DNA from: Candidatus Fermentibacterota bacterium
GTDB lineage: Bacteria > Fermentibacterota > Fermentibacteria > Fermentibacterales > JCC-6
Reading direction: 5' to 3'
DNA: 58,690 nt
Assembly (NCBI GenBank): GCA_014728175.1
Contig: WJMA01000001.1
Span: 1-58,690, forward strand
Shown here: one piece after another, positions 1 through 58,690 of the stretch
How positions within the stretch are numbered: position 1 is the first letter of the stretch
Layout of the letters: every line of letters begins with the position of its first letter
Position numbers and translations under genes: made by a program
The notes under the pieces: model-generated
Told to the model about the DNA's origin: nothing
Seen by the model: only the letters and a program-made list of their open reading frames with translations
The model's database searches: none

Positions 1-745
1 CTAGGACGTCTATATCGCCGTCGCCATCTAGGTCTTCGCCGTAGACCGAGCTGGGGCTGCCGTCGATATTACCATCTATGAGGTGCTTGGTCCAGCTGGT
101 TCCGGATCCATCATCGTTCTCCCACCAGGTAATCTCATCGACATCGTAGGCGGCCCCTACAACATCCATGTTACCATCGCCGTTGATATCTTCCGCGTGA
201 ACGGCGAATGCACGCTCGAAGTACCCTTCGATGAGGTGTGTGGTCCAGCTGGTGCCGGACCCGTCGTCGTTCTCCCACCAGGTGATGTCGTTGTCGTCCC
301 TGGCCGCACCTACAATGTCCATATACCCATCGTCATTGATGTCTTCAGCCTGAATGCCGTGACCTCCCCTAAAGCTGAGGTCCACGACGTGATGTGTCCA
401 GCTGGTACCTGATCCGTTTTCGTTTTTCCACCACCTGACATCTTCATCAAAGGCGTAAGATGCGGATACGATATCTATGTAGCCGTCACCATTGATATCT
501 TCGGCGTAAAGGGATCTGGGCTCCTCCCAATTCTCGAAAACCAGATGCTCGACGACTTTAATCTGCAGATTCAAATTGCCCGGGGAATCTGACCAGTTGA
601 CATCTGTATCAACGTAGAACTCGTCTCCCCAGCTGGTCACCGGGCCCCAGACTCCGTCACCCCCCGACCAATCGGTCTGGGTGGCGGTTCCTGCGAGACA
701 GATCGAGACGATAAGAAGGATGGGTGAGAGGGTTAGGAAACGCAT
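1..745 (-). CDS. FG-GAP repeat secreted protein, 3' end cut by window edge
   Basis: Reading the minus strand from ATG at 743-745 gives an open frame of 248 codons that runs off the left edge with no stop. It begins with the signal peptide MRFLTLSPILLIVSICLAGT, the same as in the next gene (start 2878). Then come repeats of about 45-50 residues built on E-D-I-N-G-D-G-x-x-D-(I/V)-V and W-W-x-N-(D/E)-(D/N)-G-S-G-T-S-W-T. The acidic DxDGDGxxD loops are those of FG-GAP/VCBS beta-propeller repeats, which bind calcium in known families. Export to the cell surface and an adhesive or structural role are inferred; no catalytic motif is visible. The AAGG-type ribosome site lies about 7 nt upstream. By analogy with its neighbour it probably ends in a FlgD-like secretion tail beyond the window. 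Confidence 0.85.
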   Translation of the reverse strand, partial: MRFLTLSPILLIVSICLAGTATQTDWSGGDGVWGPVTSWGDEFYVDTDVNWSDSPGNLNLQIKVVEHLVFENWEEPRSLYAEDINGDGYIDIVSASYAFDEDVRWWKNENGSGTSWTHHVVDLSFRGGHGIQAEDINDDGYMDIVGAARDDNDITWWENDDGSGTSWTTHLIEGYFERAFAVHAEDINGDGNMDVVGAAYDVDEITWWENDDGSGTSWTKHLIDGNIDGSPSSVYGEDLDGDGDIDVL

Positions 746-985
746 TGTCTTACCTTTCAGGTCGATTAAGCCATCAATTGTGATAATTGGTTATATAATA
801 TGAAGTTGGGTCGTAAGCAAATCCCATCCCAGAGATACTTCGCGGCCATCCAATCGATCTTGCTTTTGGATCGAGAGTTACCTTCTGAGGCGATTTCGAG
901 GGCTCATGAAGGTCCGTGCCATCTATGGACTGGAACCAGTTTTGCAGCCGCAGGTCGAGTACTTCGATGGACGTGCCGGTTGGCG
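643..985. repeat. Leader/signal-peptide module, copy A
   Basis: This stretch matches 2776-3118 at a constant offset of 2133 bp, with about a dozen mismatches by eye. It covers the first 34 or so codons of the FG-GAP gene at 1-745, its ribosome site, a promoter-like pair and about 190 bp further upstream. Beyond both ends the similarity drops sharply: the propeller repeats are clearly diverged. The match therefore marks a shared 5' module rather than a whole-gene identical duplication. Confidence 0.85.
792..820 (-). promoter_or_regulatory. Promoter-like pair upstream of FG-GAP copy 1
   Basis: On the minus strand a TTGCTT -35-like hexamer (815-820) is followed after 17 bp by a TATATA -10-like hexamer (792-797), about 45 bp before the ATG at 745. 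The surrounding AT-rich stretch stands out against the GC-rich genome. The same pair is present at the same distance from the second FG-GAP gene. Confidence 0.5.
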
Positions 986-1036
986 CTGAAACGCTATAGG
1001 GTCATATGGCTCGACCGTAGGCAAGATGATTACGCG

Positions 1037-2878
1037 CTAATCGATAACCACGAACCTTCTCGTCGCCGTGAACCCCCCCGCTCTCATCCTGATCAGGTAG
1101 ACGCCGCAGGCGAGGTCGCTGACCTCGAGCTGGTGTGTTCCGGCCGAATAGCTGTCTTCCGTATGGCTGACAACTCGGCCGGCGATGTCGTAGACGGTAA
1201 GCTCCGCCCTGGAGTCTGCGGGTAGGATGAAGGACAGAACGGCGGTTCCATACGCGGGATTGGGAAGGGCGCCTTGGAGGCCGTAGCTCTGGACCTCGAT
1301 GCCCGTTTCGTCCTCCGTCCCGATGTAAGGCTCCCAGGTTATCGTAACGTCGTGGAGGGTGGGCGTGGTGTCGGGATCGGTCGTGGTCATTATGACCCTG
1401 TACTGGAATAGACTGTCCTGATCGGCCACTATGCCGGAGAGGCTACCTGGTGAGGTCAGGGTATCGGACCATGTACCCATGTTGTCAGGATCGTCGGATG
1501 CTCTCACCAAGAAGACTACCCTAGTGCTCTCCGGCTCCGTACTCGTCCAACCTATGTCCTGCCAGTCCGGGTTTTCCTGGATGTCGAGGATACTTGATTC
1601 GACAGCCCCACTTGACCGACCAATTAGGCCGTACCAGCTTATGCGATCCCAAACGCAGTCTGATACCACCATGTCAAGATCTCCGTCCGTGTCCATATCA
1701 GCAGCGTAGGTGGATCGCGCGTTACCAGTTGTCCAGCCAATGCCATGCTCGATCCAGCTTGTCCCCAATCCATCGTAATTCTCCCACCAGGTCGGGTTGT
1801 CGCTGCTCGCGCATCCCAGAACGTCCAAGTCATCATCGTCGTCCATGTCGGCGGCGTAAACGGCGAAGGGACCCCAGAAAGAATCACTTATAACGTACTT
1901 CGTCCAGTTGGTTCCGACGCTATCGTCGTTCGACCACCAAGCGACCTCCCTTGCACTCCCATTGATCGAACCCCCTACTACGTCCATGTCGCCATCGCCA
2001 TCAATGTCTGCCGAGAAGACGGTCGAGGGTTCAGTGAAGGCCACGTCTATAGGATGCTCGGTCCAGCTTGTTCCTAGGCCATCATCGTTTGACCACCATG
2101 ATACGGAATTGACATCGCGACCAACGGCCACAACGTCCTTGTCATCATCACCATCGATATCCTCGCAATGGATGGACTCAGCTCCGGGGAGATCGGCAAC
2201 GATCACACGCTCTGTCCAACTGGTCCCGACGCCGTCGTCGTTGGACCACCACGTGACGTTGTTAGCCCGGTTGGCTACGGCCAGCACATCGTTGTCACCG
2301 TCGTCGTCCAGGTCGTGAGAGCACACCGAATATGCACCGTCGTAGTTGCTTTCTATGGTGTGCATTGTCCAACTGGTCCCCACGCCGTCGTCGTTGGACC
2401 ACCAAGCGATGTCATCGGCTTGCCACGCGGCACCTACTACGTCGAAATCCAAATCTCCATCGATATCTGCAGAGCAAACTCCCCGAGCCAGGTTGAAGCT
2501 GGAGGATACGCTGTGCTTTACCCAGCTAGTTCCTGAACCGAACTCGTTCTCCCACCAAGCGATCTCGCCTGCGGCGTCCGCTGCTGCGAGAACATCCCAG
2601 TCGCCGTCCTCATCCATGTCCACTGGGAAGACTCTGTAAGCCCCTTCGAATGAGGTAGTTACGAACTGCCGATATGCCGGGTACAAGATGGTCTCTGAGA
2701 TCTGCAGTTCTCCCGGCGATTCCGACCAGCTAGCGTCGGTGTCCGAGTAGAATTCGTCTCCCCAGTCGATTACCGGGCCCCAGACTCCGTCACCCCCCGA
2801 CCAGTCGGTCTGGTGGGCCGTTCCTGCGAGACAGATCGAGACGATAAGAAGGATGGGTGAGAGGGTTAGGAACCGCAT
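1037..2878 (-). CDS. FG-GAP repeat surface protein with FlgD-like secretion tail
   Basis: The 613-residue protein has a signal peptide (about residues 1-20) identical to that of the gene at 1-745. About seven repeats of about 48 residues follow (roughly 80-400), each with A-D-(I/M)-D-(G/D)-D-x-D-x-D-V-V and W-W-(S/E)-N-D-D-G-x-G-T-S-W-T. These are FG-GAP/VCBS-type calcium-loop propeller blades. Residues about 410-515 look like a fibronectin/discoidin-like linker. The last 80 residues hold ALPNPAYG, LTVYDIAGRVV and GVYLIRM, the pattern of FlgD-like Por/type IX-type C-terminal sorting tails. Export and surface anchoring follow from these signals; the ligand is unknown. It shares its 5' region with copy 1 and lies downstream of the hydrolase at 3145-3963 with 266 bp between, so it probably has its own promoter (2925-2953). 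Confidence 0.88.
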   Translation of the reverse strand: MRFLTLSPILLIVSICLAGTAHQTDWSGGDGVWGPVIDWGDEFYSDTDASWSESPGELQISETILYPAYRQFVTTSFEGAYRVFPVDMDEDGDWDVLAAADAAGEIAWWENEFGSGTSWVKHSVSSSFNLARGVCSADIDGDLDFDVVGAAWQADDIAWWSNDDGVGTSWTMHTIESNYDGAYSVCSHDLDDDGDNDVLAVANRANNVTWWSNDDGVGTSWTERVIVADLPGAESIHCEDIDGDDDKDVVAVGRDVNSVSWWSNDDGLGTSWTEHPIDVAFTEPSTVFSADIDGDGDMDVVGGSINGSAREVAWWSNDDSVGTNWTKYVISDSFWGPFAVYAADMDDDDDLDVLGCASSDNPTWWENYDGLGTSWIEHGIGWTTGNARSTYAADMDTDGDLDMVVSDCVWDRISWYGLIGRSSGAVESSILDIQENPDWQDIGWTSTEPESTRVVFLVRASDDPDNMGTWSDTLTSPGSLSGIVADQDSLFQYRVIMTTTDPDTTPTLHDVTITWEPYIGTEDETGIEVQSYGLQGALPNPAYGTAVLSFILPADSRAELTVYDIAGRVVSHTEDSYSAGTHQLEVSDLACGVYLIRMRAGGFTATRRFVVID

Positions 2879-3118
2879 TGTCTTACCTTTCAGGTCGATT
2901 AAGCCATCAATTGTGATAATTGGTTATATAATATGAAGTTGGGTCGTAAGCAAATCCCATCCCAGAGATACTTCGCGGCCATCCAATCGATCTTTCTTTT
3001 GGATCGAGAGTTACCTTCTGAGGCGATTTCGAGGGCTCATGAAGTTCCGTACCTTCTATGGACTGGAACCAGTTTTGCGACCGCAGGTCGAGTACTTCGA
3101 TGGACGTGCCGACTTGTC
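2776..3118. repeat. Leader/signal-peptide module, copy B
   Basis: This is the partner of 643-985, lying between the hydrolase stop (3145) and about codon 34 of the FG-GAP gene starting at 2878. Mismatches cluster near 2990, 3043-3055 and 3079; long stretches, for example 2879-2989, are identical. Confidence 0.85.
2925..2953 (-). promoter_or_regulatory. Promoter-like pair upstream of FG-GAP copy 2
   Basis: A minus-strand TTGCTT (2948-2953), a 17-bp spacer and TATATA (2925-2930) precede the ATG at 2878 by about 45 bp. Both hexamers are identical to those of copy A. A start near 2918 would give a leader of about 40 nt with an AAAGG ribosome site. Confidence 0.5.
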
Positions 3119-3144
3119 GCTGAGGCCTTATTTGGCCGGATGGC

Positions 3145-3963
3145 TCATTCAACCCGGGGCAGATGCTCGCGGATAAAGGCATCCAGACCCCCGGTGTAAA
3201 CGGTACCCGATATCAGGAAGCCTTCGTTGTGGGAGCCGATGAGCTCCAGGAAGGCCTTGGGTTCGGGGGCGGCCTGGTAGATGGCCCGGCCGTGCTGGAA
3301 GGGGATCATCTCGTCTCCGGGGCTATGGACTACCAGTACGGGGCAGCTCGCGTTCTCTACGAGATCTACCGTGGAGTAGTCGTACCTGGAAATCAGCCGG
3401 ACCGGCAGGAAGGGGTACGCCTTTGCTCCCACGTCGGAGATGGAGGTAAAGGCCGACTCGACTATGAGGGCGCCGGGATCGTGATGGGTTGCCAGATGGG
3501 CGGCGACCGGCGCGCCCAGGGACCTGCCGAAGAGAACTATCATCCGGGGTGCTACCTGTCTTTGGTTTGTGAGGTAGCTCCAGGCGGCCTCGGCGTCGCG
3601 GTAGGTGCCCTCCTCGGAGAGCGAGCCCTCGCTGTTACCGTAGCCTCGGTAGTCGAAGATCAGGACGCTCAGGCCGAGGTCGTGGAGCAGTTGGATGGTG
3701 TCCAACCGGTGGGAGATGTTGCCGGCGTTGCCGTGGCAGAAGAGGACCACCGGGCCTTCGACGTCTGACGGGACGAACCAGGCGTTTATGGCAACCCCGT
3801 CGGAAGTGGTGAGCGTAAGGTCTTCGTAGTTCAGTCCTACGTCCGAGGGTGTCGCGATGAGGTCTTGCTCGGGGAAGTAGATCAGGCGGGACTGGAAGAT
3901 GAAGGCCAGCAGCACCAGTGCTGCATAGAGTGCTACGATAGGAACCAGAATTTTCAGGAGCAT
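3145..3963 (-). CDS. Membrane-anchored alpha/beta hydrolase
   Basis: The 272-residue protein has one N-terminal hydrophobic segment (residues 4-23, ILVPIVALYAALVLLAFIF) followed by an alpha/beta hydrolase domain. The oxyanion-region motif HGN is at 77-79, the nucleophile elbow G-R-S-L-G has Ser148, the acid is Asp217 (HSPGDE) and the base is His245 (GSHNEG). A complete triad implies an active serine hydrolase. The layout resembles the BEM46/YqkD-like group, which are membrane-tethered esterase-like proteins of poorly known substrate. The ATG is preceded by AAAGG about 10 nt upstream. The gene is separated from the NCS2 permease by about 300 bp. It precedes the FG-GAP genes on the same strand, but a promoter lies between, so co-function is doubtful. 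Confidence 0.85.
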   Translation of the reverse strand: MLLKILVPIVALYAALVLLAFIFQSRLIYFPEQDLIATPSDVGLNYEDLTLTTSDGVAINAWFVPSDVEGPVVLFCHGNAGNISHRLDTIQLLHDLGLSVLIFDYRGYGNSEGSLSEEGTYRDAEAAWSYLTNQRQVAPRMIVLFGRSLGAPVAAHLATHHDPGALIVESAFTSISDVGAKAYPFLPVRLISRYDYSTVDLVENASCPVLVVHSPGDEMIPFQHGRAIYQAAPEPKAFLELIGSHNEGFLISGTVYTGGLDAFIREHLPRVE

Positions 3964-4267
3964 AACGTTTCGGCCTTTGCTGTGAAGAACTACCCAGGGG
4001 TAGATACATCAAATTGTAAGTCGGCCGCAAGCGAGGTCCTTCCGGGTGGCGGGATATACCGGGTGAGGGGTGCTTCTTTTACGGTCTGACACAACAAATG
4101 GGAAAAAGTAGTAAAATTTCCGAAAAAGTCATACGAAAAATTCGCATCGAAGCGAAAACTCTTGATTATTCGTTTGTCAACTCCAAAATCGGTGTGGAAC
4201 TTACGCCGCCGTCTTCCTGCGGGCCCTCGATTCGGTTTCCCGTATTAGCTGACCGTTTGGGAACCCA
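3964..4267. other. Intergenic, AT-rich patch with small hairpin
   Basis: No gene is supported here. The stretch about 4085-4200 is distinctly AT-rich compared with both flanks and holds a small hairpin, TTCGC/GCGAA with a 6-nt loop (4141-4156). A 60-codon plus-strand frame at 4098-4280 has no ribosome site and runs into the permease gene. The region lies downstream of the permease stop and upstream of the hydrolase start, both on the minus strand. It could hold a weak terminator and the hydrolase promoter. Confidence 0.4.
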
Positions 4268-5569
4268 TCAGTACGGGTAGAAGAAGTAGAACAGCAGGGA
4301 GAGGGCTCCCAGTATCCACAGCCCCGCGTGGACCTGCCGGGCCCTGCCCGTGAGCACCTTCATCAGGGGATAGAGTACGAAGCCCGCCGTCATGCCCACT
4401 CCCAGGTTGTACGAAAAGCTCATCAGAACTATGGTGGCCACCGCCGGCACCAGCTCGGTCATGTCCTCCGTCTTCAGGTTCACGAAGGGCTTGACCATGG
4501 TGAAGCCCACCACGATAAGCACCGGGCCGTAGGCGCAGGCCGGTACGGCGGTGAACAGGGGGGCGAAGAACAGGGCCAGCAGGAACAGGATGCCGGTGGT
4601 GACGGCCGTCAGGCCGGAGCGGCCGCCCTCCTGCACGCCGGCCGCGGATTCTATGAAGGTTCCGGTGGTGCTGGTTCCCAGCAGTGATCCCACCACGGTG
4701 GCCAGGGAGTCGGCCAGCATTGGCTTCTCGATGTGGGGAAGCTCTCCGTTCTCGTCCAGCATGTCCGCTTTGTAGGCGACGCCGAGCAGGGTGCCCATCG
4801 TGTCCACGAAGTCCATCACGAACACCGTCAGGATCACCGAGAAGAAGCCCCAGGTAAGTGCACCGGCGATGTCCAGCTTCAGGAAGGTGCTGCTGAGCGA
4901 GGGGGGCATGCTGACTATCCTCTCCGGCAGGGGCGCCAGGCCGGTGATGAATGCCAGAGCGGTAACCACGATTATCCCCAGCAGCATAGCGCCCTTGACC
5001 CTCAGGGCCATCAGGAGGCTTATAAGGAAGAACCCCAGAAGGGCCAGGAGCACGGTTCCGCTGCCCAGGTCGCCCACCTGGACCGGAGCGCTTTCGGTGC
5101 CCAGGGCCACTATGCCGGTGTCGTTGAGCCCTATGAAGGCCAGGAACAGGCCTATGCCCACCGCGAAGGCTATCTTCAGGCCCTCGGGAATGGAGTTGGC
5201 CAGCCAGGAGCGGACCTTCAGAAGGGTGAGGATGGTGAACAGCACGCCGCCTACGAATACCGCTCCCAGGGCGGTCTGCCAGCTGTAGCCCAGGACCGCC
5301 ACCACGGTGTAGGCGATGAATGCGTTCTCGCCCATGTAGGGGGCGATGGCGAAGGGCCGGTTGGCGTACAGGCCCATGACCATGGTGCCGAAGAAGGCGC
5401 TGATTATGGTGGCCGTGGTGCAGGCGTCCTTGGGGATGCCGGCGGCTGACAGAATGGCCGGGTTGACTATTATGATGTAGGCCATGGTGATGAAGGTGGT
5501 CAGGCCCGCCAGCACCTCGCGCTTCGGTGTAGATCCCAGCTCCTCCAGCCTGAAGAATTTCCGGATCAT
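4268..5569 (-). CDS. NCS2-family purine permease (AzgA/GhxP-like)
   Basis: The 433-residue polytopic inner-membrane protein has about 12-14 hydrophobic segments. Family marks are AGLTTFITMAYII near residue 25, FAIAPYMGENAF near 80 and the segment around DFVDTMGTLLGVA (about 270) with GTSTTGTFIESAAGV (about 305). These match the AzgA/PbuG/GhxP branch of nucleobase:cation symporters, which take up adenine, hypoxanthine or guanine with protons. The start chosen is the ATG at 5569, preceded by a GGGGGGA ribosome site. A much longer frame begins at 6010, but it would overlap larC on the other strand and its extra residues look non-coding. It stands alone, divergent from larC. The exact purine cannot be told from sequence. 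Confidence 0.9.
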   Translation of the reverse strand: MIRKFFRLEELGSTPKREVLAGLTTFITMAYIIIVNPAILSAAGIPKDACTTATIISAFFGTMVMGLYANRPFAIAPYMGENAFIAYTVVAVLGYSWQTALGAVFVGGVLFTILTLLKVRSWLANSIPEGLKIAFAVGIGLFLAFIGLNDTGIVALGTESAPVQVGDLGSGTVLLALLGFFLISLLMALRVKGAMLLGIIVVTALAFITGLAPLPERIVSMPPSLSSTFLKLDIAGALTWGFFSVILTVFVMDFVDTMGTLLGVAYKADMLDENGELPHIEKPMLADSLATVVGSLLGTSTTGTFIESAAGVQEGGRSGLTAVTTGILFLLALFFAPLFTAVPACAYGPVLIVVGFTMVKPFVNLKTEDMTELVPAVATIVLMSFSYNLGVGMTAGFVLYPLMKVLTGRARQVHAGLWILGALSLLFYFFYPY

Positions 5570-5666
5570 TGCTTCCCCCCGTCGGACGTGGCATTGGCGT
5601 GTTTTGCGCTTGATATGTCGGGGCTTATTATAGTCCACACGCTTTCGGATGCGGGAGGATTCGTCT

Positions 5667-6857
5667 GTGGCTACCTGCGCGCGTTTCGATCCTTTCAGCG
5701 GCGTATCGGGCAACATGGTGCTGGGGGCCCTGCTGGATGCGGGGGTGGACCCCCGTGCCCTGTTGAAGCACCTGCGCGCCCTCCCCCTGGACGGATGGGA
5801 CCTTTTCAGCGAGAAGGTAACCCGGAAGGGCCTGGCCGGAACCCTGGTCAGAGTCGACTGCGACGAGGAGCGCAGGGTTCGCACCATCTCCGACGTGGAG
5901 CGGATAGTGGGGGAGGCAGACCTGCCGGGCTGGGTGGCGCAGAGAAGCGTAGATGCCTTCCGCAGACTGGCCCACGCGGAGTCCAAGGCCCACGGCACCA
6001 GCATAGACAACGTTCATTTCCACGAGGTGGGTACCGTGGACGCGGTGATAGACGTGGTGGGAAGCATGGCCGGCTTTTACCTGCTGGGGGTGAAGAACTT
6101 CTTCAGCTCTCCGGTGGCCACCGGCAGCGGGACGGTGGAGTGCGCCCACGGGGTGCTTCCCCTCCCGGCGCCGGCTACGGTGAAGCTGCTGGAGGGCGTC
6201 CCCACCGTTCCCACCGTGGAAGGGGTGGAACTCACCACGCCTACGGGGGCGGCCATACTGACCACCCTGGTGGAGGATTGGAACTCGCCTCCTCCGCCGG
6301 GGGTTTTGAGGACCGCCGGAATGGGCGCCGGGACCAGGGAGGTGGGAAGGGCCAACTTCCTGCGCCTGCTTCTGTACGAAACGCGTGAGCACTACGGCAG
6401 CGACGTGTGCCTGGAGATTCGCACCCTGATAGACGACATGGATCCCCAGCTGTTTCCGGAGCTCTCGAAGGCTCTGCGGGTCAAGGGGGCGGTGGACTGC
6501 TACGCCTCGCAGTGCCTGGGCAAGAAGGGCAGGCCGGCGCTGGACGTGACCGTGATGTGCCCTCCGGAGAGCAGGGAGACGGTGCTGCGGTGCCTGTTTC
6601 GAGAGTCCTCTACAATGGGGGCCAGGGTACAGGTTATACCCAGGGTGCTCTTGGACAGGGAGCACCGGATGGTTACCACCTCCTACGGGGAGGTGAGGGT
6701 AAAGCTGGGGCGGCTGGACGGACGAGTGGTCAACGCGGAGCCCGAGTACGAGGATTGCGTAAAGGTGGCCCGTGAGAGCGGGGTCGCGGTGAAGCTGGTT
6801 CTGCAGGAGGCAAGCGGCGAGGCGGCCGAGTTTCTGGACGAACCCGAAACGAGCTGA
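5667..6857 (+). CDS. larC: Nickel-pincer cofactor biosynthesis protein LarC
   Basis: The protein of about 396 residues belongs to the DUF111/LarC family, the CTP-dependent nickel insertase that completes the nickel-pincer nucleotide (NPN) cofactor used by lactate racemase (LarA) and relatives. Visible family features are the N-terminal F-D-P-F-S-G-V-S-G-N-M-V-L-G-A-L-L-D-A-G motif, the HFHEVGTVDAVIDVVG block, TPTGAAIL and the C-terminal ferredoxin-like part. Usual family length is about 390-420. A start at GTG 5667 has an ideal GGGAGGA 7 nt upstream. The in-frame ATG at 5649 lacks one and would overlap that site. It begins the block larC-redoxin-HydE-like-larB, which with larE at 34963 completes the NPN set. 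Confidence 0.92.
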   Translation: MATCARFDPFSGVSGNMVLGALLDAGVDPRALLKHLRALPLDGWDLFSEKVTRKGLAGTLVRVDCDEERRVRTISDVERIVGEADLPGWVAQRSVDAFRRLAHAESKAHGTSIDNVHFHEVGTVDAVIDVVGSMAGFYLLGVKNFFSSPVATGSGTVECAHGVLPLPAPATVKLLEGVPTVPTVEGVELTTPTGAAILTTLVEDWNSPPPPGVLRTAGMGAGTREVGRANFLRLLLYETREHYGSDVCLEIRTLIDDMDPQLFPELSKALRVKGAVDCYASQCLGKKGRPALDVTVMCPPESRETVLRCLFRESSTMGARVQVIPRVLLDREHRMVTTSYGEVRVKLGRLDGRVVNAEPEYEDCVKVARESGVAVKLVLQEASGEAAEFLDEPETS

Positions 6858-6872
6858 GACGGGGGGCGGCCC

Positions 6873-7550
6873 TTGGACCGATACTCCGAAGACTTGATGA
6901 TGAACCGTCGCGGAAAACGGCAGATCCTGTCCCGCTGGCTGTTCGGGGTGGCCGTGGTTGTAGCGGCTGGAGGATTGGCGGTAATCTACAGGCTGCAGGA
7001 CGGCTCGCCTCCCAGCACCGAGAGATACCAGTCGGTGGGCGACTTCCCCGAGGGGCACGTATGGTTCAACACCGCCGAGCCCATTAGCCTTTACGATCAG
7101 CTGACCGGTCACGTGGTGGTGGTGCACTTCTGCGAGTTCACCCATCTGTCGGACGTGCAGGACCTCACCAAGCTGCGGGATTTGAGGGATGAGTTCGAGG
7201 AGATGCCGATTTCGGTTATAGTGGTGTACCGGACCGACCAGACCGATCTGGACTCGCTGCAGCGGACCGTGGACAGCTGGGAGGTTGGATTTCCGATCGT
7301 GGTGGACCATGAGGGAACGATCAGCGATAACTTCGGTGTTAGCAGCTTTCCCGCCGTTCTGGCCCTGGGAACCCACAAGAGGGTCTCGGCGAAGTACTAC
7401 ACCGGATGGCAGAGGGTGGACCTCCAGGGAGTGGTCAACGATCTGATCCAGGAGGCGGTGGCCAGCAGATCCATCGCCCGTTACAGGTTCGAGCCGGAGA
7501 GAGGGAGATACGTTCCTCCCGGCATGAGGGAAGGTGAGGGACGGGAGTAG
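6873..7550 (+). CDS. Membrane-anchored thioredoxin-fold (redoxin-like) protein without CxxC
   Basis: The 225-residue protein has a short basic N-terminus, one membrane segment (about 22-39) and an extracytoplasmic thioredoxin-like domain (about 65-200). The beta-strand VVVVHFCEFTHLSD carries a single Cys87 where redoxins have CxxC; the second position is Thr90. SSFPAVLAL supplies the cis-proline loop. In sequence it resembles the TlpA/redoxin domains fused to NHL repeats more than true disulfide reductases. A one-cysteine site could act as a peroxidatic or ligand-binding thiol, but this is a guess. The TTG at 6873 has GGGGGG about 6 nt upstream; an in-frame ATG at 6897 is the alternative. It lies 15 bp after larC and ends directly before the HydE-like gene, so it is surely co-transcribed with both. 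Confidence 0.75.
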   Translation: MDRYSEDLMMNRRGKRQILSRWLFGVAVVVAAGGLAVIYRLQDGSPPSTERYQSVGDFPEGHVWFNTAEPISLYDQLTGHVVVVHFCEFTHLSDVQDLTKLRDLRDEFEEMPISVIVVYRTDQTDLDSLQRTVDSWEVGFPIVVDHEGTISDNFGVSSFPAVLALGTHKRVSAKYYTGWQRVDLQGVVNDLIQEAVASRSIARYRFEPERGRYVPPGMREGEGRE

Positions 7551-8657
7551 ATGTATCCCGAGGACAAGCTGGCGGCCATTGCCTACGGAGACGACGTCAC
7601 CCTGACCGACCGGGACCTGGCCAGCATTCTCAACGGCTACGAGGAGATGGACGAGGCCCTGTTCATGGCCTCCTCCATAGTCCTGGACAGAACCCTGGGA
7701 AGGGATACCTACCTGCACGGAATAGTGCAGATAACCAACGAGTGCCAGCGGAACTGCTACTACTGCGGCCTTCGACGCAGCAACGACAGCCAGCCCAGGT
7801 TCAGCCTGCCCTTCGGCGAGGTGATGAACTCTCTTACCAGGGGCTACAACGCCGGCGTCCGGTCTTTCATGCTGCAGTCCGGGGAGCTTCTGGACGAAAG
7901 GACCGTAAGCCTGGTGGAGCACTTGCTGCTCGAGGTGGAGAAGAAGTGGGGCGACAAGGTGGCCATGGCCCTGTCCATAGGCGAGCATCCGCTGTCCGAT
8001 TTGGAGAGGTTCAAGAGCAAGGGAGCCTCCAGGTACCTGCTGCGGATAGAGTCCAGCGACCGCGAGCTGTACATGAAGCTCCATCCCCGGGACTCCATAC
8101 ACCGCTACAGCTCCCGGTTGGACTGCCTGGTGAACCTGCACGGCTCGGGCTGGGAGACCGGCACCGGGGTGCTGGTGGGAGTACCCTGGCAGAACGACGC
8201 CCACCTGGCCGGCGACCTCAGGTTCATGCAGCGTCTGGACGTCGACGTATGCAACATGAACCCCTACGCGGTGCACGACGGTACGCCCTTCGCCAAGGAG
8301 AGAAGGCTTATACCTCCGGCCGAAGAGAGGCTCCTCAAGTACCTCAGGATGATAGGCCTGATGCGCATACTCATGCCCGACATCAACATACCCATAAGCG
8401 CTCGCCTTCTGTCCGTTCATCACAGCGGGCCGATGAGGGCCCTGAAGGCGGGGGCCAACGCCTACATGGCCAACCTGACGCCCGCCAAGTACCGCCGGAA
8501 CTACGATCTGTACGGAGGAAAGCCCGCGGAGACCAACTCGATAGAGGTGGTCGTAAACGACGCCATAAGGCTGTGCGAGAACGTGGGCCGCCCGGTGAAG
8601 CTCCTGGACCCGGGAGTGTCGCGGCACTACCGGAAGAGAATGGAAGAGAAGGAATGA
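7551..8657 (+). CDS. HydE-like radical SAM protein
   Basis: The 368-residue protein is of the BioB/HydE/PylB branch of radical SAM enzymes. The cluster-binding motif C65-x3-C69-x2-C72 sits in ITNECQRNCYYCGLRRSN. The following blocks (MLQSGE, ALSIGEHPLSDLERFK, RYLLRIESSD, ETGTGVLVGVPWQ, RILMPDINIPISARL, GANAYMANLTPAKYR) track [FeFe]-hydrogenase maturase HydE in order and spacing. The optional second-cluster cysteines near the C-terminus of some HydE are absent. HydE acts on an iron-cysteine complex in H-cluster assembly, but hydF, hydG and hydrogenase genes are not in this window. Instead the gene sits flush after the redoxin gene and 9 bp before larB. It may be a HydE acting with genes elsewhere, or a paralogue with another substrate. 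The ATG has GGGACGGGAG just upstream. Confidence 0.8.
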   Translation: MYPEDKLAAIAYGDDVTLTDRDLASILNGYEEMDEALFMASSIVLDRTLGRDTYLHGIVQITNECQRNCYYCGLRRSNDSQPRFSLPFGEVMNSLTRGYNAGVRSFMLQSGELLDERTVSLVEHLLLEVEKKWGDKVAMALSIGEHPLSDLERFKSKGASRYLLRIESSDRELYMKLHPRDSIHRYSSRLDCLVNLHGSGWETGTGVLVGVPWQNDAHLAGDLRFMQRLDVDVCNMNPYAVHDGTPFAKERRLIPPAEERLLKYLRMIGLMRILMPDINIPISARLLSVHHSGPMRALKAGANAYMANLTPAKYRRNYDLYGGKPAETNSIEVVVNDAIRLCENVGRPVKLLDPGVSRHYRKRMEEKE

Positions 8658-8666
8658 GGAGCCGCC

Positions 8667-9437
8667 TTGGGTGACAACGAATCCCTGAAGAGGCTGACGG
8701 AGGCCCTGAAGAAGGCCGAGGTCGGCGCGGAAGAGGCCCTTCGGCTGCTGCGGAACCAGGCCACCCTGGACATGGGCTTCGCCCGCCTGGACTCGGCCAG
8801 AGGGGTGTTGCGGTTCTTCCCCGAGGTGGTCCTGGCCAGGGGCAAGTCCGCCGCGGAAGTGGTGAGCATAGTCGACCGGCTGCACCGGGAGACCGGTTTC
8901 GCCGTGGCGTCCAGGGTGGAGGCGGAGCACGCGAAGCCCCTCATGGACGAGTTTCCCCGGGGAGAGTACCATCCCCGGGCCATGGTTTTCGCGGTAGGCA
9001 AGCCTGAAGTGGAGCGGATGGAGGACGAGGGATCGGTCGGCCTGGTTACCGCCGGAACCTCCGACAACAGAGTGGCCGAGGAGGCGGGGGTTATTCTGGA
9101 GCTTCTGGACGTGGAGGTCGGTCGCTACTACGACGTGGGGGTGGCGGGCATACACCGCCTGGAGAAGGTTCTCCCCGAGCTGAGGGAAGCCGCCGTGCTG
9201 GTGGTATGCGCGGGAATGGACGCCGCCCTGCCCAGCGTGGTGGGAGGCCTGTTCGCGGGGCCCTTGATAGCGATTCCCACCAGCGTGGGATACGGCGCCG
9301 CTTTCGGAGGGGTGTCCGCCCTTCTGTCCATGCTGAACTCCTGCAGCCCCGGGGTGTGCGTGACCAACATAGACAACGGGGTAGGAGCCGCGGCCGCGGC
9401 GGTCAGAATTCTGAGGGGAACGGGAACCAAGAGGTGA
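8667..9437 (+). CDS. larB: LarB, pyridinium-3,5-biscarboxylate mononucleotide synthase
   Basis: The 256-residue protein is of the LarB family, related to the PurE carboxylase. LarB carboxylates and hydrolyses nicotinate adenine dinucleotide to the biscarboxylate mononucleotide, the first step of NPN cofactor synthesis. The PurE-like core holds VGLVTAGTSD (about 115-124), the segment VVCAGMDAALPSVVGGLFAG, AIPTSVGYGAAFGG and CVTNIDNGVGAAAAA near the end, all hallmarks of LarB. The N-terminal 100 residues hold the helical part with GFARLDSARGVLRFFPEVV. Start TTG 8667 follows GAGGAG with good spacing. Its stop overlaps the GTG of the epimerase (9434). It forms the NPN block with larC and, at a distance, larE. 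Confidence 0.93.
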   Translation: MGDNESLKRLTEALKKAEVGAEEALRLLRNQATLDMGFARLDSARGVLRFFPEVVLARGKSAAEVVSIVDRLHRETGFAVASRVEAEHAKPLMDEFPRGEYHPRAMVFAVGKPEVERMEDEGSVGLVTAGTSDNRVAEEAGVILELLDVEVGRYYDVGVAGIHRLEKVLPELREAAVLVVCAGMDAALPSVVGGLFAGPLIAIPTSVGYGAAFGGVSALLSMLNSCSPGVCVTNIDNGVGAAAAAVRILRGTGTKR

Positions 9438-10363
9438 GATACCTCCTGACCGGCGGGGCGGGTTTCATAGGAAGCAACATCGCCAGGGGATGCCTGTCCA
9501 GGGGCATCGAGGTACGGATACTGGACAACTTCTCCACCGGGCATCGGTCCAACGTAGAGGATCTGAGGGACCGGTTGGAGATCGTGGAGGGCGACCTGCG
9601 GAGCTACCACATAGTCAAAAGCGCCATGGAGGGCGTGGACGTGGTTCTGCATCAAGGCGCACTGCCCAGCGTTCCCCGGTCGATAGCCGACCCGCTGACC
9701 ACCAACGAGGTCAACGTACAGGGTACCCTAAACGTCCTGCACTCCGCTCTGGACCAGGGGGTGGGGAGAGTGGTGTACGCCTCTTCTTCGTCCATCTACG
9801 GCGATGCCCCGCAGGAAGTGAAGAGCGAGAGCCTGCCGGTGAGGCCCATGTCCCCGTACGCGGTAAGCAAGCTGGCCGGAGAGAAGTACTGCCAGGTGTT
9901 TTACCGGATATACGGCCTGCAGACGGTCGCTCTGAGGTACTTCAACGTGTTCGGCCCCTACCAGGATCCGGACAGCCCGTACTCGGCGGTGGTTCCCCTG
10001 TTCGTAAGGGCCTGCGCCGAAGGCAGGCGGCCCACGATTCATGGGGACGGTGAGCAGTCCAGGGACTTCACGTACGTGGAGAACGTGGTGCACGGCAATC
10101 TGTTGGCCGCGGAGTCCGATAAGGCGGTGGGGCAGGTCATGAACCTGGCCTGCGGCGGCCGGGTGTCCATCAATCGGCTGGCCGCGGAGGTGGCCAGGCT
10201 CACCGGCCGGGAGGACCTGGAGTCGGTGCACGGGCCGCCCAGGGCCGGAGACGTGCGCCACAGCCTGGCCGACGTATCCAAGGCCGAGGAGCTTCTGGGG
10301 TACCGGCCGGTGGTGGATTTCGCCGAAGGTCTGGCCCGGACCGTCGAATTCTTCGCCGATTGA
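9434..10363 (+). CDS. NAD-dependent sugar-nucleotide epimerase (GalE/WbpP-like)
   Basis: The 309-residue extended SDR protein starts at the GTG overlapping the larB stop. The Rossmann motif is TGGAGFIGS at the N-terminus. The catalytic triad is in ASSSSIYG (Ser) and SPYAVSKLAGEKY (Tyr-x3-Lys). The C-terminal part has DFTYVENVVHGN and the LGYRPVVDFAEGL closing motif. Closest in style to UDP-glucose or UDP-N-acetylhexosamine 4-epimerases of the WbpP/TviC group, because of the PRSIADPLTTNEVN segment. It would supply a 4-epimer for surface glycans in the cytoplasm. Translational coupling to larB looks like operon packing rather than shared chemistry. The exact substrate is uncertain. Confidence 0.85.
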   Translation: MRYLLTGGAGFIGSNIARGCLSRGIEVRILDNFSTGHRSNVEDLRDRLEIVEGDLRSYHIVKSAMEGVDVVLHQGALPSVPRSIADPLTTNEVNVQGTLNVLHSALDQGVGRVVYASSSSIYGDAPQEVKSESLPVRPMSPYAVSKLAGEKYCQVFYRIYGLQTVALRYFNVFGPYQDPDSPYSAVVPLFVRACAEGRRPTIHGDGEQSRDFTYVENVVHGNLLAAESDKAVGQVMNLACGGRVSINRLAAEVARLTGREDLESVHGPPRAGDVRHSLADVSKAEELLGYRPVVDFAEGLARTVEFFAD

Positions 10364-10369
10364 CCTTTT

Positions 10370-10388
10370 CTCCCTGCTTCGCGGGGAG
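10370..10388 (+). terminator. Hairpin after the larC-epimerase operon
   Basis: CTCCCTGC / GCGGGGAG forms an 8-bp stem with a TTC loop just after the epimerase stop (10363). The downstream tract is only moderately T-rich (TTGACTTCCTCTCT). It separates the lar/epimerase operon from the strong promoter that starts at 10389. Confidence 0.55.
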
Positions 10389-10418
10389 TTGACTTCCTCT
10401 CTGAGCTGTTGTTAAAAT
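10389..10418 (+). promoter_or_regulatory. Sigma70-type promoter before the metF leader
   Basis: TTGACT (10389-10394), an 18-bp spacer and TAAAAT (10413-10418) give one of the best promoter matches in the window. It lies directly behind the terminator hairpin and would start a transcript near 10425, about 270 nt before the metF ATG. Confidence 0.65.
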
Positions 10419-10422
10419 CGTC

Positions 10423-10692
10423 GTTGCCTTACACCGGAAGGAATGAACTTGAGAGCTGGCCTTTGTGTTCGCAGCAGGGGAGGTCGTTCGAGGGAGCGGT
10501 CATTCCGCTCCTGCGCGATGTCCGCCTAGAGCAGGTTCCTCGCCCGGGCTCCATGCCCTTCCGGTTCCCTTTTGGAAATTTACCGGAGCAGAACGTTCCC
10601 GACCCGGTCGCGGCGGAAAACCCGGGTAGGGGGGCCGAATCGCCTGTTCGACCGCAGGAAACAGCGGCCTTCCGAACCGGAGGTAACGTGAG
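10423..10692 (+). ncRNA. Long structured leader (or small RNA) upstream of metF
   Basis: About 270 nt without a convincing reading frame lie between the promoter and metF. An 8-bp stem, CCGGAAGG (10434-10441) with CCTTCCGG (10557-10564), closes a 115-nt region that contains an apical hairpin GGAGCGG/CCGCTCC with loop TCATT (about 10494-10512). Further down are ACCCGG/CCGGGT (about 10602-10626) and a nested hairpin GGCCG...CGGCC enclosing CCTG/CAGG (about 10633-10669) just before the GGAGGT ribosome site. The nested helices and long distance suggest an RNA regulator of the methionine/folate operon or an independent small RNA. I could not match it to a SAM, cobalamin, THF or SAH riboswitch, nor to 6S or SRP RNA. 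Confidence 0.45.
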
Positions 10693-11616
10693 ATGAAAAT
10701 CAAGGACCTGTACACCAAGGGTCCGCCGGTGCTGTCGCTGGAGGTGTTTCCACCCCGGCGGAGCAGCGGGCTGGACACGGTGTTCGATACGCTGAGCAAG
10801 CTCAGGGAGCTTCAGCCTGATTTCATAAGCGTTACCTACGGGGCGGCCGGGTCGCAGCGCGACCACACGGTGGAGATCTCATCCAGAATACTAAGCGACT
10901 TCGAAATAGAACCCCTCGCCCACCTTACCTGCATAGGCCACACCCGGGAGGAGATCCGGGACATCCTGCAAAAGCTTTCCGATCGGGGCATAGAGAACGT
11001 ACTCGCCCTGAGGGGCGACCTGCCGGAGAACGAGGAAGACCTCCCGGACAGGCGGGACTACGTGTTCGCCCGCGACCTGGTAAGGGACATAACGGCCAAC
11101 AGCGGTTTCGGGATAGGGGCGGCCGCCTACCCCGAGGGGCACGTGGAGTGCCCCCGGATAGAGCAGGACCTTCAGCATCTAAAGCAAAAGGTGGACGCCG
11201 GGGTGGACTTCCTTATAACCCAGCTCTTCTTCGACAACAGGATCTACTACGATTTCGTGGAGCGGGCCCGCAAGGTGGGCATAGATGTACCCATAGTTCC
11301 CGGCATAATGCCCGTACTCAGCGCGTCGCAGATAAAGAGGATAATCTACCTGTGCGGGGTCTCCATACCGGCGGGGATACTCAAGCTGCTCGACCATCAC
11401 GGCGACGACCCCAGGGAGATGGAGCGGGCGGGGATCGAGTACGCCAGCAGGCAGGTGTGCGATCTGCTTGAGAACGGGGTTCCCGGGGTTCACCTGTACA
11501 CCATGAACCGCCACCGGCAGATAAGGCAGATAGCGGAGTCCACCGGCCTGGCCGGGGAGAAGAAGAGCCGCTGTGGCGCGGAGGTGCGGGGAGGATGCGC
11601 TTGCGAAAGGTTGTGA
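10693..11616 (+). CDS. metF: 5,10-methylenetetrahydrofolate reductase
   Basis: The 307-residue protein is of the MetF family, an FAD-containing TIM barrel that reduces methylene-THF to methyl-THF in the cytoplasm. Family blocks are LSLEVFPPR (about 14-22), DFISVTYGAAGS, HLTCIGHTREEI, NVLALRGDLP, GAAAYPEGH, KVDAGVDFLITQLFFDN and VPIVPGIMPVLSASQIKRI. The chain ends with the VHLYTMNRH motif plus a short extension containing several Cys (SRCGAEVRGGCACE), which is unusual. The ATG follows GGAGGT at good spacing. It overlaps the reactivation-domain gene by 22 bp and stands two genes before metH, so methyl-THF production and its use by methionine synthase are in one operon. Confidence 0.95.
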   Translation: MKIKDLYTKGPPVLSLEVFPPRRSSGLDTVFDTLSKLRELQPDFISVTYGAAGSQRDHTVEISSRILSDFEIEPLAHLTCIGHTREEIRDILQKLSDRGIENVLALRGDLPENEEDLPDRRDYVFARDLVRDITANSGFGIGAAAYPEGHVECPRIEQDLQHLKQKVDAGVDFLITQLFFDNRIYYDFVERARKVGIDVPIVPGIMPVLSASQIKRIIYLCGVSIPAGILKLLDHHGDDPREMERAGIEYASRQVCDLLENGVPGVHLYTMNRHRQIRQIAESTGLAGEKKSRCGAEVRGGCACERL

Positions 11617-12206
11617 GGGCCGCACCGGAGTGCGCGGAGGTGATGCCCTCGCCGGCCCACGTTCTAAGAAGGGCCTCCTGTCCCAAGGAGGCGGGTTCGG
11701 AGATGGAGGCTCGAGTCGAGAGGATGATGGAGCTGCTCGGGAAACTCGCCCGGCCCGGCTGGGCGGCGCTGGACCTGGATGTCGAAGGCCGGGAGGAATG
11801 CGCCCTCAGGACGGAGGCTCTGGTTCTGAAAAGCTGCATGATCGCCGACAGGCTGGCCTCCTCGGAGATGGTGACCCTTATCCTGGGAACCCTGGGACCC
11901 GACCCCGAGCGGAAGTGCTCGGAATTGGACGCAGAGGGCGAGCACCTGGATTCGATGCTGCTGGACGCAGCCGCCTCGGCCATGGTGGAAGAGGTGATGA
12001 GGACCGCCCATACCCAGTCCGCCCGGCGAATGGAAGGAATGGAGGGCACCGCTCGGTACGCGCCCGGCTACGGGGATTTCTTGCTGGATCATCAGGTGGA
12101 GATACTGAAAGCATTGGGGGATAACGAAGTGCAGGTATCCAGGGACACTTACATGCTGAACCCCCGGAAGAGCTCCACCGCCGTGGTGGGGTGGCGTCAT
12201 GGGTAG
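11595..12206 (+). CDS. Stand-alone methionine synthase reactivation (activation-domain) protein
   Basis: The 203-residue protein resembles the C-terminal activation domain of cobalamin-dependent methionine synthase. Its R-Y-A-P-G-Y-G-D-F-L-L-D-H-Q core near residue 155 corresponds to the SAM-binding RxSPGYgdfp motif of MetH, and MLNPRKSSTAVVGW near the end matches the closing block (L-x-P-x-K-S). In the long MetH this domain uses SAM and an electron donor to re-methylate oxidised cobalamin. Here it is a separate gene between metF and metH, as in Thermotoga-like splits. It overlaps metF by 22 bp and metH by 8 bp, which favours coupled translation. An alternative ATG at 11643 with GGAGG close by would shorten the N-terminus by 16 residues. 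Confidence 0.85.
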   Translation: MRLRKVVRAAPECAEVMPSPAHVLRRASCPKEAGSEMEARVERMMELLGKLARPGWAALDLDVEGREECALRTEALVLKSCMIADRLASSEMVTLILGTLGPDPERKCSELDAEGEHLDSMLLDAAASAMVEEVMRTAHTQSARRMEGMEGTARYAPGYGDFLLDHQVEILKALGDNEVQVSRDTYMLNPRKSSTAVVGWRHG

Positions 12207-14541
12207 GGCGGAGGACCTTCGATCGCTGCTGCGGCAGCGGGTGGCCTTCCTGGACGGGGCCACCGGTACCTACCTGATGGTCGCCGGGATGCCCGCGGGG
12301 GCCTGCCTCGAGCTGTGGGCGGCCGATCACCAGGACGTTCTCAGGAGGATGCACCGGGAGTACGCTGAGGCGGGGGCCGACGTCTGCCTGACCTGCACCT
12401 TCGGGGGCACCGCCGCCAAGCTGCCGGAGGGTGAGGACGTGGCCCGGGTGAACGGGGTTCTGGCCCAGGCCGCCATGCACGAGGTGGGCGACCGGATGAT
12501 AGTAGCCGGCAGCGTGGGACCCACCGGAGAGGTGATGTATCCCTCGGGTCGGCTGCGCTGGGAGGAAGCCTACGGACTGTTCAAGGCCCAGATGAAGGCC
12601 CTGGCCGGCGAGGGGGTGGAGGTGTTCTTCCTGGAGACCTTCTCCGATCCCCGGGAGCTGAAGGCCGCCGCCCTGGCGGCCCGGGACGTCTGTCCGAACG
12701 GCTTCGTCTCCGCCCAGATGAGCTTCGGGGAGGGAGACCGCACCCTGGCCGGAACGCCTCCCGCCGCCCTGGTGGTACTGGCCGACCAGCTGCCGGTGGA
12801 CGCGGTGGGGGCCAACTGCTCGGTGGGCCCGGAGAGGATGCTTCCCGTGGCCCAGGAGATGGCCCGTTTCTCGTCCAAGCCGGTGGTTGTGGAGCCCAAC
12901 GCGGGGCTTCCCGACCGGGACGGCGGGTACTCGATGACCCCGGAAGAGTTCGCCGGGTGGGCGGAGGACATGGCCTGGGCCGGAGTAAGCCTGATAGGTG
13001 GTTGCTGCGGCACGGGGCCTGAACACGTGTCCCGCTACGTAGAGCTGGTGGGAAGAAGGCCGGCGCAGGAGGTGGAGAAGGAAGGAATAAGGGCGGTGAC
13101 CTCGCTGGACACCGTGGTACCGATGGGACGGGGCCTTTTGTCGATAGGGGAGAAGCTCAACCCCACCGGCCGCAAGCCGCTGCGGAAGGCCATCCGGTCG
13201 GAAGACGTGGACTGGATAGTATCCTTCGCCCGCAGCCAGGAGAGCGCCGACCTGCTGGACGTGAACCTGGGCCTGGAGAAGATGGTGCCCGAGGGACTGG
13301 TTTCCGAGCTTATTCCCAAGCTGGCGTCCGGGCCACCTTTGTCCGTGGACCTGTCCTCGCCCGAGCTTCTGCGACAAGCCTTCCGGCGGCTGGGAGGGGT
13401 GGGTGTTCTCAACTCCCTCACCGCCATGGAGAAGGACATCGCCTCCAAGGTGGAGATACTTCTGCGGCACGGAGGGTACGCCGTTTTGCTTCCCATCGAC
13501 GAGAAAGGTCTGGGGGAGACCCCCGAGGAGAGGCTTTCGAAGATAGAGCGGGGCCTGGAGATACTTCGAGAGAAAGGCTTTCCTGAGGACCGGGTGGTAG
13601 CCGACCCCATAGTGCAGTCCATGGCCGCCGGAAACGACCCGGAGGTCACTCTGGCCACCTTGAGGCTGTTGCGGAAACGAGGGCTTCTGACCGTGGCCGG
13701 GGTGTCCAACGTGTCCCACGGCCTTCCGGGCCGTCACCGGCTCAACGCATCGTTCCTGTCCATGCTGGCCGCCGAGGGCCTGGACCTGGCCATAGTGGAC
13801 GTGACCGAGAGGTCGGTCGGGGATGCCCTGGTGGGCTCGCAGGTGCTCCTGGGGCGACTGGACCCGGCGGAGTACGCGGCCACCGCCCTTCCCGAGGAGG
13901 ACGAGGAAGAAGTTAAGCCCTCGGCCGAGGAGGAGCTTCGAAGGGCCATCCTGTCCGGGGACAGGCACGCGGTGGGAGAGATATCCGGAAAGCTTCTCCG
14001 GGAGAAGGGAATGGTTCCCTCCAGGCTGATCGAGGCGTGCCTGGCCCCGGCCATGCAGAGGGTGGGTGACCTCTACGCCCGACGCAAGCTGTTCCTTCCC
14101 CACCTGGTGGCGTCCGCCGAGGCCGCCGAGGCCCTTATGGAGAAGATACGTCCCCTTCTGGGGGAGTCGGAGGCGGTGAAGGGAACCGTGGTCCTGGCCT
14201 CGGTGAAGGGTGACATTCACGACATAGGCAAGAATCTGGTGGCCCTGTTTTTGCGCAACGCAGGCTTCAGGGTGGTGGACCTGGGGCGGGACGTTCCCTC
14301 CGAGGAGATCGTGGAGACGGCATCGGCGGAGAACGCCGATCTGGTAGCGTTGTCCGCCCTGATGAGCACCACCGCCCCCCGGATGGAGGAAGTCATTGGG
14401 CTGCTCCGCTCCCGGGGCCTGGGGGCCAGGGTCATGGTGGGGGGCGCCGTTGTGGGCCCAGATTACGCCCAATCCATCGGAGCCGACGGATATGCGCCCG
14501 ATGCCTGGAAGGCCGCCGAGCTGGCCCTAGAGCTGGTCTGA
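12199..14541 (+). CDS. metH: Cobalamin-dependent methionine synthase lacking the activation domain
   Basis: The 780-residue protein has three parts. Homocysteine S-methyltransferase barrel, residues about 1-285: LDGATGTYL, GANCSVGPE and GGCCGTGPEH supply the three zinc-binding Cys. Pterin-binding barrel, about 310-560: IGEKLNPTGRK, LLDVNLG, VADPIVQSMAAG, GVSNVSHGLP. Cobalamin cap and B12-binding domain, about 575-780: D672-x-H674-x-x-G677 in VKGDIHDIGKNL gives the cobalt-ligating His, followed by ALSALMSTTAPRMEEVI. MetH usually runs to about 1200 residues because it adds the activation domain; here that domain is the preceding gene. It makes methionine from homocysteine and methyl-THF in the cytoplasm. 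Confidence 0.95.
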   Translation: MGRAEDLRSLLRQRVAFLDGATGTYLMVAGMPAGACLELWAADHQDVLRRMHREYAEAGADVCLTCTFGGTAAKLPEGEDVARVNGVLAQAAMHEVGDRMIVAGSVGPTGEVMYPSGRLRWEEAYGLFKAQMKALAGEGVEVFFLETFSDPRELKAAALAARDVCPNGFVSAQMSFGEGDRTLAGTPPAALVVLADQLPVDAVGANCSVGPERMLPVAQEMARFSSKPVVVEPNAGLPDRDGGYSMTPEEFAGWAEDMAWAGVSLIGGCCGTGPEHVSRYVELVGRRPAQEVEKEGIRAVTSLDTVVPMGRGLLSIGEKLNPTGRKPLRKAIRSEDVDWIVSFARSQESADLLDVNLGLEKMVPEGLVSELIPKLASGPPLSVDLSSPELLRQAFRRLGGVGVLNSLTAMEKDIASKVEILLRHGGYAVLLPIDEKGLGETPEERLSKIERGLEILREKGFPEDRVVADPIVQSMAAGNDPEVTLATLRLLRKRGLLTVAGVSNVSHGLPGRHRLNASFLSMLAAEGLDLAIVDVTERSVGDALVGSQVLLGRLDPAEYAATALPEEDEEEVKPSAEEELRRAILSGDRHAVGEISGKLLREKGMVPSRLIEACLAPAMQRVGDLYARRKLFLPHLVASAEAAEALMEKIRPLLGESEAVKGTVVLASVKGDIHDIGKNLVALFLRNAGFRVVDLGRDVPSEEIVETASAENADLVALSALMSTTAPRMEEVIGLLRSRGLGARVMVGGAVVGPDYAQSIGADGYAPDAWKAAELALELV

Positions 14542-14602
14542 GAACGCCCATCCGTAACGCGGCAGGAACCTACGCCAGCTGACTTACGTTATTCTCCAGT
14601 CA

Positions 14603-14630
14603 TTGCCTAGGAAATAATATTCGCTATCTT
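14603..14630 (+). promoter_or_regulatory. Promoter-like pair before the M28 peptidase gene
   Basis: TTGCCT (14603-14608), a 16-bp spacer and TATCTT (14625-14630) sit 46 bp before the ATG at 14676, in a locally AT-rich gap after metH. The match is moderate. Confidence 0.35.
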
Positions 14631-14675
14631 GTTGTGCGGAATGTTGGCTTTCGCCAAAGAGAAAGGGACGATTAG

Positions 14676-16223
14676 ATGATCAGGTCTTTAACGTTTGCAG
14701 CGCTCCTGTGCGCAGCCGCCGCGGCGAGCAGCATGATGGCTGTGGAGGTCGACTATAGGACGGTGGACCGGCCTTTGCTGGATAACGTTCAAATCCTGTA
14801 CGTGACGAAAGACTACATGATAGTGGCCGGTGACGGCTCCCTTGCCGAGGGCAATCCCAGGATCACGGTGCTGGAACCGGAAATGGGCCCTCTGGAAGAT
14901 TACGTTATCGTTCACCTGCAGGGGCCTGAGCACGTTACACGCGCCGGCGAGCTGGGCACAATTCTATTCAGCGAGGACCACGTTGCGATTGTCAGGCTGA
15001 GCGGGGAAGTGCCGGCCGGTTATACGTCCCTACCGGGGGTTCACTTCGTTCAACCCATGCGGACCGTACGACCGCAGATAGATTCAGCGCCCATTATGAG
15101 GCGCGGAGAGTACGATGACTACGTCGCGGACATGGTGGCAGCGATAAGCGAGGATACCATACAGGCCCACATACAGCTGCTGGAGGACTTCGACACCAGA
15201 TACTCCTCCACTGACAACTACGATACCGCGGCCATGTGGGTACGCGACAAGTTCACCTCCTACGGAATAGACGCAGAGCTGCAGTACTTCGACATGGGAA
15301 GCTACGACTGCGAAAACATCGTCGCCGAGCAACCGGGGCATGAGGACTCGACCCTGATCTACATCATATGCGGCCATCTGGACAGCACTTCTCCCTATCC
15401 TCAGACCGACGCACCCGGGGCGGACGACAACGCCAGCGGCTCCATCGGGGTGGTGGAGGCGGCGAGGGTGATGTCGCCGTACAATTTCAGGTACACGGTC
15501 AGGTATCTCTGCTTCGGCGGGGAGGAACAGGGACTATACGGCAGCGCGTACTACGCCAGTGAGGCCGCATCCGCGGGGGACAGCATCCTGGGCGTGGTTA
15601 ACCTGGATATGGTCCTCTACGCCCCGGAGGGGGACGACGTATTCTGGGTGGTCTACGACGGGCAATCGACCGGTCTGGCGCTTGCCCTGGACGCTATCTC
15701 CGACACTTACGTACCGGTGTTGCAGAAGAACATCGACTACAATCCGGGGATGACGTCAAGCGATCACTCGTCCTTCTGGAACCACGGATACCCGGCGGTC
15801 CTGGGTATCGAGCAGGAGGTATACAGCAACCCGTATTACCACTCGACGTCGGACTTGCTGGCCAACTACATGGAATATTTTCCGTTCGGTACGAACTGCA
15901 TTAAGGGATCCATAGCGACGGTCTCCTATCTTGCAGAGCCTATCAGCGTGGGAGTGGAGGAGAGCGGGTCGCTACCCGTGGAGCCCGGGTTGCCGACGCT
16001 GACCGTTGCGCCGAATCCGGTCTCGTCCATGGCCCGGGTAGACTTCGGCACGGGGGAGTTCGACGTTTCGCTGTTCGATCTCTCCGGAAGAAGGAGACAG
16101 AGCTGGAAAGGCAGTCAGGGCACCTTGGAGGTCGACTTTTCCGATTACGGTACCGGTCTTTACCTGATCAAAGCGGTATCGGGTGGTCGCAGCGTCAGCA
16201 GAATGCTGGTCGTAGCTCGCTGA
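14676..16223 (+). CDS. Secreted M28-family zinc aminopeptidase with FlgD-like tail
   Basis: The 515-residue protein has a signal peptide (about 1-22), a prodomain-like region to about 160, an M28 peptidase domain (about 160-425) and an 80-residue C-terminal tail. The two-zinc ligands are all present: His234 (ICGHLDS), Asp250 (GADDNASGS), Glu283/Glu284 (FGGEEQGLYGS, catalytic base plus ligand), Asp311 (VVNLDM) and His389 (YYHSTSD). The tail has TVAPNPVSS, VSLFDLSGRRR and GLYLIKAV, typical of type IX-like sorting tails. It should cleave N-terminal residues from peptides outside the cell. The gene has its own promoter-like site and faces the PHP gene tail to tail. Codon and base use look less GC-rich than the housekeeping genes upstream. 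Confidence 0.9.
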   Translation: MIRSLTFAALLCAAAAASSMMAVEVDYRTVDRPLLDNVQILYVTKDYMIVAGDGSLAEGNPRITVLEPEMGPLEDYVIVHLQGPEHVTRAGELGTILFSEDHVAIVRLSGEVPAGYTSLPGVHFVQPMRTVRPQIDSAPIMRRGEYDDYVADMVAAISEDTIQAHIQLLEDFDTRYSSTDNYDTAAMWVRDKFTSYGIDAELQYFDMGSYDCENIVAEQPGHEDSTLIYIICGHLDSTSPYPQTDAPGADDNASGSIGVVEAARVMSPYNFRYTVRYLCFGGEEQGLYGSAYYASEAASAGDSILGVVNLDMVLYAPEGDDVFWVVYDGQSTGLALALDAISDTYVPVLQKNIDYNPGMTSSDHSSFWNHGYPAVLGIEQEVYSNPYYHSTSDLLANYMEYFPFGTNCIKGSIATVSYLAEPISVGVEESGSLPVEPGLPTLTVAPNPVSSMARVDFGTGEFDVSLFDLSGRRRQSWKGSQGTLEVDFSDYGTGLYLIKAVSGGRSVSRMLVVAR

Positions 16224-16241
16224 TCCGGCGAGGGGAAAAGA

Positions 16242-17162
16242 TCAATAGGTCGCTGAGAGTTGCTGGAGGATCGGTGACAGCTCCTCCTCGGTAAGACCTA
16301 CTCCGCCCATGGGCCGTTTGTCGGCATCGTGGCAGTCCGAGCCGCCCGTCACCACCAGATCCTGCCTCTCCGCCCACTGCCTAAGCAACTCCTTGTGCTC
16401 CTCGGTGTGGCCGGGATACTCCACCTCCAGGCCCCGGACCCCCACCTCCAGGAACTCCGGCAGAAGGGCCTCCACCGTCTCGAGTGGAGGCAGCACCTCG
16501 CTGTAGTGGCTGTCGCCGGGGTAGCTGCCGGCCGCCGGATGGGCCAGCACTGGGAGTGCCGGATGCTTGGAAAGGAAGGGGGAGAATCCCTCCAGCTCCA
16601 CCCCGGAGGGAACGTAGGCCGGGCTGTCGTTGGATATGACCGCGTTAACCTCTTCGGGGCCCAGGCCGTGTATCTCCGAGAGGGCCAGGGCGAAGTGGCG
16701 CCGGCTGGCGTGGGAGCTGTAGCCGTGGATCTCTTCTTCCTCCAGGGGTTTTTGCAGCAAAGGTTCGGAGCCGTCCGGCCCGAAGATCCGGTTTATGGCC
16801 CTCACCCTCTCTACGACCAGACCGGGGCCCCTGCCGCTCTCCACCAGGTCTGTCAGATCGTACATCAGCGACGACCCGATGGCCATCTCCCAGGTGAAAT
16901 AGATCAGCAAGTGCAGCGAGCCGGTAAAAAACTCTCGCCGGAAACGGACCGTGGCCTCCATGCCGGGAACGAAGAGCAGCCCCAGCCTATCCGCTTCGTC
17001 CGAGGCCTCGGTGAGCCCTGCCACCGTGTCGTGGTCGGTCAGGGAGAAGGCCCTGTAGCCAAGACCTGCGACCGTCCGGGCCAATCGGGCCGGGGGGAAA
17101 TCGCCGTCGGAGTAGGTGCTGTGCATGTGCAGGTCGGCGGCTATCTCCCGGTCGCCGCCCAC
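16242..17162 (-). CDS. PHP-domain phosphoesterase (RNase AM/YciV-like)
   Basis: The 306-residue protein is of the PHP superfamily. The metal-binding motifs are ADLHMHSTYSDG (about 9-20), SLTDHDTVAG (about 39-48), GMEATV (Glu, about 67), HAPrange residues near VLAHPAAG (about 206) and VTGGSDCHDADK (about 280). The organisation matches the YciV/TrpH-like group, which hydrolyse 3',5'-nucleoside bisphosphates or trim RNA 5' ends. A cytoplasmic role in nucleotide or RNA turnover is the best guess. The GTG at 17162 starts only 3 bp after the cupin gene stop, so the two are co-transcribed. The cupin product may be an unrelated passenger. Confidence 0.82.
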   Translation of the reverse strand: MGGDREIAADLHMHSTYSDGDFPPARLARTVAGLGYRAFSLTDHDTVAGLTEASDEADRLGLLFVPGMEATVRFRREFFTGSLHLLIYFTWEMAIGSSLMYDLTDLVESGRGPGLVVERVRAINRIFGPDGSEPLLQKPLEEEEIHGYSSHASRRHFALALSEIHGLGPEEVNAVISNDSPAYVPSGVELEGFSPFLSKHPALPVLAHPAAGSYPGDSHYSEVLPPLETVEALLPEFLEVGVRGLEVEYPGHTEEHKELLRQWAERQDLVVTGGSDCHDADKRPMGGVGLTEEELSPILQQLSATY

Positions 17163-17165
17163 GTT

Positions 17166-17510
17166 CTACCTGGTCTCCGAGGCCAGCAGGAGCTCCGTGG
17201 TGTCTTCGGAGTCGTTCCGGAGGTGGAACTCCTCCCAGGGCTGCAGGAAGACCGTATGCCCCCGGGCCAGGTTGTGTATCATTCCGTCGCCGTCGATGAG
17301 GGTGACCTCGCCGGAAAGAACGTGGTAGGCCCTGCCCCCCGGGAAGGACTCCCTGGGGGTGTGGCCGCCCGGGCGGAGGGAGATCGCGGAGAGCGAGAAT
17401 CGGTTGCAGCCGTCCGCCGGGCCGGCCAGGACGGCCTTGAAGAACTTGGAGTAGCCGCTTCCACGAATCTTGCTGGGCCTTACGCTGTCCGGGGGTTTGA
17501 CTATTGCCAA
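17166..17510 (-). CDS. Small cupin-domain protein
   Basis: The 114-residue single-domain beta-barrel is of the cupin_2 type. The first motif is G-x(5)-H...E (RPGGHTPRESFPGGRAYHVLSG) and the second is around VFLQPWEEFHLRND. The spacing allows one metal site with His and Glu ligands. Such small cupins serve as sugar isomerases, oxygenases or sensors, and nothing here points to one. It starts at TTG 17510 and sits immediately upstream of the PHP gene on the same strand. The gene is divergent from the C25 peptidase, with a 260-bp intergenic region. Confidence 0.75.
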   Translation of the reverse strand: MAIVKPPDSVRPSKIRGSGYSKFFKAVLAGPADGCNRFSLSAISLRPGGHTPRESFPGGRAYHVLSGEVTLIDGDGMIHNLARGHTVFLQPWEEFHLRNDSEDTTELLLASETR

Positions 17511-17583
17511 GTGTTAATGTTCCCTTCCGTGCCGGTGAAGCCGAGTTGACGCCCATATTGCTAATCGAAAACGAATCCGGGCG

Positions 17584-17604
17584 CCACCTGTAGGAACCAG
17601 GTGG
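17584..17604. other. Stable hairpin in the cupin/C25 divergent region
   Basis: CCACCTG/CAGGTGG, a perfect 7-bp stem with loop TAGGAAC. It lies about 75 bp upstream of the cupin start and upstream of the C25 promoter-like site, so it could be in the cupin leader or be an operator. No protein frame covers it convincingly. Confidence 0.4.
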
Positions 17605-17702
17605 GGAACTTGGAAGTTGTGACGGTTGGAACCGCAGATGCCGGAAACGGTCTTTATCAACAGAATGCAGGCTCTTTCAATAACTTGGCGAGCGGATAGT
17701 GC

Positions 17703-17731
17703 TTGACGGTTTGGACCGAACACCGGATACT
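17703..17731 (+). promoter_or_regulatory. Promoter for the C25 peptidase gene
   Basis: TTGACG (17703-17708), a 17-bp spacer and GATACT (17726-17731) precede the ATG at 17775 by 43 bp. The ribosome site GAGAGGAG follows. This is a good sigma70-like match. Confidence 0.6.
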
Positions 17732-17774
17732 ACATCGGCAAGGTAGTAGGAATTCCCATCGAGAGGAGCGGAAA

Positions 17775-19733
17775 ATGTCGAGGATTCTTTTCGTTTTGAT
17801 GATCGCGTCCGGCATGTGTATGGCCGCCGGTCTGGTCACCGTCGAGAGCACGGTGGAGGGTATAACCTTCGCCCTGGAGGCCGCGCAGCCGGAATTCTCC
17901 ACTGTCGAGCTTAAGGGACAAACCTTTACCTCCGTGTCCATGCGGGGCGCGGAAGTGTTGGCGGACTTCCGGATGCCCAGGCTGCCCGTCTACAGGGCGT
18001 GGCTGGAGGTGCCGGTGGGCGCGGAGATGGAGGTCATCACCACCGAGGTGGAGTTGGACCAGCTGCCTGGAACGGCAACCCCTGTGGAGCCGGGCGTTCT
18101 GTCCGCGCCCAAAAGTAGACCCTACGACGAGTTCGTGATGGAGCTGGACCCGGCGGTTTACGACCAGGGGCAGTCGTTCCCCGAGAACTGGGTCAGGCTG
18201 ACCGACGCCGGCATGATGCGGGGTAGAAGGCTGGTTCTGGTGGAGGTGACGCCCCTGAGGTGGAATCCCTCCAGATGCAGCTTCGATCTGCTTCGCAAGG
18301 CCGGGGTGAGAATAGATTACGAAGGCGGAGACGTTCAGCGCAGCTTCGACCTGGCCGAACGCTACCGCTCGGCCTACTTCGACCGCGAGCTGGAAAGCAT
18401 GCTCACGAACTACGGCACCTTCGAGCTGGACGCTGGTTTCGATACCCCGCCATCGCCCTACCTGATTGTTGGTGACGCGGACTTCGTGGACACCGCCATG
18501 GACGAGTTCGTCAGCTGGAAGGAAAGCCTGGGCTTCGACGTTACCATGGTCGACCTCTCGGTCACCGGCAGCACCTCCGAGGAGATCAAGGCCTACATAC
18601 ACGACGCCATAGAGAACTGGCCGGATCCGGTGGAGTTCGTTCTGCTGGTGGGTGACGAGGAGTACGTGCCGGCCTGCGACCCCACCGAGTACAGCGGGGT
18701 GACCGACCTGTACTACTCCGCCCTGGACGACGGCGATTACCTGCCCGACGCCTACATAGGCAGGTTCTCGGTGAGGACGGCCGGCGAGACCGATCTCATG
18801 GAGAGCAGGGTAAGGGACTACGAGCAGAACGTATCCGGGAGTACCTCCTGGGTGCAGAACACCTGCTGGATAGCGAGCAGCGACAACTCCAACGTAAGCG
18901 AGGGAACCCACAACTACTGCATAGACAACTACCTCGACCCGCTGGGCTACACCTGGGACAAGGTCTACCCGGACACCTACGGCTCCAACGCCGACGACGC
19001 CATAACCTCCATCAACGGGGGCGTGTCCATGCTTACGTTCTCCGGCCATGGCTCGGAGACCTATTGGCACGACATGAGCTTCGGGCAGAGCGATTTCAAT
19101 CAGCTTACCAACGACGGCATGTTCCCAGGAGTTCTGTCGCACGCCTGTCTGACCGGCAGCTTCGATACGGGTACCGGTTGGTGCGAGACCTGGACCCGGA
19201 CCGACGGTCGGGGAGGCCTGTGGTTCTGGGGCTCGGATCCCTCCACGTACTGGGACGAGGACGACTGGCAAGAGAAGGCCGAGTTCGAGTCCTTCCTGGA
19301 CACCGGCATCGAATGGCCGATGGGATTCCTCAACCAGGGCAAGATGGCGGTGTACGAGAGCAGCAGCTCGCGCAAGCAGTACTACTTCGAGGGCTACAAC
19401 CTTATGGGCGACCCCTCGGTGGACATGGTGGTCTGGGGTGAGACCGGCGTGGCCGACGAGCCCAGCGCGCCCCGGCCGGGTCCCTCCGGGCTGCACATAC
19501 TGGCTCCCAACCCGGTGATGGCGTCCACGGTAGTTGACCTGAGGGCCAACGGCGAGAGCGAGCTGGCGGTGTTCGACATAGCGGGCCGCAGAGTGGCCAC
19601 CCCATTCCAGGGTGAGGTACGGGGACGGATGAGCGTATCCTGGGACGCCTCGGCGCTGTCCCCGGGCGTGTACTTCCTCCGCCTGACCCAGGACGACCAA
19701 ATGACCTCTCTCAAGGTCACCGTCATCAAATAG
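17775..19733 (+). CDS. Secreted C25-family (gingipain-like) cysteine peptidase with sorting tail
   Basis: The 652-residue protein has a signal peptide (about 1-20), a propeptide-like N-terminal region (to about 225), a caspase-fold C25 domain (about 225-560) and a FlgD-like tail (about 570-652). The catalytic pair is His425 in TFSGHGSETYWHDM and Cys458 in LSHACLTGSFD. YLIVGDADFVD and FVLLVGDEEYVPA mark the Rossmann-like strands typical of gingipain-type domains. The tail holds ILAPNPVMAST, LAVFDIAGRRV and GVYFLRLTQ. C25 includes both secreted proteases and the type IX sortase PorU. PorU is larger and lacks this tail, so this is more likely a cargo protease. The ATG at 17775 has GAGGAG upstream; a longer in-frame start at 17703 falls on the -35 site and is unlikely. 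Confidence 0.88.
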   Translation: MSRILFVLMIASGMCMAAGLVTVESTVEGITFALEAAQPEFSTVELKGQTFTSVSMRGAEVLADFRMPRLPVYRAWLEVPVGAEMEVITTEVELDQLPGTATPVEPGVLSAPKSRPYDEFVMELDPAVYDQGQSFPENWVRLTDAGMMRGRRLVLVEVTPLRWNPSRCSFDLLRKAGVRIDYEGGDVQRSFDLAERYRSAYFDRELESMLTNYGTFELDAGFDTPPSPYLIVGDADFVDTAMDEFVSWKESLGFDVTMVDLSVTGSTSEEIKAYIHDAIENWPDPVEFVLLVGDEEYVPACDPTEYSGVTDLYYSALDDGDYLPDAYIGRFSVRTAGETDLMESRVRDYEQNVSGSTSWVQNTCWIASSDNSNVSEGTHNYCIDNYLDPLGYTWDKVYPDTYGSNADDAITSINGGVSMLTFSGHGSETYWHDMSFGQSDFNQLTNDGMFPGVLSHACLTGSFDTGTGWCETWTRTDGRGGLWFWGSDPSTYWDEDDWQEKAEFESFLDTGIEWPMGFLNQGKMAVYESSSSRKQYYFEGYNLMGDPSVDMVVWGETGVADEPSAPRPGPSGLHILAPNPVMASTVVDLRANGESELAVFDIAGRRVATPFQGEVRGRMSVSWDASALSPGVYFLRLTQDDQMTSLKVTVIK

Positions 19734-19735
19734 GA

Positions 19736-19873
19736 GGGACGTTCCTAAACCTTTTGAACTATTAATCGAGGAGCCTTAAGTAATCGGTTTTGGGAGCGCT
19801 GGCCCAAAATAGACTACAGCTAATTGATAAACTTACAGTTAGAGCATTACTTTAATTACTTTAAGAACGTCCC
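19736..19873. mobile_element. Terminal-inverted-repeat (MITE/REP-like) element between convergent genes
   Basis: The left end GGGACGTTCCTAAA (19736-19749) and the right end TTTAAGAACGTCCC (19860-19873) are inverted copies with one mismatch over 14 bp. The interior is AT-rich and holds a second hairpin TTTTGGG/CCCAAAA (19788-19809). There is no transposase. The element starts 2 bp after the C25 stop, and its right end encodes the last five codons and stop of addA on the minus strand. GGGAC-starting ends of this kind resemble repeats associated with REP-type Y1 transposases, but that link is recalled, not tested. A bidirectional terminator with an unusually long loop is the alternative. Confidence 0.5.
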
Positions 19874-22855
19874 GGCGGGGGGGCGGAGGAAGGCCAGGTA
19901 GGAGAGCGCCGGGCGGTCGAAGGCCTTCTGCACCGCTTCCACGTAGCCCAGCTGCTGGCTGCGGTGGTGGGACACCAGCGAGCTCATACCCTCCGGTGGG
20001 ATCCGGTCGGTCTTGTAGTCTACCACGATCAGTTTTTCCCCGTCGTCCAGCAGAAGGTCTATGTACCCTTCCTCGGTACCCGTTTGCCCTTTGACTACCA
20101 GGGGGTACTCCCGCCCTAGGACCGTGCAGGCCTGCAGGTCGAAGGGAAGGTCCATCTCGAAGAAGGCCAGGGCCAGCCTGGCGGCTTCGTCATCGGGGTC
20201 GGCGTTCTCCTCGATCCATTCCCGGGGACGGTCGAAGTCGATAACCTCCAGGATGGCGTGGGTCCTCAGGCCCAGCTCCTCCTCGGGGGTGGGCTCCTCG
20301 AAGGTGATCGAGATGGGGAAAAGCGGCCCGGCCGGAGGGTCGTCGATGCGCTCGGGCGGGCTCAGGACGGGCCTGTCGAAGGTCGGCGGCCTTTCCTCCT
20401 CGGGCTCCAGCTCGCGCTGCAGGACGTCTCCTTTTAGACGACGGACGGCCTGCTCTGCGGCCTCGGCCATCATGGTATCATCGGAGTATATCAGGGTAAG
20501 GCTTTCCATGGCCCTGGTCGCTCCGACGTAGAAGAGCCTTCTTTTCTCAGCCCTGTTTCTGGCGTTCTCTATGCGTTCGATCTCCGGGTAGTTCGGGCCC
20601 CTCAGGTAGTTCCTGCGCGATCCCATGCTGAAGGCCGCGATCCGTCCATGGTCGTAGGTGGTTAGGATGTCCGATCTACCCCCGCCCCTTTTGCCGGATA
20701 TCTCGGCCAATACTACGTGTTTGTAGCCCAAGCCCTTGGAGCGGTATATGGTGGCCAGGGTTACCGCCCGCATGTCCGGCCTGGGACGGGCCGGGTCCTC
20801 CAACCCCTCCGTCACGGGCTGCTCCTTCTCCAGCAGCTCGGCCATCCCCCCGCAGGTGACTGCCCTGCCTTCGACCGCCCATTCCAGGACGCTCTGCAGG
20901 CTGGACAGCCTTCTGTCCACCTCGTATCTCGCCCCCGAGATGGCCGCCATCAGGTCGGTCCGGTAGTAGATCCGCAGAAGCAGGTCGGGCAGGGGAAGCC
21001 TGACCGCCGCCTCCCTGAGAGTGCGGAGCATCGCGTTGGCCCTGGACACTTTCGGCGGGGTTTTATCGCTGGGCTCCAGGTAGCCCGTGCAGCCCCGGGC
21101 CTTGGCCCTGGTTATGGATGCGTCGTCGACGCCGAAGGCCAGGGATCGGAGGGTGTGGATCCAGGCCTGCAGGTCGGAGGGGGCGGACAGGCAGCGCAGA
21201 AGCTCCCTGAGGTCCGACACCTCCGTACGCTTCTTGAAGTTCGATCTGGTCGCGACGGATACCTTTATGCCCGCCTGCCTGAGCGCGCCGACGAAGATCG
21301 GCACGTGGGTGCCCTTGCGCACCAGCAGGGCGTAATCGCCCGGCTGGTCGCCCTTGGCGCATCCTTCTTCAATGAGCCGCGCAAACCAGGAGGCGGCCCT
21401 CGCGGCGCAGTCCGGGACCCTGGGCCTGGTACCGTCTGCCAGCTTCCGGGGAAACCTCAGCAACCTGACCGGCTCTCCGGGGGGAGCGTTCTCGCGGGGC
21501 TGTATGGGGGAATAGGTGCAGCCGAAGGGGACCTCTTCGGGATCCTGGGCTTCGAACAGCGCCTGTCCGAAAGCGTTGACGAAGGCTACGATTGTCTCCG
21601 TGCTGCGGAAGTTGACGCTTATCGACTGGTCCAGCGCGCCCGATTCCCGCAGGGCGTCGATGGTTTTGGAGTAGACCTCTATGTCCGCGTTGCGCCAGCC
21701 GTATATGGACTGCTTGGGGTCTCCCACTACGGTGATGCTACCCTTTTCGAAGGTTCCGTCCAGCGTTCGCAGGAAATTGCCGAACAGCTCGGCCTGCAGC
21801 CTGCTCGTATCCTGGAACTCGTCCACCAGGACGTGGTCGAACCTCCTTCTCAGGTCCTCCCTGATCTCCTCGCTCTCGGCGATCGCTTTGGTCGCCAGGA
21901 GCAGCTGCTCGTCGAAGGGGACGTAGGAGGGATCGTCACTCACCCTCTTACGCAGCATGGTTACGAAAGGCTCCAGGAGCTCCCAGAGCGGCACCACGTA
22001 CCCGGCCCCGGCCAGGCTGGGAAGAGCTTCCCCGATGACCGTGGTGATGTCTTTCAAAGCTTCCTTGACCCTCCGCTTGCCTTCCTCGCCTCCCCAGTTG
22101 TCCTTTTTCCCCTGGTTTCCCGGCCTGGCGGCCTTCAGAGCGGTCCCTATGCGGTCTATGTCCAGATCGGCTGCGGTGTAGAGCGAGAGGTTCACCAGCT
22201 CCCGACAGCTTACCAGCGCTTCGTACAGCTTGTCGGACTTGTCCCGACAGCCGTCCTCCTCGCCCATCAGATCCAGCTGGTCGTGCAGCTCGCTCTTCAG
22301 TCGCTCCTGCAGCGAGGAGAGCGACCCGAACACGCCGGGGTCGTCGATCCAGTGCCGCTGCTCCATCCCCAGAGCCAGCTCGAGCAGCCCCTGTGATCCC
22401 GCCCTCTCCAGAAGAGGAGCACACTGACGCAGAAGCTCTCCGTCCAGGCCGGAGAGGTACTCGTCCCACAGCCTGGCGATATCCGGCTCCCGGTGACGTT
22501 CCGGTCCGTACTCGAACAGGGGGTCGACTCCGGTGAGATGGGAGTAGTACCTAAGGATGTGTCGGGCGAAGCCGTGGATGGTTGAGATGTGGGCCAGAGG
22601 AAGCTCCCGGAGCTGCCCGGTCAGCCCGGCCTGCACCAGCTTTTGCCGGGTGCGCGCCCTGAGCTCCGCCGCCGCGGCCTTGGTGAAGGTGACCGCCACC
22701 AGCCTGCGGATGCTGTTTCCCGCTTCCAGAAGGGCCGCGATGCGCTCTATCATCAGGGTGGTCTTGCCCGTGCCGGCGCTGGCCTCCACCACCACGTTCC
22801 GCTCCCTTTCGTCGATGATACGCTTTCTGGACTCGTGGTCGGCGGGCCTGCTCAT
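19856..22855 (-). CDS. addA: AddA-type helicase-nuclease subunit
   Basis: The 999-residue UvrD/RecB-family protein acts with AddB in double-strand break processing in the cytoplasm. Walker A is EASAGTGKTTLM (about 24-35). Helicase motifs follow: LVAVTFTKAAAAEL, STIHGFA, VLVDEFQDTSRLQ, VVGDPKQSIYGWRNAD, VTLATIYRSKGLGYKHV and RRLFYVGATRA. The C-terminal RecB-like nuclease has VVDYKTDRIP, with Asp-x-Lys active residues. AddA is usually about 1200 residues; this one is short. Start ATG 22855 overlaps the addB stop by ATGA; a longer frame to 22906 has no better ribosome site. The last residues GTFLK lie in the terminal repeat of the adjoining element (19860-19873). Confidence 0.92.
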   Translation of the reverse strand: MSRPADHESRKRIIDERERNVVVEASAGTGKTTLMIERIAALLEAGNSIRRLVAVTFTKAAAAELRARTRQKLVQAGLTGQLRELPLAHISTIHGFARHILRYYSHLTGVDPLFEYGPERHREPDIARLWDEYLSGLDGELLRQCAPLLERAGSQGLLELALGMEQRHWIDDPGVFGSLSSLQERLKSELHDQLDLMGEEDGCRDKSDKLYEALVSCRELVNLSLYTAADLDIDRIGTALKAARPGNQGKKDNWGGEEGKRRVKEALKDITTVIGEALPSLAGAGYVVPLWELLEPFVTMLRKRVSDDPSYVPFDEQLLLATKAIAESEEIREDLRRRFDHVLVDEFQDTSRLQAELFGNFLRTLDGTFEKGSITVVGDPKQSIYGWRNADIEVYSKTIDALRESGALDQSISVNFRSTETIVAFVNAFGQALFEAQDPEEVPFGCTYSPIQPRENAPPGEPVRLLRFPRKLADGTRPRVPDCAARAASWFARLIEEGCAKGDQPGDYALLVRKGTHVPIFVGALRQAGIKVSVATRSNFKKRTEVSDLRELLRCLSAPSDLQAWIHTLRSLAFGVDDASITRAKARGCTGYLEPSDKTPPKVSRANAMLRTLREAAVRLPLPDLLLRIYYRTDLMAAISGARYEVDRRLSSLQSVLEWAVEGRAVTCGGMAELLEKEQPVTEGLEDPARPRPDMRAVTLATIYRSKGLGYKHVVLAEISGKRGGGRSDILTTYDHGRIAAFSMGSRRNYLRGPNYPEIERIENARNRAEKRRLFYVGATRAMESLTLIYSDDTMMAEAAEQAVRRLKGDVLQRELEPEEERPPTFDRPVLSPPERIDDPPAGPLFPISITFEEPTPEEELGLRTHAILEVIDFDRPREWIEENADPDDEAARLALAFFEMDLPFDLQACTVLGREYPLVVKGQTGTEEGYIDLLLDDGEKLIVVDYKTDRIPPEGMSSLVSHHRSQQLGYVEAVQKAFDRPALSYLAFLRPPAGTFLK

Positions 22856-25698
22856 CCGCTCTCGCCCTCCAATCGCTGCACCCGGGAATCGTTCTCCCGC
22901 TTCCACTTAATGCGGTCCTCGGGGGTAAGCCGGCAGAGCTCGCGGAAGCAGCAGTTGTAACACACGTTTTTCTCGGCGATCGGGGGGAAGAATCCCTCTT
23001 TCATCAGGCCGTCCAGCCTGGTCGCGGCCTCGGCGGCGGCCGGCAGCATCTCCTCGACCCGCCCGGCCTCGAACATCGGTTGGCGGTCGGAGGCCTGGTC
23101 GAGGTACAGGTATCCGGCGAGAACGGGCAGCTCCTCGGGAGCCAGGAGGACGAAGTAGAAGGGCAGCTGGAACATCTTTCCGGTAAGGACGTAATTCGCT
23201 ACCTTTTTTGTTCCCTTAGGTTTGCCGCTCTTGAAGTCTGCGACCACCAGACCCTCCGGTCCCCTGAAGAGCAGGTCTATCTTGCCTTTGAGCAACAGTT
23301 TACCCAAACGTCCCTCCCTGAGCTGCTCGACCTCCTTCAGTTTCCACTTCCGGGAGGCCAGGGAGTGCATGAACGCGTGGAGGGATCTGGAATGGAGCTC
23401 CACGAACCTCTCGGCCAGAGCCGCGTTACCCATCGTCTGGGCGACACCGGCCTCCTCGCAGACCTTCCGCAGAACGTCACGGACCTCATCCAGCCGCGCG
23501 GAGAAGCCGTGCCTGGAAAGCGCTCTCTCCAGGGCCTGGTGCATAAGGCTGCCCTTGACGGTGGGCTCCAACCGGCTGGTTATGCCCGGGCTGGGGCGCT
23601 CCCGGAGCCCCCAGACCCGCTCGGCCAGGTACTTGAAGGGGCAGCGTAGGTAACTCTCCAGGGCCGTGGCCGAGCACCTGGACGGTAGCTCTACCACCCC
23701 CTTTCCCAGGACTCCGTCGAACACCCCCAGGGGGGCTGGAGAGATCCTCTCGAACTCGGCGCTCAGGGCGTCGTATAGGAAGGGCCTTTGCAACGGAGGC
23801 TTTTTGGCCAGAGCCTGGCGGGCGGCGGTCTGGCCGGGATGGCATCCACCCAGAAGGGATTCGACCGGCCCCCCCGGAACGTGGACCTTCTCCAATCCTT
23901 GATGATCCGACAGGGGCTGAATGAACATCGACGGGTAGCACTCCTTGCCCTCGGAGGTCATCACCATGTGAACCAGGTCCGCGTGACGGGCGGTGGCTTC
24001 CATGCTCTGAAGAAACATGAATCCCTGCTCCCGGACGCCCATGGTCTCGCTAGGAAGCTGGAGCTTCCGCCGCAGCTCGGGAGGCAGCATGGGATCCTCC
24101 CGGGGAAGCTGGGGGAAGACCCCCTCCTCCAGATCCGTAAAGAGCACCGCGTCGAAAAGAGTGCCCCTGGCGGTTTCCGGGGAAAGAAGATGGAAGCCCT
24201 GGGGATCCGCCCTCCGAATCTCGACCCGGTCGTGGGACAGCTCCAGACGAAGCAGCGCGGCGAAGCCCTTTCGATCTACCTCCACCGGGGAGAGAAAGCG
24301 ATCCTCGGAGAGCATTCGATTCAGCAGGGCCACGGGCGTCTCATCGGACAGCCATCCCTCGACCCTTCTAGCCGTCAGCCGGGCGAAAGCGGACGGAGCA
24401 GCGGTATCGGGCAGATCGTCTGCCAGCTCGGCGAGAGCCGAAAGCAGCGAGTCGAAGCTCTCCAGACTTTTGCCGTTCGAGGCGGCCTCCTTCCAGGCGG
24501 CGAGCCCGCTTCTCACCCCGCTGGCGCTGACCAGCCCGTTGATGGTCTCCCGGTCGGGAGACAGCGACGGATTCAGGCAACCCGTTCTGACAATGGTCTG
24601 TAGGGCGGAGTAGTGGTAACCCTTCTCTTCGACTTCGATAACTGCGGCCAGAAGCTCACCCAGCGGAAACTCCGACAGGGGAACCGAAAGCTTCTCCGCC
24701 ACCGGAACGCCCTCGTGGTGGGCAAGCCGGCAGACGTTCCTCCGGGTCTCCTCCCTTCCCACCACCGCGATTGCTTCCAGGGGTACGAACTCCGAATCGC
24801 AAAGCTCCGATACGCGCTTCAGCACCGCCCTGACGGTGGCGGTCTCACCCTCCGTCGATACCACCCTCAGGCCTTCCGGAGGCGGGGGCAGCTTCTGGTC
24901 GTTGAGCATCGCGCCGGCGATGTCCATGAACGGTCCCTGCGACACCAGGGTATCGGTTCGGACCCTGTCGGAGGAGTGATTGCCCAGGAGCTCGGAGGTT
25001 CTTCTGTACAGCTCCTCCCATTTCGAGGCATCGCTCAGGGGGCTGAACCAGTAGCAGTCCGTAGACGTGGAGAGAAGCTTGCGCACGAACCTCCTCTGGC
25101 CCGGGTTGAGGTCGTAGAATCCGTAGAGGATCAGATTGTCGAAGGGTAGACCGGCTCCATCGTAGGAGTCGACCAGCCGGTCCGCGGCTCGGGGATAGAG
25201 CCGGTTTCTGGCCGACTCGTAGCCTTCGAACAGCTCGGCCACCGACCGGGCGACCGGGCCCGGATCGGTTTTCAGCATCATCGACGTCGTGTTGTAGGCC
25301 CGGCTGTCTATTCCCAGGTCCAGAAGCTTCTCGAAGAAGCGGCCCAGGGAGTGGGCGGCGGGAATGCTTCCAGAAAGCCCGGAGAAGGGTTCCCCCTCGG
25401 GCAGCTGCTTTATGGCCCGGAGAACCAGAAGAGCGCTGTCCGCATGGCTGACCCCTCTCTCCCGGTGTACCGGCCGGGCCAGCTTGGCGGCCAGCCTGGA
25501 AAGACCTGGAAAGAACTGGCAGCCGGCGAGGACCGGGGCATCATGGGTCAGAATCCGCTGTAGTCGCTCCAGGAGCGGCCTGCCGGTCGTCACCACCGCC
25601 GTGACGGCCGAAGGATCTTCGGCGAATTCGGACAGCAGCGCTACCAGCGACCCCTCCAGGGATCTGTAGTGCCCCTCTAAGACTTTAAGCAGCGGCAT
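22852..25698 (-). CDS. addB: AddB-type nuclease/helicase-like subunit
   Basis: The 948-residue partner of AddA has an N-terminal helicase-like portion whose Walker site is degenerate (VTTGRPLLERL). In the C-terminal PD-(D/E)xK nuclease (about 690-948), EGLVVADFKSGKPKG carries the Asp-x-Lys residues. The closing CYNCCFRELC, with Cys from about residue 917, would complete an AddB-like [4Fe-4S] cluster with an upstream Cys near CPFKYLAERVW (about 690). AddAB resects ends for RecA loading and recognises Chi sites. The genes overlap by 4 bp. The start is the ATG at 25698. No other repair gene is adjacent. Confidence 0.88.
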   Translation of the reverse strand: MPLLKVLEGHYRSLEGSLVALLSEFAEDPSAVTAVVTTGRPLLERLQRILTHDAPVLAGCQFFPGLSRLAAKLARPVHRERGVSHADSALLVLRAIKQLPEGEPFSGLSGSIPAAHSLGRFFEKLLDLGIDSRAYNTTSMMLKTDPGPVARSVAELFEGYESARNRLYPRAADRLVDSYDGAGLPFDNLILYGFYDLNPGQRRFVRKLLSTSTDCYWFSPLSDASKWEELYRRTSELLGNHSSDRVRTDTLVSQGPFMDIAGAMLNDQKLPPPPEGLRVVSTEGETATVRAVLKRVSELCDSEFVPLEAIAVVGREETRRNVCRLAHHEGVPVAEKLSVPLSEFPLGELLAAVIEVEEKGYHYSALQTIVRTGCLNPSLSPDRETINGLVSASGVRSGLAAWKEAASNGKSLESFDSLLSALAELADDLPDTAAPSAFARLTARRVEGWLSDETPVALLNRMLSEDRFLSPVEVDRKGFAALLRLELSHDRVEIRRADPQGFHLLSPETARGTLFDAVLFTDLEEGVFPQLPREDPMLPPELRRKLQLPSETMGVREQGFMFLQSMEATARHADLVHMVMTSEGKECYPSMFIQPLSDHQGLEKVHVPGGPVESLLGGCHPGQTAARQALAKKPPLQRPFLYDALSAEFERISPAPLGVFDGVLGKGVVELPSRCSATALESYLRCPFKYLAERVWGLRERPSPGITSRLEPTVKGSLMHQALERALSRHGFSARLDEVRDVLRKVCEEAGVAQTMGNAALAERFVELHSRSLHAFMHSLASRKWKLKEVEQLREGRLGKLLLKGKIDLLFRGPEGLVVADFKSGKPKGTKKVANYVLTGKMFQLPFYFVLLAPEELPVLAGYLYLDQASDRQPMFEAGRVEEMLPAAAEAATRLDGLMKEGFFPPIAEKNVCYNCCFRELCRLTPEDRIKWKRENDSRVQRLEGESG

Positions 25699-25982
25699 AG
25701 ACCTCCGTAACCTGCTTTTGGTTTCCGAAGCGAGAACGACGATGGCTAGAATAGGAGCTTACGGCACTTGCGCCGTCAACCTCGGGAATGCTTCTGTCTC
25801 CCTTGGGTGGTGGATGGCATTTCATCGGCCGGCGATTCGATGTATGATTCCGGTACATCACGCGAATCGAGCCGGTCTTCCCCGGGGGTATGCGGCGAGG
25901 AGGGAAGACGGGCTCCGGAATAACTCAAGGAACCGCGGCTCGAGGCCTTGTCTGGAAGGTCATCGGCACGAACAGGGGTACA
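25699..25982. other. Divergent intergenic region addB / Na-Pi cotransporter
   Basis: About 280 bp separate addB (minus) from the cotransporter (plus). A TATGAT -10-like hexamer lies near 25841 on the plus strand, with only a weak -35. The minus side has an AT-richer patch near 25743-25757 that could hold the addB promoter. The reading frame of the cotransporter stays open back to 25890, but the residues there (MRRGGKTGSG...) look unlike a membrane protein N-terminus. Confidence 0.35.
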
Positions 25983-27110
25983 TTGCGGGATCTCGGCGGT
26001 AACGGTCAGATCGGGGAAGAGCGGACGGGTCTGTCCAGGCGGGACGTGGCCTACAAGATCATGTTCTTCCTGCTCCTGGTCTATCTCTTCCTGGTCAGCA
26101 TACGGTTGATGGGCTGCTCCTTCAAGCTCTTCGGCGCCGATTTCGCCGAGACCCTCATCGCCCAGACCACGAATCCCGTAAAGGGCCTGCTGGTGGGCAT
26201 ACTGGCCACTTCCATAGTCCAGAGTTCGTCCTGCACCACCTCCATAGTGGTGGGTTTCGTGGCCAGCGGCAGCCTGACCATACAGAACGCCGTGCCCATA
26301 GTTATGGGCGCGAACATCGGGACCACCATTACCAACACCGTCGTCTCCCTCGGCCACGTGCACAGGCGCAGCGAGTTTACCCATGCCTTCGCCGGAGCGA
26401 CGGTGCACGATTTCTTCAACCTGTTGGCCGTGGTGATACTGCTTCCGCTGCAGGTGAAGTTCTCGCTCTTGGAGCGCATCTCCTCGTTCCTGACCAAGGC
26501 CTTCGTCAACGTGGGAGGCATAGAGCTGCTCAACCCCGTGAAGCTGGTTACCGGCCCCGTGGTGGGTTTTCTTCGAGTCGTGGCCCTGGGCCAGCCCGTA
26601 GGGATGCTGATCATCGCCCTTCTTCTGCTGTTCGTTTCGCTCCGGGTCATCACCAGGTTGATGAGGGGGCTGGTCGCAACCCAGGCCGAGAAAAGGATCA
26701 ACGAGTACATCTTCGACCGGCCGGTTCGGGCGTTTCTGATGGGAGGCTCGCTGACGGCGGTCATCCAGAGCAGCTCGGTGGCCACCTCGCTGGCCGTACC
26801 TCTGGTGGGGGCCCGGATAATATCCGTGGAGAAGATCTTTCCCTACACCCTGGGGACCAACATAGGAACCACGTTCACAGCCATACTGGCTTCCCTGGCC
26901 ACCGCGAACCCGCTGGCCATAACCATCGCCCTTACCCATCTGGTGTTCAATGTGCTGGGCATATGCATCCTCTACCCGTTCCGGTTCGTACCCATAGGGC
27001 TGGCCAAAGAGTTGGGTAACCAGGTGGCAAGAAACAGAATACTGGCCATTGTCTACATTGGCGTAATGTTTTATCTAGTACCCCTGGTTCTGATGTTCGT
27101 CTGGAGGTAA
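25983..27110 (+). CDS. Na+/phosphate cotransporter (NptA/PNaS family)
   Basis: The integral inner-membrane protein of about 375 residues has two inverted halves, each with the family QSSS motif: ATSIVQSSSCTTSIVVGF and AVIQSSSVATSLAVP. Each is followed by a GAN(I)GTT-type block (VMGANIGTTITN, TLGTNIGTTFTA). These mark the NaPi-II/YjbB family, which moves phosphate with sodium; bacterial members can import or export Pi. A fused C-terminal PhoU domain, common in this family, is absent; instead a PhoU-like protein is encoded next, 4 bp downstream. The start is uncertain: TTG 25983 follows AGGGG closely, ATG 25890 gives a longer doubtful N-terminus, and ATG 26061 lacks a ribosome site. Confidence 0.85.
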   Translation: MRDLGGNGQIGEERTGLSRRDVAYKIMFFLLLVYLFLVSIRLMGCSFKLFGADFAETLIAQTTNPVKGLLVGILATSIVQSSSCTTSIVVGFVASGSLTIQNAVPIVMGANIGTTITNTVVSLGHVHRRSEFTHAFAGATVHDFFNLLAVVILLPLQVKFSLLERISSFLTKAFVNVGGIELLNPVKLVTGPVVGFLRVVALGQPVGMLIIALLLLFVSLRVITRLMRGLVATQAEKRINEYIFDRPVRAFLMGGSLTAVIQSSSVATSLAVPLVGARIISVEKIFPYTLGTNIGTTFTAILASLATANPLAITIALTHLVFNVLGICILYPFRFVPIGLAKELGNQVARNRILAIVYIGVMFYLVPLVLMFVWR

Positions 27111-27113
27111 GCA

Positions 27114-27767
27114 TTGTTCAAACGACTGTTCTCCTGGTGGCAGGAGGACGTTCTTCTCAAGGAATCGCTGGATGAGAGCGCGTCGGCCATAGACAAGGCC
27201 AGCGAGATGTTCTCCTTCGCCATGGAGGTGGTGACGAACTATCCGGATGAGGAAGCCAACGTCTACGCCATGGACAGGGAGCTCAACCAGACGCAGGTGG
27301 ACATTCGCAAGAAGGTCCTGGAGCATCTGGCCATAAACCCCAACCAGGACGTGACGGCCTCCCTGGTGCTTATCTCCATTATCATCGACATCGAGCGGGT
27401 GGGGGACCTGGCCAAGAACATCACCGAGCTGACCCAGATAGCAAGGGGGAAGCTGATCAACCCCACGTACGATACGGTCGTGGCGGAGATAAGAAAGAAA
27501 ATAGAGGCTTCCACGGTGACCACCAGAAAAGCCTTCGCGGACGCGGACCCGGAGAAGGCCAAGCAGGTTATGTCCGTTTACACCTGGATTAGCAACACCT
27601 GCGACGCTCATCTGCAGACCATAGCGGGCGACCAGGACCTGGAGGTACGCACGGCCGTGGCCTACTGCCTGCTCTTCAGGTACTTCAAGAGAATAAGCCT
27701 TCACCTGAGGAACATCGCATCCAGCGTTGTGAACCCTTTTCACAAACTGGGCTACAAGCCGGAGTAA
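27114..27767 (+). CDS. PhoU-domain protein paired with the Na/Pi cotransporter
   Basis: The 217-residue all-helical protein has two PhoU-type three-helix bundles. The conserved acidic metal-binding segments are visible as VYAMDRELNQTQVDIRKKV and IIIDIERVGDLAKNITEL in the first half, and the repeat around FRYFKRISLHLRNIASSVV in the second. PhoU proteins restrain phosphate uptake and signal Pi status to PhoR. The gene starts at TTG 27114 after a clear GGAGGT. It lies 4 bp after the cotransporter stop, which suggests a split version of the usual NptA-PhoU fusion. It may tune the transporter directly, since a phoB-phoR pair is present near 55000. Confidence 0.88.
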   Translation: MFKRLFSWWQEDVLLKESLDESASAIDKASEMFSFAMEVVTNYPDEEANVYAMDRELNQTQVDIRKKVLEHLAINPNQDVTASLVLISIIIDIERVGDLAKNITELTQIARGKLINPTYDTVVAEIRKKIEASTVTTRKAFADADPEKAKQVMSVYTWISNTCDAHLQTIAGDQDLEVRTAVAYCLLFRYFKRISLHLRNIASSVVNPFHKLGYKPE

Positions 27768-27796
27768 CCCGAGATCCCGTCGGGAACGGAGAGCGA

Positions 27797-30427
27797 ATCA
27801 TCAAACCGATAGCCTACCTCAGTGTCTTGATTCTGACCACGGTGGCCATGGCCGGTACCCTGGGTACCATGGCGGGCACGGTAACCGATGAGTCCGGCGA
27901 GCCGGTGGTGGGAGCCAGCGTGATCATAGAGGGGACTCCCTACGGCAGCATGACCGACGAGAACGGTGAGTACTACATCCCCCGGCTCAGCGCGGGAAGC
28001 TACACCGTAACCGCCAGGCTGGTGGGCATGGCTCCGGTGACCAAGGAAGGGGTGACCATAGTCGCCGACCAACTGACCAGGATCGATTTCACCCTGCGGG
28101 AGGCGGCGGCGGGACACACGGTGATCGAGGTCAAGGATCAGCGCAGCGTTATACTGCACGACGTGCCCGCCACCATCCATGTGCTAGACCGGGAAGAGAT
28201 AGGCCTGATGCCCGTCTCGGGGGTTCTGGACGCGGTTCGTCACCAGCCGGGCATAGTCTTCAGAAGGGGTGCCATCCATGTGAGGGGAGGGCGCCCGGGA
28301 GAGGTGGCCTTCCTGCTGGACGGGATTCCCATGAGGTCGCCGATCGAGAACACCTTCGCTTCCTCGGTTCCCATGTCCGCGCTGTCGGAGATGTCGGTGA
28401 CCACCGGTGGGCTGGGAGCGGAGTATGGCAACGCCATGTCGGGCATAGTCAACATGGTGACCAGGGAGGGCGGCCCCACCTACGAGGCCGAGCTGCACCT
28501 CAAGGGCGGGGATATGACCGAGATCGGCTGGGAGGACGTGGCCCGGAACTACACCGAGCCATCGGAGAACGACGATTTCCGATCCCAGTGCGCCAACGTA
28601 GAGGCCACCCTGGGTGGCCCGGAACCCATGACCGAGTACCTCCTGCCGGCGATGGGGATCAACGTGCCCTGGAACGCCCGGTTCTTCGGGGCCCTCGGTT
28701 GGCTCCGAAGCGGAAGGAACCTCACCGACAGCCGGGGCAGCTGGGAGAACAACTGGCAGAACGGACTGACCGGATCGATGAAGGTTACCGCCAGGCTGTC
28801 GGAAGGCACCAAGCTGTCGTTCCTGGGCCATTACTTCTACCGGCAGAACGGCTGGGACGAATGGGCCTGGTCCAGGTACGACGAGCCCATCTACATAGAA
28901 GGCGTTCCCTACCTGGGAGGGGATCTGGACTACGCGCTTCCCATAAGATTCAGGGAGGACTGGGGTTACACCCTGATGTTGACCCAGATGGTGGGCGACG
29001 AGAGCTACGTGGACCTGAAGCTCAACCGGAACATTTTCGCCAACTGGCGCCGGATACGCTCGGAGGCCGGAGGCTACCAGGGCGGCGATCTCACCCCTCC
29101 CGACTGGTACAGCGGCTACCATCCGGAGGACAGGGTGTCCGACTCACTGGGCTTCTACCATGCCGGGGTGCATCCGGACGTGTGGCTGGAGTCGATGAGC
29201 AAGGTGGTCAACGGGCGTTTCGACCTGGTAACCCGCTTCGGGGACGGGTTGGAGCTGCAGACCGGTCTGGAGGGCCGCTACTACGACATTTACGATTACA
29301 GCGTGCACGTGGAGAGCTCCCAGGACAAGTACGTCAGCCTGTGGAACGCCTATCCCCACGCGGGAGGGGCCTACGTACAGGGCACCTCGAGGTTCACCGG
29401 GGGGCTGGTGCTGAACAGCGGGCTCAGGTTCGACTACTTCGACCCCAATACCCAGAAGCTCTCCCTGGACGAAGGCACCCTGACGGACATACCCGCCAAG
29501 TACCAGGTCAGTCCCCGGATAGGGATGACCCATCCCATATCCACCCACGACGTCTTCTTCGCCACCTACGGCCACTACTTCCAGATGCCCAACCTCAACC
29601 AGTTGTTCTTCGGGACCGACTACAACCCCTCCGGACCAAACTCCATACTGGGCAACCCAGACCTGGAGGCGGAGCAGACCATATCCTACGAGCTGGGGCT
29701 GAGACATCTGTTCGCCGAGCTGACCTCGGTGGCTGTCTCCGCGTTCTACAAAGACATAACCGGGCTGGTGAGGACGTCCGAGCAGTACAGCGAGACCTAC
29801 GACTACATCTACATCTACGACAACGACGACAGCCACGGCACGGTCAGAGGCATGGAGGTAAAGCTTCTGCAGCTTCCCGGCTCGTGGATATCGGGCAGTC
29901 TGGGCTACACCTACTCCATAGCCAAGGGCAGGTACTCCACGCCCACCGAGCAGTGGGAGTACGCGACCGAGGGCTTGATAATCCCACCCCGGGAGGACAA
30001 CTACCTGGACTGGGACCAGACCCACACCGCCGACCTCAACCTCACCCTGTCGATGCCCTACGGCGGCGGACCCTCCCTTGCCGGGTGGCGCTTCCTGGAG
30101 GGCGGCAAGCTGACCGTGGACTGGTGCTACGGAAGCGGCTTCCCCTACAGCCCTCCACTGGGGGAGTCGGAGCAGCCCCGGGTGAACACCGAGCGCTACC
30201 CGTGGACCATGCGGACCGACGTCGTGGCATCCAAGAGCATACCGGTGGGACCGGTGGACCTGAGGGCGGGGGTCACCGTGTACAACCTGTTCGACCGGAG
30301 GAATGTCAGCCGGATACTCGACACCGGCCACTACCTGAGCACCGGGGAGCCCGGAGGGCCCACCGGCAACCCGGGGGCCTGGTCCTCGGCCCGGCATTTT
30401 CTGGCCAGGCTGGACGTGATCTGGTGA
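27797..30427 (+). CDS. TonB-dependent outer-membrane receptor; probable ATC start
   Basis: The roughly 876-residue receptor has a carboxypeptidase-regulatory-like domain (GTVTDESGEPVVGASV), a plug domain (about 120-235; HVRGGRPGEVAFLLDGIP, GGLGAEYGNAMSGIVNM) and a 22-strand-type barrel that ends in an aromatic residue (ARLDVIW). The nearest usual start codon is TTG at 27827, which leaves only 8 residues before the AMAG cleavage site and has no ribosome site. Reading upstream in frame gives IIKPIAYLSVLILTTVAMAG, a complete signal peptide. It starts at ATC codons (27797 or 27800) behind GGAGAG (27788-27793). So either ATC is the initiator or there is a base error at the start. The substrate is unknown. 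A propeller lipoprotein overlaps its end, and phosphate genes precede it. Confidence 0.85.
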   Translation: MIKPIAYLSVLILTTVAMAGTLGTMAGTVTDESGEPVVGASVIIEGTPYGSMTDENGEYYIPRLSAGSYTVTARLVGMAPVTKEGVTIVADQLTRIDFTLREAAAGHTVIEVKDQRSVILHDVPATIHVLDREEIGLMPVSGVLDAVRHQPGIVFRRGAIHVRGGRPGEVAFLLDGIPMRSPIENTFASSVPMSALSEMSVTTGGLGAEYGNAMSGIVNMVTREGGPTYEAELHLKGGDMTEIGWEDVARNYTEPSENDDFRSQCANVEATLGGPEPMTEYLLPAMGINVPWNARFFGALGWLRSGRNLTDSRGSWENNWQNGLTGSMKVTARLSEGTKLSFLGHYFYRQNGWDEWAWSRYDEPIYIEGVPYLGGDLDYALPIRFREDWGYTLMLTQMVGDESYVDLKLNRNIFANWRRIRSEAGGYQGGDLTPPDWYSGYHPEDRVSDSLGFYHAGVHPDVWLESMSKVVNGRFDLVTRFGDGLELQTGLEGRYYDIYDYSVHVESSQDKYVSLWNAYPHAGGAYVQGTSRFTGGLVLNSGLRFDYFDPNTQKLSLDEGTLTDIPAKYQVSPRIGMTHPISTHDVFFATYGHYFQMPNLNQLFFGTDYNPSGPNSILGNPDLEAEQTISYELGLRHLFAELTSVAVSAFYKDITGLVRTSEQYSETYDYIYIYDNDDSHGTVRGMEVKLLQLPGSWISGSLGYTYSIAKGRYSTPTEQWEYATEGLIIPPREDNYLDWDQTHTADLNLTLSMPYGGGPSLAGWRFLEGGKLTVDWCYGSGFPYSPPLGESEQPRVNTERYPWTMRTDVVASKSIPVGPVDLRAGVTVYNLFDRRNVSRILDTGHYLSTGEPGGPTGNPGAWSSARHFLARLDVIW

Positions 30428-31419
30428 GGGCGCGGCTGGGCCTGCTCTGCGCCGTGCTGGCCGTTTCAGCCTGCCACAGCATTACCGAGTACGAGACCGG
30501 GGGCGAGGGCCAGGTGGCGATGATCGACATATCCGAACTCTCCGTGGAGAGCACCATGGGAGGTTTGGAGGGGGCGAGGTCGCTCTGCTCGATAGACTAC
30601 GACGAGTTCCTGGTGGCATCGTCTTCCGGCAGGCTGTACAGGGTCAACTCCGAGACGATGTCCGTGGACACCTCCTACCGGGTGGGCTCCAGTGGTCTGG
30701 GCGGTGGCTACAGACGAATGTCCAGGGTCCCCGGAGGCAGAAGGGTTTACCTGATAGACGCCGGGGGGAAGATCCTGGACATAAATCTTTACGGGAACGA
30801 GGTGGTGGACCAGTTCGAGGTGGGTCCGGCTCCGGCGGACATGTGCTCGTCGGTCAGCGGGCTTATGAGGGTCTACGTGGTGGACGGCTCGGACGACAAG
30901 GTCCGGGAGATAGACACCGAGGACAACCGGCTGGTCAGGGAGCGGGAGCTCAGGTACCGCCCCGTGGGGATTGCCGGCTTCGATGGTGGTCACGACTACC
31001 TGGGCATAGTCTCCTCGGAGAGCTCGGGCAGCTACGAGATGTTCGACACCCAGGACATGTACGGCTGCCGTATCTATACCGGAAGCCCCTGTGAAGAGGT
31101 GGCGATCCTGCCGGACAGCCTACTATCATGCGTCATCCAACCCCACTGGGGCTCGCCCGCGGGAACGGCCCTGATGGCAAGCGGCTACTTTCCCCTTATC
31201 GAGGCCACCCTGGAGATGCCCGGTAACCCGACGTGCGTCTGCGTGCATCCGGAGGGAAAGTACTTCTTCGTGGCCTGTGCCTCGGACGGGGGAACGGTGG
31301 TGGCGGTGATAGACCCCCTTACCCTGGACGTTATCAAGGGAATCGCGGTGGACGGTTACCCGTGGGACGTCACCACCCATCGAAGCGGGCAGTACCTGCT
31401 GGTTCTCACCGACCTCTAG
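30424..31419 (+). CDS. Beta-propeller (YncE-like) lipoprotein
   Basis: The 331-residue protein starts at GTG 30424, overlapping the TonB receptor stop (GTGA). The signal sequence ends in a lipobox AVSAC with Cys17 as the lipid-bearing residue. The rest forms repeats of about 40 residues with phrases such as GRLYRVNSETMSVD, MRVYVVDGSDDKVREIDTEDN and GGTVVAVIDPLTLDVIKG, typical of YncE/7-bladed propellers. The family often sits with TonB receptors and may act as a surface ligand-binding partner. It is convergent with the S41 gene and overlaps its 3' end by 14 bp. No catalytic residues are evident. Confidence 0.78.
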   Translation: MRARLGLLCAVLAVSACHSITEYETGGEGQVAMIDISELSVESTMGGLEGARSLCSIDYDEFLVASSSGRLYRVNSETMSVDTSYRVGSSGLGGGYRRMSRVPGGRRVYLIDAGGKILDINLYGNEVVDQFEVGPAPADMCSSVSGLMRVYVVDGSDDKVREIDTEDNRLVRERELRYRPVGIAGFDGGHDYLGIVSSESSGSYEMFDTQDMYGCRIYTGSPCEEVAILPDSLLSCVIQPHWGSPAGTALMASGYFPLIEATLEMPGNPTCVCVHPEGKYFFVACASDGGTVVAVIDPLTLDVIKGIAVDGYPWDVTTHRSGQYLLVLTDL

Positions 31420-32467
31420 CCTGCTCGCCCGCCCACTGCAGGGCGTAATCCAGCACCGGGTCCACCCCGGCCTCGAAGTCCTCCTCCGTAGCCTGTACGA
31501 AGATGTGGGGCGGCACGCCCACTCCCTGTACCCAGGAGGTGTCGGAGGCGGTGGCTATGGTCCAGTCCGGGGTCCAGTAGTAGACGTAGTCGCCCAGCTG
31601 GTGCATCGACTCGCCGGATAGCTCGTTGACCTGGCCCCTGGTGGTGTCGCCGATGATGGTCACCTGAGGCATCTGGTCCATCATGCAGGCGAAGGCCTCG
31701 GCCGTGCTCTGGCACCGCTCGCCCACCAGCAACGCCACCGGCCTTTCCCAGGCCTTGTAGTACCGCTCGACCTTGTACGCCCGGGGCGGGGAAAGGTCGT
31801 CGTGCTCCGGACCTTCACGGTAGATCTTGTAAAAGCCGGTTACATGATCGGTGCAGAACTCCCTGGCCCCGAACTTGGCCGCGGTGATGTCCCCGCCGTC
31901 GTTCATCCGGATGTCGAAGATCGCGGCGGGAGCGTTGGGAAACCGGTCCAGGAAGTCGTCCAGGTCGCCTATGTAGTAAGAATCGTCCCAGTAGGTGAAC
32001 ATCACGTAGGGAATGGAGTCGCCCAGGGCGCAGCCGCCCCATACCTCGTCGACCACCCAGAAGCTGTCCGGCTCGACCAGGTAGTTGTTCCACAGAACGC
32101 CCATGTCGTAGTTCTGGTGGTAGGCAATGGAGCAGGGATAGTGGTAACCTCCGGAGGGCTCGTAGAGGTAGATGTGCCCGTCCTCCAGGGGCGAGAGCAT
32201 CTCGGTGAGGACCGAAACCAGGCCGCCCCGGCAGGTAACCGTGTCGGCCATCTCGCTGTACCTGGAGTAGGAAGCCTCCCAGTCGACGTCGACGAAGATG
32301 AAGCCGATGTACTCCCGGTCGAACGTCTCCCAGAGCAGCTCGAATTGCGAGCGGTACCGGTTGGGCTCGGTGAAGTCTACCGGGTCGTCCAGGCAGCAGC
32401 ACTGAGCCAGAATGATCGCCACCGCCAGGGTCGGCCAGCTTCTGGAAAGAATGCCGGAGCGTCCCAT
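31406..32467 (-). CDS. S41-family peptidase lipoprotein
   Basis: The protein of about 353 residues has a lipobox LAQC (Cys23, in AIILAQCCCLDD). An N-terminal helical/PDZ-poor region precedes the C-terminal-processing-peptidase domain. The catalytic Ser254 and Glu257 lie in RCQSTAEAFACMM, preceded by FDIRMNDGG, the usual S41 signature (AxIxDxRxNxGG). It should cleave proteins or tails in the periplasm or at the outer membrane. Start ATG 32467 has AGGAG at 9 nt; a longer frame to 32500 (MVFLKTRSW) lacks one. The 3' end overlaps the propeller lipoprotein convergently, and it is divergent from the SppA-like gene. Confidence 0.86.
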   Translation of the reverse strand: MGRSGILSRSWPTLAVAIILAQCCCLDDPVDFTEPNRYRSQFELLWETFDREYIGFIFVDVDWEASYSRYSEMADTVTCRGGLVSVLTEMLSPLEDGHIYLYEPSGGYHYPCSIAYHQNYDMGVLWNNYLVEPDSFWVVDEVWGGCALGDSIPYVMFTYWDDSYYIGDLDDFLDRFPNAPAAIFDIRMNDGGDITAAKFGAREFCTDHVTGFYKIYREGPEHDDLSPPRAYKVERYYKAWERPVALLVGERCQSTAEAFACMMDQMPQVTIIGDTTRGQVNELSGESMHQLGDYVYYWTPDWTIATASDTSWVQGVGVPPHIFVQATEEDFEAGVDPVLDYALQWAGEQARGR

Positions 32468-32576
32468 CGTCGACCAACTCCTGGTTTTTAGGAACACCAT
32501 CTTAAACCGAACCGTAGATAATCGTCCCCGCCTTCGGTGTCGACGGGGCGAGTGAGTTGGGCCGGGAAAGATTTCG

Positions 32577-32582
32577 TATAAT
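32577..32582 (+). promoter_or_regulatory. -10 box (TATAAT) for the SppA-like gene
   Basis: A perfect TATAAT lies 51 bp before the ATG at 32633. The hexamer 16-17 bp upstream (GTTGGG/AGTTGG) is a weak -35, so the promoter may depend on an activator. GGAGGAG provides the ribosome site. Confidence 0.5.
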
Positions 32583-32632
32583 GTCCAATCGAGTCCTGGA
32601 ATTCGGCCCGGCGTACTGGGAGGAGGAGCGAC

Positions 32633-34966
32633 ATGCGCTCATCGATTGTATTGATGGTGTTTGCGGTGATCACGGCGGCCGGCGGCCTTCCCGGTCCGGA
32701 GCCGCTTTTCGACTGGACCGCCTACCCCGAGGTTGGAGATGCCGACCTGGTGAATCCGGCGGGCTACGCGCTTTTTTCGGACGTAGGTCTCTCCATAGGC
32801 GTCTGCTACACCGACACTTCGCTGGAGGAGCCGGACAGGATCTCCCTGCGGTTTCCCGGGGGAGGCTTCTCCGGATGGTGGTGCGACGAGCAAAGCCTGA
32901 GACGCTTCGATAGCGGGGCCGGGATCGAGCTGTTCGGCGGAATGTCGTCCGTGGGAGTGGGATACACCTGGTTCGATCCCACGGTGGGGAACAGCCCCTG
33001 GGAGGGCCGGAAGGCCTGGCAGCTGGGATACCTGCTGAGGCCTGCCGAGTGGCTGAGCCTGGGGGCGGTGCGCCGAAGCGGCGCCGACCTCCCCTCGAGG
33101 GAGATAGACACCGAGTACCGCGTGGGGGTGGCCGGCAGACCCCTGGGGGATCGGTTGACCGTGGTGGCCAACTACAGGCTGGAATCGGACCACACCGAGG
33201 ACCTGCTCACCGGAGGCCTGGAGTACCGTCCGCTGCACGGCCTGGCGATATCCGCGGAAGCGGGAGAGGACTTCGTGAAGGCGGGTCTGTCCGCCGAGCT
33301 GGGATACCTGACCCTGTCCGGTACGGCCCGCAGCGACGAAAACGAGCTGTCCGGGGGACGGGCGGAGATCACGCTCACCTCCCGGGCCCGGGAGAACCTA
33401 CTCCGGGGGGGAGGACGGTTCGTCAGGTTCACCCCGGCGGAGACGGAGGAGGAGAGGACCCGCCCCTTCCTGGGCTCGGTGAGGCCCTGCTTCACCGACC
33501 GGATGCTCCTTCTGCACCGGCTGGCGCAGGATCCCTCCGTGGACGGGGTGATACTGGAAGTCAAGAAGGGAACGGGTTCCCTGGCCCAGGCCGAGGAGCT
33601 CAGAGGTGCGCTGCAGCGCCTTCGGGCCCGGGGAAAGAGGATCTATGTATTCCTGGAGAACGCCGGCAACGGGGACTACTACGTCGCTTCCCTGGCCGAC
33701 GAGATATACGTGCATCCCGGGGGAGGAGTGTCCTTCCTGGGCCTGTCGTCGTTCGGGTTTTTCGCCCGGGACTTCCTGGATAGAATAGGCATCTACCCCG
33801 ACATGATGCACATTGGTAAATACAAGAGTGCCAGCGACATGCTTACCAGATCTTCCATGTCCGAGGCCCAGAGGGAAGCCACCACCGCCTATCTGGGCTC
33901 CTCCCAGGAGGAGCTGGTGCGGGGGGTCAGCTCGGGTCGGGGCCTGGAGCCGGCCCAGTTGAGACTACTGATGGAGACCGGCCCGCATACGCCGTCCCGG
34001 GCGGTGCAGGCGGGGTTGGTAGACGCCACCGCTCACTCCGACGAGGTGGAGGACCTGGTGGAGGCCGACCTGGGCAGGAGCGTCAGCGTACTTCCCCTGG
34101 AGAGGTACTCCCGGGAGATACCGGTGGACAGGGAATGGGGACCGCAGCGTCACGTGGCCGTGGTGGTGGCCAGCGGCGCCATCTTTCAGGGAGAGAGCGG
34201 CGACGCTTTCCCCATGGGTGAGGTCCTGGGAAGCGAGTCCTACGCGGAGACGTTGGAGGAAGCGGTATCCGAGCCGGGAGTGGCCGCGCTGGTGGTGCGG
34301 ATAGATTCTCCGGGCGGAGACGGTCTGGCCAGCGAGGACATGCTACATGCCCTGGAGAGGGCCCGGGAGAAGGTGCCTGTGGTGGTATCGATGGGCACAG
34401 TGGCCGGTTCGGGCGGTTACTACATGGCCTGCGGGGCCGACGTGATATTCGCTGACCACATGACCCTGACCGGCTCGATAGGCGTTATTATGGGCAAGTT
34501 CTCGGTGAGGGACATGCTGACCTCGCTGGGCATCAATACGGAGGAGGTGGCCGGCGCTCCCCGCTCGGGAATGTGGAGCATGCTGCGCCGCTTCACCGAG
34601 GAGGAGAGGGTCGTCCAGAGGGAGCTTTTGGAGGACTCGTACCAGATGTTCGTGGACCGGGTGGCCGAGGGCAGGGGCATGACCTACTCCCAGGTCGATT
34701 CCGTGGCCCGGGGACGGGTCTGGACCGGCGCGGACGCCCTGGAAGAAGGCCTGGTGGACCGGATTGGGGGAGTGACGGACGCGGTGATGGCCGCGGCGCG
34801 AATGGGCGGAGTGGAGGCCGATCCCGTTCCCCGGGTGAGGATCTATCCCCGGCCCTCCTTCCCCGGGCAGATCGGGTTGCCCGGGTCCATGGCGTTCTCC
34901 GACCTGGAGGAGCTGCTCAGCACCACCGGCCCTCTGTACCTTATGCAGCCGGTGGTCATGGAGTGA
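32633..34966 (+). CDS. SppA-like S49 peptidase with extra N-terminal (barrel-like) domain
   Basis: The 777-residue protein has a cleavable-looking signal peptide (about 1-17) and then a 260-residue region rich in alternating hydrophobic and aromatic strands (GYALFSDVGLSIGVCYTD, WQLGYLLRPAEWLSLGAV, GLSAELGYLTLSGTAR). Tandem S49 domains follow (about 285-760). The catalytic dyad matches E. coli SppA: Lys398 in GKYKSASDML (first domain) and Ser593 in TVAGSGGYYMACGAD (second domain). SppA degrades leftover signal peptides and is normally held by one membrane helix; here the anchor is replaced by the long strand-rich region. It might place the enzyme at the outer membrane, but the fold is only inferred. 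It overlaps larE by 4 bp. Confidence 0.82.
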   Translation: MRSSIVLMVFAVITAAGGLPGPEPLFDWTAYPEVGDADLVNPAGYALFSDVGLSIGVCYTDTSLEEPDRISLRFPGGGFSGWWCDEQSLRRFDSGAGIELFGGMSSVGVGYTWFDPTVGNSPWEGRKAWQLGYLLRPAEWLSLGAVRRSGADLPSREIDTEYRVGVAGRPLGDRLTVVANYRLESDHTEDLLTGGLEYRPLHGLAISAEAGEDFVKAGLSAELGYLTLSGTARSDENELSGGRAEITLTSRARENLLRGGGRFVRFTPAETEEERTRPFLGSVRPCFTDRMLLLHRLAQDPSVDGVILEVKKGTGSLAQAEELRGALQRLRARGKRIYVFLENAGNGDYYVASLADEIYVHPGGGVSFLGLSSFGFFARDFLDRIGIYPDMMHIGKYKSASDMLTRSSMSEAQREATTAYLGSSQEELVRGVSSGRGLEPAQLRLLMETGPHTPSRAVQAGLVDATAHSDEVEDLVEADLGRSVSVLPLERYSREIPVDREWGPQRHVAVVVASGAIFQGESGDAFPMGEVLGSESYAETLEEAVSEPGVAALVVRIDSPGGDGLASEDMLHALERAREKVPVVVSMGTVAGSGGYYMACGADVIFADHMTLTGSIGVIMGKFSVRDMLTSLGINTEEVAGAPRSGMWSMLRRFTEEERVVQRELLEDSYQMFVDRVAEGRGMTYSQVDSVARGRVWTGADALEEGLVDRIGGVTDAVMAAARMGGVEADPVPRVRIYPRPSFPGQIGLPGSMAFSDLEELLSTTGPLYLMQPVVME

Positions 34967-35757
34967 GCCCGGAAACCACCCCCCTCGATCCCGAGGTGCT
35001 TCCGACCGAGCTGCTGGACGTTCTAAGCCCACTTCCCTCCGCCTGCGTAATGCTCTCCGGAGGCATCGACAGCGAGGTCCTGCTTCGGGGCGCCGTGCTG
35101 GCCGGGGGGGAGGAAAACGTACTCGCGCTGACCGCCGACTCCCCGCTGCTGGCAGACCATTACCGAAGGTTGGTCCGGAGGATTGCCAAAGCGGTGGGGG
35201 TCCGGCACGAGCTGGTGACCTGGGCTCCCCTGGAGGTTGCCGGTTTGGTGGAGAACGGCCCCGACCGGTGCTACCATTGCAAGAGGGAGATGTACCGGGT
35301 GATGGAGGAGCGGGGACGGGAGCTGGGCTTCGGCGAGGTTCTGGACGGAACCAACGCGGACGATTTCGAGACGGATCGCCCGGGCCTCAGAGCCGCCGCG
35401 GAGGCCGGAGTGCTTCACCCCCTGGCCCGGGCCGGCCTGGGAGAGTCGGACGTGCGGCGGCTGGCCCAGTCACTGGGGGCGCTGAAGCCGGACCGGCCTT
35501 CGGACTCCTGTCTGGCCACCAGAATGGAGGAAGGATGCAGGCTGACCAGGGAGGATCTGGGACTGGTGGAGCGGATGGAGGCCCCTCTCCGCCCCATGGT
35601 GAAGAAGCGCTTCCGGGTGCACCTGTACGGACCGGTGGCTGTGGTTCACTACAGGGAGAGAGACGCCACGGCGGTGAACCGGATGCGCAAGACGATGAAG
35701 GACATGGCCCGGGAGTCGGGAGTGAGGAGGATCAGATTCATCCTGGAAGACGCCTAG
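34963..35757 (+). CDS. larE: LarE, ATP-dependent sulfur transferase
   Basis: The 264-residue PP-loop protein is of the LarE family. LarE adenylates the LarB product and installs the two thiocarboxylates of the NPN cofactor. The PP-loop is SGGIDSEVL (residues 32-40). Cys103 and Cys106 in RCYHCKREMY, with Cys183 in SDSCLATRM, give the three-Cys pattern of LarE proteins thought to bind a [4Fe-4S] cluster. The single-Cys form instead sacrifices its own cysteine sulfur. HYRERDATAVN and RRIRFILEDA close the chain. The GTG start overlaps the SppA-like stop. larE is about 25 kb from larB and larC, so the pathway genes are split. LarA is not in the window. Confidence 0.88.
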   Translation: MSPETTPLDPEVLPTELLDVLSPLPSACVMLSGGIDSEVLLRGAVLAGGEENVLALTADSPLLADHYRRLVRRIAKAVGVRHELVTWAPLEVAGLVENGPDRCYHCKREMYRVMEERGRELGFGEVLDGTNADDFETDRPGLRAAAEAGVLHPLARAGLGESDVRRLAQSLGALKPDRPSDSCLATRMEEGCRLTREDLGLVERMEAPLRPMVKKRFRVHLYGPVAVVHYRERDATAVNRMRKTMKDMARESGVRRIRFILEDA

Positions 35758-35786
35758 CGGCGCCTAGCGGGCGCCTCGCCTAGCGG
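35751..35786. repeat. Three copies of CGCCTAGCGG at the end of larE
   Basis: CGCCTAGCGG occurs at 35751-35760, 35761-35770 and 35777-35786. The first copy includes the larE TAG stop. The last overlaps the start of the inverted-repeat element. This could reflect repeated slippage or the footprint of element insertion. Confidence 0.6.
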
Positions 35787-35875
35787 GGACGGGGGAATTG
35801 TAAACGCGAGATAAAATGACTTCCTCTGACCGTCGAATATGCAATTTATTTAAGGTTTAACATTCCCCCGTCCCC
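35785..35875. mobile_element. 91-bp terminal-inverted-repeat element between convergent genes
   Basis: GGGGACGGGGGAAT (35785-35798) and ATTCCCCCGTCCCC (35862-35875) are perfect 14-bp inverted copies. The pairing continues inward (TGTAAAC against the mirrored GTTAAAC) to 19 of 21 bp. The interior is AT-rich, with no reading frame. The element fills the gap from larE to the stop of the next minus-strand gene (35876-35878). It is shaped like the element at 19736-19873, whose ends also begin GGGAC. A MITE-like element and a long-loop bidirectional terminator both fit. Confidence 0.55.
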
Positions 35876-36211
35876 CTAAGGGTTGTCGGGGGTAAAGGCT
35901 CTTCCCAGAAGCCAGGCCACTGGGACCCAGAGGATGGCCACGCCCAGGAAGAACCAGAAGGCCCGGTCGATCCCCAGGTCGGGGCCGTGAAGGCTTACTA
36001 TCGCGTCGGCGCCCCAGCCCATCAGCATCAGGCCGAGAACCACGTTGCCGCGCTCCCGGACGCCTCTGGCGATCGAAGCCAACCCTACTATCACGAAAAA
36101 CAGCGGCCACCACCTGCCCAGGTCGACGCCCAGGCCCAGAAGCACCAGAAGCACGCCTACGCCACCGAACAGAACCGCGAAGATGATCCAATTGCGTGTA
36201 GCCAGTCCCAT
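35876..36211 (-). CDS. Small membrane protein (LiaF/DUF5668-like)
   Basis: The 111-residue protein has about four hydrophobic helices: WIIFAVLFGGVGVLLVLLG, WWPLFFVIVGLASIA, VVLGLMLMGWGADAI and AFWFFLGVAILWVPVAWLL. The WPLFFVIVGL segment is typical of the LiaI/LiaF-like transmembrane domain found in envelope-stress proteins. No soluble domain or partner motif is seen. It starts 4 bp after the lipoprotein stop (36216) and ends flush with the inverted-repeat element. It is part of the same minus-strand unit as the lipoprotein and the DUF1015 gene. Confidence 0.7.
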   Translation of the reverse strand: MGLATRNWIIFAVLFGGVGVLLVLLGLGVDLGRWWPLFFVIVGLASIARGVRERGNVVLGLMLMGWGADAIVSLHGPDLGIDRAFWFFLGVAILWVPVAWLLGRAFTPDNP

Positions 36212-36215
36212 TTTC

Positions 36216-36698
36216 CTACCTTTCGATGGGGGGCTCCAGGCTGGTCAGGTCGACCAGCCACTCGCCTTCGATCCGCCTTGCGACTATGGTCTGCAGCCCT
36301 TCGTCCGTGTCCAGCACCACCGCGGCCACCCCGGAGTCGGGATAGGTGACCGATTCCACCGTGGTGCTCAGCTCCGAGGGGTCGCCGGAAGCCCGTATCA
36401 ACCTGACGAAAAGGTCCTTTCCGGTGAGAGACTCGAACTCCTCCCTGGTCATCTCCCCGGCTATCCTGTTGGCCGCGTCCCGGGCCTCGGTCCAGCCGAA
36501 CTTGTGCAACAGCACGACGGTGGAGTCGTAGAGCTGGTGGGTCTGTGGGGTGAGGAGGTTCCAGGCCGTGTCGTAACTGGAGTCGGCCAGAGCCCGGGTG
36601 AAGTCCAGCACGGTCTGGGAAGCCTCCCCGCCGGGGCCGCAGCCGGCCAGGGCCAGCAGGGCCGCAAACCCGAGAGTCAGTCCCTCCCGGAGGGTCAT
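36216..36698 (-). CDS. Lipoprotein with NTF2-like domain (function unknown)
   Basis: The 160-residue protein has a lipobox LALAGC (Cys20) followed by about 140 residues. VLDFTRALADSSYDTAWNLLTPQTHQLYDS and the strand-rich C-terminal half (VAAVVLDTDEGLQTIVARRI, GEWLVDLTSL) recall small NTF2-like/DUF4878 lipoproteins. These often occur in envelope-associated operons. No catalytic residues are recognised. The ATG overlaps the DUF1015 stop (ATGA), which implies translational coupling. Confidence 0.7.
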   Translation of the reverse strand: MTLREGLTLGFAALLALAGCGPGGEASQTVLDFTRALADSSYDTAWNLLTPQTHQLYDSTVVLLHKFGWTEARDAANRIAGEMTREEFESLTGKDLFVRLIRASGDPSELSTTVESVTYPDSGVAAVVLDTDEGLQTIVARRIEGEWLVDLTSLEPPIER

Positions 36699-37930
36699 AG
36701 TACGTGCACCACTATTCCGCTGCGGAGCTTGGGCTCGAACCAGGTGGACTTCGGCGGCATGACCCGGCCGGACTCTGCAACGTTCATCAGCTGGTCTATC
36801 GTGGTCGGGTACATGGAGAAGGCGACGCTATACTCCCCGGAGTCAACCAGCCTCTCCAGCTCCCCTGTGCCCCGGATTCCTCCCACGAAGTCTATGCGGT
36901 CGGACTTCCGGGGGTCCTCTATGCCCAGCACGGGCGACAGGAGGTTCTCCTGCAGTATGCTGGCGTCCAGGTTGCCCACGGGGTCGGAGGGATCGAACGT
37001 GCCCTCCCGGGGTTTGAGGCCGAACCATTCGCCGGACAGGTACATGGAGTAGCGCCGGGGCGAACCGGGCGAGGGGTTGGCTCCCTCGGTCAGCTCGAAG
37101 CTTCGGCCCACCCGGGAAAGGAACGATTCCTCCTCCATGCCGGCCAGGTCCGAGACCACCCTGTTGTACGGAAGTATCTTCATGTGGCTCTTCGGGAACA
37201 GCACTGCCAGGAAGAAGTTGTACTCCTCGTCTCCGGTGTGGTTGGGGTTGGTCTCCCTCCGCTTCCGGGCGACGATGGTGCCCGCGGCGCTGCGGTGATG
37301 GCCGTCGGCCACGTACAGGGTGGGCAGGCCGGCGAAGGCCTCTACTATTCCCCGGACCCGATCCTCTTCGGTAACCTTCCAGAAGGTATGGCGAACGCCG
37401 TCCTCGGCGGTGAAGTCGTACACGGGCTCCTCCGAGCAGACCTCATCCCGGATCCCGCCGAGGGCGGGCAGGTCCGGGTAGGTGAGGAAAACCGGGCCGG
37501 AGTGCGCGTTCTGGGCCTCGATGTGGCGCACTCTGTCCCTCTCCTTCGCCTCCCGGGTATGCTCGTGCTTCTTTATGACGTCGTTCTCGTAGTCGACCGC
37601 CGATACGCAGGCCACCAGCCCGGTCTGGGAGTGATCGTCCATAATCTGCCTGTAGAAATAGAAGAGCGGATGCGGATCCTGTATCATGGAGCCGTCCTCC
37701 ATCAGGGATCTTAGGTTGGCGGCCCCCTGCCTGTACACCTGGTCGCTGTAGAGGTCGACCGACGGGTCCAGGTCCACCTCCGGCTTAACCACCCGCAAAA
37801 AGCTGAGGGGATTGTCCCTTACCATCTCTCTGGCCTCGTCCGAGTCCAGCACGTCGTAGGGCGGCGAGGCCACCTTCGCCACCAGATCCGGGCGGGGTCT
37901 GAGGCCTCTGAACGGTCTTACAACAGCCAT
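36695..37930 (-). CDS. DUF1015-family protein
   Basis: The 411-residue protein is of the widespread DUF1015 family. The N-terminal PFRGLRPRPD...ASPPYDVLDSDEAR block is the family signature, followed by NPLSFLRVVKPE, the KHEHTREAKERDR segment and LYVADGHHRSAAG near residue 210. The last resembles the phosphate-binding loop of ParB/sulfiredoxin-like kinases (ADGHHR), and the family has been proposed to include free-serine-kinase relatives; that activity is not established here. The ATG at 37930 has an AAGGAG stretch upstream. It is followed by the lipoprotein and the small membrane protein in one unit. Confidence 0.82.
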   Translation of the reverse strand: MAVVRPFRGLRPRPDLVAKVASPPYDVLDSDEAREMVRDNPLSFLRVVKPEVDLDPSVDLYSDQVYRQGAANLRSLMEDGSMIQDPHPLFYFYRQIMDDHSQTGLVACVSAVDYENDVIKKHEHTREAKERDRVRHIEAQNAHSGPVFLTYPDLPALGGIRDEVCSEEPVYDFTAEDGVRHTFWKVTEEDRVRGIVEAFAGLPTLYVADGHHRSAAGTIVARKRRETNPNHTGDEEYNFFLAVLFPKSHMKILPYNRVVSDLAGMEEESFLSRVGRSFELTEGANPSPGSPRRYSMYLSGEWFGLKPREGTFDPSDPVGNLDASILQENLLSPVLGIEDPRKSDRIDFVGGIRGTGELERLVDSGEYSVAFSMYPTTIDQLMNVAESGRVMPPKSTWFEPKLRSGIVVHVL

Positions 37931-38053
37931 CTCCTTCTCCTTAATAGTGCCGGTACGATAGAGAATTTGCGAGAGTAAAGCGAAGCGACCCCCGGCCGAC
38001 TGGATATTCTATCCCCAACTGCTGCATGATGTAAAGTAGGCGCCCCATCGCCT

Positions 38054-39076
38054 TCAGAACTGCTCGTCGAAACCGGTGGCCATCTTGAAGCCCTCGGGGG
38101 AGAACGCGAAGTCGGCCACCATTACCACTCCTCCGGGCAGGTAGAGCCTTCCTCCCAGGCCGGCGTCGAAGTGCAACTCGTCCATGCGCAGGCCGGGTAG
38201 GCCGTCCGCCACCTCGCCGGCGTCCAGGAAGCCCACCAGGCCCACCCCCATGCTGCGTCGGCCCCTGCCCATTCTGTAGACCAGCTGTCGCAGCTCGAGG
38301 TTGCCAACAACGAAAACGTTTCCCGAGAAGCGGTTGTCATCGTAGCCTCGCAGGCCCTGGTCGTATCCCAGGTACTGCTGGAACCAGAACGGGGTCCGGG
38401 AGGTCCCGAAGTGCCGGGAGAGGTTTCCATGGATTCCCAGAACAGTGGTCTGCGACAGGGGAACGAATAGCGCGGCGCCTCCCCCCGCCCGGGAGTAAGA
38501 GACGTCGCTTCCCTCCTGGTGAAGCAACGAGAGGTAGACGTAGCCGGGCAGCGGGGAGTCGAAGCGCCTGCGGGCCTCCAGGGCCGGACCTGCGGTCCAC
38601 TCAGACCCGTAGTGCTCGGTGGGTGAGGTGCGCCACAGGGAGTCGCTCTCCCTCCGGTACACGGTGGAGTGACGCAGCACGCCGCCGAGCGAGAGGTCCG
38701 TCCCGTCCAGGACCTCCAGCCCGGCCAGAAGGCTCAGGTGCTGGAACTCGGTGTCGTACTCCGCGTATACGTCCGGGTCGCCTCCGTTGCCGTAACCGTA
38801 GAACCTCCGGTCGAACCTCTTCTCTACCCTCAGCTCGGCGTCCAGGCCTACCGGGGTTCGGCTCAGGTGGAGCTCGGGCACCAGAGAGATCTCTCCCTTG
38901 GTGCTCCAGGAGGCCGTGGTCCGGAACCTTCCCTGGCTCCACCGGGTGCCCACCAGCCCGCCCAGGATGAACCCGGCCGTCGAGCTGTAGCCGGCGACCG
39001 GATAGATGTGCCATGCCGCCGGGCCGGAGCAAAGGATCGCCAGCGGCAGCACCAGCCGCAGCGCTCTGCCAATCAT
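38054..39076 (-). CDS. Omp85/BamA-like outer-membrane barrel protein
   Basis: The 340-residue protein has a signal peptide (about 1-20) followed directly by a transmembrane beta-barrel, with no POTRA domains. The hallmark Omp85 loop-6 motif is in YDQGLRGYDDNRFSGNV (VRGF/Y-type), and the last residue is Phe (ATGFDEQF), the usual C-terminal signal for outer-membrane insertion. POTRA-less barrels of this size resemble the surface-antigen family. It could export or translocate something across the outer membrane; the substrate is unknown. It is divergent from the glycan operon, with a palindrome-flanked TATAAT promoter between. Confidence 0.8.
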   Translation of the reverse strand: MIGRALRLVLPLAILCSGPAAWHIYPVAGYSSTAGFILGGLVGTRWSQGRFRTTASWSTKGEISLVPELHLSRTPVGLDAELRVEKRFDRRFYGYGNGGDPDVYAEYDTEFQHLSLLAGLEVLDGTDLSLGGVLRHSTVYRRESDSLWRTSPTEHYGSEWTAGPALEARRRFDSPLPGYVYLSLLHQEGSDVSYSRAGGGAALFVPLSQTTVLGIHGNLSRHFGTSRTPFWFQQYLGYDQGLRGYDDNRFSGNVFVVGNLELRQLVYRMGRGRRSMGVGLVGFLDAGEVADGLPGLRMDELHFDAGLGGRLYLPGGVVMVADFAFSPEGFKMATGFDEQF

Positions 39077-39098
39077 CTACCGCCTTCCGAATCCGCGT

Positions 39099-39158
39099 GG
39101 GTTACCGTTCCCGACCGGTCGGGGGATTATAAGCCGGCCCGATCCGGGAACGTAACCC
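39099..39158. promoter_or_regulatory. Interrupted palindrome around the divergent promoters
   Basis: GGGTTACCGTTCCCG (39099-39113) and CGGGAACGTAACCC (39145-39158) are inverted copies with one extra base. They enclose a minus-strand TATAAT (about 39127-39132) that would drive the Omp85-like gene, with TTACGT 18 bp upstream on the same strand. The plus-strand glycan operon has a TATATT (39197-39202) about 24 bp before its start. The layout suits a shared regulator site or a structured leader. Confidence 0.45.
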
Positions 39159-39225
39159 CGCCCCACCCGCGGTGTGGCGGGTCCAGCGCCTTTGGCTATA
39201 TTCTGGACCATCGGGAGGGGATGCC

Positions 39226-39930
39226 TTGAACAAGCCACTGGTGATCGTTCCCACTTACAACGAGTTGGACAACATTAGAGCGTTGACTCCCCGGCTTCTG
39301 GAGCTTCCCATAGACGTCGACGTCCTGGTGGTGGACGACAACAGCCCGGACGGAACCGGGGACGCGGTACGGGAGATGGCCGCCGGAGGCAGGGTGCACT
39401 TGCTGGAAAGGCCGGGCAAGCAGGGCCTGGGCCAAGCCTACGTGGCCGGCTTCCATTGGGCGCTGGAGCGGGACTACGATCTGATAGTCCAGATGGATGC
39501 AGACTTCTCGCACAATCCCCAGAAGGTGCCCGAGCTGGTGGAAGCGCTGGAGGAGTGCGACCTGGCCATAGGCTCGCGCTACTGCAGCGGGGTGAACGTG
39601 GTGAACTGGCCTTTGAGCAGGTTGCTGCTCTCGTACTTCGCCAACCGGTACACCAAGCTGATCACCGGCCTGCCGGTCAACGATGCTACGGGGGGCTTCA
39701 AGGCCTTCCGCCGCAGCGCACTGGCAAAGCTGGACCTGTCACAGATAAAGAGCGATGGATACTCGTTCCAGATAGAAGTAACCTACAAGCTACACAAGTC
39801 GGGATGTACGGTGATGGAGATCCCCATAATCTTCGTGGACAGGCACGCTGGAACGTCCAAGATGACCAAGAGGATAGTCTGGGAAGCGGTGTGGATGGTC
39901 TGGCACCTGCGGTTTCCCTGGCTGATCTAA
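39226..39930 (+). CDS. Polyprenol-phosphate mannose synthase-like glycosyltransferase (GT2)
   Basis: The 234-residue GT-A protein resembles dolichol/polyprenol-phosphate mannose synthases. It has VIVPTYNELDNI at the N-terminus, VLVVDDNSPDGTGD (about 27-40), LIVQMDADFSHNP with the DxD metal site (about 87), AIGSRYCSGVNVVNWP and GFKAFRRSAL. There is no C-terminal membrane domain, so it is the short type. It makes a lipid-phosphate-linked sugar on the inner face for later membrane transferases such as the gene at 40944. TTG 39226 follows GGGAGGGG; longer frames to 39172 lack a ribosome site. It starts the glycan operon. Confidence 0.85.
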   Translation: MNKPLVIVPTYNELDNIRALTPRLLELPIDVDVLVVDDNSPDGTGDAVREMAAGGRVHLLERPGKQGLGQAYVAGFHWALERDYDLIVQMDADFSHNPQKVPELVEALEECDLAIGSRYCSGVNVVNWPLSRLLLSYFANRYTKLITGLPVNDATGGFKAFRRSALAKLDLSQIKSDGYSFQIEVTYKLHKSGCTVMEIPIIFVDRHAGTSKMTKRIVWEAVWMVWHLRFPWLI

Positions 39931-39988
39931 GGCCTTTTTCCCCAAGCTCCGCCCGATCCCCGGGGTGGGCGGCTCGTGGTGAATCGAC

Positions 39989-40957
39989 ATGGAAGTAAGA
40001 CAGCTGGTCGAGGCGGACAGGGACGCGTGGGCCGACTTCGTCCACAGGTCCAACAACGGCACCGTGTTCCATCTGCCGCAGTTCCTCGATTACCATCCGC
40101 CGGACAGGTTCGACGACCACCATCTGACGGTCGAGGACGGCGGGGAGATGCTGGCCGTGGTTCCGGGGGCGCTTTCCGAGGTGGAGGGAGAGACCTGGTT
40201 CTCCTCCTACCCCGGCGCCTCCTACGGGGGCCCGGTCATTCCCGACCGGATGGGGCTGCGGAAGGTGGAAAAGGTTATGGACGCCGTGGTCGGGTACTGC
40301 CGGGACCGGGGCTGGGAAGGAGTCCGGATGACTATTCCTCCCCAGGTCTACTTCCGCCGGCCTCACAACTACATCGATTTCGCCTTGTCCAAGCAGGGCC
40401 TGGGCTACTCGAAGCGCGAGCTCTCCGCGGTGATCGACCTCTCCCGGTTCGGCGAGGAGGTGGACCTGGCCTTCAGGTCGTCGGCCCGTAGAGGGGTGCG
40501 CAAGGCGATCAAGAACGGGATAAGGGTCGAGGAGAACGATGACTTCGGGGCCTTCTATCCGGTACTGGAAACCAACCTCAAGGACAGGCACGGGGTCAGG
40601 CCCACCCATACCCTGGAGGAGCTCTTCCTGCTGCGGAAGCTCCTGGGCGGCGAGAAGGTAAGGCAGTTCGTGGCGGTCGACGACCGGGACAGGATACTGG
40701 CGGGAATGGTAATGTTCCACTGCAACCCCCGGGTGACCCTCGCCTTCTACATATCGCACGACGAGGAATTCCAGAAGCTCCGCCCCGTGAACCTCCTGTA
40801 CAGGGAGGTGATCGACTGGGCCCGACAGATGGGTTACCGCTACCTCGACTTAGGCACCTTCACCCTGGAGATGGACGTGAATTACGGGCTGTGTCGGTTC
40901 AAGGAGTCGTTCACCGCCCGGGGAAGGTTCAGGGACACTTTCAGTGGCCGTATCTGA
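39989..40957 (+). CDS. FemAB/GNAT-like aminoacyl- or acyltransferase
   Basis: The 322-residue protein has the double-GNAT fold of FemAB-like and Acetyltransf_6 proteins. Visible are FVHRSNNGTVFHLPQFLDY (start), FSSYPGASYGGPVIPD, DLAFRSSARRGVRKAIKNG (the R-x-x-R-x-x-K linker typical of this group) and VNLLYREVIDWARQMGYRYLDLGTF near the end. Relatives add amino acids to peptidoglycan bridges or acyl/amino groups to exopolysaccharide sugars. In this operon a role in modifying the surface polymer is likely, but the substrate is not visible. Its end overlaps the next gene by 14 bp. Confidence 0.75.
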   Translation: MEVRQLVEADRDAWADFVHRSNNGTVFHLPQFLDYHPPDRFDDHHLTVEDGGEMLAVVPGALSEVEGETWFSSYPGASYGGPVIPDRMGLRKVEKVMDAVVGYCRDRGWEGVRMTIPPQVYFRRPHNYIDFALSKQGLGYSKRELSAVIDLSRFGEEVDLAFRSSARRGVRKAIKNGIRVEENDDFGAFYPVLETNLKDRHGVRPTHTLEELFLLRKLLGGEKVRQFVAVDDRDRILAGMVMFHCNPRVTLAFYISHDEEFQKLRPVNLLYREVIDWARQMGYRYLDLGTFTLEMDVNYGLCRFKESFTARGRFRDTFSGRI

Positions 40958-42239
40958 GACCGCCGTCTCCAGCAACATCGAATCTTCCAGCCGGCTCCGG
41001 ACGGCCCTTCTCTGGTCTTCGCTTCTGATCCTGGTCTTCGGGGGCAGGATGTACACCACCGACGTGGTGGCCCAGTACCAGGTCGGCAAGTCTTTAATAG
41101 GGAGCAGGGCCTTCCTGACCGCCGATGAGGGCTGGACCGTGGAAGGGGTTCGGGAGGACGGCCGCTACGTTCCCCACGGGCTGGGCTGGTCCATCCTTCT
41201 GGTCCCCGCCGCGGCGGTGGGGGCGCTTCTGGGAGCCTCGGCGGGAAAGGTGGCCACCGCGGCCACCGCGGCGGTCGCCAGCCTTATCCTGATTGCCATG
41301 TGGCACCGGCTGGCGGAGTCCAGGTTCGGACGGGTGGGCCCCTGGAGAATGGCCGCCCTGGGCGTGGGATGCATGGTTCTGGTTTACGGCAGGCTGCCCT
41401 TCGACGTCACCGCGGCGACCGCCTCGGCCCTGGCCGGGCTGGTGCTTCTGGAGCGGGACCGGCCGGTTTGGGCCGGGGTTTGCGTGGGGTTCGCCGTTCT
41501 GGTAAGGCTGGACAGCGTTCTGCTGCTGCCCGCCTTCTGGCGGGGGTGGAGAAAGAGCCTGCGGGTGGCCGGGGGCATGGCTCCGTTTCTGGTTCTGATC
41601 CTCGCGGCCAACTGGTACAGGTTCGGCAGCCTTCTCGACGACGGGCATTCCCAGGATCCGGCTGCGGCCCTGAAGCTGAGGGCGCGGGGAGTGGCGGGGC
41701 TGCTTCTCAGCCCCGGGAAGGGCCTTCTCTGGTACGCTCCCATGTTCGTCCTGGCCCTGGCTGTGAACCGCAGCTGGCGGCTGGTGACGCCCTTCGTCCT
41801 GGCTCTGCTCTTTCACGGCCTTATGCACGATTGGACCGGGGGTACGGGCTGGGGCCCCAGATTCATGCTGCCCGCCCTTCCCCTGCTCGCGCTTCCCCTG
41901 GCCAGACCGGGCCGGGGAGGGATCCTTTTCTGGGTGCTGGCGGGCTGGGGGGCATTGCTGACGGTCGCGGCGGTGTGGAGCAACCCGGCCGCGGTGGAGC
42001 AGGGCCTGGGGCCAGACCTCATAGACACCGCGGGAAGGCAATCCGTGGTATGGTCCCTTTCCTCCTCCCCCCTGCTAGCCAGTCTGCGGCGCATCGGCAC
42101 CGGGACGCCCGACATGTTCGGGGCCCACCTGGCCTCAGCCGCCGGGATCCCGCCGGCGGTGGGAGCCGCCTTCCAGGTGGTGTCGGCCCTGGTGGTGGCC
42201 GGGGCCTCCAGGATGGTGGGCGGAAGGCAGGAAGCTTGA
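40944..42239 (+). CDS. Polytopic membrane protein, GT-C-like
   Basis: The 431-residue protein has about 9-10 hydrophobic helices, beginning after a 20-residue polar N-terminus. The first periplasmic loop holds DVVAQYQVGKSLIG and acidic residues; FGGRMYTTDVVAQYQ lies near residue 35. In GT-C transferases a D/E pair in this loop is catalytic. The general layout resembles GT39/GT83-like or dolichol-P-mannose-dependent transferases, but no exact motif is found. It would use the lipid-linked sugar made by the gene at 39226. GTG 40944 overlaps the FemAB-like gene by 14 bp; its stop overlaps the next start (TTGA). Confidence 0.65.
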   Translation: MAVSETAVSSNIESSSRLRTALLWSSLLILVFGGRMYTTDVVAQYQVGKSLIGSRAFLTADEGWTVEGVREDGRYVPHGLGWSILLVPAAAVGALLGASAGKVATAATAAVASLILIAMWHRLAESRFGRVGPWRMAALGVGCMVLVYGRLPFDVTAATASALAGLVLLERDRPVWAGVCVGFAVLVRLDSVLLLPAFWRGWRKSLRVAGGMAPFLVLILAANWYRFGSLLDDGHSQDPAAALKLRARGVAGLLLSPGKGLLWYAPMFVLALAVNRSWRLVTPFVLALLFHGLMHDWTGGTGWGPRFMLPALPLLALPLARPGRGGILFWVLAGWGALLTVAAVWSNPAAVEQGLGPDLIDTAGRQSVVWSLSSSPLLASLRRIGTGTPDMFGAHLASAAGIPPAVGAAFQVVSALVVAGASRMVGGRQEA

Positions 42240-43321
42240 GGATACTGCACATCTCCCCCCAGAACTACACCGGGGTTCTCGACCTGTTTCCCCGTGGTCA
42301 CAGGGCCCTGGGGCACCAGAGCAGGCTGGTCACCTTCTACCGGGCGAAGAACGTCTATCCGGAGGACATCTGCCTGAACCTTCCCTTCGTGGGGCCCATG
42401 GGCTGGCTGTGGACGATGAAGAGGCTGCTGAGGGTAGGCAGCCTGCGGGTTCCCTTCACCGGATCCGACCGGCACGTGGTCTGGCGTCCGGGCGCGGTGG
42501 AGAGGGTGCTTCTGGGCCTGAGGAACCTGGTGTGGAACCCCATCGTAAGCAGGGCAGCCCGCCGGTACGGCCTGTGGGACTTCGACGTCTACCATCTGGA
42601 GGGGGGGATGAGCTTCTTCCGGGACGGCCGGGACGTACGGATGCTCAAGGAGAGGGGCAAGAAGATAGTCTCCTACTACCACGGCCTGGACCTGAGGATG
42701 AGGGGGGCGATACCCCCGGTCTGGGAGGCCACCGACCTGCACCTTACCTGCGAGTTCGACCTTTACCGCCGTTACCCCGAGCTCCGGTACGTTTTCCTGC
42801 CCTTCGACCCCGAGTCCGTACCCGCCGCCGATCCGGAGGGAGACCGGATAAGGATCTGCCACGCCCCCAGGATAAGGAGTGTGAAGGGAACCGAGAGGAT
42901 AATCGAGGTGGTCAAAGGTCTGTCCGGGGAGCTGCCGGTGGAGCTGGTTATGATAGAGAACCTTTCCCACGCCGAGGCCATAAGGCTGAAGGCCACCTGC
43001 CACGTAGCCGTAGACCAGATCGCGAGGGGCGACATGGGCTACGGGGTTAACTCCCTGGAGAGCCTGTCCATGGGCATTCCCACCGTAACCAACCTCTCCG
43101 GGGCCTACCGGGAGTTCGTACCGGACCATCCGTTCATCCTGGCCGACCCCGAAAACCTGAGCGAGGTTCTGCGGGAGCTGGTCCTGGACCCGGACATGAG
43201 GAGCCGTCACGGGGAGGCCGGCAAGGACTGGATAGCCAAGAGGCACCACTGGCGGTCGGTGGCGGAGGAGATACACCGGATCTACAGGGAGATGGGATGG
43301 GAAGACCCCGCCCGGGAATGA
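42236..43321 (+). CDS. GT4-like glycosyltransferase
   Basis: The 361-residue GT-B protein starts at TTG 42236 (overlapping the preceding stop). The N-terminal RILHISPQNYTGVLD is the usual beginning of GT4 enzymes. The C-terminal nucleotide-sugar part has RICHAPRIRSVKGTERIIEVV, VDQIARGDMGYGVNSLESLSMG (E-x7-E-like region) and TVTNLSGAYREFV. Donor and acceptor are unknown. It probably adds a sugar to the lipid-linked repeat in the cytoplasm. It is followed without a gap by the flippase (ATGA overlap). Confidence 0.82.
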   Translation: MRILHISPQNYTGVLDLFPRGHRALGHQSRLVTFYRAKNVYPEDICLNLPFVGPMGWLWTMKRLLRVGSLRVPFTGSDRHVVWRPGAVERVLLGLRNLVWNPIVSRAARRYGLWDFDVYHLEGGMSFFRDGRDVRMLKERGKKIVSYYHGLDLRMRGAIPPVWEATDLHLTCEFDLYRRYPELRYVFLPFDPESVPAADPEGDRIRICHAPRIRSVKGTERIIEVVKGLSGELPVELVMIENLSHAEAIRLKATCHVAVDQIARGDMGYGVNSLESLSMGIPTVTNLSGAYREFVPDHPFILADPENLSEVLRELVLDPDMRSRHGEAGKDWIAKRHHWRSVAEEIHRIYREMGWEDPARE

Positions 43322-44748
43322 CCGAAGCCGCCGCGTTGACCACCGAGAGGGGGGACCTGAAGAGGGAGACCTTCCTCTACGGGATCTCGATAGTGGTGAG
43401 CGGCCTGGTCCAGGCCGCCTTCCTTCCCTTCGTGTCCCTGTTCCTGCCCGCGGCGGCCGCCGGAGAGCTGGGAGCTCTGCGGGTCACGTCGGAGGCGGTG
43501 GCGGGAATAGTGGTACTGGGGCTGCCCACCGCCCTGGTGAAGTTATGGCAGGTAAGCAGGGCCCGGAGGTCGATCCTGCTGAGGGCCCTGGGGATTCCCC
43601 TGTTCCCCGCCCTGATCGTCGCCGCTCTGCTGTTCGCGCTGAAGGGTCCACTGGCCTCCCTGCTGCGTCTGGATCATCCCGGGTACCTGTTCCACGCCCT
43701 GCTGCTGGGCGTCGCGGTGGCCTACGTGCAGGTGATCCTGGCCCTGCCCCGCGCCGAGGGCCTGGCCGGAAGGTACATGGGCTTCCAGCTGGTCAGAGGG
43801 CTGGGCTCGGTGGGCCTGCTGGCCATGCTGCTGTTCGGGGGATGGGGAGGAGTACCGGCCTTCCTTTCCGCCAGATGGATTCCCTCCTACCTGGTGGTGG
43901 CGGTGGTGGCGGTGATTATGTGGAGGCGTACCGCGGCCTTTGCCCGGACCGAGCCGGAGGTGCCGGTTACCCGCAAGCTCCTGTCCTTCGGCCTCCCCCT
44001 GGTTCCGGCCAGCCTGGCCATGATAGTGCTGTCCTCCGCGGACATATACATGCTCAGGAACATCTATCCCGATCTGGCCGAGAGCGGGTACTACGAGTGG
44101 GCCAGCCGGGTGTGCATGGTTCTGGTTCCCCTGGTGCTGGGCTTCAGGATGGCCTGGCACAGGTTCATCTTTCGCCGGGGCCGGGAAGGGGGACGCCTGG
44201 AGGAGCTGGGCCGGCTGGCCATGCTGTTCATGCTTCTGGTCAACTGGGCGGCGCTGGTCCTGGCCATGGCCTCCCCGGAGATAAGCTGGCTGGTCGGCGG
44301 CAGCACGTACTACCCGGCCTCGCGGATACTGCCCTGGTTGGCCGGGTCTTCGGCGATGTACGCGCTGTTCCTGGTTTCCCAGACCGGCCCGCTTCTGACC
44401 GGGCATACCAAGCTGATAGGAGCGATGACCGTAATCGGGGCGGTGCTGAACATCATATTCAACCTGAGGCTCATCCCCGTCGCCGGCGGGGTGGGAGCGG
44501 CGTTCGCCACCCTGGCCACCAACCTGTTCATGGCCCTCAGCCTGTTCTGGATGGGCAGAAAGGTATTCCCCATAAGCTTTTTGGCCGTGACCATGGTGGT
44601 GATTCCCCCCATCGTTTACGGACCGTTGGCCGGTCTATCGGGTATGGTAAGGGGAATGGTCGCTCTGGGAGGGTCGGTGCTGATGGCTCTGCTGACCTGG
44701 GTGCTCAGAGCGGCCGGAACCAGGCTGAAGGGACTGCGTGGAAGCTGA
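43318..44748 (+). CDS. Wzx/MATE-type polysaccharide flippase
   Basis: The 476-residue polytopic membrane protein has about 12-14 hydrophobic helices. The N-terminal FLYGISIVVSGLVQAAFLPF and LPLVPASLAMIVLSSADIYML are typical of oligosaccharide-flippase proteins (MVF/MOP superfamily). It should turn the lipid-linked repeat unit across the inner membrane. The ATG overlaps the GT4 stop. Wzy polymerase is not obvious in this window; the gene at 40944 might take that role, but the match is poor. It overlaps the next GT2 gene by 11 bp. Confidence 0.83.
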   Translation: MTEAAALTTERGDLKRETFLYGISIVVSGLVQAAFLPFVSLFLPAAAAGELGALRVTSEAVAGIVVLGLPTALVKLWQVSRARRSILLRALGIPLFPALIVAALLFALKGPLASLLRLDHPGYLFHALLLGVAVAYVQVILALPRAEGLAGRYMGFQLVRGLGSVGLLAMLLFGGWGGVPAFLSARWIPSYLVVAVVAVIMWRRTAAFARTEPEVPVTRKLLSFGLPLVPASLAMIVLSSADIYMLRNIYPDLAESGYYEWASRVCMVLVPLVLGFRMAWHRFIFRRGREGGRLEELGRLAMLFMLLVNWAALVLAMASPEISWLVGGSTYYPASRILPWLAGSSAMYALFLVSQTGPLLTGHTKLIGAMTVIGAVLNIIFNLRLIPVAGGVGAAFATLATNLFMALSLFWMGRKVFPISFLAVTMVVIPPIVYGPLAGLSGMVRGMVALGGSVLMALLTWVLRAAGTRLKGLRGS

Positions 44749-45664
44749 GATATCGGTTCAGATACCGGCCAAGGATCCTCCCCGTGAGGCCTTCCAAACC
44801 ACTCTGGACTGCCTCCGCCGCCAGGAGACGGGAGGCAGGCCCTGGGAGCTGGTTATCGTGGACGACGGCAGCGAGGTCCCGGTAAGGGAGCGGTTCGACC
44901 TCACCTTCCCCGGAAACGTCTCGGTCAAGCTGGAGGAGACCGGGCGGCCCAGCGGACGGGCCACCGCCAGGAACCTGGCCTGGCGGAGCTCGGCCGCGCC
45001 TATCTCGCTCATGATGGACGCCGACCTGGCCTCCGAGCCCGATCTGCTCCGGAGGCATCTGAGAGACCATGGGGAAGAGGGATGGGACGTGGTGATGGGA
45101 GCCCGGGTCAACGCCTGGAGGGAGAACGCCTCCTCCTGGGAGAGGTGGTGCGACGGCAGGGCCATGGACCATCTTCCCCCCGGGCCCTTTCCCTGGAGGT
45201 ACTTCATAACCGGCAACATCAGCGTCCCCCGGCGGATGATGGAGGAAACGGGAGGATTCGATACCAACATAGTTCTCTACGGCGGAGAGGACACCGAGCT
45301 GGGATTGAGGTTGAAAAAGCTGGGCGTCAGCCTGTTCTGGGATCCCGAGATAAGGGTGAGGCATCTGGACCACGTTCCCCTGCGCAGGCACCTGGGAAGG
45401 CTGGTCGACTACGGCAAGACCGGTCTGCGCTATATTCTGGAGAAGCATCCGGAGGCCCGAACCCTCCTGGGAAGTCACTGGGTGGTGGGGCCGGCCCGGG
45501 GAGCGATCGTACTGTGGAGGCCGTTGGTCCGCCTTACTCTGCTCAGACCGGTCTACAGGAGCGTACTGCGATGGATGGAGCGGGTGGGCCGGCCCGGTTT
45601 CCTGTTCACCTACCTCTCGGTGGGCGCTCACCTGATGGGCCTTCTGGACCGGGATTTCAGATGA
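44738..45664 (+). CDS. GT2-family glycosyltransferase
   Basis: The 308-residue GT-A protein has ISVQIPAKDPPREAF at the N-terminus, ELVIVDDGSE, SLMMDADLASEP (DxD metal site) and GGFDTNIVLYGGEDTELGLRL, which carries the ED acceptor-binding motif of GT2 and chondroitin-type transferases. Its C-terminal 60 residues are amphipathic and may touch the membrane. GTG 44738 overlaps the flippase; ATGA links it to murB. It probably adds a sugar to the polymer. Confidence 0.83.
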   Translation: MEAEISVQIPAKDPPREAFQTTLDCLRRQETGGRPWELVIVDDGSEVPVRERFDLTFPGNVSVKLEETGRPSGRATARNLAWRSSAAPISLMMDADLASEPDLLRRHLRDHGEEGWDVVMGARVNAWRENASSWERWCDGRAMDHLPPGPFPWRYFITGNISVPRRMMEETGGFDTNIVLYGGEDTELGLRLKKLGVSLFWDPEIRVRHLDHVPLRRHLGRLVDYGKTGLRYILEKHPEARTLLGSHWVVGPARGAIVLWRPLVRLTLLRPVYRSVLRWMERVGRPGFLFTYLSVGAHLMGLLDRDFR

Positions 45665-46566
45665 GGGTGCTGCAGGAGATTAAGGACAGGTTCGGGAGCA
45701 TGGTCAGCACCGTACCTCTGAGGGACGCCACCACCTGGAGGATAGGGGGCCCGGGGCTGGTGCTGGACCTGCCCGGGGTGGACGCTCTGGCGGAGGCTCT
45801 TTCCCTGGCCGAAAGTACGGGAGTCCCCTGGTTCGTTCTCGGAAGGGGGTCCAACGTACTGGCCGCCGATGAAGGCTATGACGGTATTGTGGTAAGGCTC
45901 TCCGGGCGGCTTGCCGGCTACAGCATCCGCCGCCGGGGCCGCGGCTACGTGATGCAGGCCGGAGGTGGGGCTCCCCTTCCCAGCGCGGCCGGGGCGGCCT
46001 GCATGGCCGGAGCCACCGGCCTGGAGTTCGCCTGCGGAATACCCGGGACCATCGGAGGCGCGGTATTCATGAACGCCGGAGCCTACGGGGGGTCGATGTC
46101 CGACCTGGTGATAGTGGTGACCGCGGTGGGCCCGGACGGCTCCGTGGTTCGTCTGGACGGGGTGGACTGCGGCTTCGGCTACCGCGACAGCGTGTTCCAG
46201 AGGCGTAGGATGGTGGTGGCCGGGGTCGAGCTGTACATGCCGGAGGGAGATGTGTTCGATATAAAAAGGGAGGCCTCCCGTCTTCTGGACGAGAGGCGCC
46301 ATAAGTATCCCCTGGACCTTCCCAACGCGGGAAGCGTGTTCAAAAGGCCCCCGGACGGTCCTCCCCCGGGCAGGCTTTTGGAGGATGCGGGAATGAAGGG
46401 GGTACGGGAGGGAGACGCCGAGGTTTCCCGGGTGCACGCCAACTTCATAATCAACAGGGGCCGGGCCACCGCCGCCGAGGTTCGGCGCCTTATTGAGAGG
46501 GCGAGGAAGGCCGTGCTCAAGCGAAGCGGCATCTCGCTGGAAGAGGAGATACGCTACCTGGGGTAG
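45661..46566 (+). CDS. murB: UDP-N-acetylenolpyruvoylglucosamine reductase
   Basis: The 301-residue FAD enzyme reduces enolpyruvyl-UDP-GlcNAc to UDP-MurNAc in peptidoglycan synthesis. Family blocks are TTWRIGGPG, the FAD loop LGRGSNVLAADEG, GLEFACGIPGTIGGAVFMNAGAYGG (split over about residues 120-144), the active-site FGYRDSVF (Ser acid) and NAGSVFKRP with the closing VHANFIINRG. Usual length is about 300 residues. It is translated from ATG 45661, overlapping the GT2 stop. Its place inside a glycan operon rather than with mur/fts genes is unusual. Confidence 0.93.
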   Translation: MRVLQEIKDRFGSMVSTVPLRDATTWRIGGPGLVLDLPGVDALAEALSLAESTGVPWFVLGRGSNVLAADEGYDGIVVRLSGRLAGYSIRRRGRGYVMQAGGGAPLPSAAGAACMAGATGLEFACGIPGTIGGAVFMNAGAYGGSMSDLVIVVTAVGPDGSVVRLDGVDCGFGYRDSVFQRRRMVVAGVELYMPEGDVFDIKREASRLLDERRHKYPLDLPNAGSVFKRPPDGPPPGRLLEDAGMKGVREGDAEVSRVHANFIINRGRATAAEVRRLIERARKAVLKRSGISLEEEIRYLG

Positions 46567-46577
46567 ATGGAGAGAAG

Positions 46578-47519
46578 ATGGCTGAACGCAGCGACTCGTC
46601 GAGGCTTGGTGGGCCGGTCCTGGTAACCGGTGCGGCCGGGTTCGTGGGGGGGCATCTCATGCGGAAGCTCTCCCTGGGGGAAGGAGACTACGCCACGGAC
46701 ATCGACGACCGCTTCCAGGCTCCTCCGGGAGTGACCCGGCTGGCATGGCGGCTCCCCGGAGATCCTCCCCCCGGGCTGGGCGAGGTCGGATGCGTGGTGC
46801 ACCTGGCCGCGGTGAGCTCGGTGCGCCGCTCACTCGAGGGGATGCGCAGCACCTGGGAGACCAACCTGATGGGAACCCTGGCGGTGCTGGATTACATGGT
46901 TCGGAAAATCCCGGAGGCCAGGCTGCTTCTGGTGAGCTCCTCCGAGGTGTACAGGCCATCGGAGGACGTTCTGACCGAGGAATCACCCCTAGGCCCTGTG
47001 AACCCCTACGGGGCTACCAAGGCGGCCGCGGAGCGGGCGGCCTTCCAGTACGCCTCCGTACACGGGTTGGACGTGGTCGTGGCCCGATCCTTTCCCCACT
47101 TCGGGCCCGGACAGAGCTCCGATTTCGCCCTCCCGGCATTCTGCCGGAGGATAGTGCGGGCGGAGAGAAACGGGGAAGACGGGGTACGGGTCGGCAACCT
47201 GGAGGCGGTGCGGGATTACCTGTACGTTGACGACGTGGTGAGGGCCTACGAAGAGCTGATTACAGAGGGGAGGCCGGGAAGCGCTTACAACGTATGCAGC
47301 GGCTCGGGCTCCTCCATGGGCCAAATATTGGAGATTCTGCTGGACCTGGCGGAAGCCGATCTCGAGATCGAGAAAGATCCGGATCTGTTCAGGCCGGTAG
47401 ACGTTCGCTGCCAGGTGGGCGACCCTTCCCGGCTCCGCTCCCTCTCCGGCTGGTCCCCGGGGGTGAGCCTGCGGGGAGGGCTGGGCATGCTGCTCGATTA
47501 TTGGAGGGAGCGGGAATGA
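46578..47519 (+). CDS. NAD-dependent sugar-nucleotide epimerase/dehydratase
   Basis: The 313-residue extended SDR protein has the Rossmann motif VTGAAGFVGG near residue 17. The active-site triad is in LLVSSSEVYRP (Ser) and NPYGATKAAAERA (Tyr-x3-Lys). RDYLYVDDVVRAY and YNVCSGSGSSMGQILE are common to GDP-mannose 4,6-dehydratase/GDP-6-deoxy-lyxo-hexulose reductase-like and GalE-like members. The exact substrate is unclear; GDP-sugar processing is possible because of the GDP-deoxyhexose reductase-like (RMD) style of the C-terminus. It ends in an ATGA overlap with the propeller gene. Confidence 0.8.
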   Translation: MAERSDSSRLGGPVLVTGAAGFVGGHLMRKLSLGEGDYATDIDDRFQAPPGVTRLAWRLPGDPPPGLGEVGCVVHLAAVSSVRRSLEGMRSTWETNLMGTLAVLDYMVRKIPEARLLLVSSSEVYRPSEDVLTEESPLGPVNPYGATKAAAERAAFQYASVHGLDVVVARSFPHFGPGQSSDFALPAFCRRIVRAERNGEDGVRVGNLEAVRDYLYVDDVVRAYEELITEGRPGSAYNVCSGSGSSMGQILEILLDLAEADLEIEKDPDLFRPVDVRCQVGDPSRLRSLSGWSPGVSLRGGLGMLLDYWRERE

Positions 47520-49690
47520 GTGCCCTGATCGGCTTCCTGGCCTGCCTGATTTCCTCCCCCGGGGTAAGCGAGTGGGAACACTTCACCCATCTGGGAGCGG
47601 TGAGCGACCTGGCCCTGCAGGGCGAAGTCGTGGTCTGCGCCACCTCCGGGGGGGTATGCTTCACCGGCATACACGGCGACTCCGCATCCTGGGACTCGGT
47701 GTGGAGCTACCCCCAGAGGCTCTCGCACTGCGACGCGCGGGCACTGTCCATCGACGGGGAAGGGGGATTGTGGATAGGCCTGCACGGGGGAGGGATAGAC
47801 CTGGTCCGTTCCGACGGCTCCACCCGGCATTACGGGCAGCTGGAGGGGCTGCCGCTGTCTCTGGAGCTCACCTCCATCGTTCCGGACACCTTCGTGTACG
47901 CCGGCACCACGGAAGGGTTGGCCATAAAGGAGATGGATTACTTCGTAACCTGGACCACCTACGGCACCGGCGGCGGGCTGCCGGGCAACCGGGTGACCTG
48001 TCTGCAACCGGTGGAGGCCGGCCTCGTGGTAGGGACGAACGGCAACGGCATAAGCATGCTTGGAGCCGGCGGATACCCGGGAGATATCTCCTCCTGGCTG
48101 GTGTACGACGAGACCTCCGGAATGTCCGTCCACGACATGGCTACGTCCGGGGATACGGTATGGGCGGCGACCTCCGGGGCGCTGCTGCGGCTGCTTCCCG
48201 ACAGCTCCTGGCAGGTGGTGACCGGTTACCCCGGGGCTACCGCCTTCAGCGTCAGCGCCGAAGGGGGCACGCTGGCGGTGGGAGATGTCGGCCGGGTGCA
48301 CGTTCGACGGGAGGGCTCGTGGATATCAAGTGAGATTTACGGGGGCCAGGTGATCAGGTGCATCGAGCTGGTAGGCCCCGATTCGCTTCTGGCCGGGATG
48401 GTGGGCGAGCTTTCCGTGGAGCGGGCCAGCGGAAGGGGCCTGGCCTGGGGCTGGCTGGAGAGCTGGGCCTACGACTGGCCCGCATCCTGTCCGTCCAACG
48501 ATCTGATGGACGTGACCCTGGACTCCGCAGGCGATTGCTGGGTAAGCACCAATCACAACGGCGCGGGGGTCCTGTCCGACGGTGAGTGGACCGATTTCCA
48601 ATCCCAGCTGTCCGGCTCCAACCAGGTTTTCGTCTGCCAGGGCGATCCCGGAGGAGGGGTATTCGTAGCGCCCTACCACAGGGGCCTGGATTGGCTGGAC
48701 TGGCGGGGAACCCCTTCCATCGCAGACGACACGCTGCTCCATTGGGACTCCGCCGAAAGCGGCCTTCTGAACGACCAGGTAACCGCTTCCGCGTCGGCGT
48801 CGGAGGGCGTAATGTGGATCGGGCAGGAACCCTTCTGGACCACCCCGGGCGAAGTCTCGGGAGTGGTCCGGCTCAGCTGGGACCCCGGAGATCCCAATAC
48901 CTGCTCCTGGGTCTCGGTCAGCACCTCCGAGAACCTGCCCTCGCCCTTCGTGAACTCGGTGGCAGCGGTGTCGACCTCCCGGGCCTGGGCGGGCACCGAC
49001 GAGGGTGCCGCCCTGGTGGACGCCGGGGCCGGAGAGGTGGTTCGGGTGGTGGGGGAGGCCCAGGGCCTTCCCTCATCGGAGGTGAGCGCGGTGGCGGTGG
49101 GCCCCAACGGCAGGGTGTACATGGGGACCACGGCCGGGCTGTCCCGACTGGAGAACGATGGTAGCGTTTCCGACGTGGAGCCGGTGCAGGGGATGGTCGG
49201 TGAGGTGACCGTCGACAACCTGTCCGCCGTGTGGGCGGCGACGGAGGAAGCGGTGTACCGGATACTCTGGGACGGCGACTGGGAGGAGTTCAACCCTCTG
49301 AGCAGCCCGCTCCTGTCCACCAACGTCAGGGCGATGACCTGCGACCGGGAGGCGGGGCTTCTGTACATGGCCACCGACCACGGCCTGTGGCGGCTGACCC
49401 TGGAGTCCGGGCTGCAGGGCGACGGCTCCAGTCCCTCCGTCTTCCCCAATCCATTTCTGCCGGGCAGGGGGGAGGTCCTCCGGGTGGCCGGAATACCCGA
49501 CGAGCCTACCTCCTTGCAGGTGTTTGACCTAGATGGAAGCCTTGTTTATGAGTCTCAGTCCCGGAACAGGTCGGCCCTGTCCTGGGAGGGAAGGACGGCC
49601 GCCGGATCGAAGGCGGCCTCGGGCACGTACCTGGTTCGCATAACTCAGGGAGGCAGCTTCTGGTTGGTGAAGCTGGCTCTGATCAGATGA
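47516..49690 (+). CDS. PorZ-like double-propeller protein with type IX-type sorting tail
   Basis: The 724-residue protein has a signal peptide (about 1-16) and two sets of two-component-regulator-like propeller repeats (about 25-610). Repeat phrases include ALSIDGEGGLWIGLHGGGI, NRVTCLQPVEAGLVVGTNGN, SEVSAVAVGPNGRVYMGTTAGL and TCDREAGLLYMATDHGLWRL. The last 80 residues form a FlgD-like tail with VFPNPFLPG, LQVFDLDGSLVYE and GTYLVRIT. Length and layout resemble PorZ of the Porphyromonas type IX system, which binds the anionic lipopolysaccharide used to anchor cargo; this likeness is from memory of the family, not an alignment. It sits inside the surface-glycan operon. ATG 47516 overlaps the epimerase stop. 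Confidence 0.72.
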   Translation: MSALIGFLACLISSPGVSEWEHFTHLGAVSDLALQGEVVVCATSGGVCFTGIHGDSASWDSVWSYPQRLSHCDARALSIDGEGGLWIGLHGGGIDLVRSDGSTRHYGQLEGLPLSLELTSIVPDTFVYAGTTEGLAIKEMDYFVTWTTYGTGGGLPGNRVTCLQPVEAGLVVGTNGNGISMLGAGGYPGDISSWLVYDETSGMSVHDMATSGDTVWAATSGALLRLLPDSSWQVVTGYPGATAFSVSAEGGTLAVGDVGRVHVRREGSWISSEIYGGQVIRCIELVGPDSLLAGMVGELSVERASGRGLAWGWLESWAYDWPASCPSNDLMDVTLDSAGDCWVSTNHNGAGVLSDGEWTDFQSQLSGSNQVFVCQGDPGGGVFVAPYHRGLDWLDWRGTPSIADDTLLHWDSAESGLLNDQVTASASASEGVMWIGQEPFWTTPGEVSGVVRLSWDPGDPNTCSWVSVSTSENLPSPFVNSVAAVSTSRAWAGTDEGAALVDAGAGEVVRVVGEAQGLPSSEVSAVAVGPNGRVYMGTTAGLSRLENDGSVSDVEPVQGMVGEVTVDNLSAVWAATEEAVYRILWDGDWEEFNPLSSPLLSTNVRAMTCDREAGLLYMATDHGLWRLTLESGLQGDGSSPSVFPNPFLPGRGEVLRVAGIPDEPTSLQVFDLDGSLVYESQSRNRSALSWEGRTAAGSKAASGTYLVRITQGGSFWLVKLALIR

Positions 49691-49712
49691 GCGTGTGGGG
49701 AGGAGGTTTGCG

Positions 49713-50456
49713 GTGAAAGGCGTGGTGCTGGCCGGGGGCCTGGGAACCAGGCTCCGTTCGCTGACCAGAATAACCAACAAGCATCTTTTGCCGGTCTACG
49801 ACCAGCCCATGATATTCTACCCGCTGCAGAAGCTGGCCGAGGCCGGGGTGGTGGACGTCATGCTGGTCACCGGCGGAAGCAGCGCCGGCGATTTCCTCCG
49901 GCTCCTGGGAGACGGATCCAGGTTCGGGCTGGAGAGCCTGAACTACGCCTACCAGGAGCGGGAGGGTGGAATCGCGGAGGCCATAGGCCTGGCCCGGGGA
50001 TTCGTGGGCGACGACAGGTTCGTGGTAATTTTGGGCGACAACATAATGGAGTGCTCCCTCCGGCCCTATCTGGAACCCTACGAGCGTCAGGAATCCGGGG
50101 CCAGAGTGCTTCTGTACGAGGTGGAGAACCCCAGTGACTACGGGGTGGCCGAGATGGACGGAGACTCCGTGGTGTCCATAGAGGAGAAGCCCCGGCAGCC
50201 CAAGAGCAACCTGGCGGTGATAGGCGTCTACATGTACGACGGCTACGCGTTCGAGGTGATAGAAGACCTGGAGCCGTCCGACCGGGGCGAGCTGGAGGTT
50301 ACGGACGTCAACAACGCCTACCGGGAGCGGGGCCTTCTGAAGGCCGATGTAATCGAGGGATGGTGGGCGGACTGCGGCGCCAGCATCGACTCGCTTCTGA
50401 GGGCCAACCTGAGGGTGGCCAGGATGAAGGGCTGGAAGGAAGAGGATACGCCTTGA
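49713..50456 (+). CDS. rmlA: Glucose-1-phosphate thymidylyltransferase-like nucleotidyltransferase
   Basis: The 247-residue protein has the GGGLGTRL-type signature as KGVVLAGGLGTRLRSLT, then NKHLLPVYDQPMIFYPLQ, VTGGSSAGDF, FVVILGDNIMEC (Mg-binding Asp) and SIEEKPRQPKSNLAVIGVYMY. These are RmlA marks: it makes dTDP-glucose from dTTP and glucose-1-phosphate. It is shorter than typical RmlA (about 290), as in the short RmlA/RffH-like group. GTG 49713 follows a strong GGAGGAGG; the longer frame from 49695 is unlikely. It feeds rmlB, which overlaps its end. Confidence 0.88.
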   Translation: MKGVVLAGGLGTRLRSLTRITNKHLLPVYDQPMIFYPLQKLAEAGVVDVMLVTGGSSAGDFLRLLGDGSRFGLESLNYAYQEREGGIAEAIGLARGFVGDDRFVVILGDNIMECSLRPYLEPYERQESGARVLLYEVENPSDYGVAEMDGDSVVSIEEKPRQPKSNLAVIGVYMYDGYAFEVIEDLEPSDRGELEVTDVNNAYRERGLLKADVIEGWWADCGASIDSLLRANLRVARMKGWKEEDTP

Positions 50457-51490
50457 GGCTGCTGGTTACCGGAGGAGCCGGCTTCATAGGAAGCAACTTC
50501 TGCCATTACCTGGCGGGGGAAAGGCCGGACTGGCGGGTGACGGTTCTGGACAAGCTGACCTACGCGGGCAGAAGGGAGAACCTGGAGGAGCTGGAGTCCG
50601 GTAAGGGCCTTCGCTTCATCCAGGGCGATATTTGCCGTCCCGAGGACGTCGCCGGGGCCATGGAAGATTGTGACGCGGTGGTCAACTTCGCCGCCGAGAC
50701 CCACGTGGACCGCTCCATACAGGACTCCGCCGACTTCGTCCGCACCGACATGGAGGGAGTGCGGGTGCTCCTGGAGGAGTTCGGGAACCACGGCGGCGGG
50801 ACGTTCCTGCAGGTATCCACCGACGAGGTGTACGGAAGCGTGGAGAAGGGAAGGTCGGGGGAGGACGACCTCTTGCGCCCCACCAGCCCCTACTCCGCAT
50901 CCAAGGCGGGGGGCGAGCTCCTGGCGATGAGCTACTGGCACACCCACCGGACGCCGGTCGTGGTGGCCAGAAGCTCGAACAACTACGGCCCCAGGCAGTA
51001 TCCGGAGAAGCTGATCCCCCTGTTTCTCACCAATGCCATGGACGGCCAGCGGTTACCCCTGTACGGCGACGGGATGAACAGACGGGACTGGCTGTACGTG
51101 GAGGACAACTGCCGGGCCCTGCTTCTCCTGCTGGAGGAAGGACGGCCCGGCAGGGTGTACAACGTGGGCGCCGGCCAGGAGCTTACCAACCTGGAGGTGA
51201 CCGAGGCCATTCTGGAGGCGGTGGGCGCTCCCCGGGACCTGGTGAGCTTCGTAGACGACCGGCCGGGTCACGACCGCAGGTACGCCCTGGACGTCAGCCG
51301 GGTATCCGAGGAGCTGGGATGGAGGCCGGAGGTAGGCTTCCAGGAAGGTCTTCGCCGCACCGCACAATGGTACATGGAGAACAGGGAGTGGTGGGAGGAG
51401 ATAAAGTCCGGGCGGTTCCGGGAGTACTACCAGAGGATGTACTCCGATAGGCTCCGAAGGGCCGAGCAGCGGGAAGAGAAGGAGCTATGA
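50453..51490 (+). CDS. rmlB: dTDP-glucose 4,6-dehydratase
   Basis: The 345-residue extended SDR has [32 protein letters not shown] with the catalytic Thr-Asp-Glu, and [13 protein letters not shown] with Tyr-x3-Lys. [16 protein letters not shown] and [15 protein letters not shown] complete the RmlB pattern. It converts dTDP-glucose to dTDP-4-keto-6-deoxyglucose, the branch point to rhamnose and other deoxysugars. rmlC and rmlD are not in the window, so the later steps are either elsewhere or lead to another sugar. TTG 50453 overlaps the rmlA stop; the end overlaps the next gene (ATGA). Confidence 0.93.
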
Positions 51491-52419
51491 GAATACTGGT
51501 GACCGGGGGAGCCGGGTTCATAGGCAGCCATCTGTGCGACCGGCTGCTGCAGACGGGTCACTACGTGGTGGCGTTGGACAACCTCATAACCGGTTCGGTG
51601 GACAACATCGCCCACCTCGCCGGAAGGAGGGACTTCAAGTTCATTCACCACGACGTCACCGAGTTCATATTCATCCAGGGAGCGATAGACTGCGTGTTCC
51701 ATCTGGCCAGCCCGGCCAGCCCGGCGGACTACCTGGCCTACCCCATTCAGACCCTCAAGGTCGGAGCCCTGGGCACCCACAAGGCCCTGGGCCTGGCCAA
51801 GGAGAAGAGCGCCTGCTTCCTGCTGGCCTCGACCAGCGAGGTTTACGGCGACCCCACCGAGCATCCCCAGTCCGAGGACTACTGGGGAAACGTGAACCCG
51901 GTGGGTCCCAGGGGGGTCTACGACGAGGCAAAGAGGTTCGCCGAGGCCCTTACCTTCGCCTACCACCGCTACCATGGGGTGGACGTCAAGATCGCCCGCA
52001 TATTCAACACCTACGGTCCCCGGATGAGGGCGGACGACGGAAGGGTGGTTCCGGCCTTCGTATGCCAGGTGCTTAGAGATGAGCCACTCACCGTTTTCGG
52101 CGACGGCAGCCAGACCAGAAGCTTCTGCTACGTGTCGGACACGGTGGAGGCCCTGGTCAGGCTCATGCAGAGCGAGATCACGGGACCGGTCAACGTGGGC
52201 AACCCCGACGAGATGACCATCCTGGAGTTCGCCGAGTTCGTGCGCAAGCTGGGAGGAAAGGACAGCCGCATAGTTCACCGCGAGCTGCCGAAGGACGACC
52301 CCAAGGTGCGTAGACCCGACATCTCGCTGGCCAGGGAGAAGCTGGGCTGGCAGCCCGAGGTCGGTCTGGAGGAGGGGATAAAGCGTACCATGGATTACTT
52401 CAGGGGGATGGTTTGCTGA
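51487..52419 (+). CDS. UDP-glucuronate decarboxylase (UDP-xylose synthase)
   Basis: The 310-residue SDR is of the UXS group. [12 protein letters not shown] starts it, then [23 protein letters not shown] (segments typical of UXS), STSEVYGDP and [12 protein letters not shown] with Tyr-x3-Lys. [12 protein letters not shown] and [16 protein letters not shown] finish the match. It oxidises and decarboxylates UDP-glucuronate to UDP-xylose, a donor for surface polymers. It is shorter than eukaryotic UXS because it lacks the N-terminal membrane part. ATG 51487 overlaps rmlB. The stop overlaps the SLBB gene. Confidence 0.9.
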
Positions 52420-53603
52420 CCCTGGTAATGGTGACGGTCCAGCTGGTCTTCGGCGGACTGACCCCCGGGCCGGTCGATGCGGACGTCGCCCAACCGGATA
52501 CGGAGCGGCGACTGCTGAGACGGGTGGATCGCGCCAGCTATCTGCTGGGGCCGGGAGACGTTCTTCAGGTGGTGGTGGAGGGAGGCTGCACCGAGGCCAT
52601 GCGGGCTTCGGGGGTCTCTCCCCTCTCGGTATGCACCGTGAGCTGCGACGGCATGATTTCCGTGCCCGGCATAGGCAGGGTGGAGGCCGACGACCGGACC
52701 ATAGACCAGGTGGAGACCGCCCTGCGGTCGCTGGCCCTGGAGTACTACCCGCGCATCGGGCTGGGGCTGTCGCTTACCCGTCCCCGGGCGGTAAGGGCTA
52801 CGGTCAGGGGCCTGGTGGATTCACCCGGTTCCTACCAGCTTACGGCCGTGAATACAGTGTCCGAGCTCCTGAAAGCCGCGGGCGGGCCGTCGGTCTACGC
52901 GTCTCGTAGGGGAACCATGTTACTGGAATCCGGAGATACCCTGAGCGTGGATCTGACGGTCGACCCCTCCACCATGGAGTACGTCAGCGACCCGTTCTTG
53001 AGAAACAATTCGGTGGTGGTGTTCGACATCTGTCCCTCTCCGGTATTCGTGGTCCGAAGCTCGCGGTTAGTGCTTCCAGACCGGCGGGTGGTACCCGCCG
53101 TGGAGACCTGGGACATCGACCCCCCGGAGGATCTGGGCAGGTTCCTCGAACGTACCGGAGGCCTGGCGGGCAACGTGGATCTGTCCCGGAGCGTGCTGCT
53201 GCGGGAATCCACCGGGAGGGCTCTGTGGAACCCGAGCGCGGGTCTGCTTCGGGAGGAGCTGCTTCCCGGAGACACCCTGATGCTGGTTCTTCTTTCCGAC
53301 TCGGTCGCGGTAAGCGGCGCGGTCAGGAACCCCGGAAAGCAGCCATACACTCCGGGCTTTACGGTCAGGGAGTACGTGTCCCTGTCCGGAGGCAGCGACG
53401 AGATGGCCGATCTGGACGATACCAGGCTTCTGCACGAGGGGCGGGTCCTGATGGAGGGAGAGGAGGCGCTGAGCTTCGTGCCTTCCCCCGGGGACGTGGT
53501 GGAGGTGCCCTACACCTGGATCGCCAAGCACGGCGATTACATAACCGCCATGAGTATGACCGTGGGCATAATTTCCATACTCTACAACATTACGGGGAAG
53601 TAG
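52413..53603 (+). CDS. SLBB/Wza-like polysaccharide export protein
   Basis: The 396-residue protein has a hydrophobic start (about 1-15), then a Poly_export (PES) domain, [16 protein letters not shown] to [15 protein letters not shown], and SLBB domains: [30 protein letters not shown] and [30 protein letters not shown]. No lipobox Cys is seen, so it differs from the classical lipoprotein Wza. The C-terminal hydrophobic [17 protein letters not shown] may cross or touch a membrane. It should form the outer export channel for the glycan. The TTG start overlaps the UXS stop. Confidence 0.85.
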
Positions 53604-53607
53604 CACC

Positions 53608-54867
53608 ATGGAACCAGAGGCTCCGACCGGCTACGACAGCTTCCTGCACGAGCTGCTGTCCAACCTCGCCCGGAACGCCAGAGGGATCGCCCTTTTCTGC
53701 ATCCTGGCGTTGGTGGCCTCCTCCATCTATGCCCTCACCAGGGAGACCAGGTTCACCTCGTCGGCCGTGCTCATGGTTCCCGGAGGCACCCAGCAGGTGG
53801 GAATCGAACTCGGGCAGGTGGCGTCGCAGCTTCTTCCGGGAACCGCCCGCAGCCTGGACCTGACCGGTCTACCGGATCTGGGAAGTCCTTCCGGCCCCGA
53901 TATAACGGTCGCCCAGCGGCTGCTTTCATCCAGAACCACCATGGAAAAGGTTATTCTCCGTTACGATCTGGTCAGCCGGTACGACTCATACAGCATGGAG
54001 AGGGCCCTGGAAAAGGCCGGGAGGAGGTTCTCAGTGGATTTGAGCGACGACGGCTTTTTAATCGTCAGCGCTCAGGCCGACGAGCGGGAGAGGGCCGCAG
54101 CCATGGTCCGGGACTGGATATCCATAGCCAACGACGAGCTGTCCAGAATAGTGACCAGCAGGGCCAGAAGGGCCCGGATGGAGACCGAGGAGGCCCTGCG
54201 GGTCGCGAACGATTCCCTGCAGGCCGCCCAGCAACAGATGGAGGAGTTCAGGACCCGAACCGGGTTGTACTTCCTCGAGTCCCAGTCCGCTCAGGCCGTT
54301 ACGGTGCTGGGAGAAGTGGAGGCCAGCCTGGTGGAGGCGGAGGCCGAGCTGGCCGGCCTGCGGGGGGCGGTATCCCACCTGAGCCCGGCATACAGGGAGA
54401 TAGCCAGGAAGGTGGAGTACCTCAGGGGCGCCCTCGAGCAAAGGCTGGGTGAGGGGGACTCGCTGAGCGTGTTTCCCGGGCTGCAGCGGATGCCGGCCAT
54501 AGTAAGGGAGTTCGAGACCCTGGAGACCAAGCTGCAGGCCCGACGGCTGGTGAGCATGATGCTGCAACAGCAGCTGGAGAAGCTTCGCATACGGGAGGCC
54601 ACCGACAGCCCCACCCTGGAGGTGGTGGTTCCTCCGTCCCCTTCCCATCTGCGGAGCTATCCCAAGAGGAAGAAGATGGTGTTCCTGTTCACCCTCGCCG
54701 CCCTGGTGGTGGCCCTGGCCCTGATGACCGTCCTGACCTACCTCCGCCGGGTAGGCCGGGACGAGCGGCTGGGCCCTTTCTGGAAAGGCCTGCTGGCCGA
54801 GGCATCCAGACAGCTGTACCTTCCTCGGCGGCTCTGGCGGGGGCTGCGACGGGGCAGGGAGGACTGA
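53608..54867 (+). CDS. Wzz/GumC-type chain-length determinant
   Basis: The 419-residue protein has membrane segments at about 28-46 (IALFCILALVASSIYAL) and 352-373 (MVFLFTLAALVVALALMTV). The long periplasmic part includes a coiled coil (about 190-330; EEALRVANDSLQAAQQQMEEF, LVEAEAELAGL). A SYPKRKKM basic motif before the last helix matches the Pro-rich end of Wzz proteins. No fused tyrosine-kinase domain is present. It sets polymer length with the SLBB channel. ATG 53608 is 4 bp after the previous stop. About 190 bp with weak promoter signals follow before phoB. Confidence 0.85.
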   Translation: MEPEAPTGYDSFLHELLSNLARNARGIALFCILALVASSIYALTRETRFTSSAVLMVPGGTQQVGIELGQVASQLLPGTARSLDLTGLPDLGSPSGPDITVAQRLLSSRTTMEKVILRYDLVSRYDSYSMERALEKAGRRFSVDLSDDGFLIVSAQADERERAAAMVRDWISIANDELSRIVTSRARRARMETEEALRVANDSLQAAQQQMEEFRTRTGLYFLESQSAQAVTVLGEVEASLVEAEAELAGLRGAVSHLSPAYREIARKVEYLRGALEQRLGEGDSLSVFPGLQRMPAIVREFETLETKLQARRLVSMMLQQQLEKLRIREATDSPTLEVVVPPSPSHLRSYPKRKKMVFLFTLAALVVALALMTVLTYLRRVGRDERLGPFWKGLLAEASRQLYLPRRLWRGLRRGRED

Positions 54868-55054
54868 GGCCCCCTCGTCCTTGCCCGTATCCACCGACCG
54901 CTACTGGATACCCCGTGAGTCGGAAAGTATACATTCGATGACCGATGGATATCCGTCGGCTCGAGACCGGAGCGGCTAGGAGCTTCGTAAACGCCGTCTA
55001 TGTGTTGAAGCGGAAAACTTTGGATCGGTATGAGCATGGAGCTCTGAGATCGGG

Positions 55055-55756
55055 ATGAGAGAGGACGGAACCGGCAAGAGGCTAATCGTCGTTGTGGACG
55101 ACGAGCCCGATATACGGGATCTGGTCAGGCTCCATCTGGAAAGGGGCGGATTCCAGGTGGAATGCTTCGGGGACGCCGAGTCGTTCCTATCCTTCCTGGA
55201 GAAGAACCTTCCTGAGCTGGTGATCCTGGATCTGATGCTTCCCGATATCCACGGTACGGAGGTCTGCAGGATGCTGAGGGACGGTGACCGAACCTCGGCC
55301 CTGCCGATGATAATGCTCACCGCCCTGGGCGAGGAGGCCGACCGGGTCCTGGGCCTGGAGCTTGGGGCCGACGATTACGTTAGCAAGCCGTTCTCTCCCA
55401 GAGAGCTGGTATCCAGGGTCAAAGCGGTTCTGCGCCGCGGCGGCAGACTCGAGGAGGCCGGTTCCATAATGCGGGCGGGAGCGAGGATAGCCCTGGACGT
55501 GGAGAGGTTCGAGACCAACGTCGACGGCCGGAAGGTCAACCTGACTCCCACCGAGTTCCGGATACTGAGAACCCTGGCCGAGGGCAAGGGCAGGGTGTAC
55601 TCCCGCAAACGCCTGCTGGAGATACTCTGGGAGGGCGAGAAGATCGTGTTCGAGAGAACGATCGACGTTCACATCCGCAACCTGAGGAAGAAGCTCGGCG
55701 ACGCCGGGGAGGCCATAAAGAACGTCCGGGGTATAGGCTACAAGCTGGAGACCTGA
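55055..55756 (+). CDS. phoB: PhoB-type response regulator
   Basis: The 233-residue OmpR/PhoB-family protein has a receiver domain (about 9-125) with acidic pair Asp15/Asp16, phosphorylation site Asp59 (VILDLMLPD), Thr89 and Lys111 (VSKPFSP). It also has a winged-helix effector (about 140-233) with LTPTEFRILRTLAEG and TIDVHIRNLRKKLGD. With PhoR it should switch on phosphate-starvation genes. The name rests on the adjacency to pstS and the Pho-box-like array at 57513. The start is the ATG at 55055 in a 190-bp leader. TGATG couples it to the kinase. Confidence 0.88.
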   Translation: MREDGTGKRLIVVVDDEPDIRDLVRLHLERGGFQVECFGDAESFLSFLEKNLPELVILDLMLPDIHGTEVCRMLRDGDRTSALPMIMLTALGEEADRVLGLELGADDYVSKPFSPRELVSRVKAVLRRGGRLEEAGSIMRAGARIALDVERFETNVDGRKVNLTPTEFRILRTLAEGKGRVYSRKRLLEILWEGEKIVFERTIDVHIRNLRKKLGDAGEAIKNVRGIGYKLET

Positions 55757-57516
55757 TGAAGAGGATCTTCTCCAGCGCCTTCAGGGGATACCTTCTGGTC
55801 ATCCTCGTCCTGACCGTTCTAACTCCGCTGGTTCTCTACGAGACCCTTCGAAGCCGGATGACCAACAATGCCTACGGCGACCTGGAGCGAACCGCCAGGG
55901 CCCTGAAGCCCTCCTTCGAGGAGCTGGCCCTGGATTCCTCTTCCTACGGGAAGCTAGATTCCCTGGCCAAATGGATGGGTCCGGAGCTGGGCGTTCGCAT
56001 CACGGTGATTCGCAGCGACGGCAAGGTGATAGCGGACTCCGACGCGGAGCCGGAGGAGCTGGAGAGCCACCGGACCCGCGAGGAAGTGATCAGGGCTCTC
56101 CGGGGGAGCACTGGAAGGTCGTCCCGTCTGAGCGAGTCGGTGGGCAGGAACATGCTGTACACGGCGATTCCCATATGCGTGGAGGACTCGATCCCTGTGG
56201 TCCTGAGGACCAGTCTGAATTTCTCTCAGTTCCGGGAGGCCACCAAGGAGATGGCCGGCAACATAGGCCTGATAGCGGGGGGAGCGCTGTTGGTGGGCCT
56301 GCTGGCGGCCTGGGTTTTCAGCAAAAGGCTGACCGATCCGATAAAGCGTATAGCGGCCGTAGCCTCCAAGGTGCGCTCGGGAGACTTCAGCGCCCGCGCC
56401 GAGCCCTGCGACACAGTGGAGCTGCAGGAGCTGGCGGTGAGCATCAACGACATGATCGCCCGCACGGAGAACCTGATAGGGGAGCTCTCCACCCAGAACA
56501 ACCAGAGCAGGGCCATACTGAGGTCGATAGGAGAGGGATTGGCCGTGCTGGGGCCTTCGGGGAGGGTACTGATGGTCAACCGGGGGTTCGTCTCCATAGC
56601 CTGCTCCGGCGATCCGGTGGGCAAGAACTTCCGGGAGGCGGTAACCAACCCCGAGGTGAACAGTTTCATAGCCGCGGCCATTGAAGACGGCACCAGGGAA
56701 GGCAACATCGAGATCGAGGGGAAGACGTACGCCTGCTCGGTGGCCCGGGCCGGGGAGAGCAACAGAAAGGTCTTCACCTTCAGGGACGTGACCGAGCTGG
56801 CCAACCTGGCCAGGATAAAGAGGGACTTCGCCACCAACGTGTCCCACGAGCTCCGCACCCCGCTGACCGCCATAAAGGGATTCACCGAGACCCTGTGGAC
56901 CGAGGCCTCGGAGGAGCAGAGGAAATACCTGCGCACCATACAGCGCAACACGGACCGGCTGATAAACCTGGTAAGGGACGTCCAGATACTCTCCGAGACC
57001 GAGGACCCGTCCACCCGGCTGGAGATAGAGAAGGTGGACGTGGAGGAGATGCTCCGGAGCGTGGTTCCCCTGTTCACCGATCGGGCCGAGGAAAAGGGCC
57101 TGCAGCTTTCGGTCGATTTACGGGGAAGGGTGCCCCCGGTGTCCGGGGACCGGTTCAGGCTGGAGCAGGTTCTGGTCAACCTGGTGGACAACGCGGTCAA
57201 GTACACCGAACGGGGAAGCGTCACCGTTAGGGTGGAGGCCAGGGGAGACTACGTGGTAATAGCGGTGGCCGATACCGGCCCGGGGATACCACGTGACATC
57301 CAGCCCCGTCTCTTCGAGAGGTTCTTCGTGGCGGACAAGGCCCGGTCACGGCGGACCGGCGGGACTGGGCTGGGACTGGCCATAGTCAAGCACATCATGT
57401 CCCTGCATTGCGGCTGGGCGCGGGTGAACAGCACCCCCGGGTCCGGCTCCATATTCAGCGTCGCCGTCCCGGTTTGGTCCGCCGCCGCCCGGCAGGAGGG
57501 CCGACGCGAGGCTTAA
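55756..57516 (+). CDS. phoR: PhoR-type sensor histidine kinase
   Basis: The 586-residue membrane kinase has helix 1 (about 10-28), a periplasmic sensor region (to about 165), helix 2 (about 172-192), HAMP (about 193-245), PAS (about 255-345) and HisKA/HATPase. His364 in TNVSHELRTPLTAIKG is the phosphorylated residue. The N box is LEQVLVNLVDNAVKYT, and the G boxes are ADTGPGIP and GGTGLGLAIV. The extracytoplasmic domain plus PAS is the PhoR/WalK layout. It pairs with phoB by TGATG. The stop codon lies inside the Pho-box-like repeats that precede pstS. Confidence 0.88.
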   Translation: MKRIFSSAFRGYLLVILVLTVLTPLVLYETLRSRMTNNAYGDLERTARALKPSFEELALDSSSYGKLDSLAKWMGPELGVRITVIRSDGKVIADSDAEPEELESHRTREEVIRALRGSTGRSSRLSESVGRNMLYTAIPICVEDSIPVVLRTSLNFSQFREATKEMAGNIGLIAGGALLVGLLAAWVFSKRLTDPIKRIAAVASKVRSGDFSARAEPCDTVELQELAVSINDMIARTENLIGELSTQNNQSRAILRSIGEGLAVLGPSGRVLMVNRGFVSIACSGDPVGKNFREAVTNPEVNSFIAAAIEDGTREGNIEIEGKTYACSVARAGESNRKVFTFRDVTELANLARIKRDFATNVSHELRTPLTAIKGFTETLWTEASEEQRKYLRTIQRNTDRLINLVRDVQILSETEDPSTRLEIEKVDVEEMLRSVVPLFTDRAEEKGLQLSVDLRGRVPPVSGDRFRLEQVLVNLVDNAVKYTERGSVTVRVEARGDYVVIAVADTGPGIPRDIQPRLFERFFVADKARSRRTGGTGLGLAIVKHIMSLHCGWARVNSTPGSGSIFSVAVPVWSAAARQEGRREA

Positions 57517-57551
57517 CCCCGGATTAACAAAACTGCAATAGCGCCTTAACC
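57513..57551 (+). promoter_or_regulatory. Pho-box-like operator before pstS
   Basis: Hexamers TTAACC (57513), TTAACA (57524), GCAATA (57535) and TTAACC (57546) start exactly 11 bp apart. Repeats of TT(A/C)ACA-like hexamers at 11-bp spacing are the PhoP box of Bacillus. The first overlaps the phoR stop. The leader to pstS is about 230 nt. Confidence 0.6.
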
Positions 57552-57604
57552 GATCCGGTCTATCCTGCCTGCGTTGTCGTGGACTCGAACTGGCACTCTT
57601 CAAA

Positions 57605-57627
57605 ACCAACCGATTCTTCGGGTTGGT
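57605..57627 (+). other. Hairpin in the pstS leader
   Basis: ACCAACC / GGTTGGT forms a 7-bp stem around a 9-nt loop. It is not followed by a T-tract, so it is not a clear terminator. It may separate phoR transcripts from pstS or stabilise the leader. Confidence 0.4.
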
Positions 57628-57749
57628 GCATATTCACCGCATACGAGTCGCAACCCCGGCCGCGCCAGGCGGCAGGGAAGGCAAAGGGTACCGAACCATA
57701 ACTAGACCCGGGAACAGGGGTGCTTTCCTTTCTACAGAAGGGTAGAAAA

Positions 57750-57761
57750 GGGAACGTTCCC
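57750..57761. promoter_or_regulatory. Palindrome GGGAACGTTCCC just before the pstS ribosome site
   Basis: A perfect 12-bp palindrome lies 17 bp before the ATG of pstS, directly ahead of the GAGGAGG ribosome site. It could be an operator or a leader hairpin partner. A neighbouring imperfect stem, TTTCTAC/GTAGAAA, covers about 57728-57748. Confidence 0.35.
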
Positions 57762-57778
57762 AGACCAGAGGAGGCAGA

Positions 57779-58654
57779 ATGTTACGAAACCTGTTCAAGC
57801 TGGCCGTGCTCTTGATGATCGGAGCGCTCTTCTTCTTCGGTTGCGGAGAGGGCGAGCAGCCGGCCACGGACGAGGGTGAGCAGACCGGTACGGAAACCGG
57901 TGGCGAGGAAGAGACGTTGAGTGGCGAGCTCAACGTGGTGGGTTCCACCACGGTACAGCCTCTGGCGGAGAGATTCTCAGAGGCTTTCGAGAACATCCAT
58001 CCGGACGTGAGAATCAACGTCGGAGGAGGCGGGAGCAGCGTGGGCGTGAAGTCCGCGGGCGAGGGCTCGGCCGATATAGGCGACGCCTCCAGAGAGATCA
58101 AGCAGTCCGAGTTCGAAGAGTATCCCAACATCGTGGTTCACACTATCGCCCGGGACGGGATAGCTGTCGTAACGCATCCCGACGTCAACCTGGAGGATCT
58201 GGCTCTCGAAGATGCCAGAGCCATCTTCGCGGGCGAGATAACCAACTGGAGCGAGGTCGGAGGACCGGACGAGGCCATAACCGTGGTATCCAGGGAGGAG
58301 GGCTCGGGCACCCGGGCCGCCTTCGAAGAGATGGTTATGGATGAGGAGCTGATAAGCGGAGACGCCATCCTTCAGCCCTCCAACGGAGCGGTGAGGACCA
58401 CAGTCAGCACCACTCCCAACTCCATCGGATACCTGTCGTTCGGCTACCTCGACTCCTCTGTGAAACCGCTGAAGATCGACGGCGTCGCACCCACCGAGCA
58501 AAACGCGGCGTCCGGAGATTACAGCGTAGTGCGTCCCCTGAACATGGTGACCAACGGGGAGCCCCAGGGTGTGGCGGCCGCCTGGCTCGAGTTCATAAAG
58601 AGCGAGGACGGGCAGGCCATCGTGTCCGAGGAGGGCTACCTGACAGTCAACTAG
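57779..58654 (+). CDS. pstS: Phosphate-binding lipoprotein of the Pst transporter
   Basis: The 291-residue protein has a lipoprotein signal (Cys22 in FFFGCGEGE) and an acidic linker of about 25 residues. The PBP-like domain holds NVVGSTTVQPLAERF, the GGGGSSVGVKSAGEGSADIG phosphate-binding loops, SREEGSGTRAAFEEM and PNSIGYLSFGYLD. It captures phosphate outside the inner membrane for PstCAB; those genes would be expected beyond the right edge. The ATG follows GAGGAGG. It is most likely controlled by PhoB/PhoR through the site at 57513. Confidence 0.92.
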   Translation: MLRNLFKLAVLLMIGALFFFGCGEGEQPATDEGEQTGTETGGEEETLSGELNVVGSTTVQPLAERFSEAFENIHPDVRINVGGGGSSVGVKSAGEGSADIGDASREIKQSEFEEYPNIVVHTIARDGIAVVTHPDVNLEDLALEDARAIFAGEITNWSEVGGPDEAITVVSREEGSGTRAAFEEMVMDEELISGDAILQPSNGAVRTTVSTTPNSIGYLSFGYLDSSVKPLKIDGVAPTEQNAASGDYSVVRPLNMVTNGEPQGVAAAWLEFIKSEDGQAIVSEEGYLTVN

Positions 58655-58690
58655 CGGCACGGGGACTATCGGAGCCGGCAGCCGCGAAAC
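58655..58690. other. Last 36 bp of the window, no gene
   Basis: Only a short GC-rich tail follows the pstS stop. The next gene, by analogy pstC, is outside the window. Confidence 0.6.

Follow-up and report, generated by a model that had tools for sequence, protein, structure and literature searches.

A divergent PorZ homologue in a polysaccharide operon of Candidatus Fermentibacterota and its proposed part in type IX surface attachment

A PorZ-like gene among polysaccharide genes

The window, 58,690 nucleotides from a Candidatus Fermentibacterota bacterium, is an entire contig (WJMA01000001.1) of a 2.6 Mb assembly (GCA_014728175.1; 63% G+C). Fourteen genes lie on the same strand between positions 39226 and 54867 (Table 1), spaced at -25 to +58 nt, and are followed by a gap of 187 nt; this tight spacing and the interruption that ends it make it likely that 39226-54867 is one transcription unit. 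A response regulator and a histidine kinase are found beyond the gap, at 55055-57516. Within the unit, the open reading frame of the PorZ-like protein (paralogue A) has a high coding score from its ATG at 47516 to its stop at 49690, and the Shine-Dalgarno-like sequence GGAGGGAGCGGGA precedes the ATG.

An earlier interpretation of this DNA, the sequence-only reading, had described the gene as overlapped by that of an epimerase and followed by rmlA, rmlB and UXS. The overlap with the SDR gene is indeed present. The downstream order is also as described, with gaps of +4 nt from the PorZ-like to the RmlA-like gene and then of -4 nt to RmlB and -4 nt to the UXS-like gene, and RmlB exceeds its cut-off; the names rmlA and UXS, on the other hand, are less secure, the first protein being short and below its cut-off and the second an SDR without a decisive model.

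Table 1. Coordinates of the genes and features in the window
Feature	Position	Strand	Remarks
FG-GAP repeat protein, type IX tail	1037..2878	-	possible cargo
M28 peptidase, type IX tail	14676..16223	+	possible cargo
C25 (gingipain-family) peptidase, type IX tail	17775..19733	+	possible cargo
GT2 glycosyltransferase, polyprenyl-phosphate sugar synthase type	39226..39930	+	
FemAB/GNAT-type aminoacyltransferase, VimA-like	39989..40957	+	Pfam Acetyltransf_6 and FemAB; TIGR03019 51.4 bits; adjacent to PorZ paralogue B in relatives
Multi-membrane-span protein, GT-C or polymerase-like	40944..42239	+	weak LA_3751 match
GT4-type glycosyltransferase	42236..43321	+	
Wzx-type flippase	43297..44748	+	HfsF-like, weak; homologue in locus L140 matches Pfam Polysacc_synt
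GT2 glycosyltransferase	44738..45664	+	
MurB-like UDP-N-acetylenolpyruvoylglucosamine reductase	45661..46566	+	position conserved in the order
SDR sugar epimerase/dehydratase	46578..47519	+	4-nt overlap (ATGA) with the PorZ-like gene
PorZ-like protein, paralogue A	47516..49690	+	724 aa; short signal peptide, two beta-propellers, C-terminal type IX tail
Ig-like C-terminal tail of the PorZ-like protein	49436..49687	+	residues 641-724; hairpin type; final Arg invariant
Short RmlA-like sugar nucleotidyltransferase	49695..50456	+	253 aa; under the RmlA cut-off
RmlB, dTDP-glucose 4,6-dehydratase	50453..51490	+	TTG start; 418 bits, cut-off 365
UXS-like UDP-glucuronate decarboxylase type SDR	51487..52419	+	no decisive model
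Wza-like polysaccharide export protein	52413..53603	+	Poly_export and SLBB
Wzz/KpsE-like chain-length or export protein	53608..54867	+	

The PorZ-like protein, its paralogue and its tail

Reg_prop repeats (53 bits) and a type IX tail (TIGR04183, 25.9 bits against a cut-off of 23) were detected in the protein, and its AlphaFold model (pLDDT 88.3, pTM 0.86, from an alignment of 28 sequences) agrees with the double propeller and tail described previously. The top match of this model in a Foldseek comparison with the PDB was PorZ of P. gingivalis (5m11; E 9.8e-30, TM 0.66), with a superposition that spans both propellers and the tail, that is, the full length of the protein, so that the structural comparison proposed earlier points to a PorZ-like fold. 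As to the PorZ-like length claimed earlier, the protein has 724 residues against 776 in PorZ of P. gingivalis. A hidden Markov model constructed from PorZ sequences of other families only scored 333 bits over residues 6-724, and full-length identity across most genomes of the order is 36-49%. At the level of whole propellers, the fold and TIGR04183 thus show the PorZ arrangement, two propellers and then a type IX C-terminal domain.

The PorZ-like protein and PorZ of P. gingivalis share the Ig-like C-terminal tail and their overall arrangement, and both belong with type IX machinery in the genome and with a surface glycan. They differ in sequence, with ~15-18% identity in the structure alignment, and in the position of the Fermentibacterota gene inside a glycan operon, where it is duplicated. 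The PorZ equivalog model (NF052228) gives 86.8 bits, well below its cut-off of 260, a threshold passed in just eight of the 59 matching genomes of a wide survey. As the protein falls below this curated cut-off, we describe it as a PorZ homologue of divergent sequence, claiming homology and not equivalog membership. A search of a plasmid collection gave nothing beyond weak fragments.

Hybrid two-component systems also have two propellers of the Reg_prop type in their periplasmic sensors (BT4663, BT4673), and the protein could be imagined as a glycan-sensing relative of these and not a carrier. In a sequence profile search two such sensors, 3v9f and 4a2l, do rank above PorZ by repeat matches, and there is a two-component pair downstream. 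The repeats dominate such profiles, however, which therefore cannot separate PorZ from the sensors, whereas comparison of whole structures strongly favours PorZ: the sensor-kinase propellers follow in the Foldseek results at TM ~0.33, with partial superposition only. The PorZ-like protein has neither kinase, membrane anchor nor Y_Y_Y domain and ends in a type IX tail, whilst the downstream kinase possesses a Cache-like sensor of its own and its pair begins after the 187-nt gap. We regard a sensor as highly improbable and have rejected it on the grounds of the whole-structure match, the tail and the absent membrane anchor.

The divergent PorZ homologue has a counterpart in related genomes. A protein search recovered relatives from Candidatus Fermentibacter, Aegiribacteria, Sabulitectum and Hyd24-12 (Candidatus Fermentibacterota), and the order Omp85-like, GT2, PorZ B, FemAB, multi-span protein, GT4, Wzx, GT2, MurB, SDR, PorZ A, RmlA-like, RmlB, UXS-like, Wza, Wzz recurs in 12 other genomes of the order, with a few genes missing, mis-called or past the contig end in some loci. 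A simple script was used to call the genes of the fetched loci; gene ends are therefore approximate, and some genes of high G+C content were called wrongly (L040, L041). The cluster in relatives thus holds two PorZ-like genes, the gene in the window being paralogue A; an RmlA-like gene lies directly 3′ of A in all 12 mapped relatives, and paralogue B lies directly upstream of the FemAB gene. B is PorZ-like by predicted structure as well (TM 0.59). In a quick tree A and B each form one clade and are mutually sisters, which indicates that they arose by duplication. In the window genome B is found outside the cluster, on another contig (C16:31600-33846), leaving the GT2 and FemAB genes as neighbours. 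The presence of a duplicated PorZ inside a glycan operon appears to be a new observation.

The tails of the P. gingivalis PorU and PorZ proteins, which are uncleaved, have been reported to be of a hairpin type (PMC11285876). Hairpin-type tails are present here in both PorZ paralogues, A and B, and in three PorU proteins. The three proteins at 1037, 14676 and 17775, named by the sequence-only reading as candidates for attachment, all bear type IX tails above cut-off as it had claimed, and those of the latter two are of a shorter form than the PorZ-like hairpin tail. We considered the hairpin as a mark of uncleaved PorU and PorZ tails but now treat it as suggestive, since it is not exclusive: ten of 61 PorZ proteins fall outside the pattern, and the pattern misses a similar WDG tail in one further protein (L122:9874).

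Pairing of porZ with femAB across families

The FemAB enzyme of the operon falls far below the TIGR03019 cut-off of 260 bits, and a PDB search with it returned nothing useful. The TIGR03019 family is usually tied to exosortases, and the XrtA/PEP-CTERM exosortase system likewise places a FemAB protein beside an exopolysaccharide cluster, but none of the eight Fermentibacterota genomes tested contains an exosortase above cut-off. An exosortase-related role for the enzyme was therefore rejected. VimA of P. gingivalis also matches TIGR03019, and determines the serine or glycine, an amine-bearing group, on the sugar that links type IX cargo to A-LPS (PMC7468200). It is by way of this amino acid that PorU joins the sugar to cargo. 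PorZ in turn binds both A-LPS and PorU and delivers the A-LPS to PorU (PMC8545088). The operon resembles the Wbp/Vim linking-sugar pathway (PMC7468200) in having a FemAB/GNAT enzyme of a VimA-matching family among glycan genes that are associated with type IX genes; it differs in that no Wbp-pathway or VimE-like deacetylase gene was found in the window's cluster, which has rmlA-like, rmlB and UXS-like genes instead.

We examined the adjacency of porZ and femAB in a larger sample, in which PorZ loci of ~38 genomes outside the order were added to give 55 loci and 794 genes. FemAB-like genes numbered 20, of which 18 are codirectional with porZ and immediately 3′ of it (spacing -89 to +24 nt), in a count whose FemAB model was partly built from porZ neighbours. 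The two exceptions are L040, in which paralogue B was mis-called and another analysis places B directly upstream of FemAB, and the window itself, from which paralogue B has been relocated. A narrower FemAB model, made from Fermentibacterota plus L053 and thus with the porZ neighbours of families f12, f61 and f154 left out of its training, independently found L140, L144, L149 and, weakly, L050 (f12), all directly after porZ. Outside Fermentibacterota the pair occurs in six families (f6, with two genomes, f12, f61, f154, f157 and f229), and the FemAB assignment is backed there by both Pfam and NCBIfam, or in f157 by Pfam alone. No paper joining FemAB with type IX secretion was found in the literature library searched, and the porZ-femAB pair appears to be a new observation.

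In f61 (L140) the genes run porZ-femAB-GTC-GT4-wzx-GT2, the same order as in Fermentibacterota, and glycosyltransferase genes are joined to the pair in L050, L139 and L146 as well. Other loci have porZ followed by glycan-related genes of different kinds: an amidohydrolase, GT4, wzx and GT2 in f69 (L155-L157), a NeuD-like acetyltransferase and a DegT aminotransferase in L160, and a UDP-GlcNAc 2-epimerase in L152. In many other families, by contrast, porZ stands beside riboflavin or recN genes and not glycan genes, and in the Bacteroidota-type locus L128 it adjoins a recO-like gene (unlabelled neighbours being named by reading their sequence). The link to glycan genes is therefore frequent but not universal.

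Members of the FemAB family add amino acids to muropeptides, MurB is encoded within the same cluster, and for one FemAB homologue FemX ranks second among the NCBIfam matches. The FemAB and MurB-like enzymes might accordingly act on peptidoglycan precursors, with the PorZ-like gene an ordinary type IX component that happens to share their operon. Yet no MurB was seen in the porZ-femAB loci outside Fermentibacterota, where the pair persists, the best-matching family of the enzyme is the exopolysaccharide-associated TIGR03019, and the pair adjoins GT4 and wzx genes in L140 and glycosyltransferase genes in the other three loci mentioned above. We consider the peptidoglycan explanation very unlikely. 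The sequence-only reading had suggested that the polymer made by this operon is linked to the attachment of tail-bearing proteins, and this link is strengthened, firstly by the presence in the operon of a FemAB enzyme from the family that VimA matches, and secondly by the glycan clusters of several unrelated families in which porZ is found, often with an enzyme of this kind as its neighbour. The proposed tie between the operon's glycan and the attachment of tail-bearing proteins is well supported by context, and the interpretation as a whole is partly supported.

Type IX machinery and a model for glycan attachment

Type IX systems have been listed for several FCB phyla, with Fermentibacterota not among them (PMC11285876), and our search of the same library found no paper linking Fermentibacterota with type IX secretion. 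Several components were recovered from the window genome. The idea of the sequence-only reading thus survived both outcomes that it had named as refuting, since the genome does contain type IX components and the fold does resemble PorZ. SprA/Sov scores 416.9 bits, summed in a single frame of 1,863 amino acids (cut-off 200). A member of the PorV/PorQ family (234 bits against 90) adjoins PorU on contig C29, reaching 178.6 bits on the PorV equivalog with its cut-off of 250, and a PorQ-like protein is present under its own cut-off. Several full-length PorU-like proteins were found, scoring 387 bits in the window genome against a cut-off of 420 that is exceeded in two relatives (G001, G010); when aligned to 6za2 their catalytic His and Cys regions correspond, GHG with GHG and TCD with TCD. 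The motor is a different matter: models of GldL and GldM (PorL/PorM) gave no match in the window genome, and GldM was found among 16 genomes only in a Bacteroidota-type control (G374). Judged from these sequence models, a motor of the Bacteroidota type would be either absent or too divergent for detection. GldK was dropped as a mark of type IX secretion, as its matches span only part of the model and resemble a domain of general occurrence.

LpxC was found in the window genome, and lipid A is therefore likely to be made. The Wza-like exporter hints at a capsule or exopolysaccharide rather than a lipid-A-linked polymer. The PorZ-like proteins could then be type IX-delivered glycan-binding or assembly factors that display or retain an exported polysaccharide, with no role in joining cargo. 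The Wza- and Wzz/KpsE-like genes would suit such a function if the polymer is a capsule or exopolysaccharide, and a pair of paralogues in one cluster would fit a structural role. Set against this are the presence of PorV together with PorU-like sortases whose catalytic motifs are intact, and the FemAB/VimA-like enzyme that adjoins porZ in many families, which fits attachment chemistry better. On this evidence we judge a role confined to display or retention unlikely.

On balance we think it probable that the PorZ homologue acts as a carrier bringing a surface glycan to the sortase of the type IX system, a model drawn step by step by analogy with P. gingivalis. The polymer would be built on a lipid carrier by the glycosyltransferases and sugar-nucleotide enzymes of the operon, flipped by Wzx and exported with the help of Wza and Wzz, and the FemAB/VimA-like enzyme (39989) would add an amino acid to one of its sugars, providing a free amine. 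Paralogue A, and B likewise, would be exported by the type IX route with the tail retained, would bind the polymer at the cell surface and would present it to PorU, which may cleave the tails of cargo and join the new C-terminus to the amine on the sugar. The carrier itself would have been duplicated in this lineage, giving paralogues A and B. Several observations count against the carrier model: the scores of 86.8 of 260 bits for PorZ and 51 of 260 for TIGR03019, the Wza-like exporter, the lack of GldL and GldM matches, the cluster without Wbp or VimE, the loss of paralogue B from the window's cluster and the occurrence of porZ elsewhere among riboflavin or recN genes.

A broader possibility, which we put forward tentatively and at present doubt more than we favour, is that porZ-femAB with glycosyltransferases and a flippase constitutes an old module, widely kept outside Bacteroidota. 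The use of a sugar bearing an amino acid to join surface glycans to the C-termini of proteins would then be general and could run on type IX systems without the known GldL/GldM motor, and in Fermentibacterota several PorU sortases would be served by two PorZ carriers.

To our knowledge, the gluing of type IX cargo to the cell surface has been worked out closely in just a few oral Bacteroidota, where the glycan-making, amine-adding and carrier genes were found singly, by mutation. With a carrier, an enzyme of the amine-adding type and glycan genes brought together, as here, the whole pathway may be readable from one operon. The arrangement suggests that proteins are glued to cell-surface glycans far beyond Bacteroidota. 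It predicts, in a form open to testing, that secreted proteins are attached to glycans in uncultured lineages too, and porZ beside femAB would offer a genomic marker with which to find it.

The type IX motor

No GldM was detected in the PorZ-homologue genomes G000 (the source of the window), G001, G003-G005, G010, G037, G040, G042, G044, G050, G099, G192, G198 and G337; it was detected in G374, the Bacteroidota-type control. The type IX systems of these PorZ-homologue genomes may have another motor, or a very divergent one. On contig C52 of G000, two ExbD-like genes stand immediately upstream of genes for two proteins, one tail-bearing and the other PorV-like, and this ExbD-like pair is a candidate alternative source of energy.

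Several PorU-like sortases are encoded in G000 on contigs C2, C29 and C30 (loci L118, L119 and L120), two of which flank a Sir2-like gene. The ends of C29 and C30 carry truncated PorU genes, whose identical beginnings and differing ends suggest a repeat or a recent duplication.

PorZ paralogues and porZ neighbourhoods

The second PorZ-like gene of G000, paralogue B, lies away from the glycan cluster, with a tail-bearing protein on one side and other genes on the opposite side; in relatives it is still placed between GT2 and FemAB genes. The signal peptides of the Fermentibacterota PorZ-like proteins, in the window and in relatives, are hydrophobic and very short, and many lack positive charge.

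Many families have an Lnt-like (apolipoprotein N-acyltransferase) gene immediately 5′ of porZ, often with purM-like genes ahead of it. Taken at their predicted identities, these surroundings are a second old porZ neighbourhood. The loci of one family (L155, L156 and L157) have an Amidohydro_2 gene between porZ and GT4-wzx-GT2, in the position held by FemAB in other loci. In locus L160, the genes after porZ encode an acetyltransferase resembling NeuD and an aminotransferase of the DegT type; the Wbp pathway uses these enzyme types for aminosugar synthesis.

Coordinates and assignments of the features
Feature	Location	Basis
PorZ-like signal peptide	window 47516-47570	
Paralogue B	C16:31600-33846 (= L047:9598-11847)	
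ExbD-like pair	C52 (L122:1947-3160)	reading of sequence
Lnt-like gene 5′ of porZ	L050, L053, L133, L135, L139, L140, L146, L149	sequence reading
porZ, NeuD-like, DegT	L160:10035-11826	
MurB-like gene	window 45661-46566	
Response regulator, histidine kinase with Cache-like sensor	window 55055-57516	
FG-GAP repeat protein, two copies	window 2-745, 1037-2878	

Other genes of the window

The FG-GAP repeat protein occurs in two tandem copies with almost identical N-termini, the first incomplete because the contig end cuts through the gene. The MurB-like gene is found within the glycan cluster across the whole order. The response regulator and histidine kinase that follow this cluster may control it.
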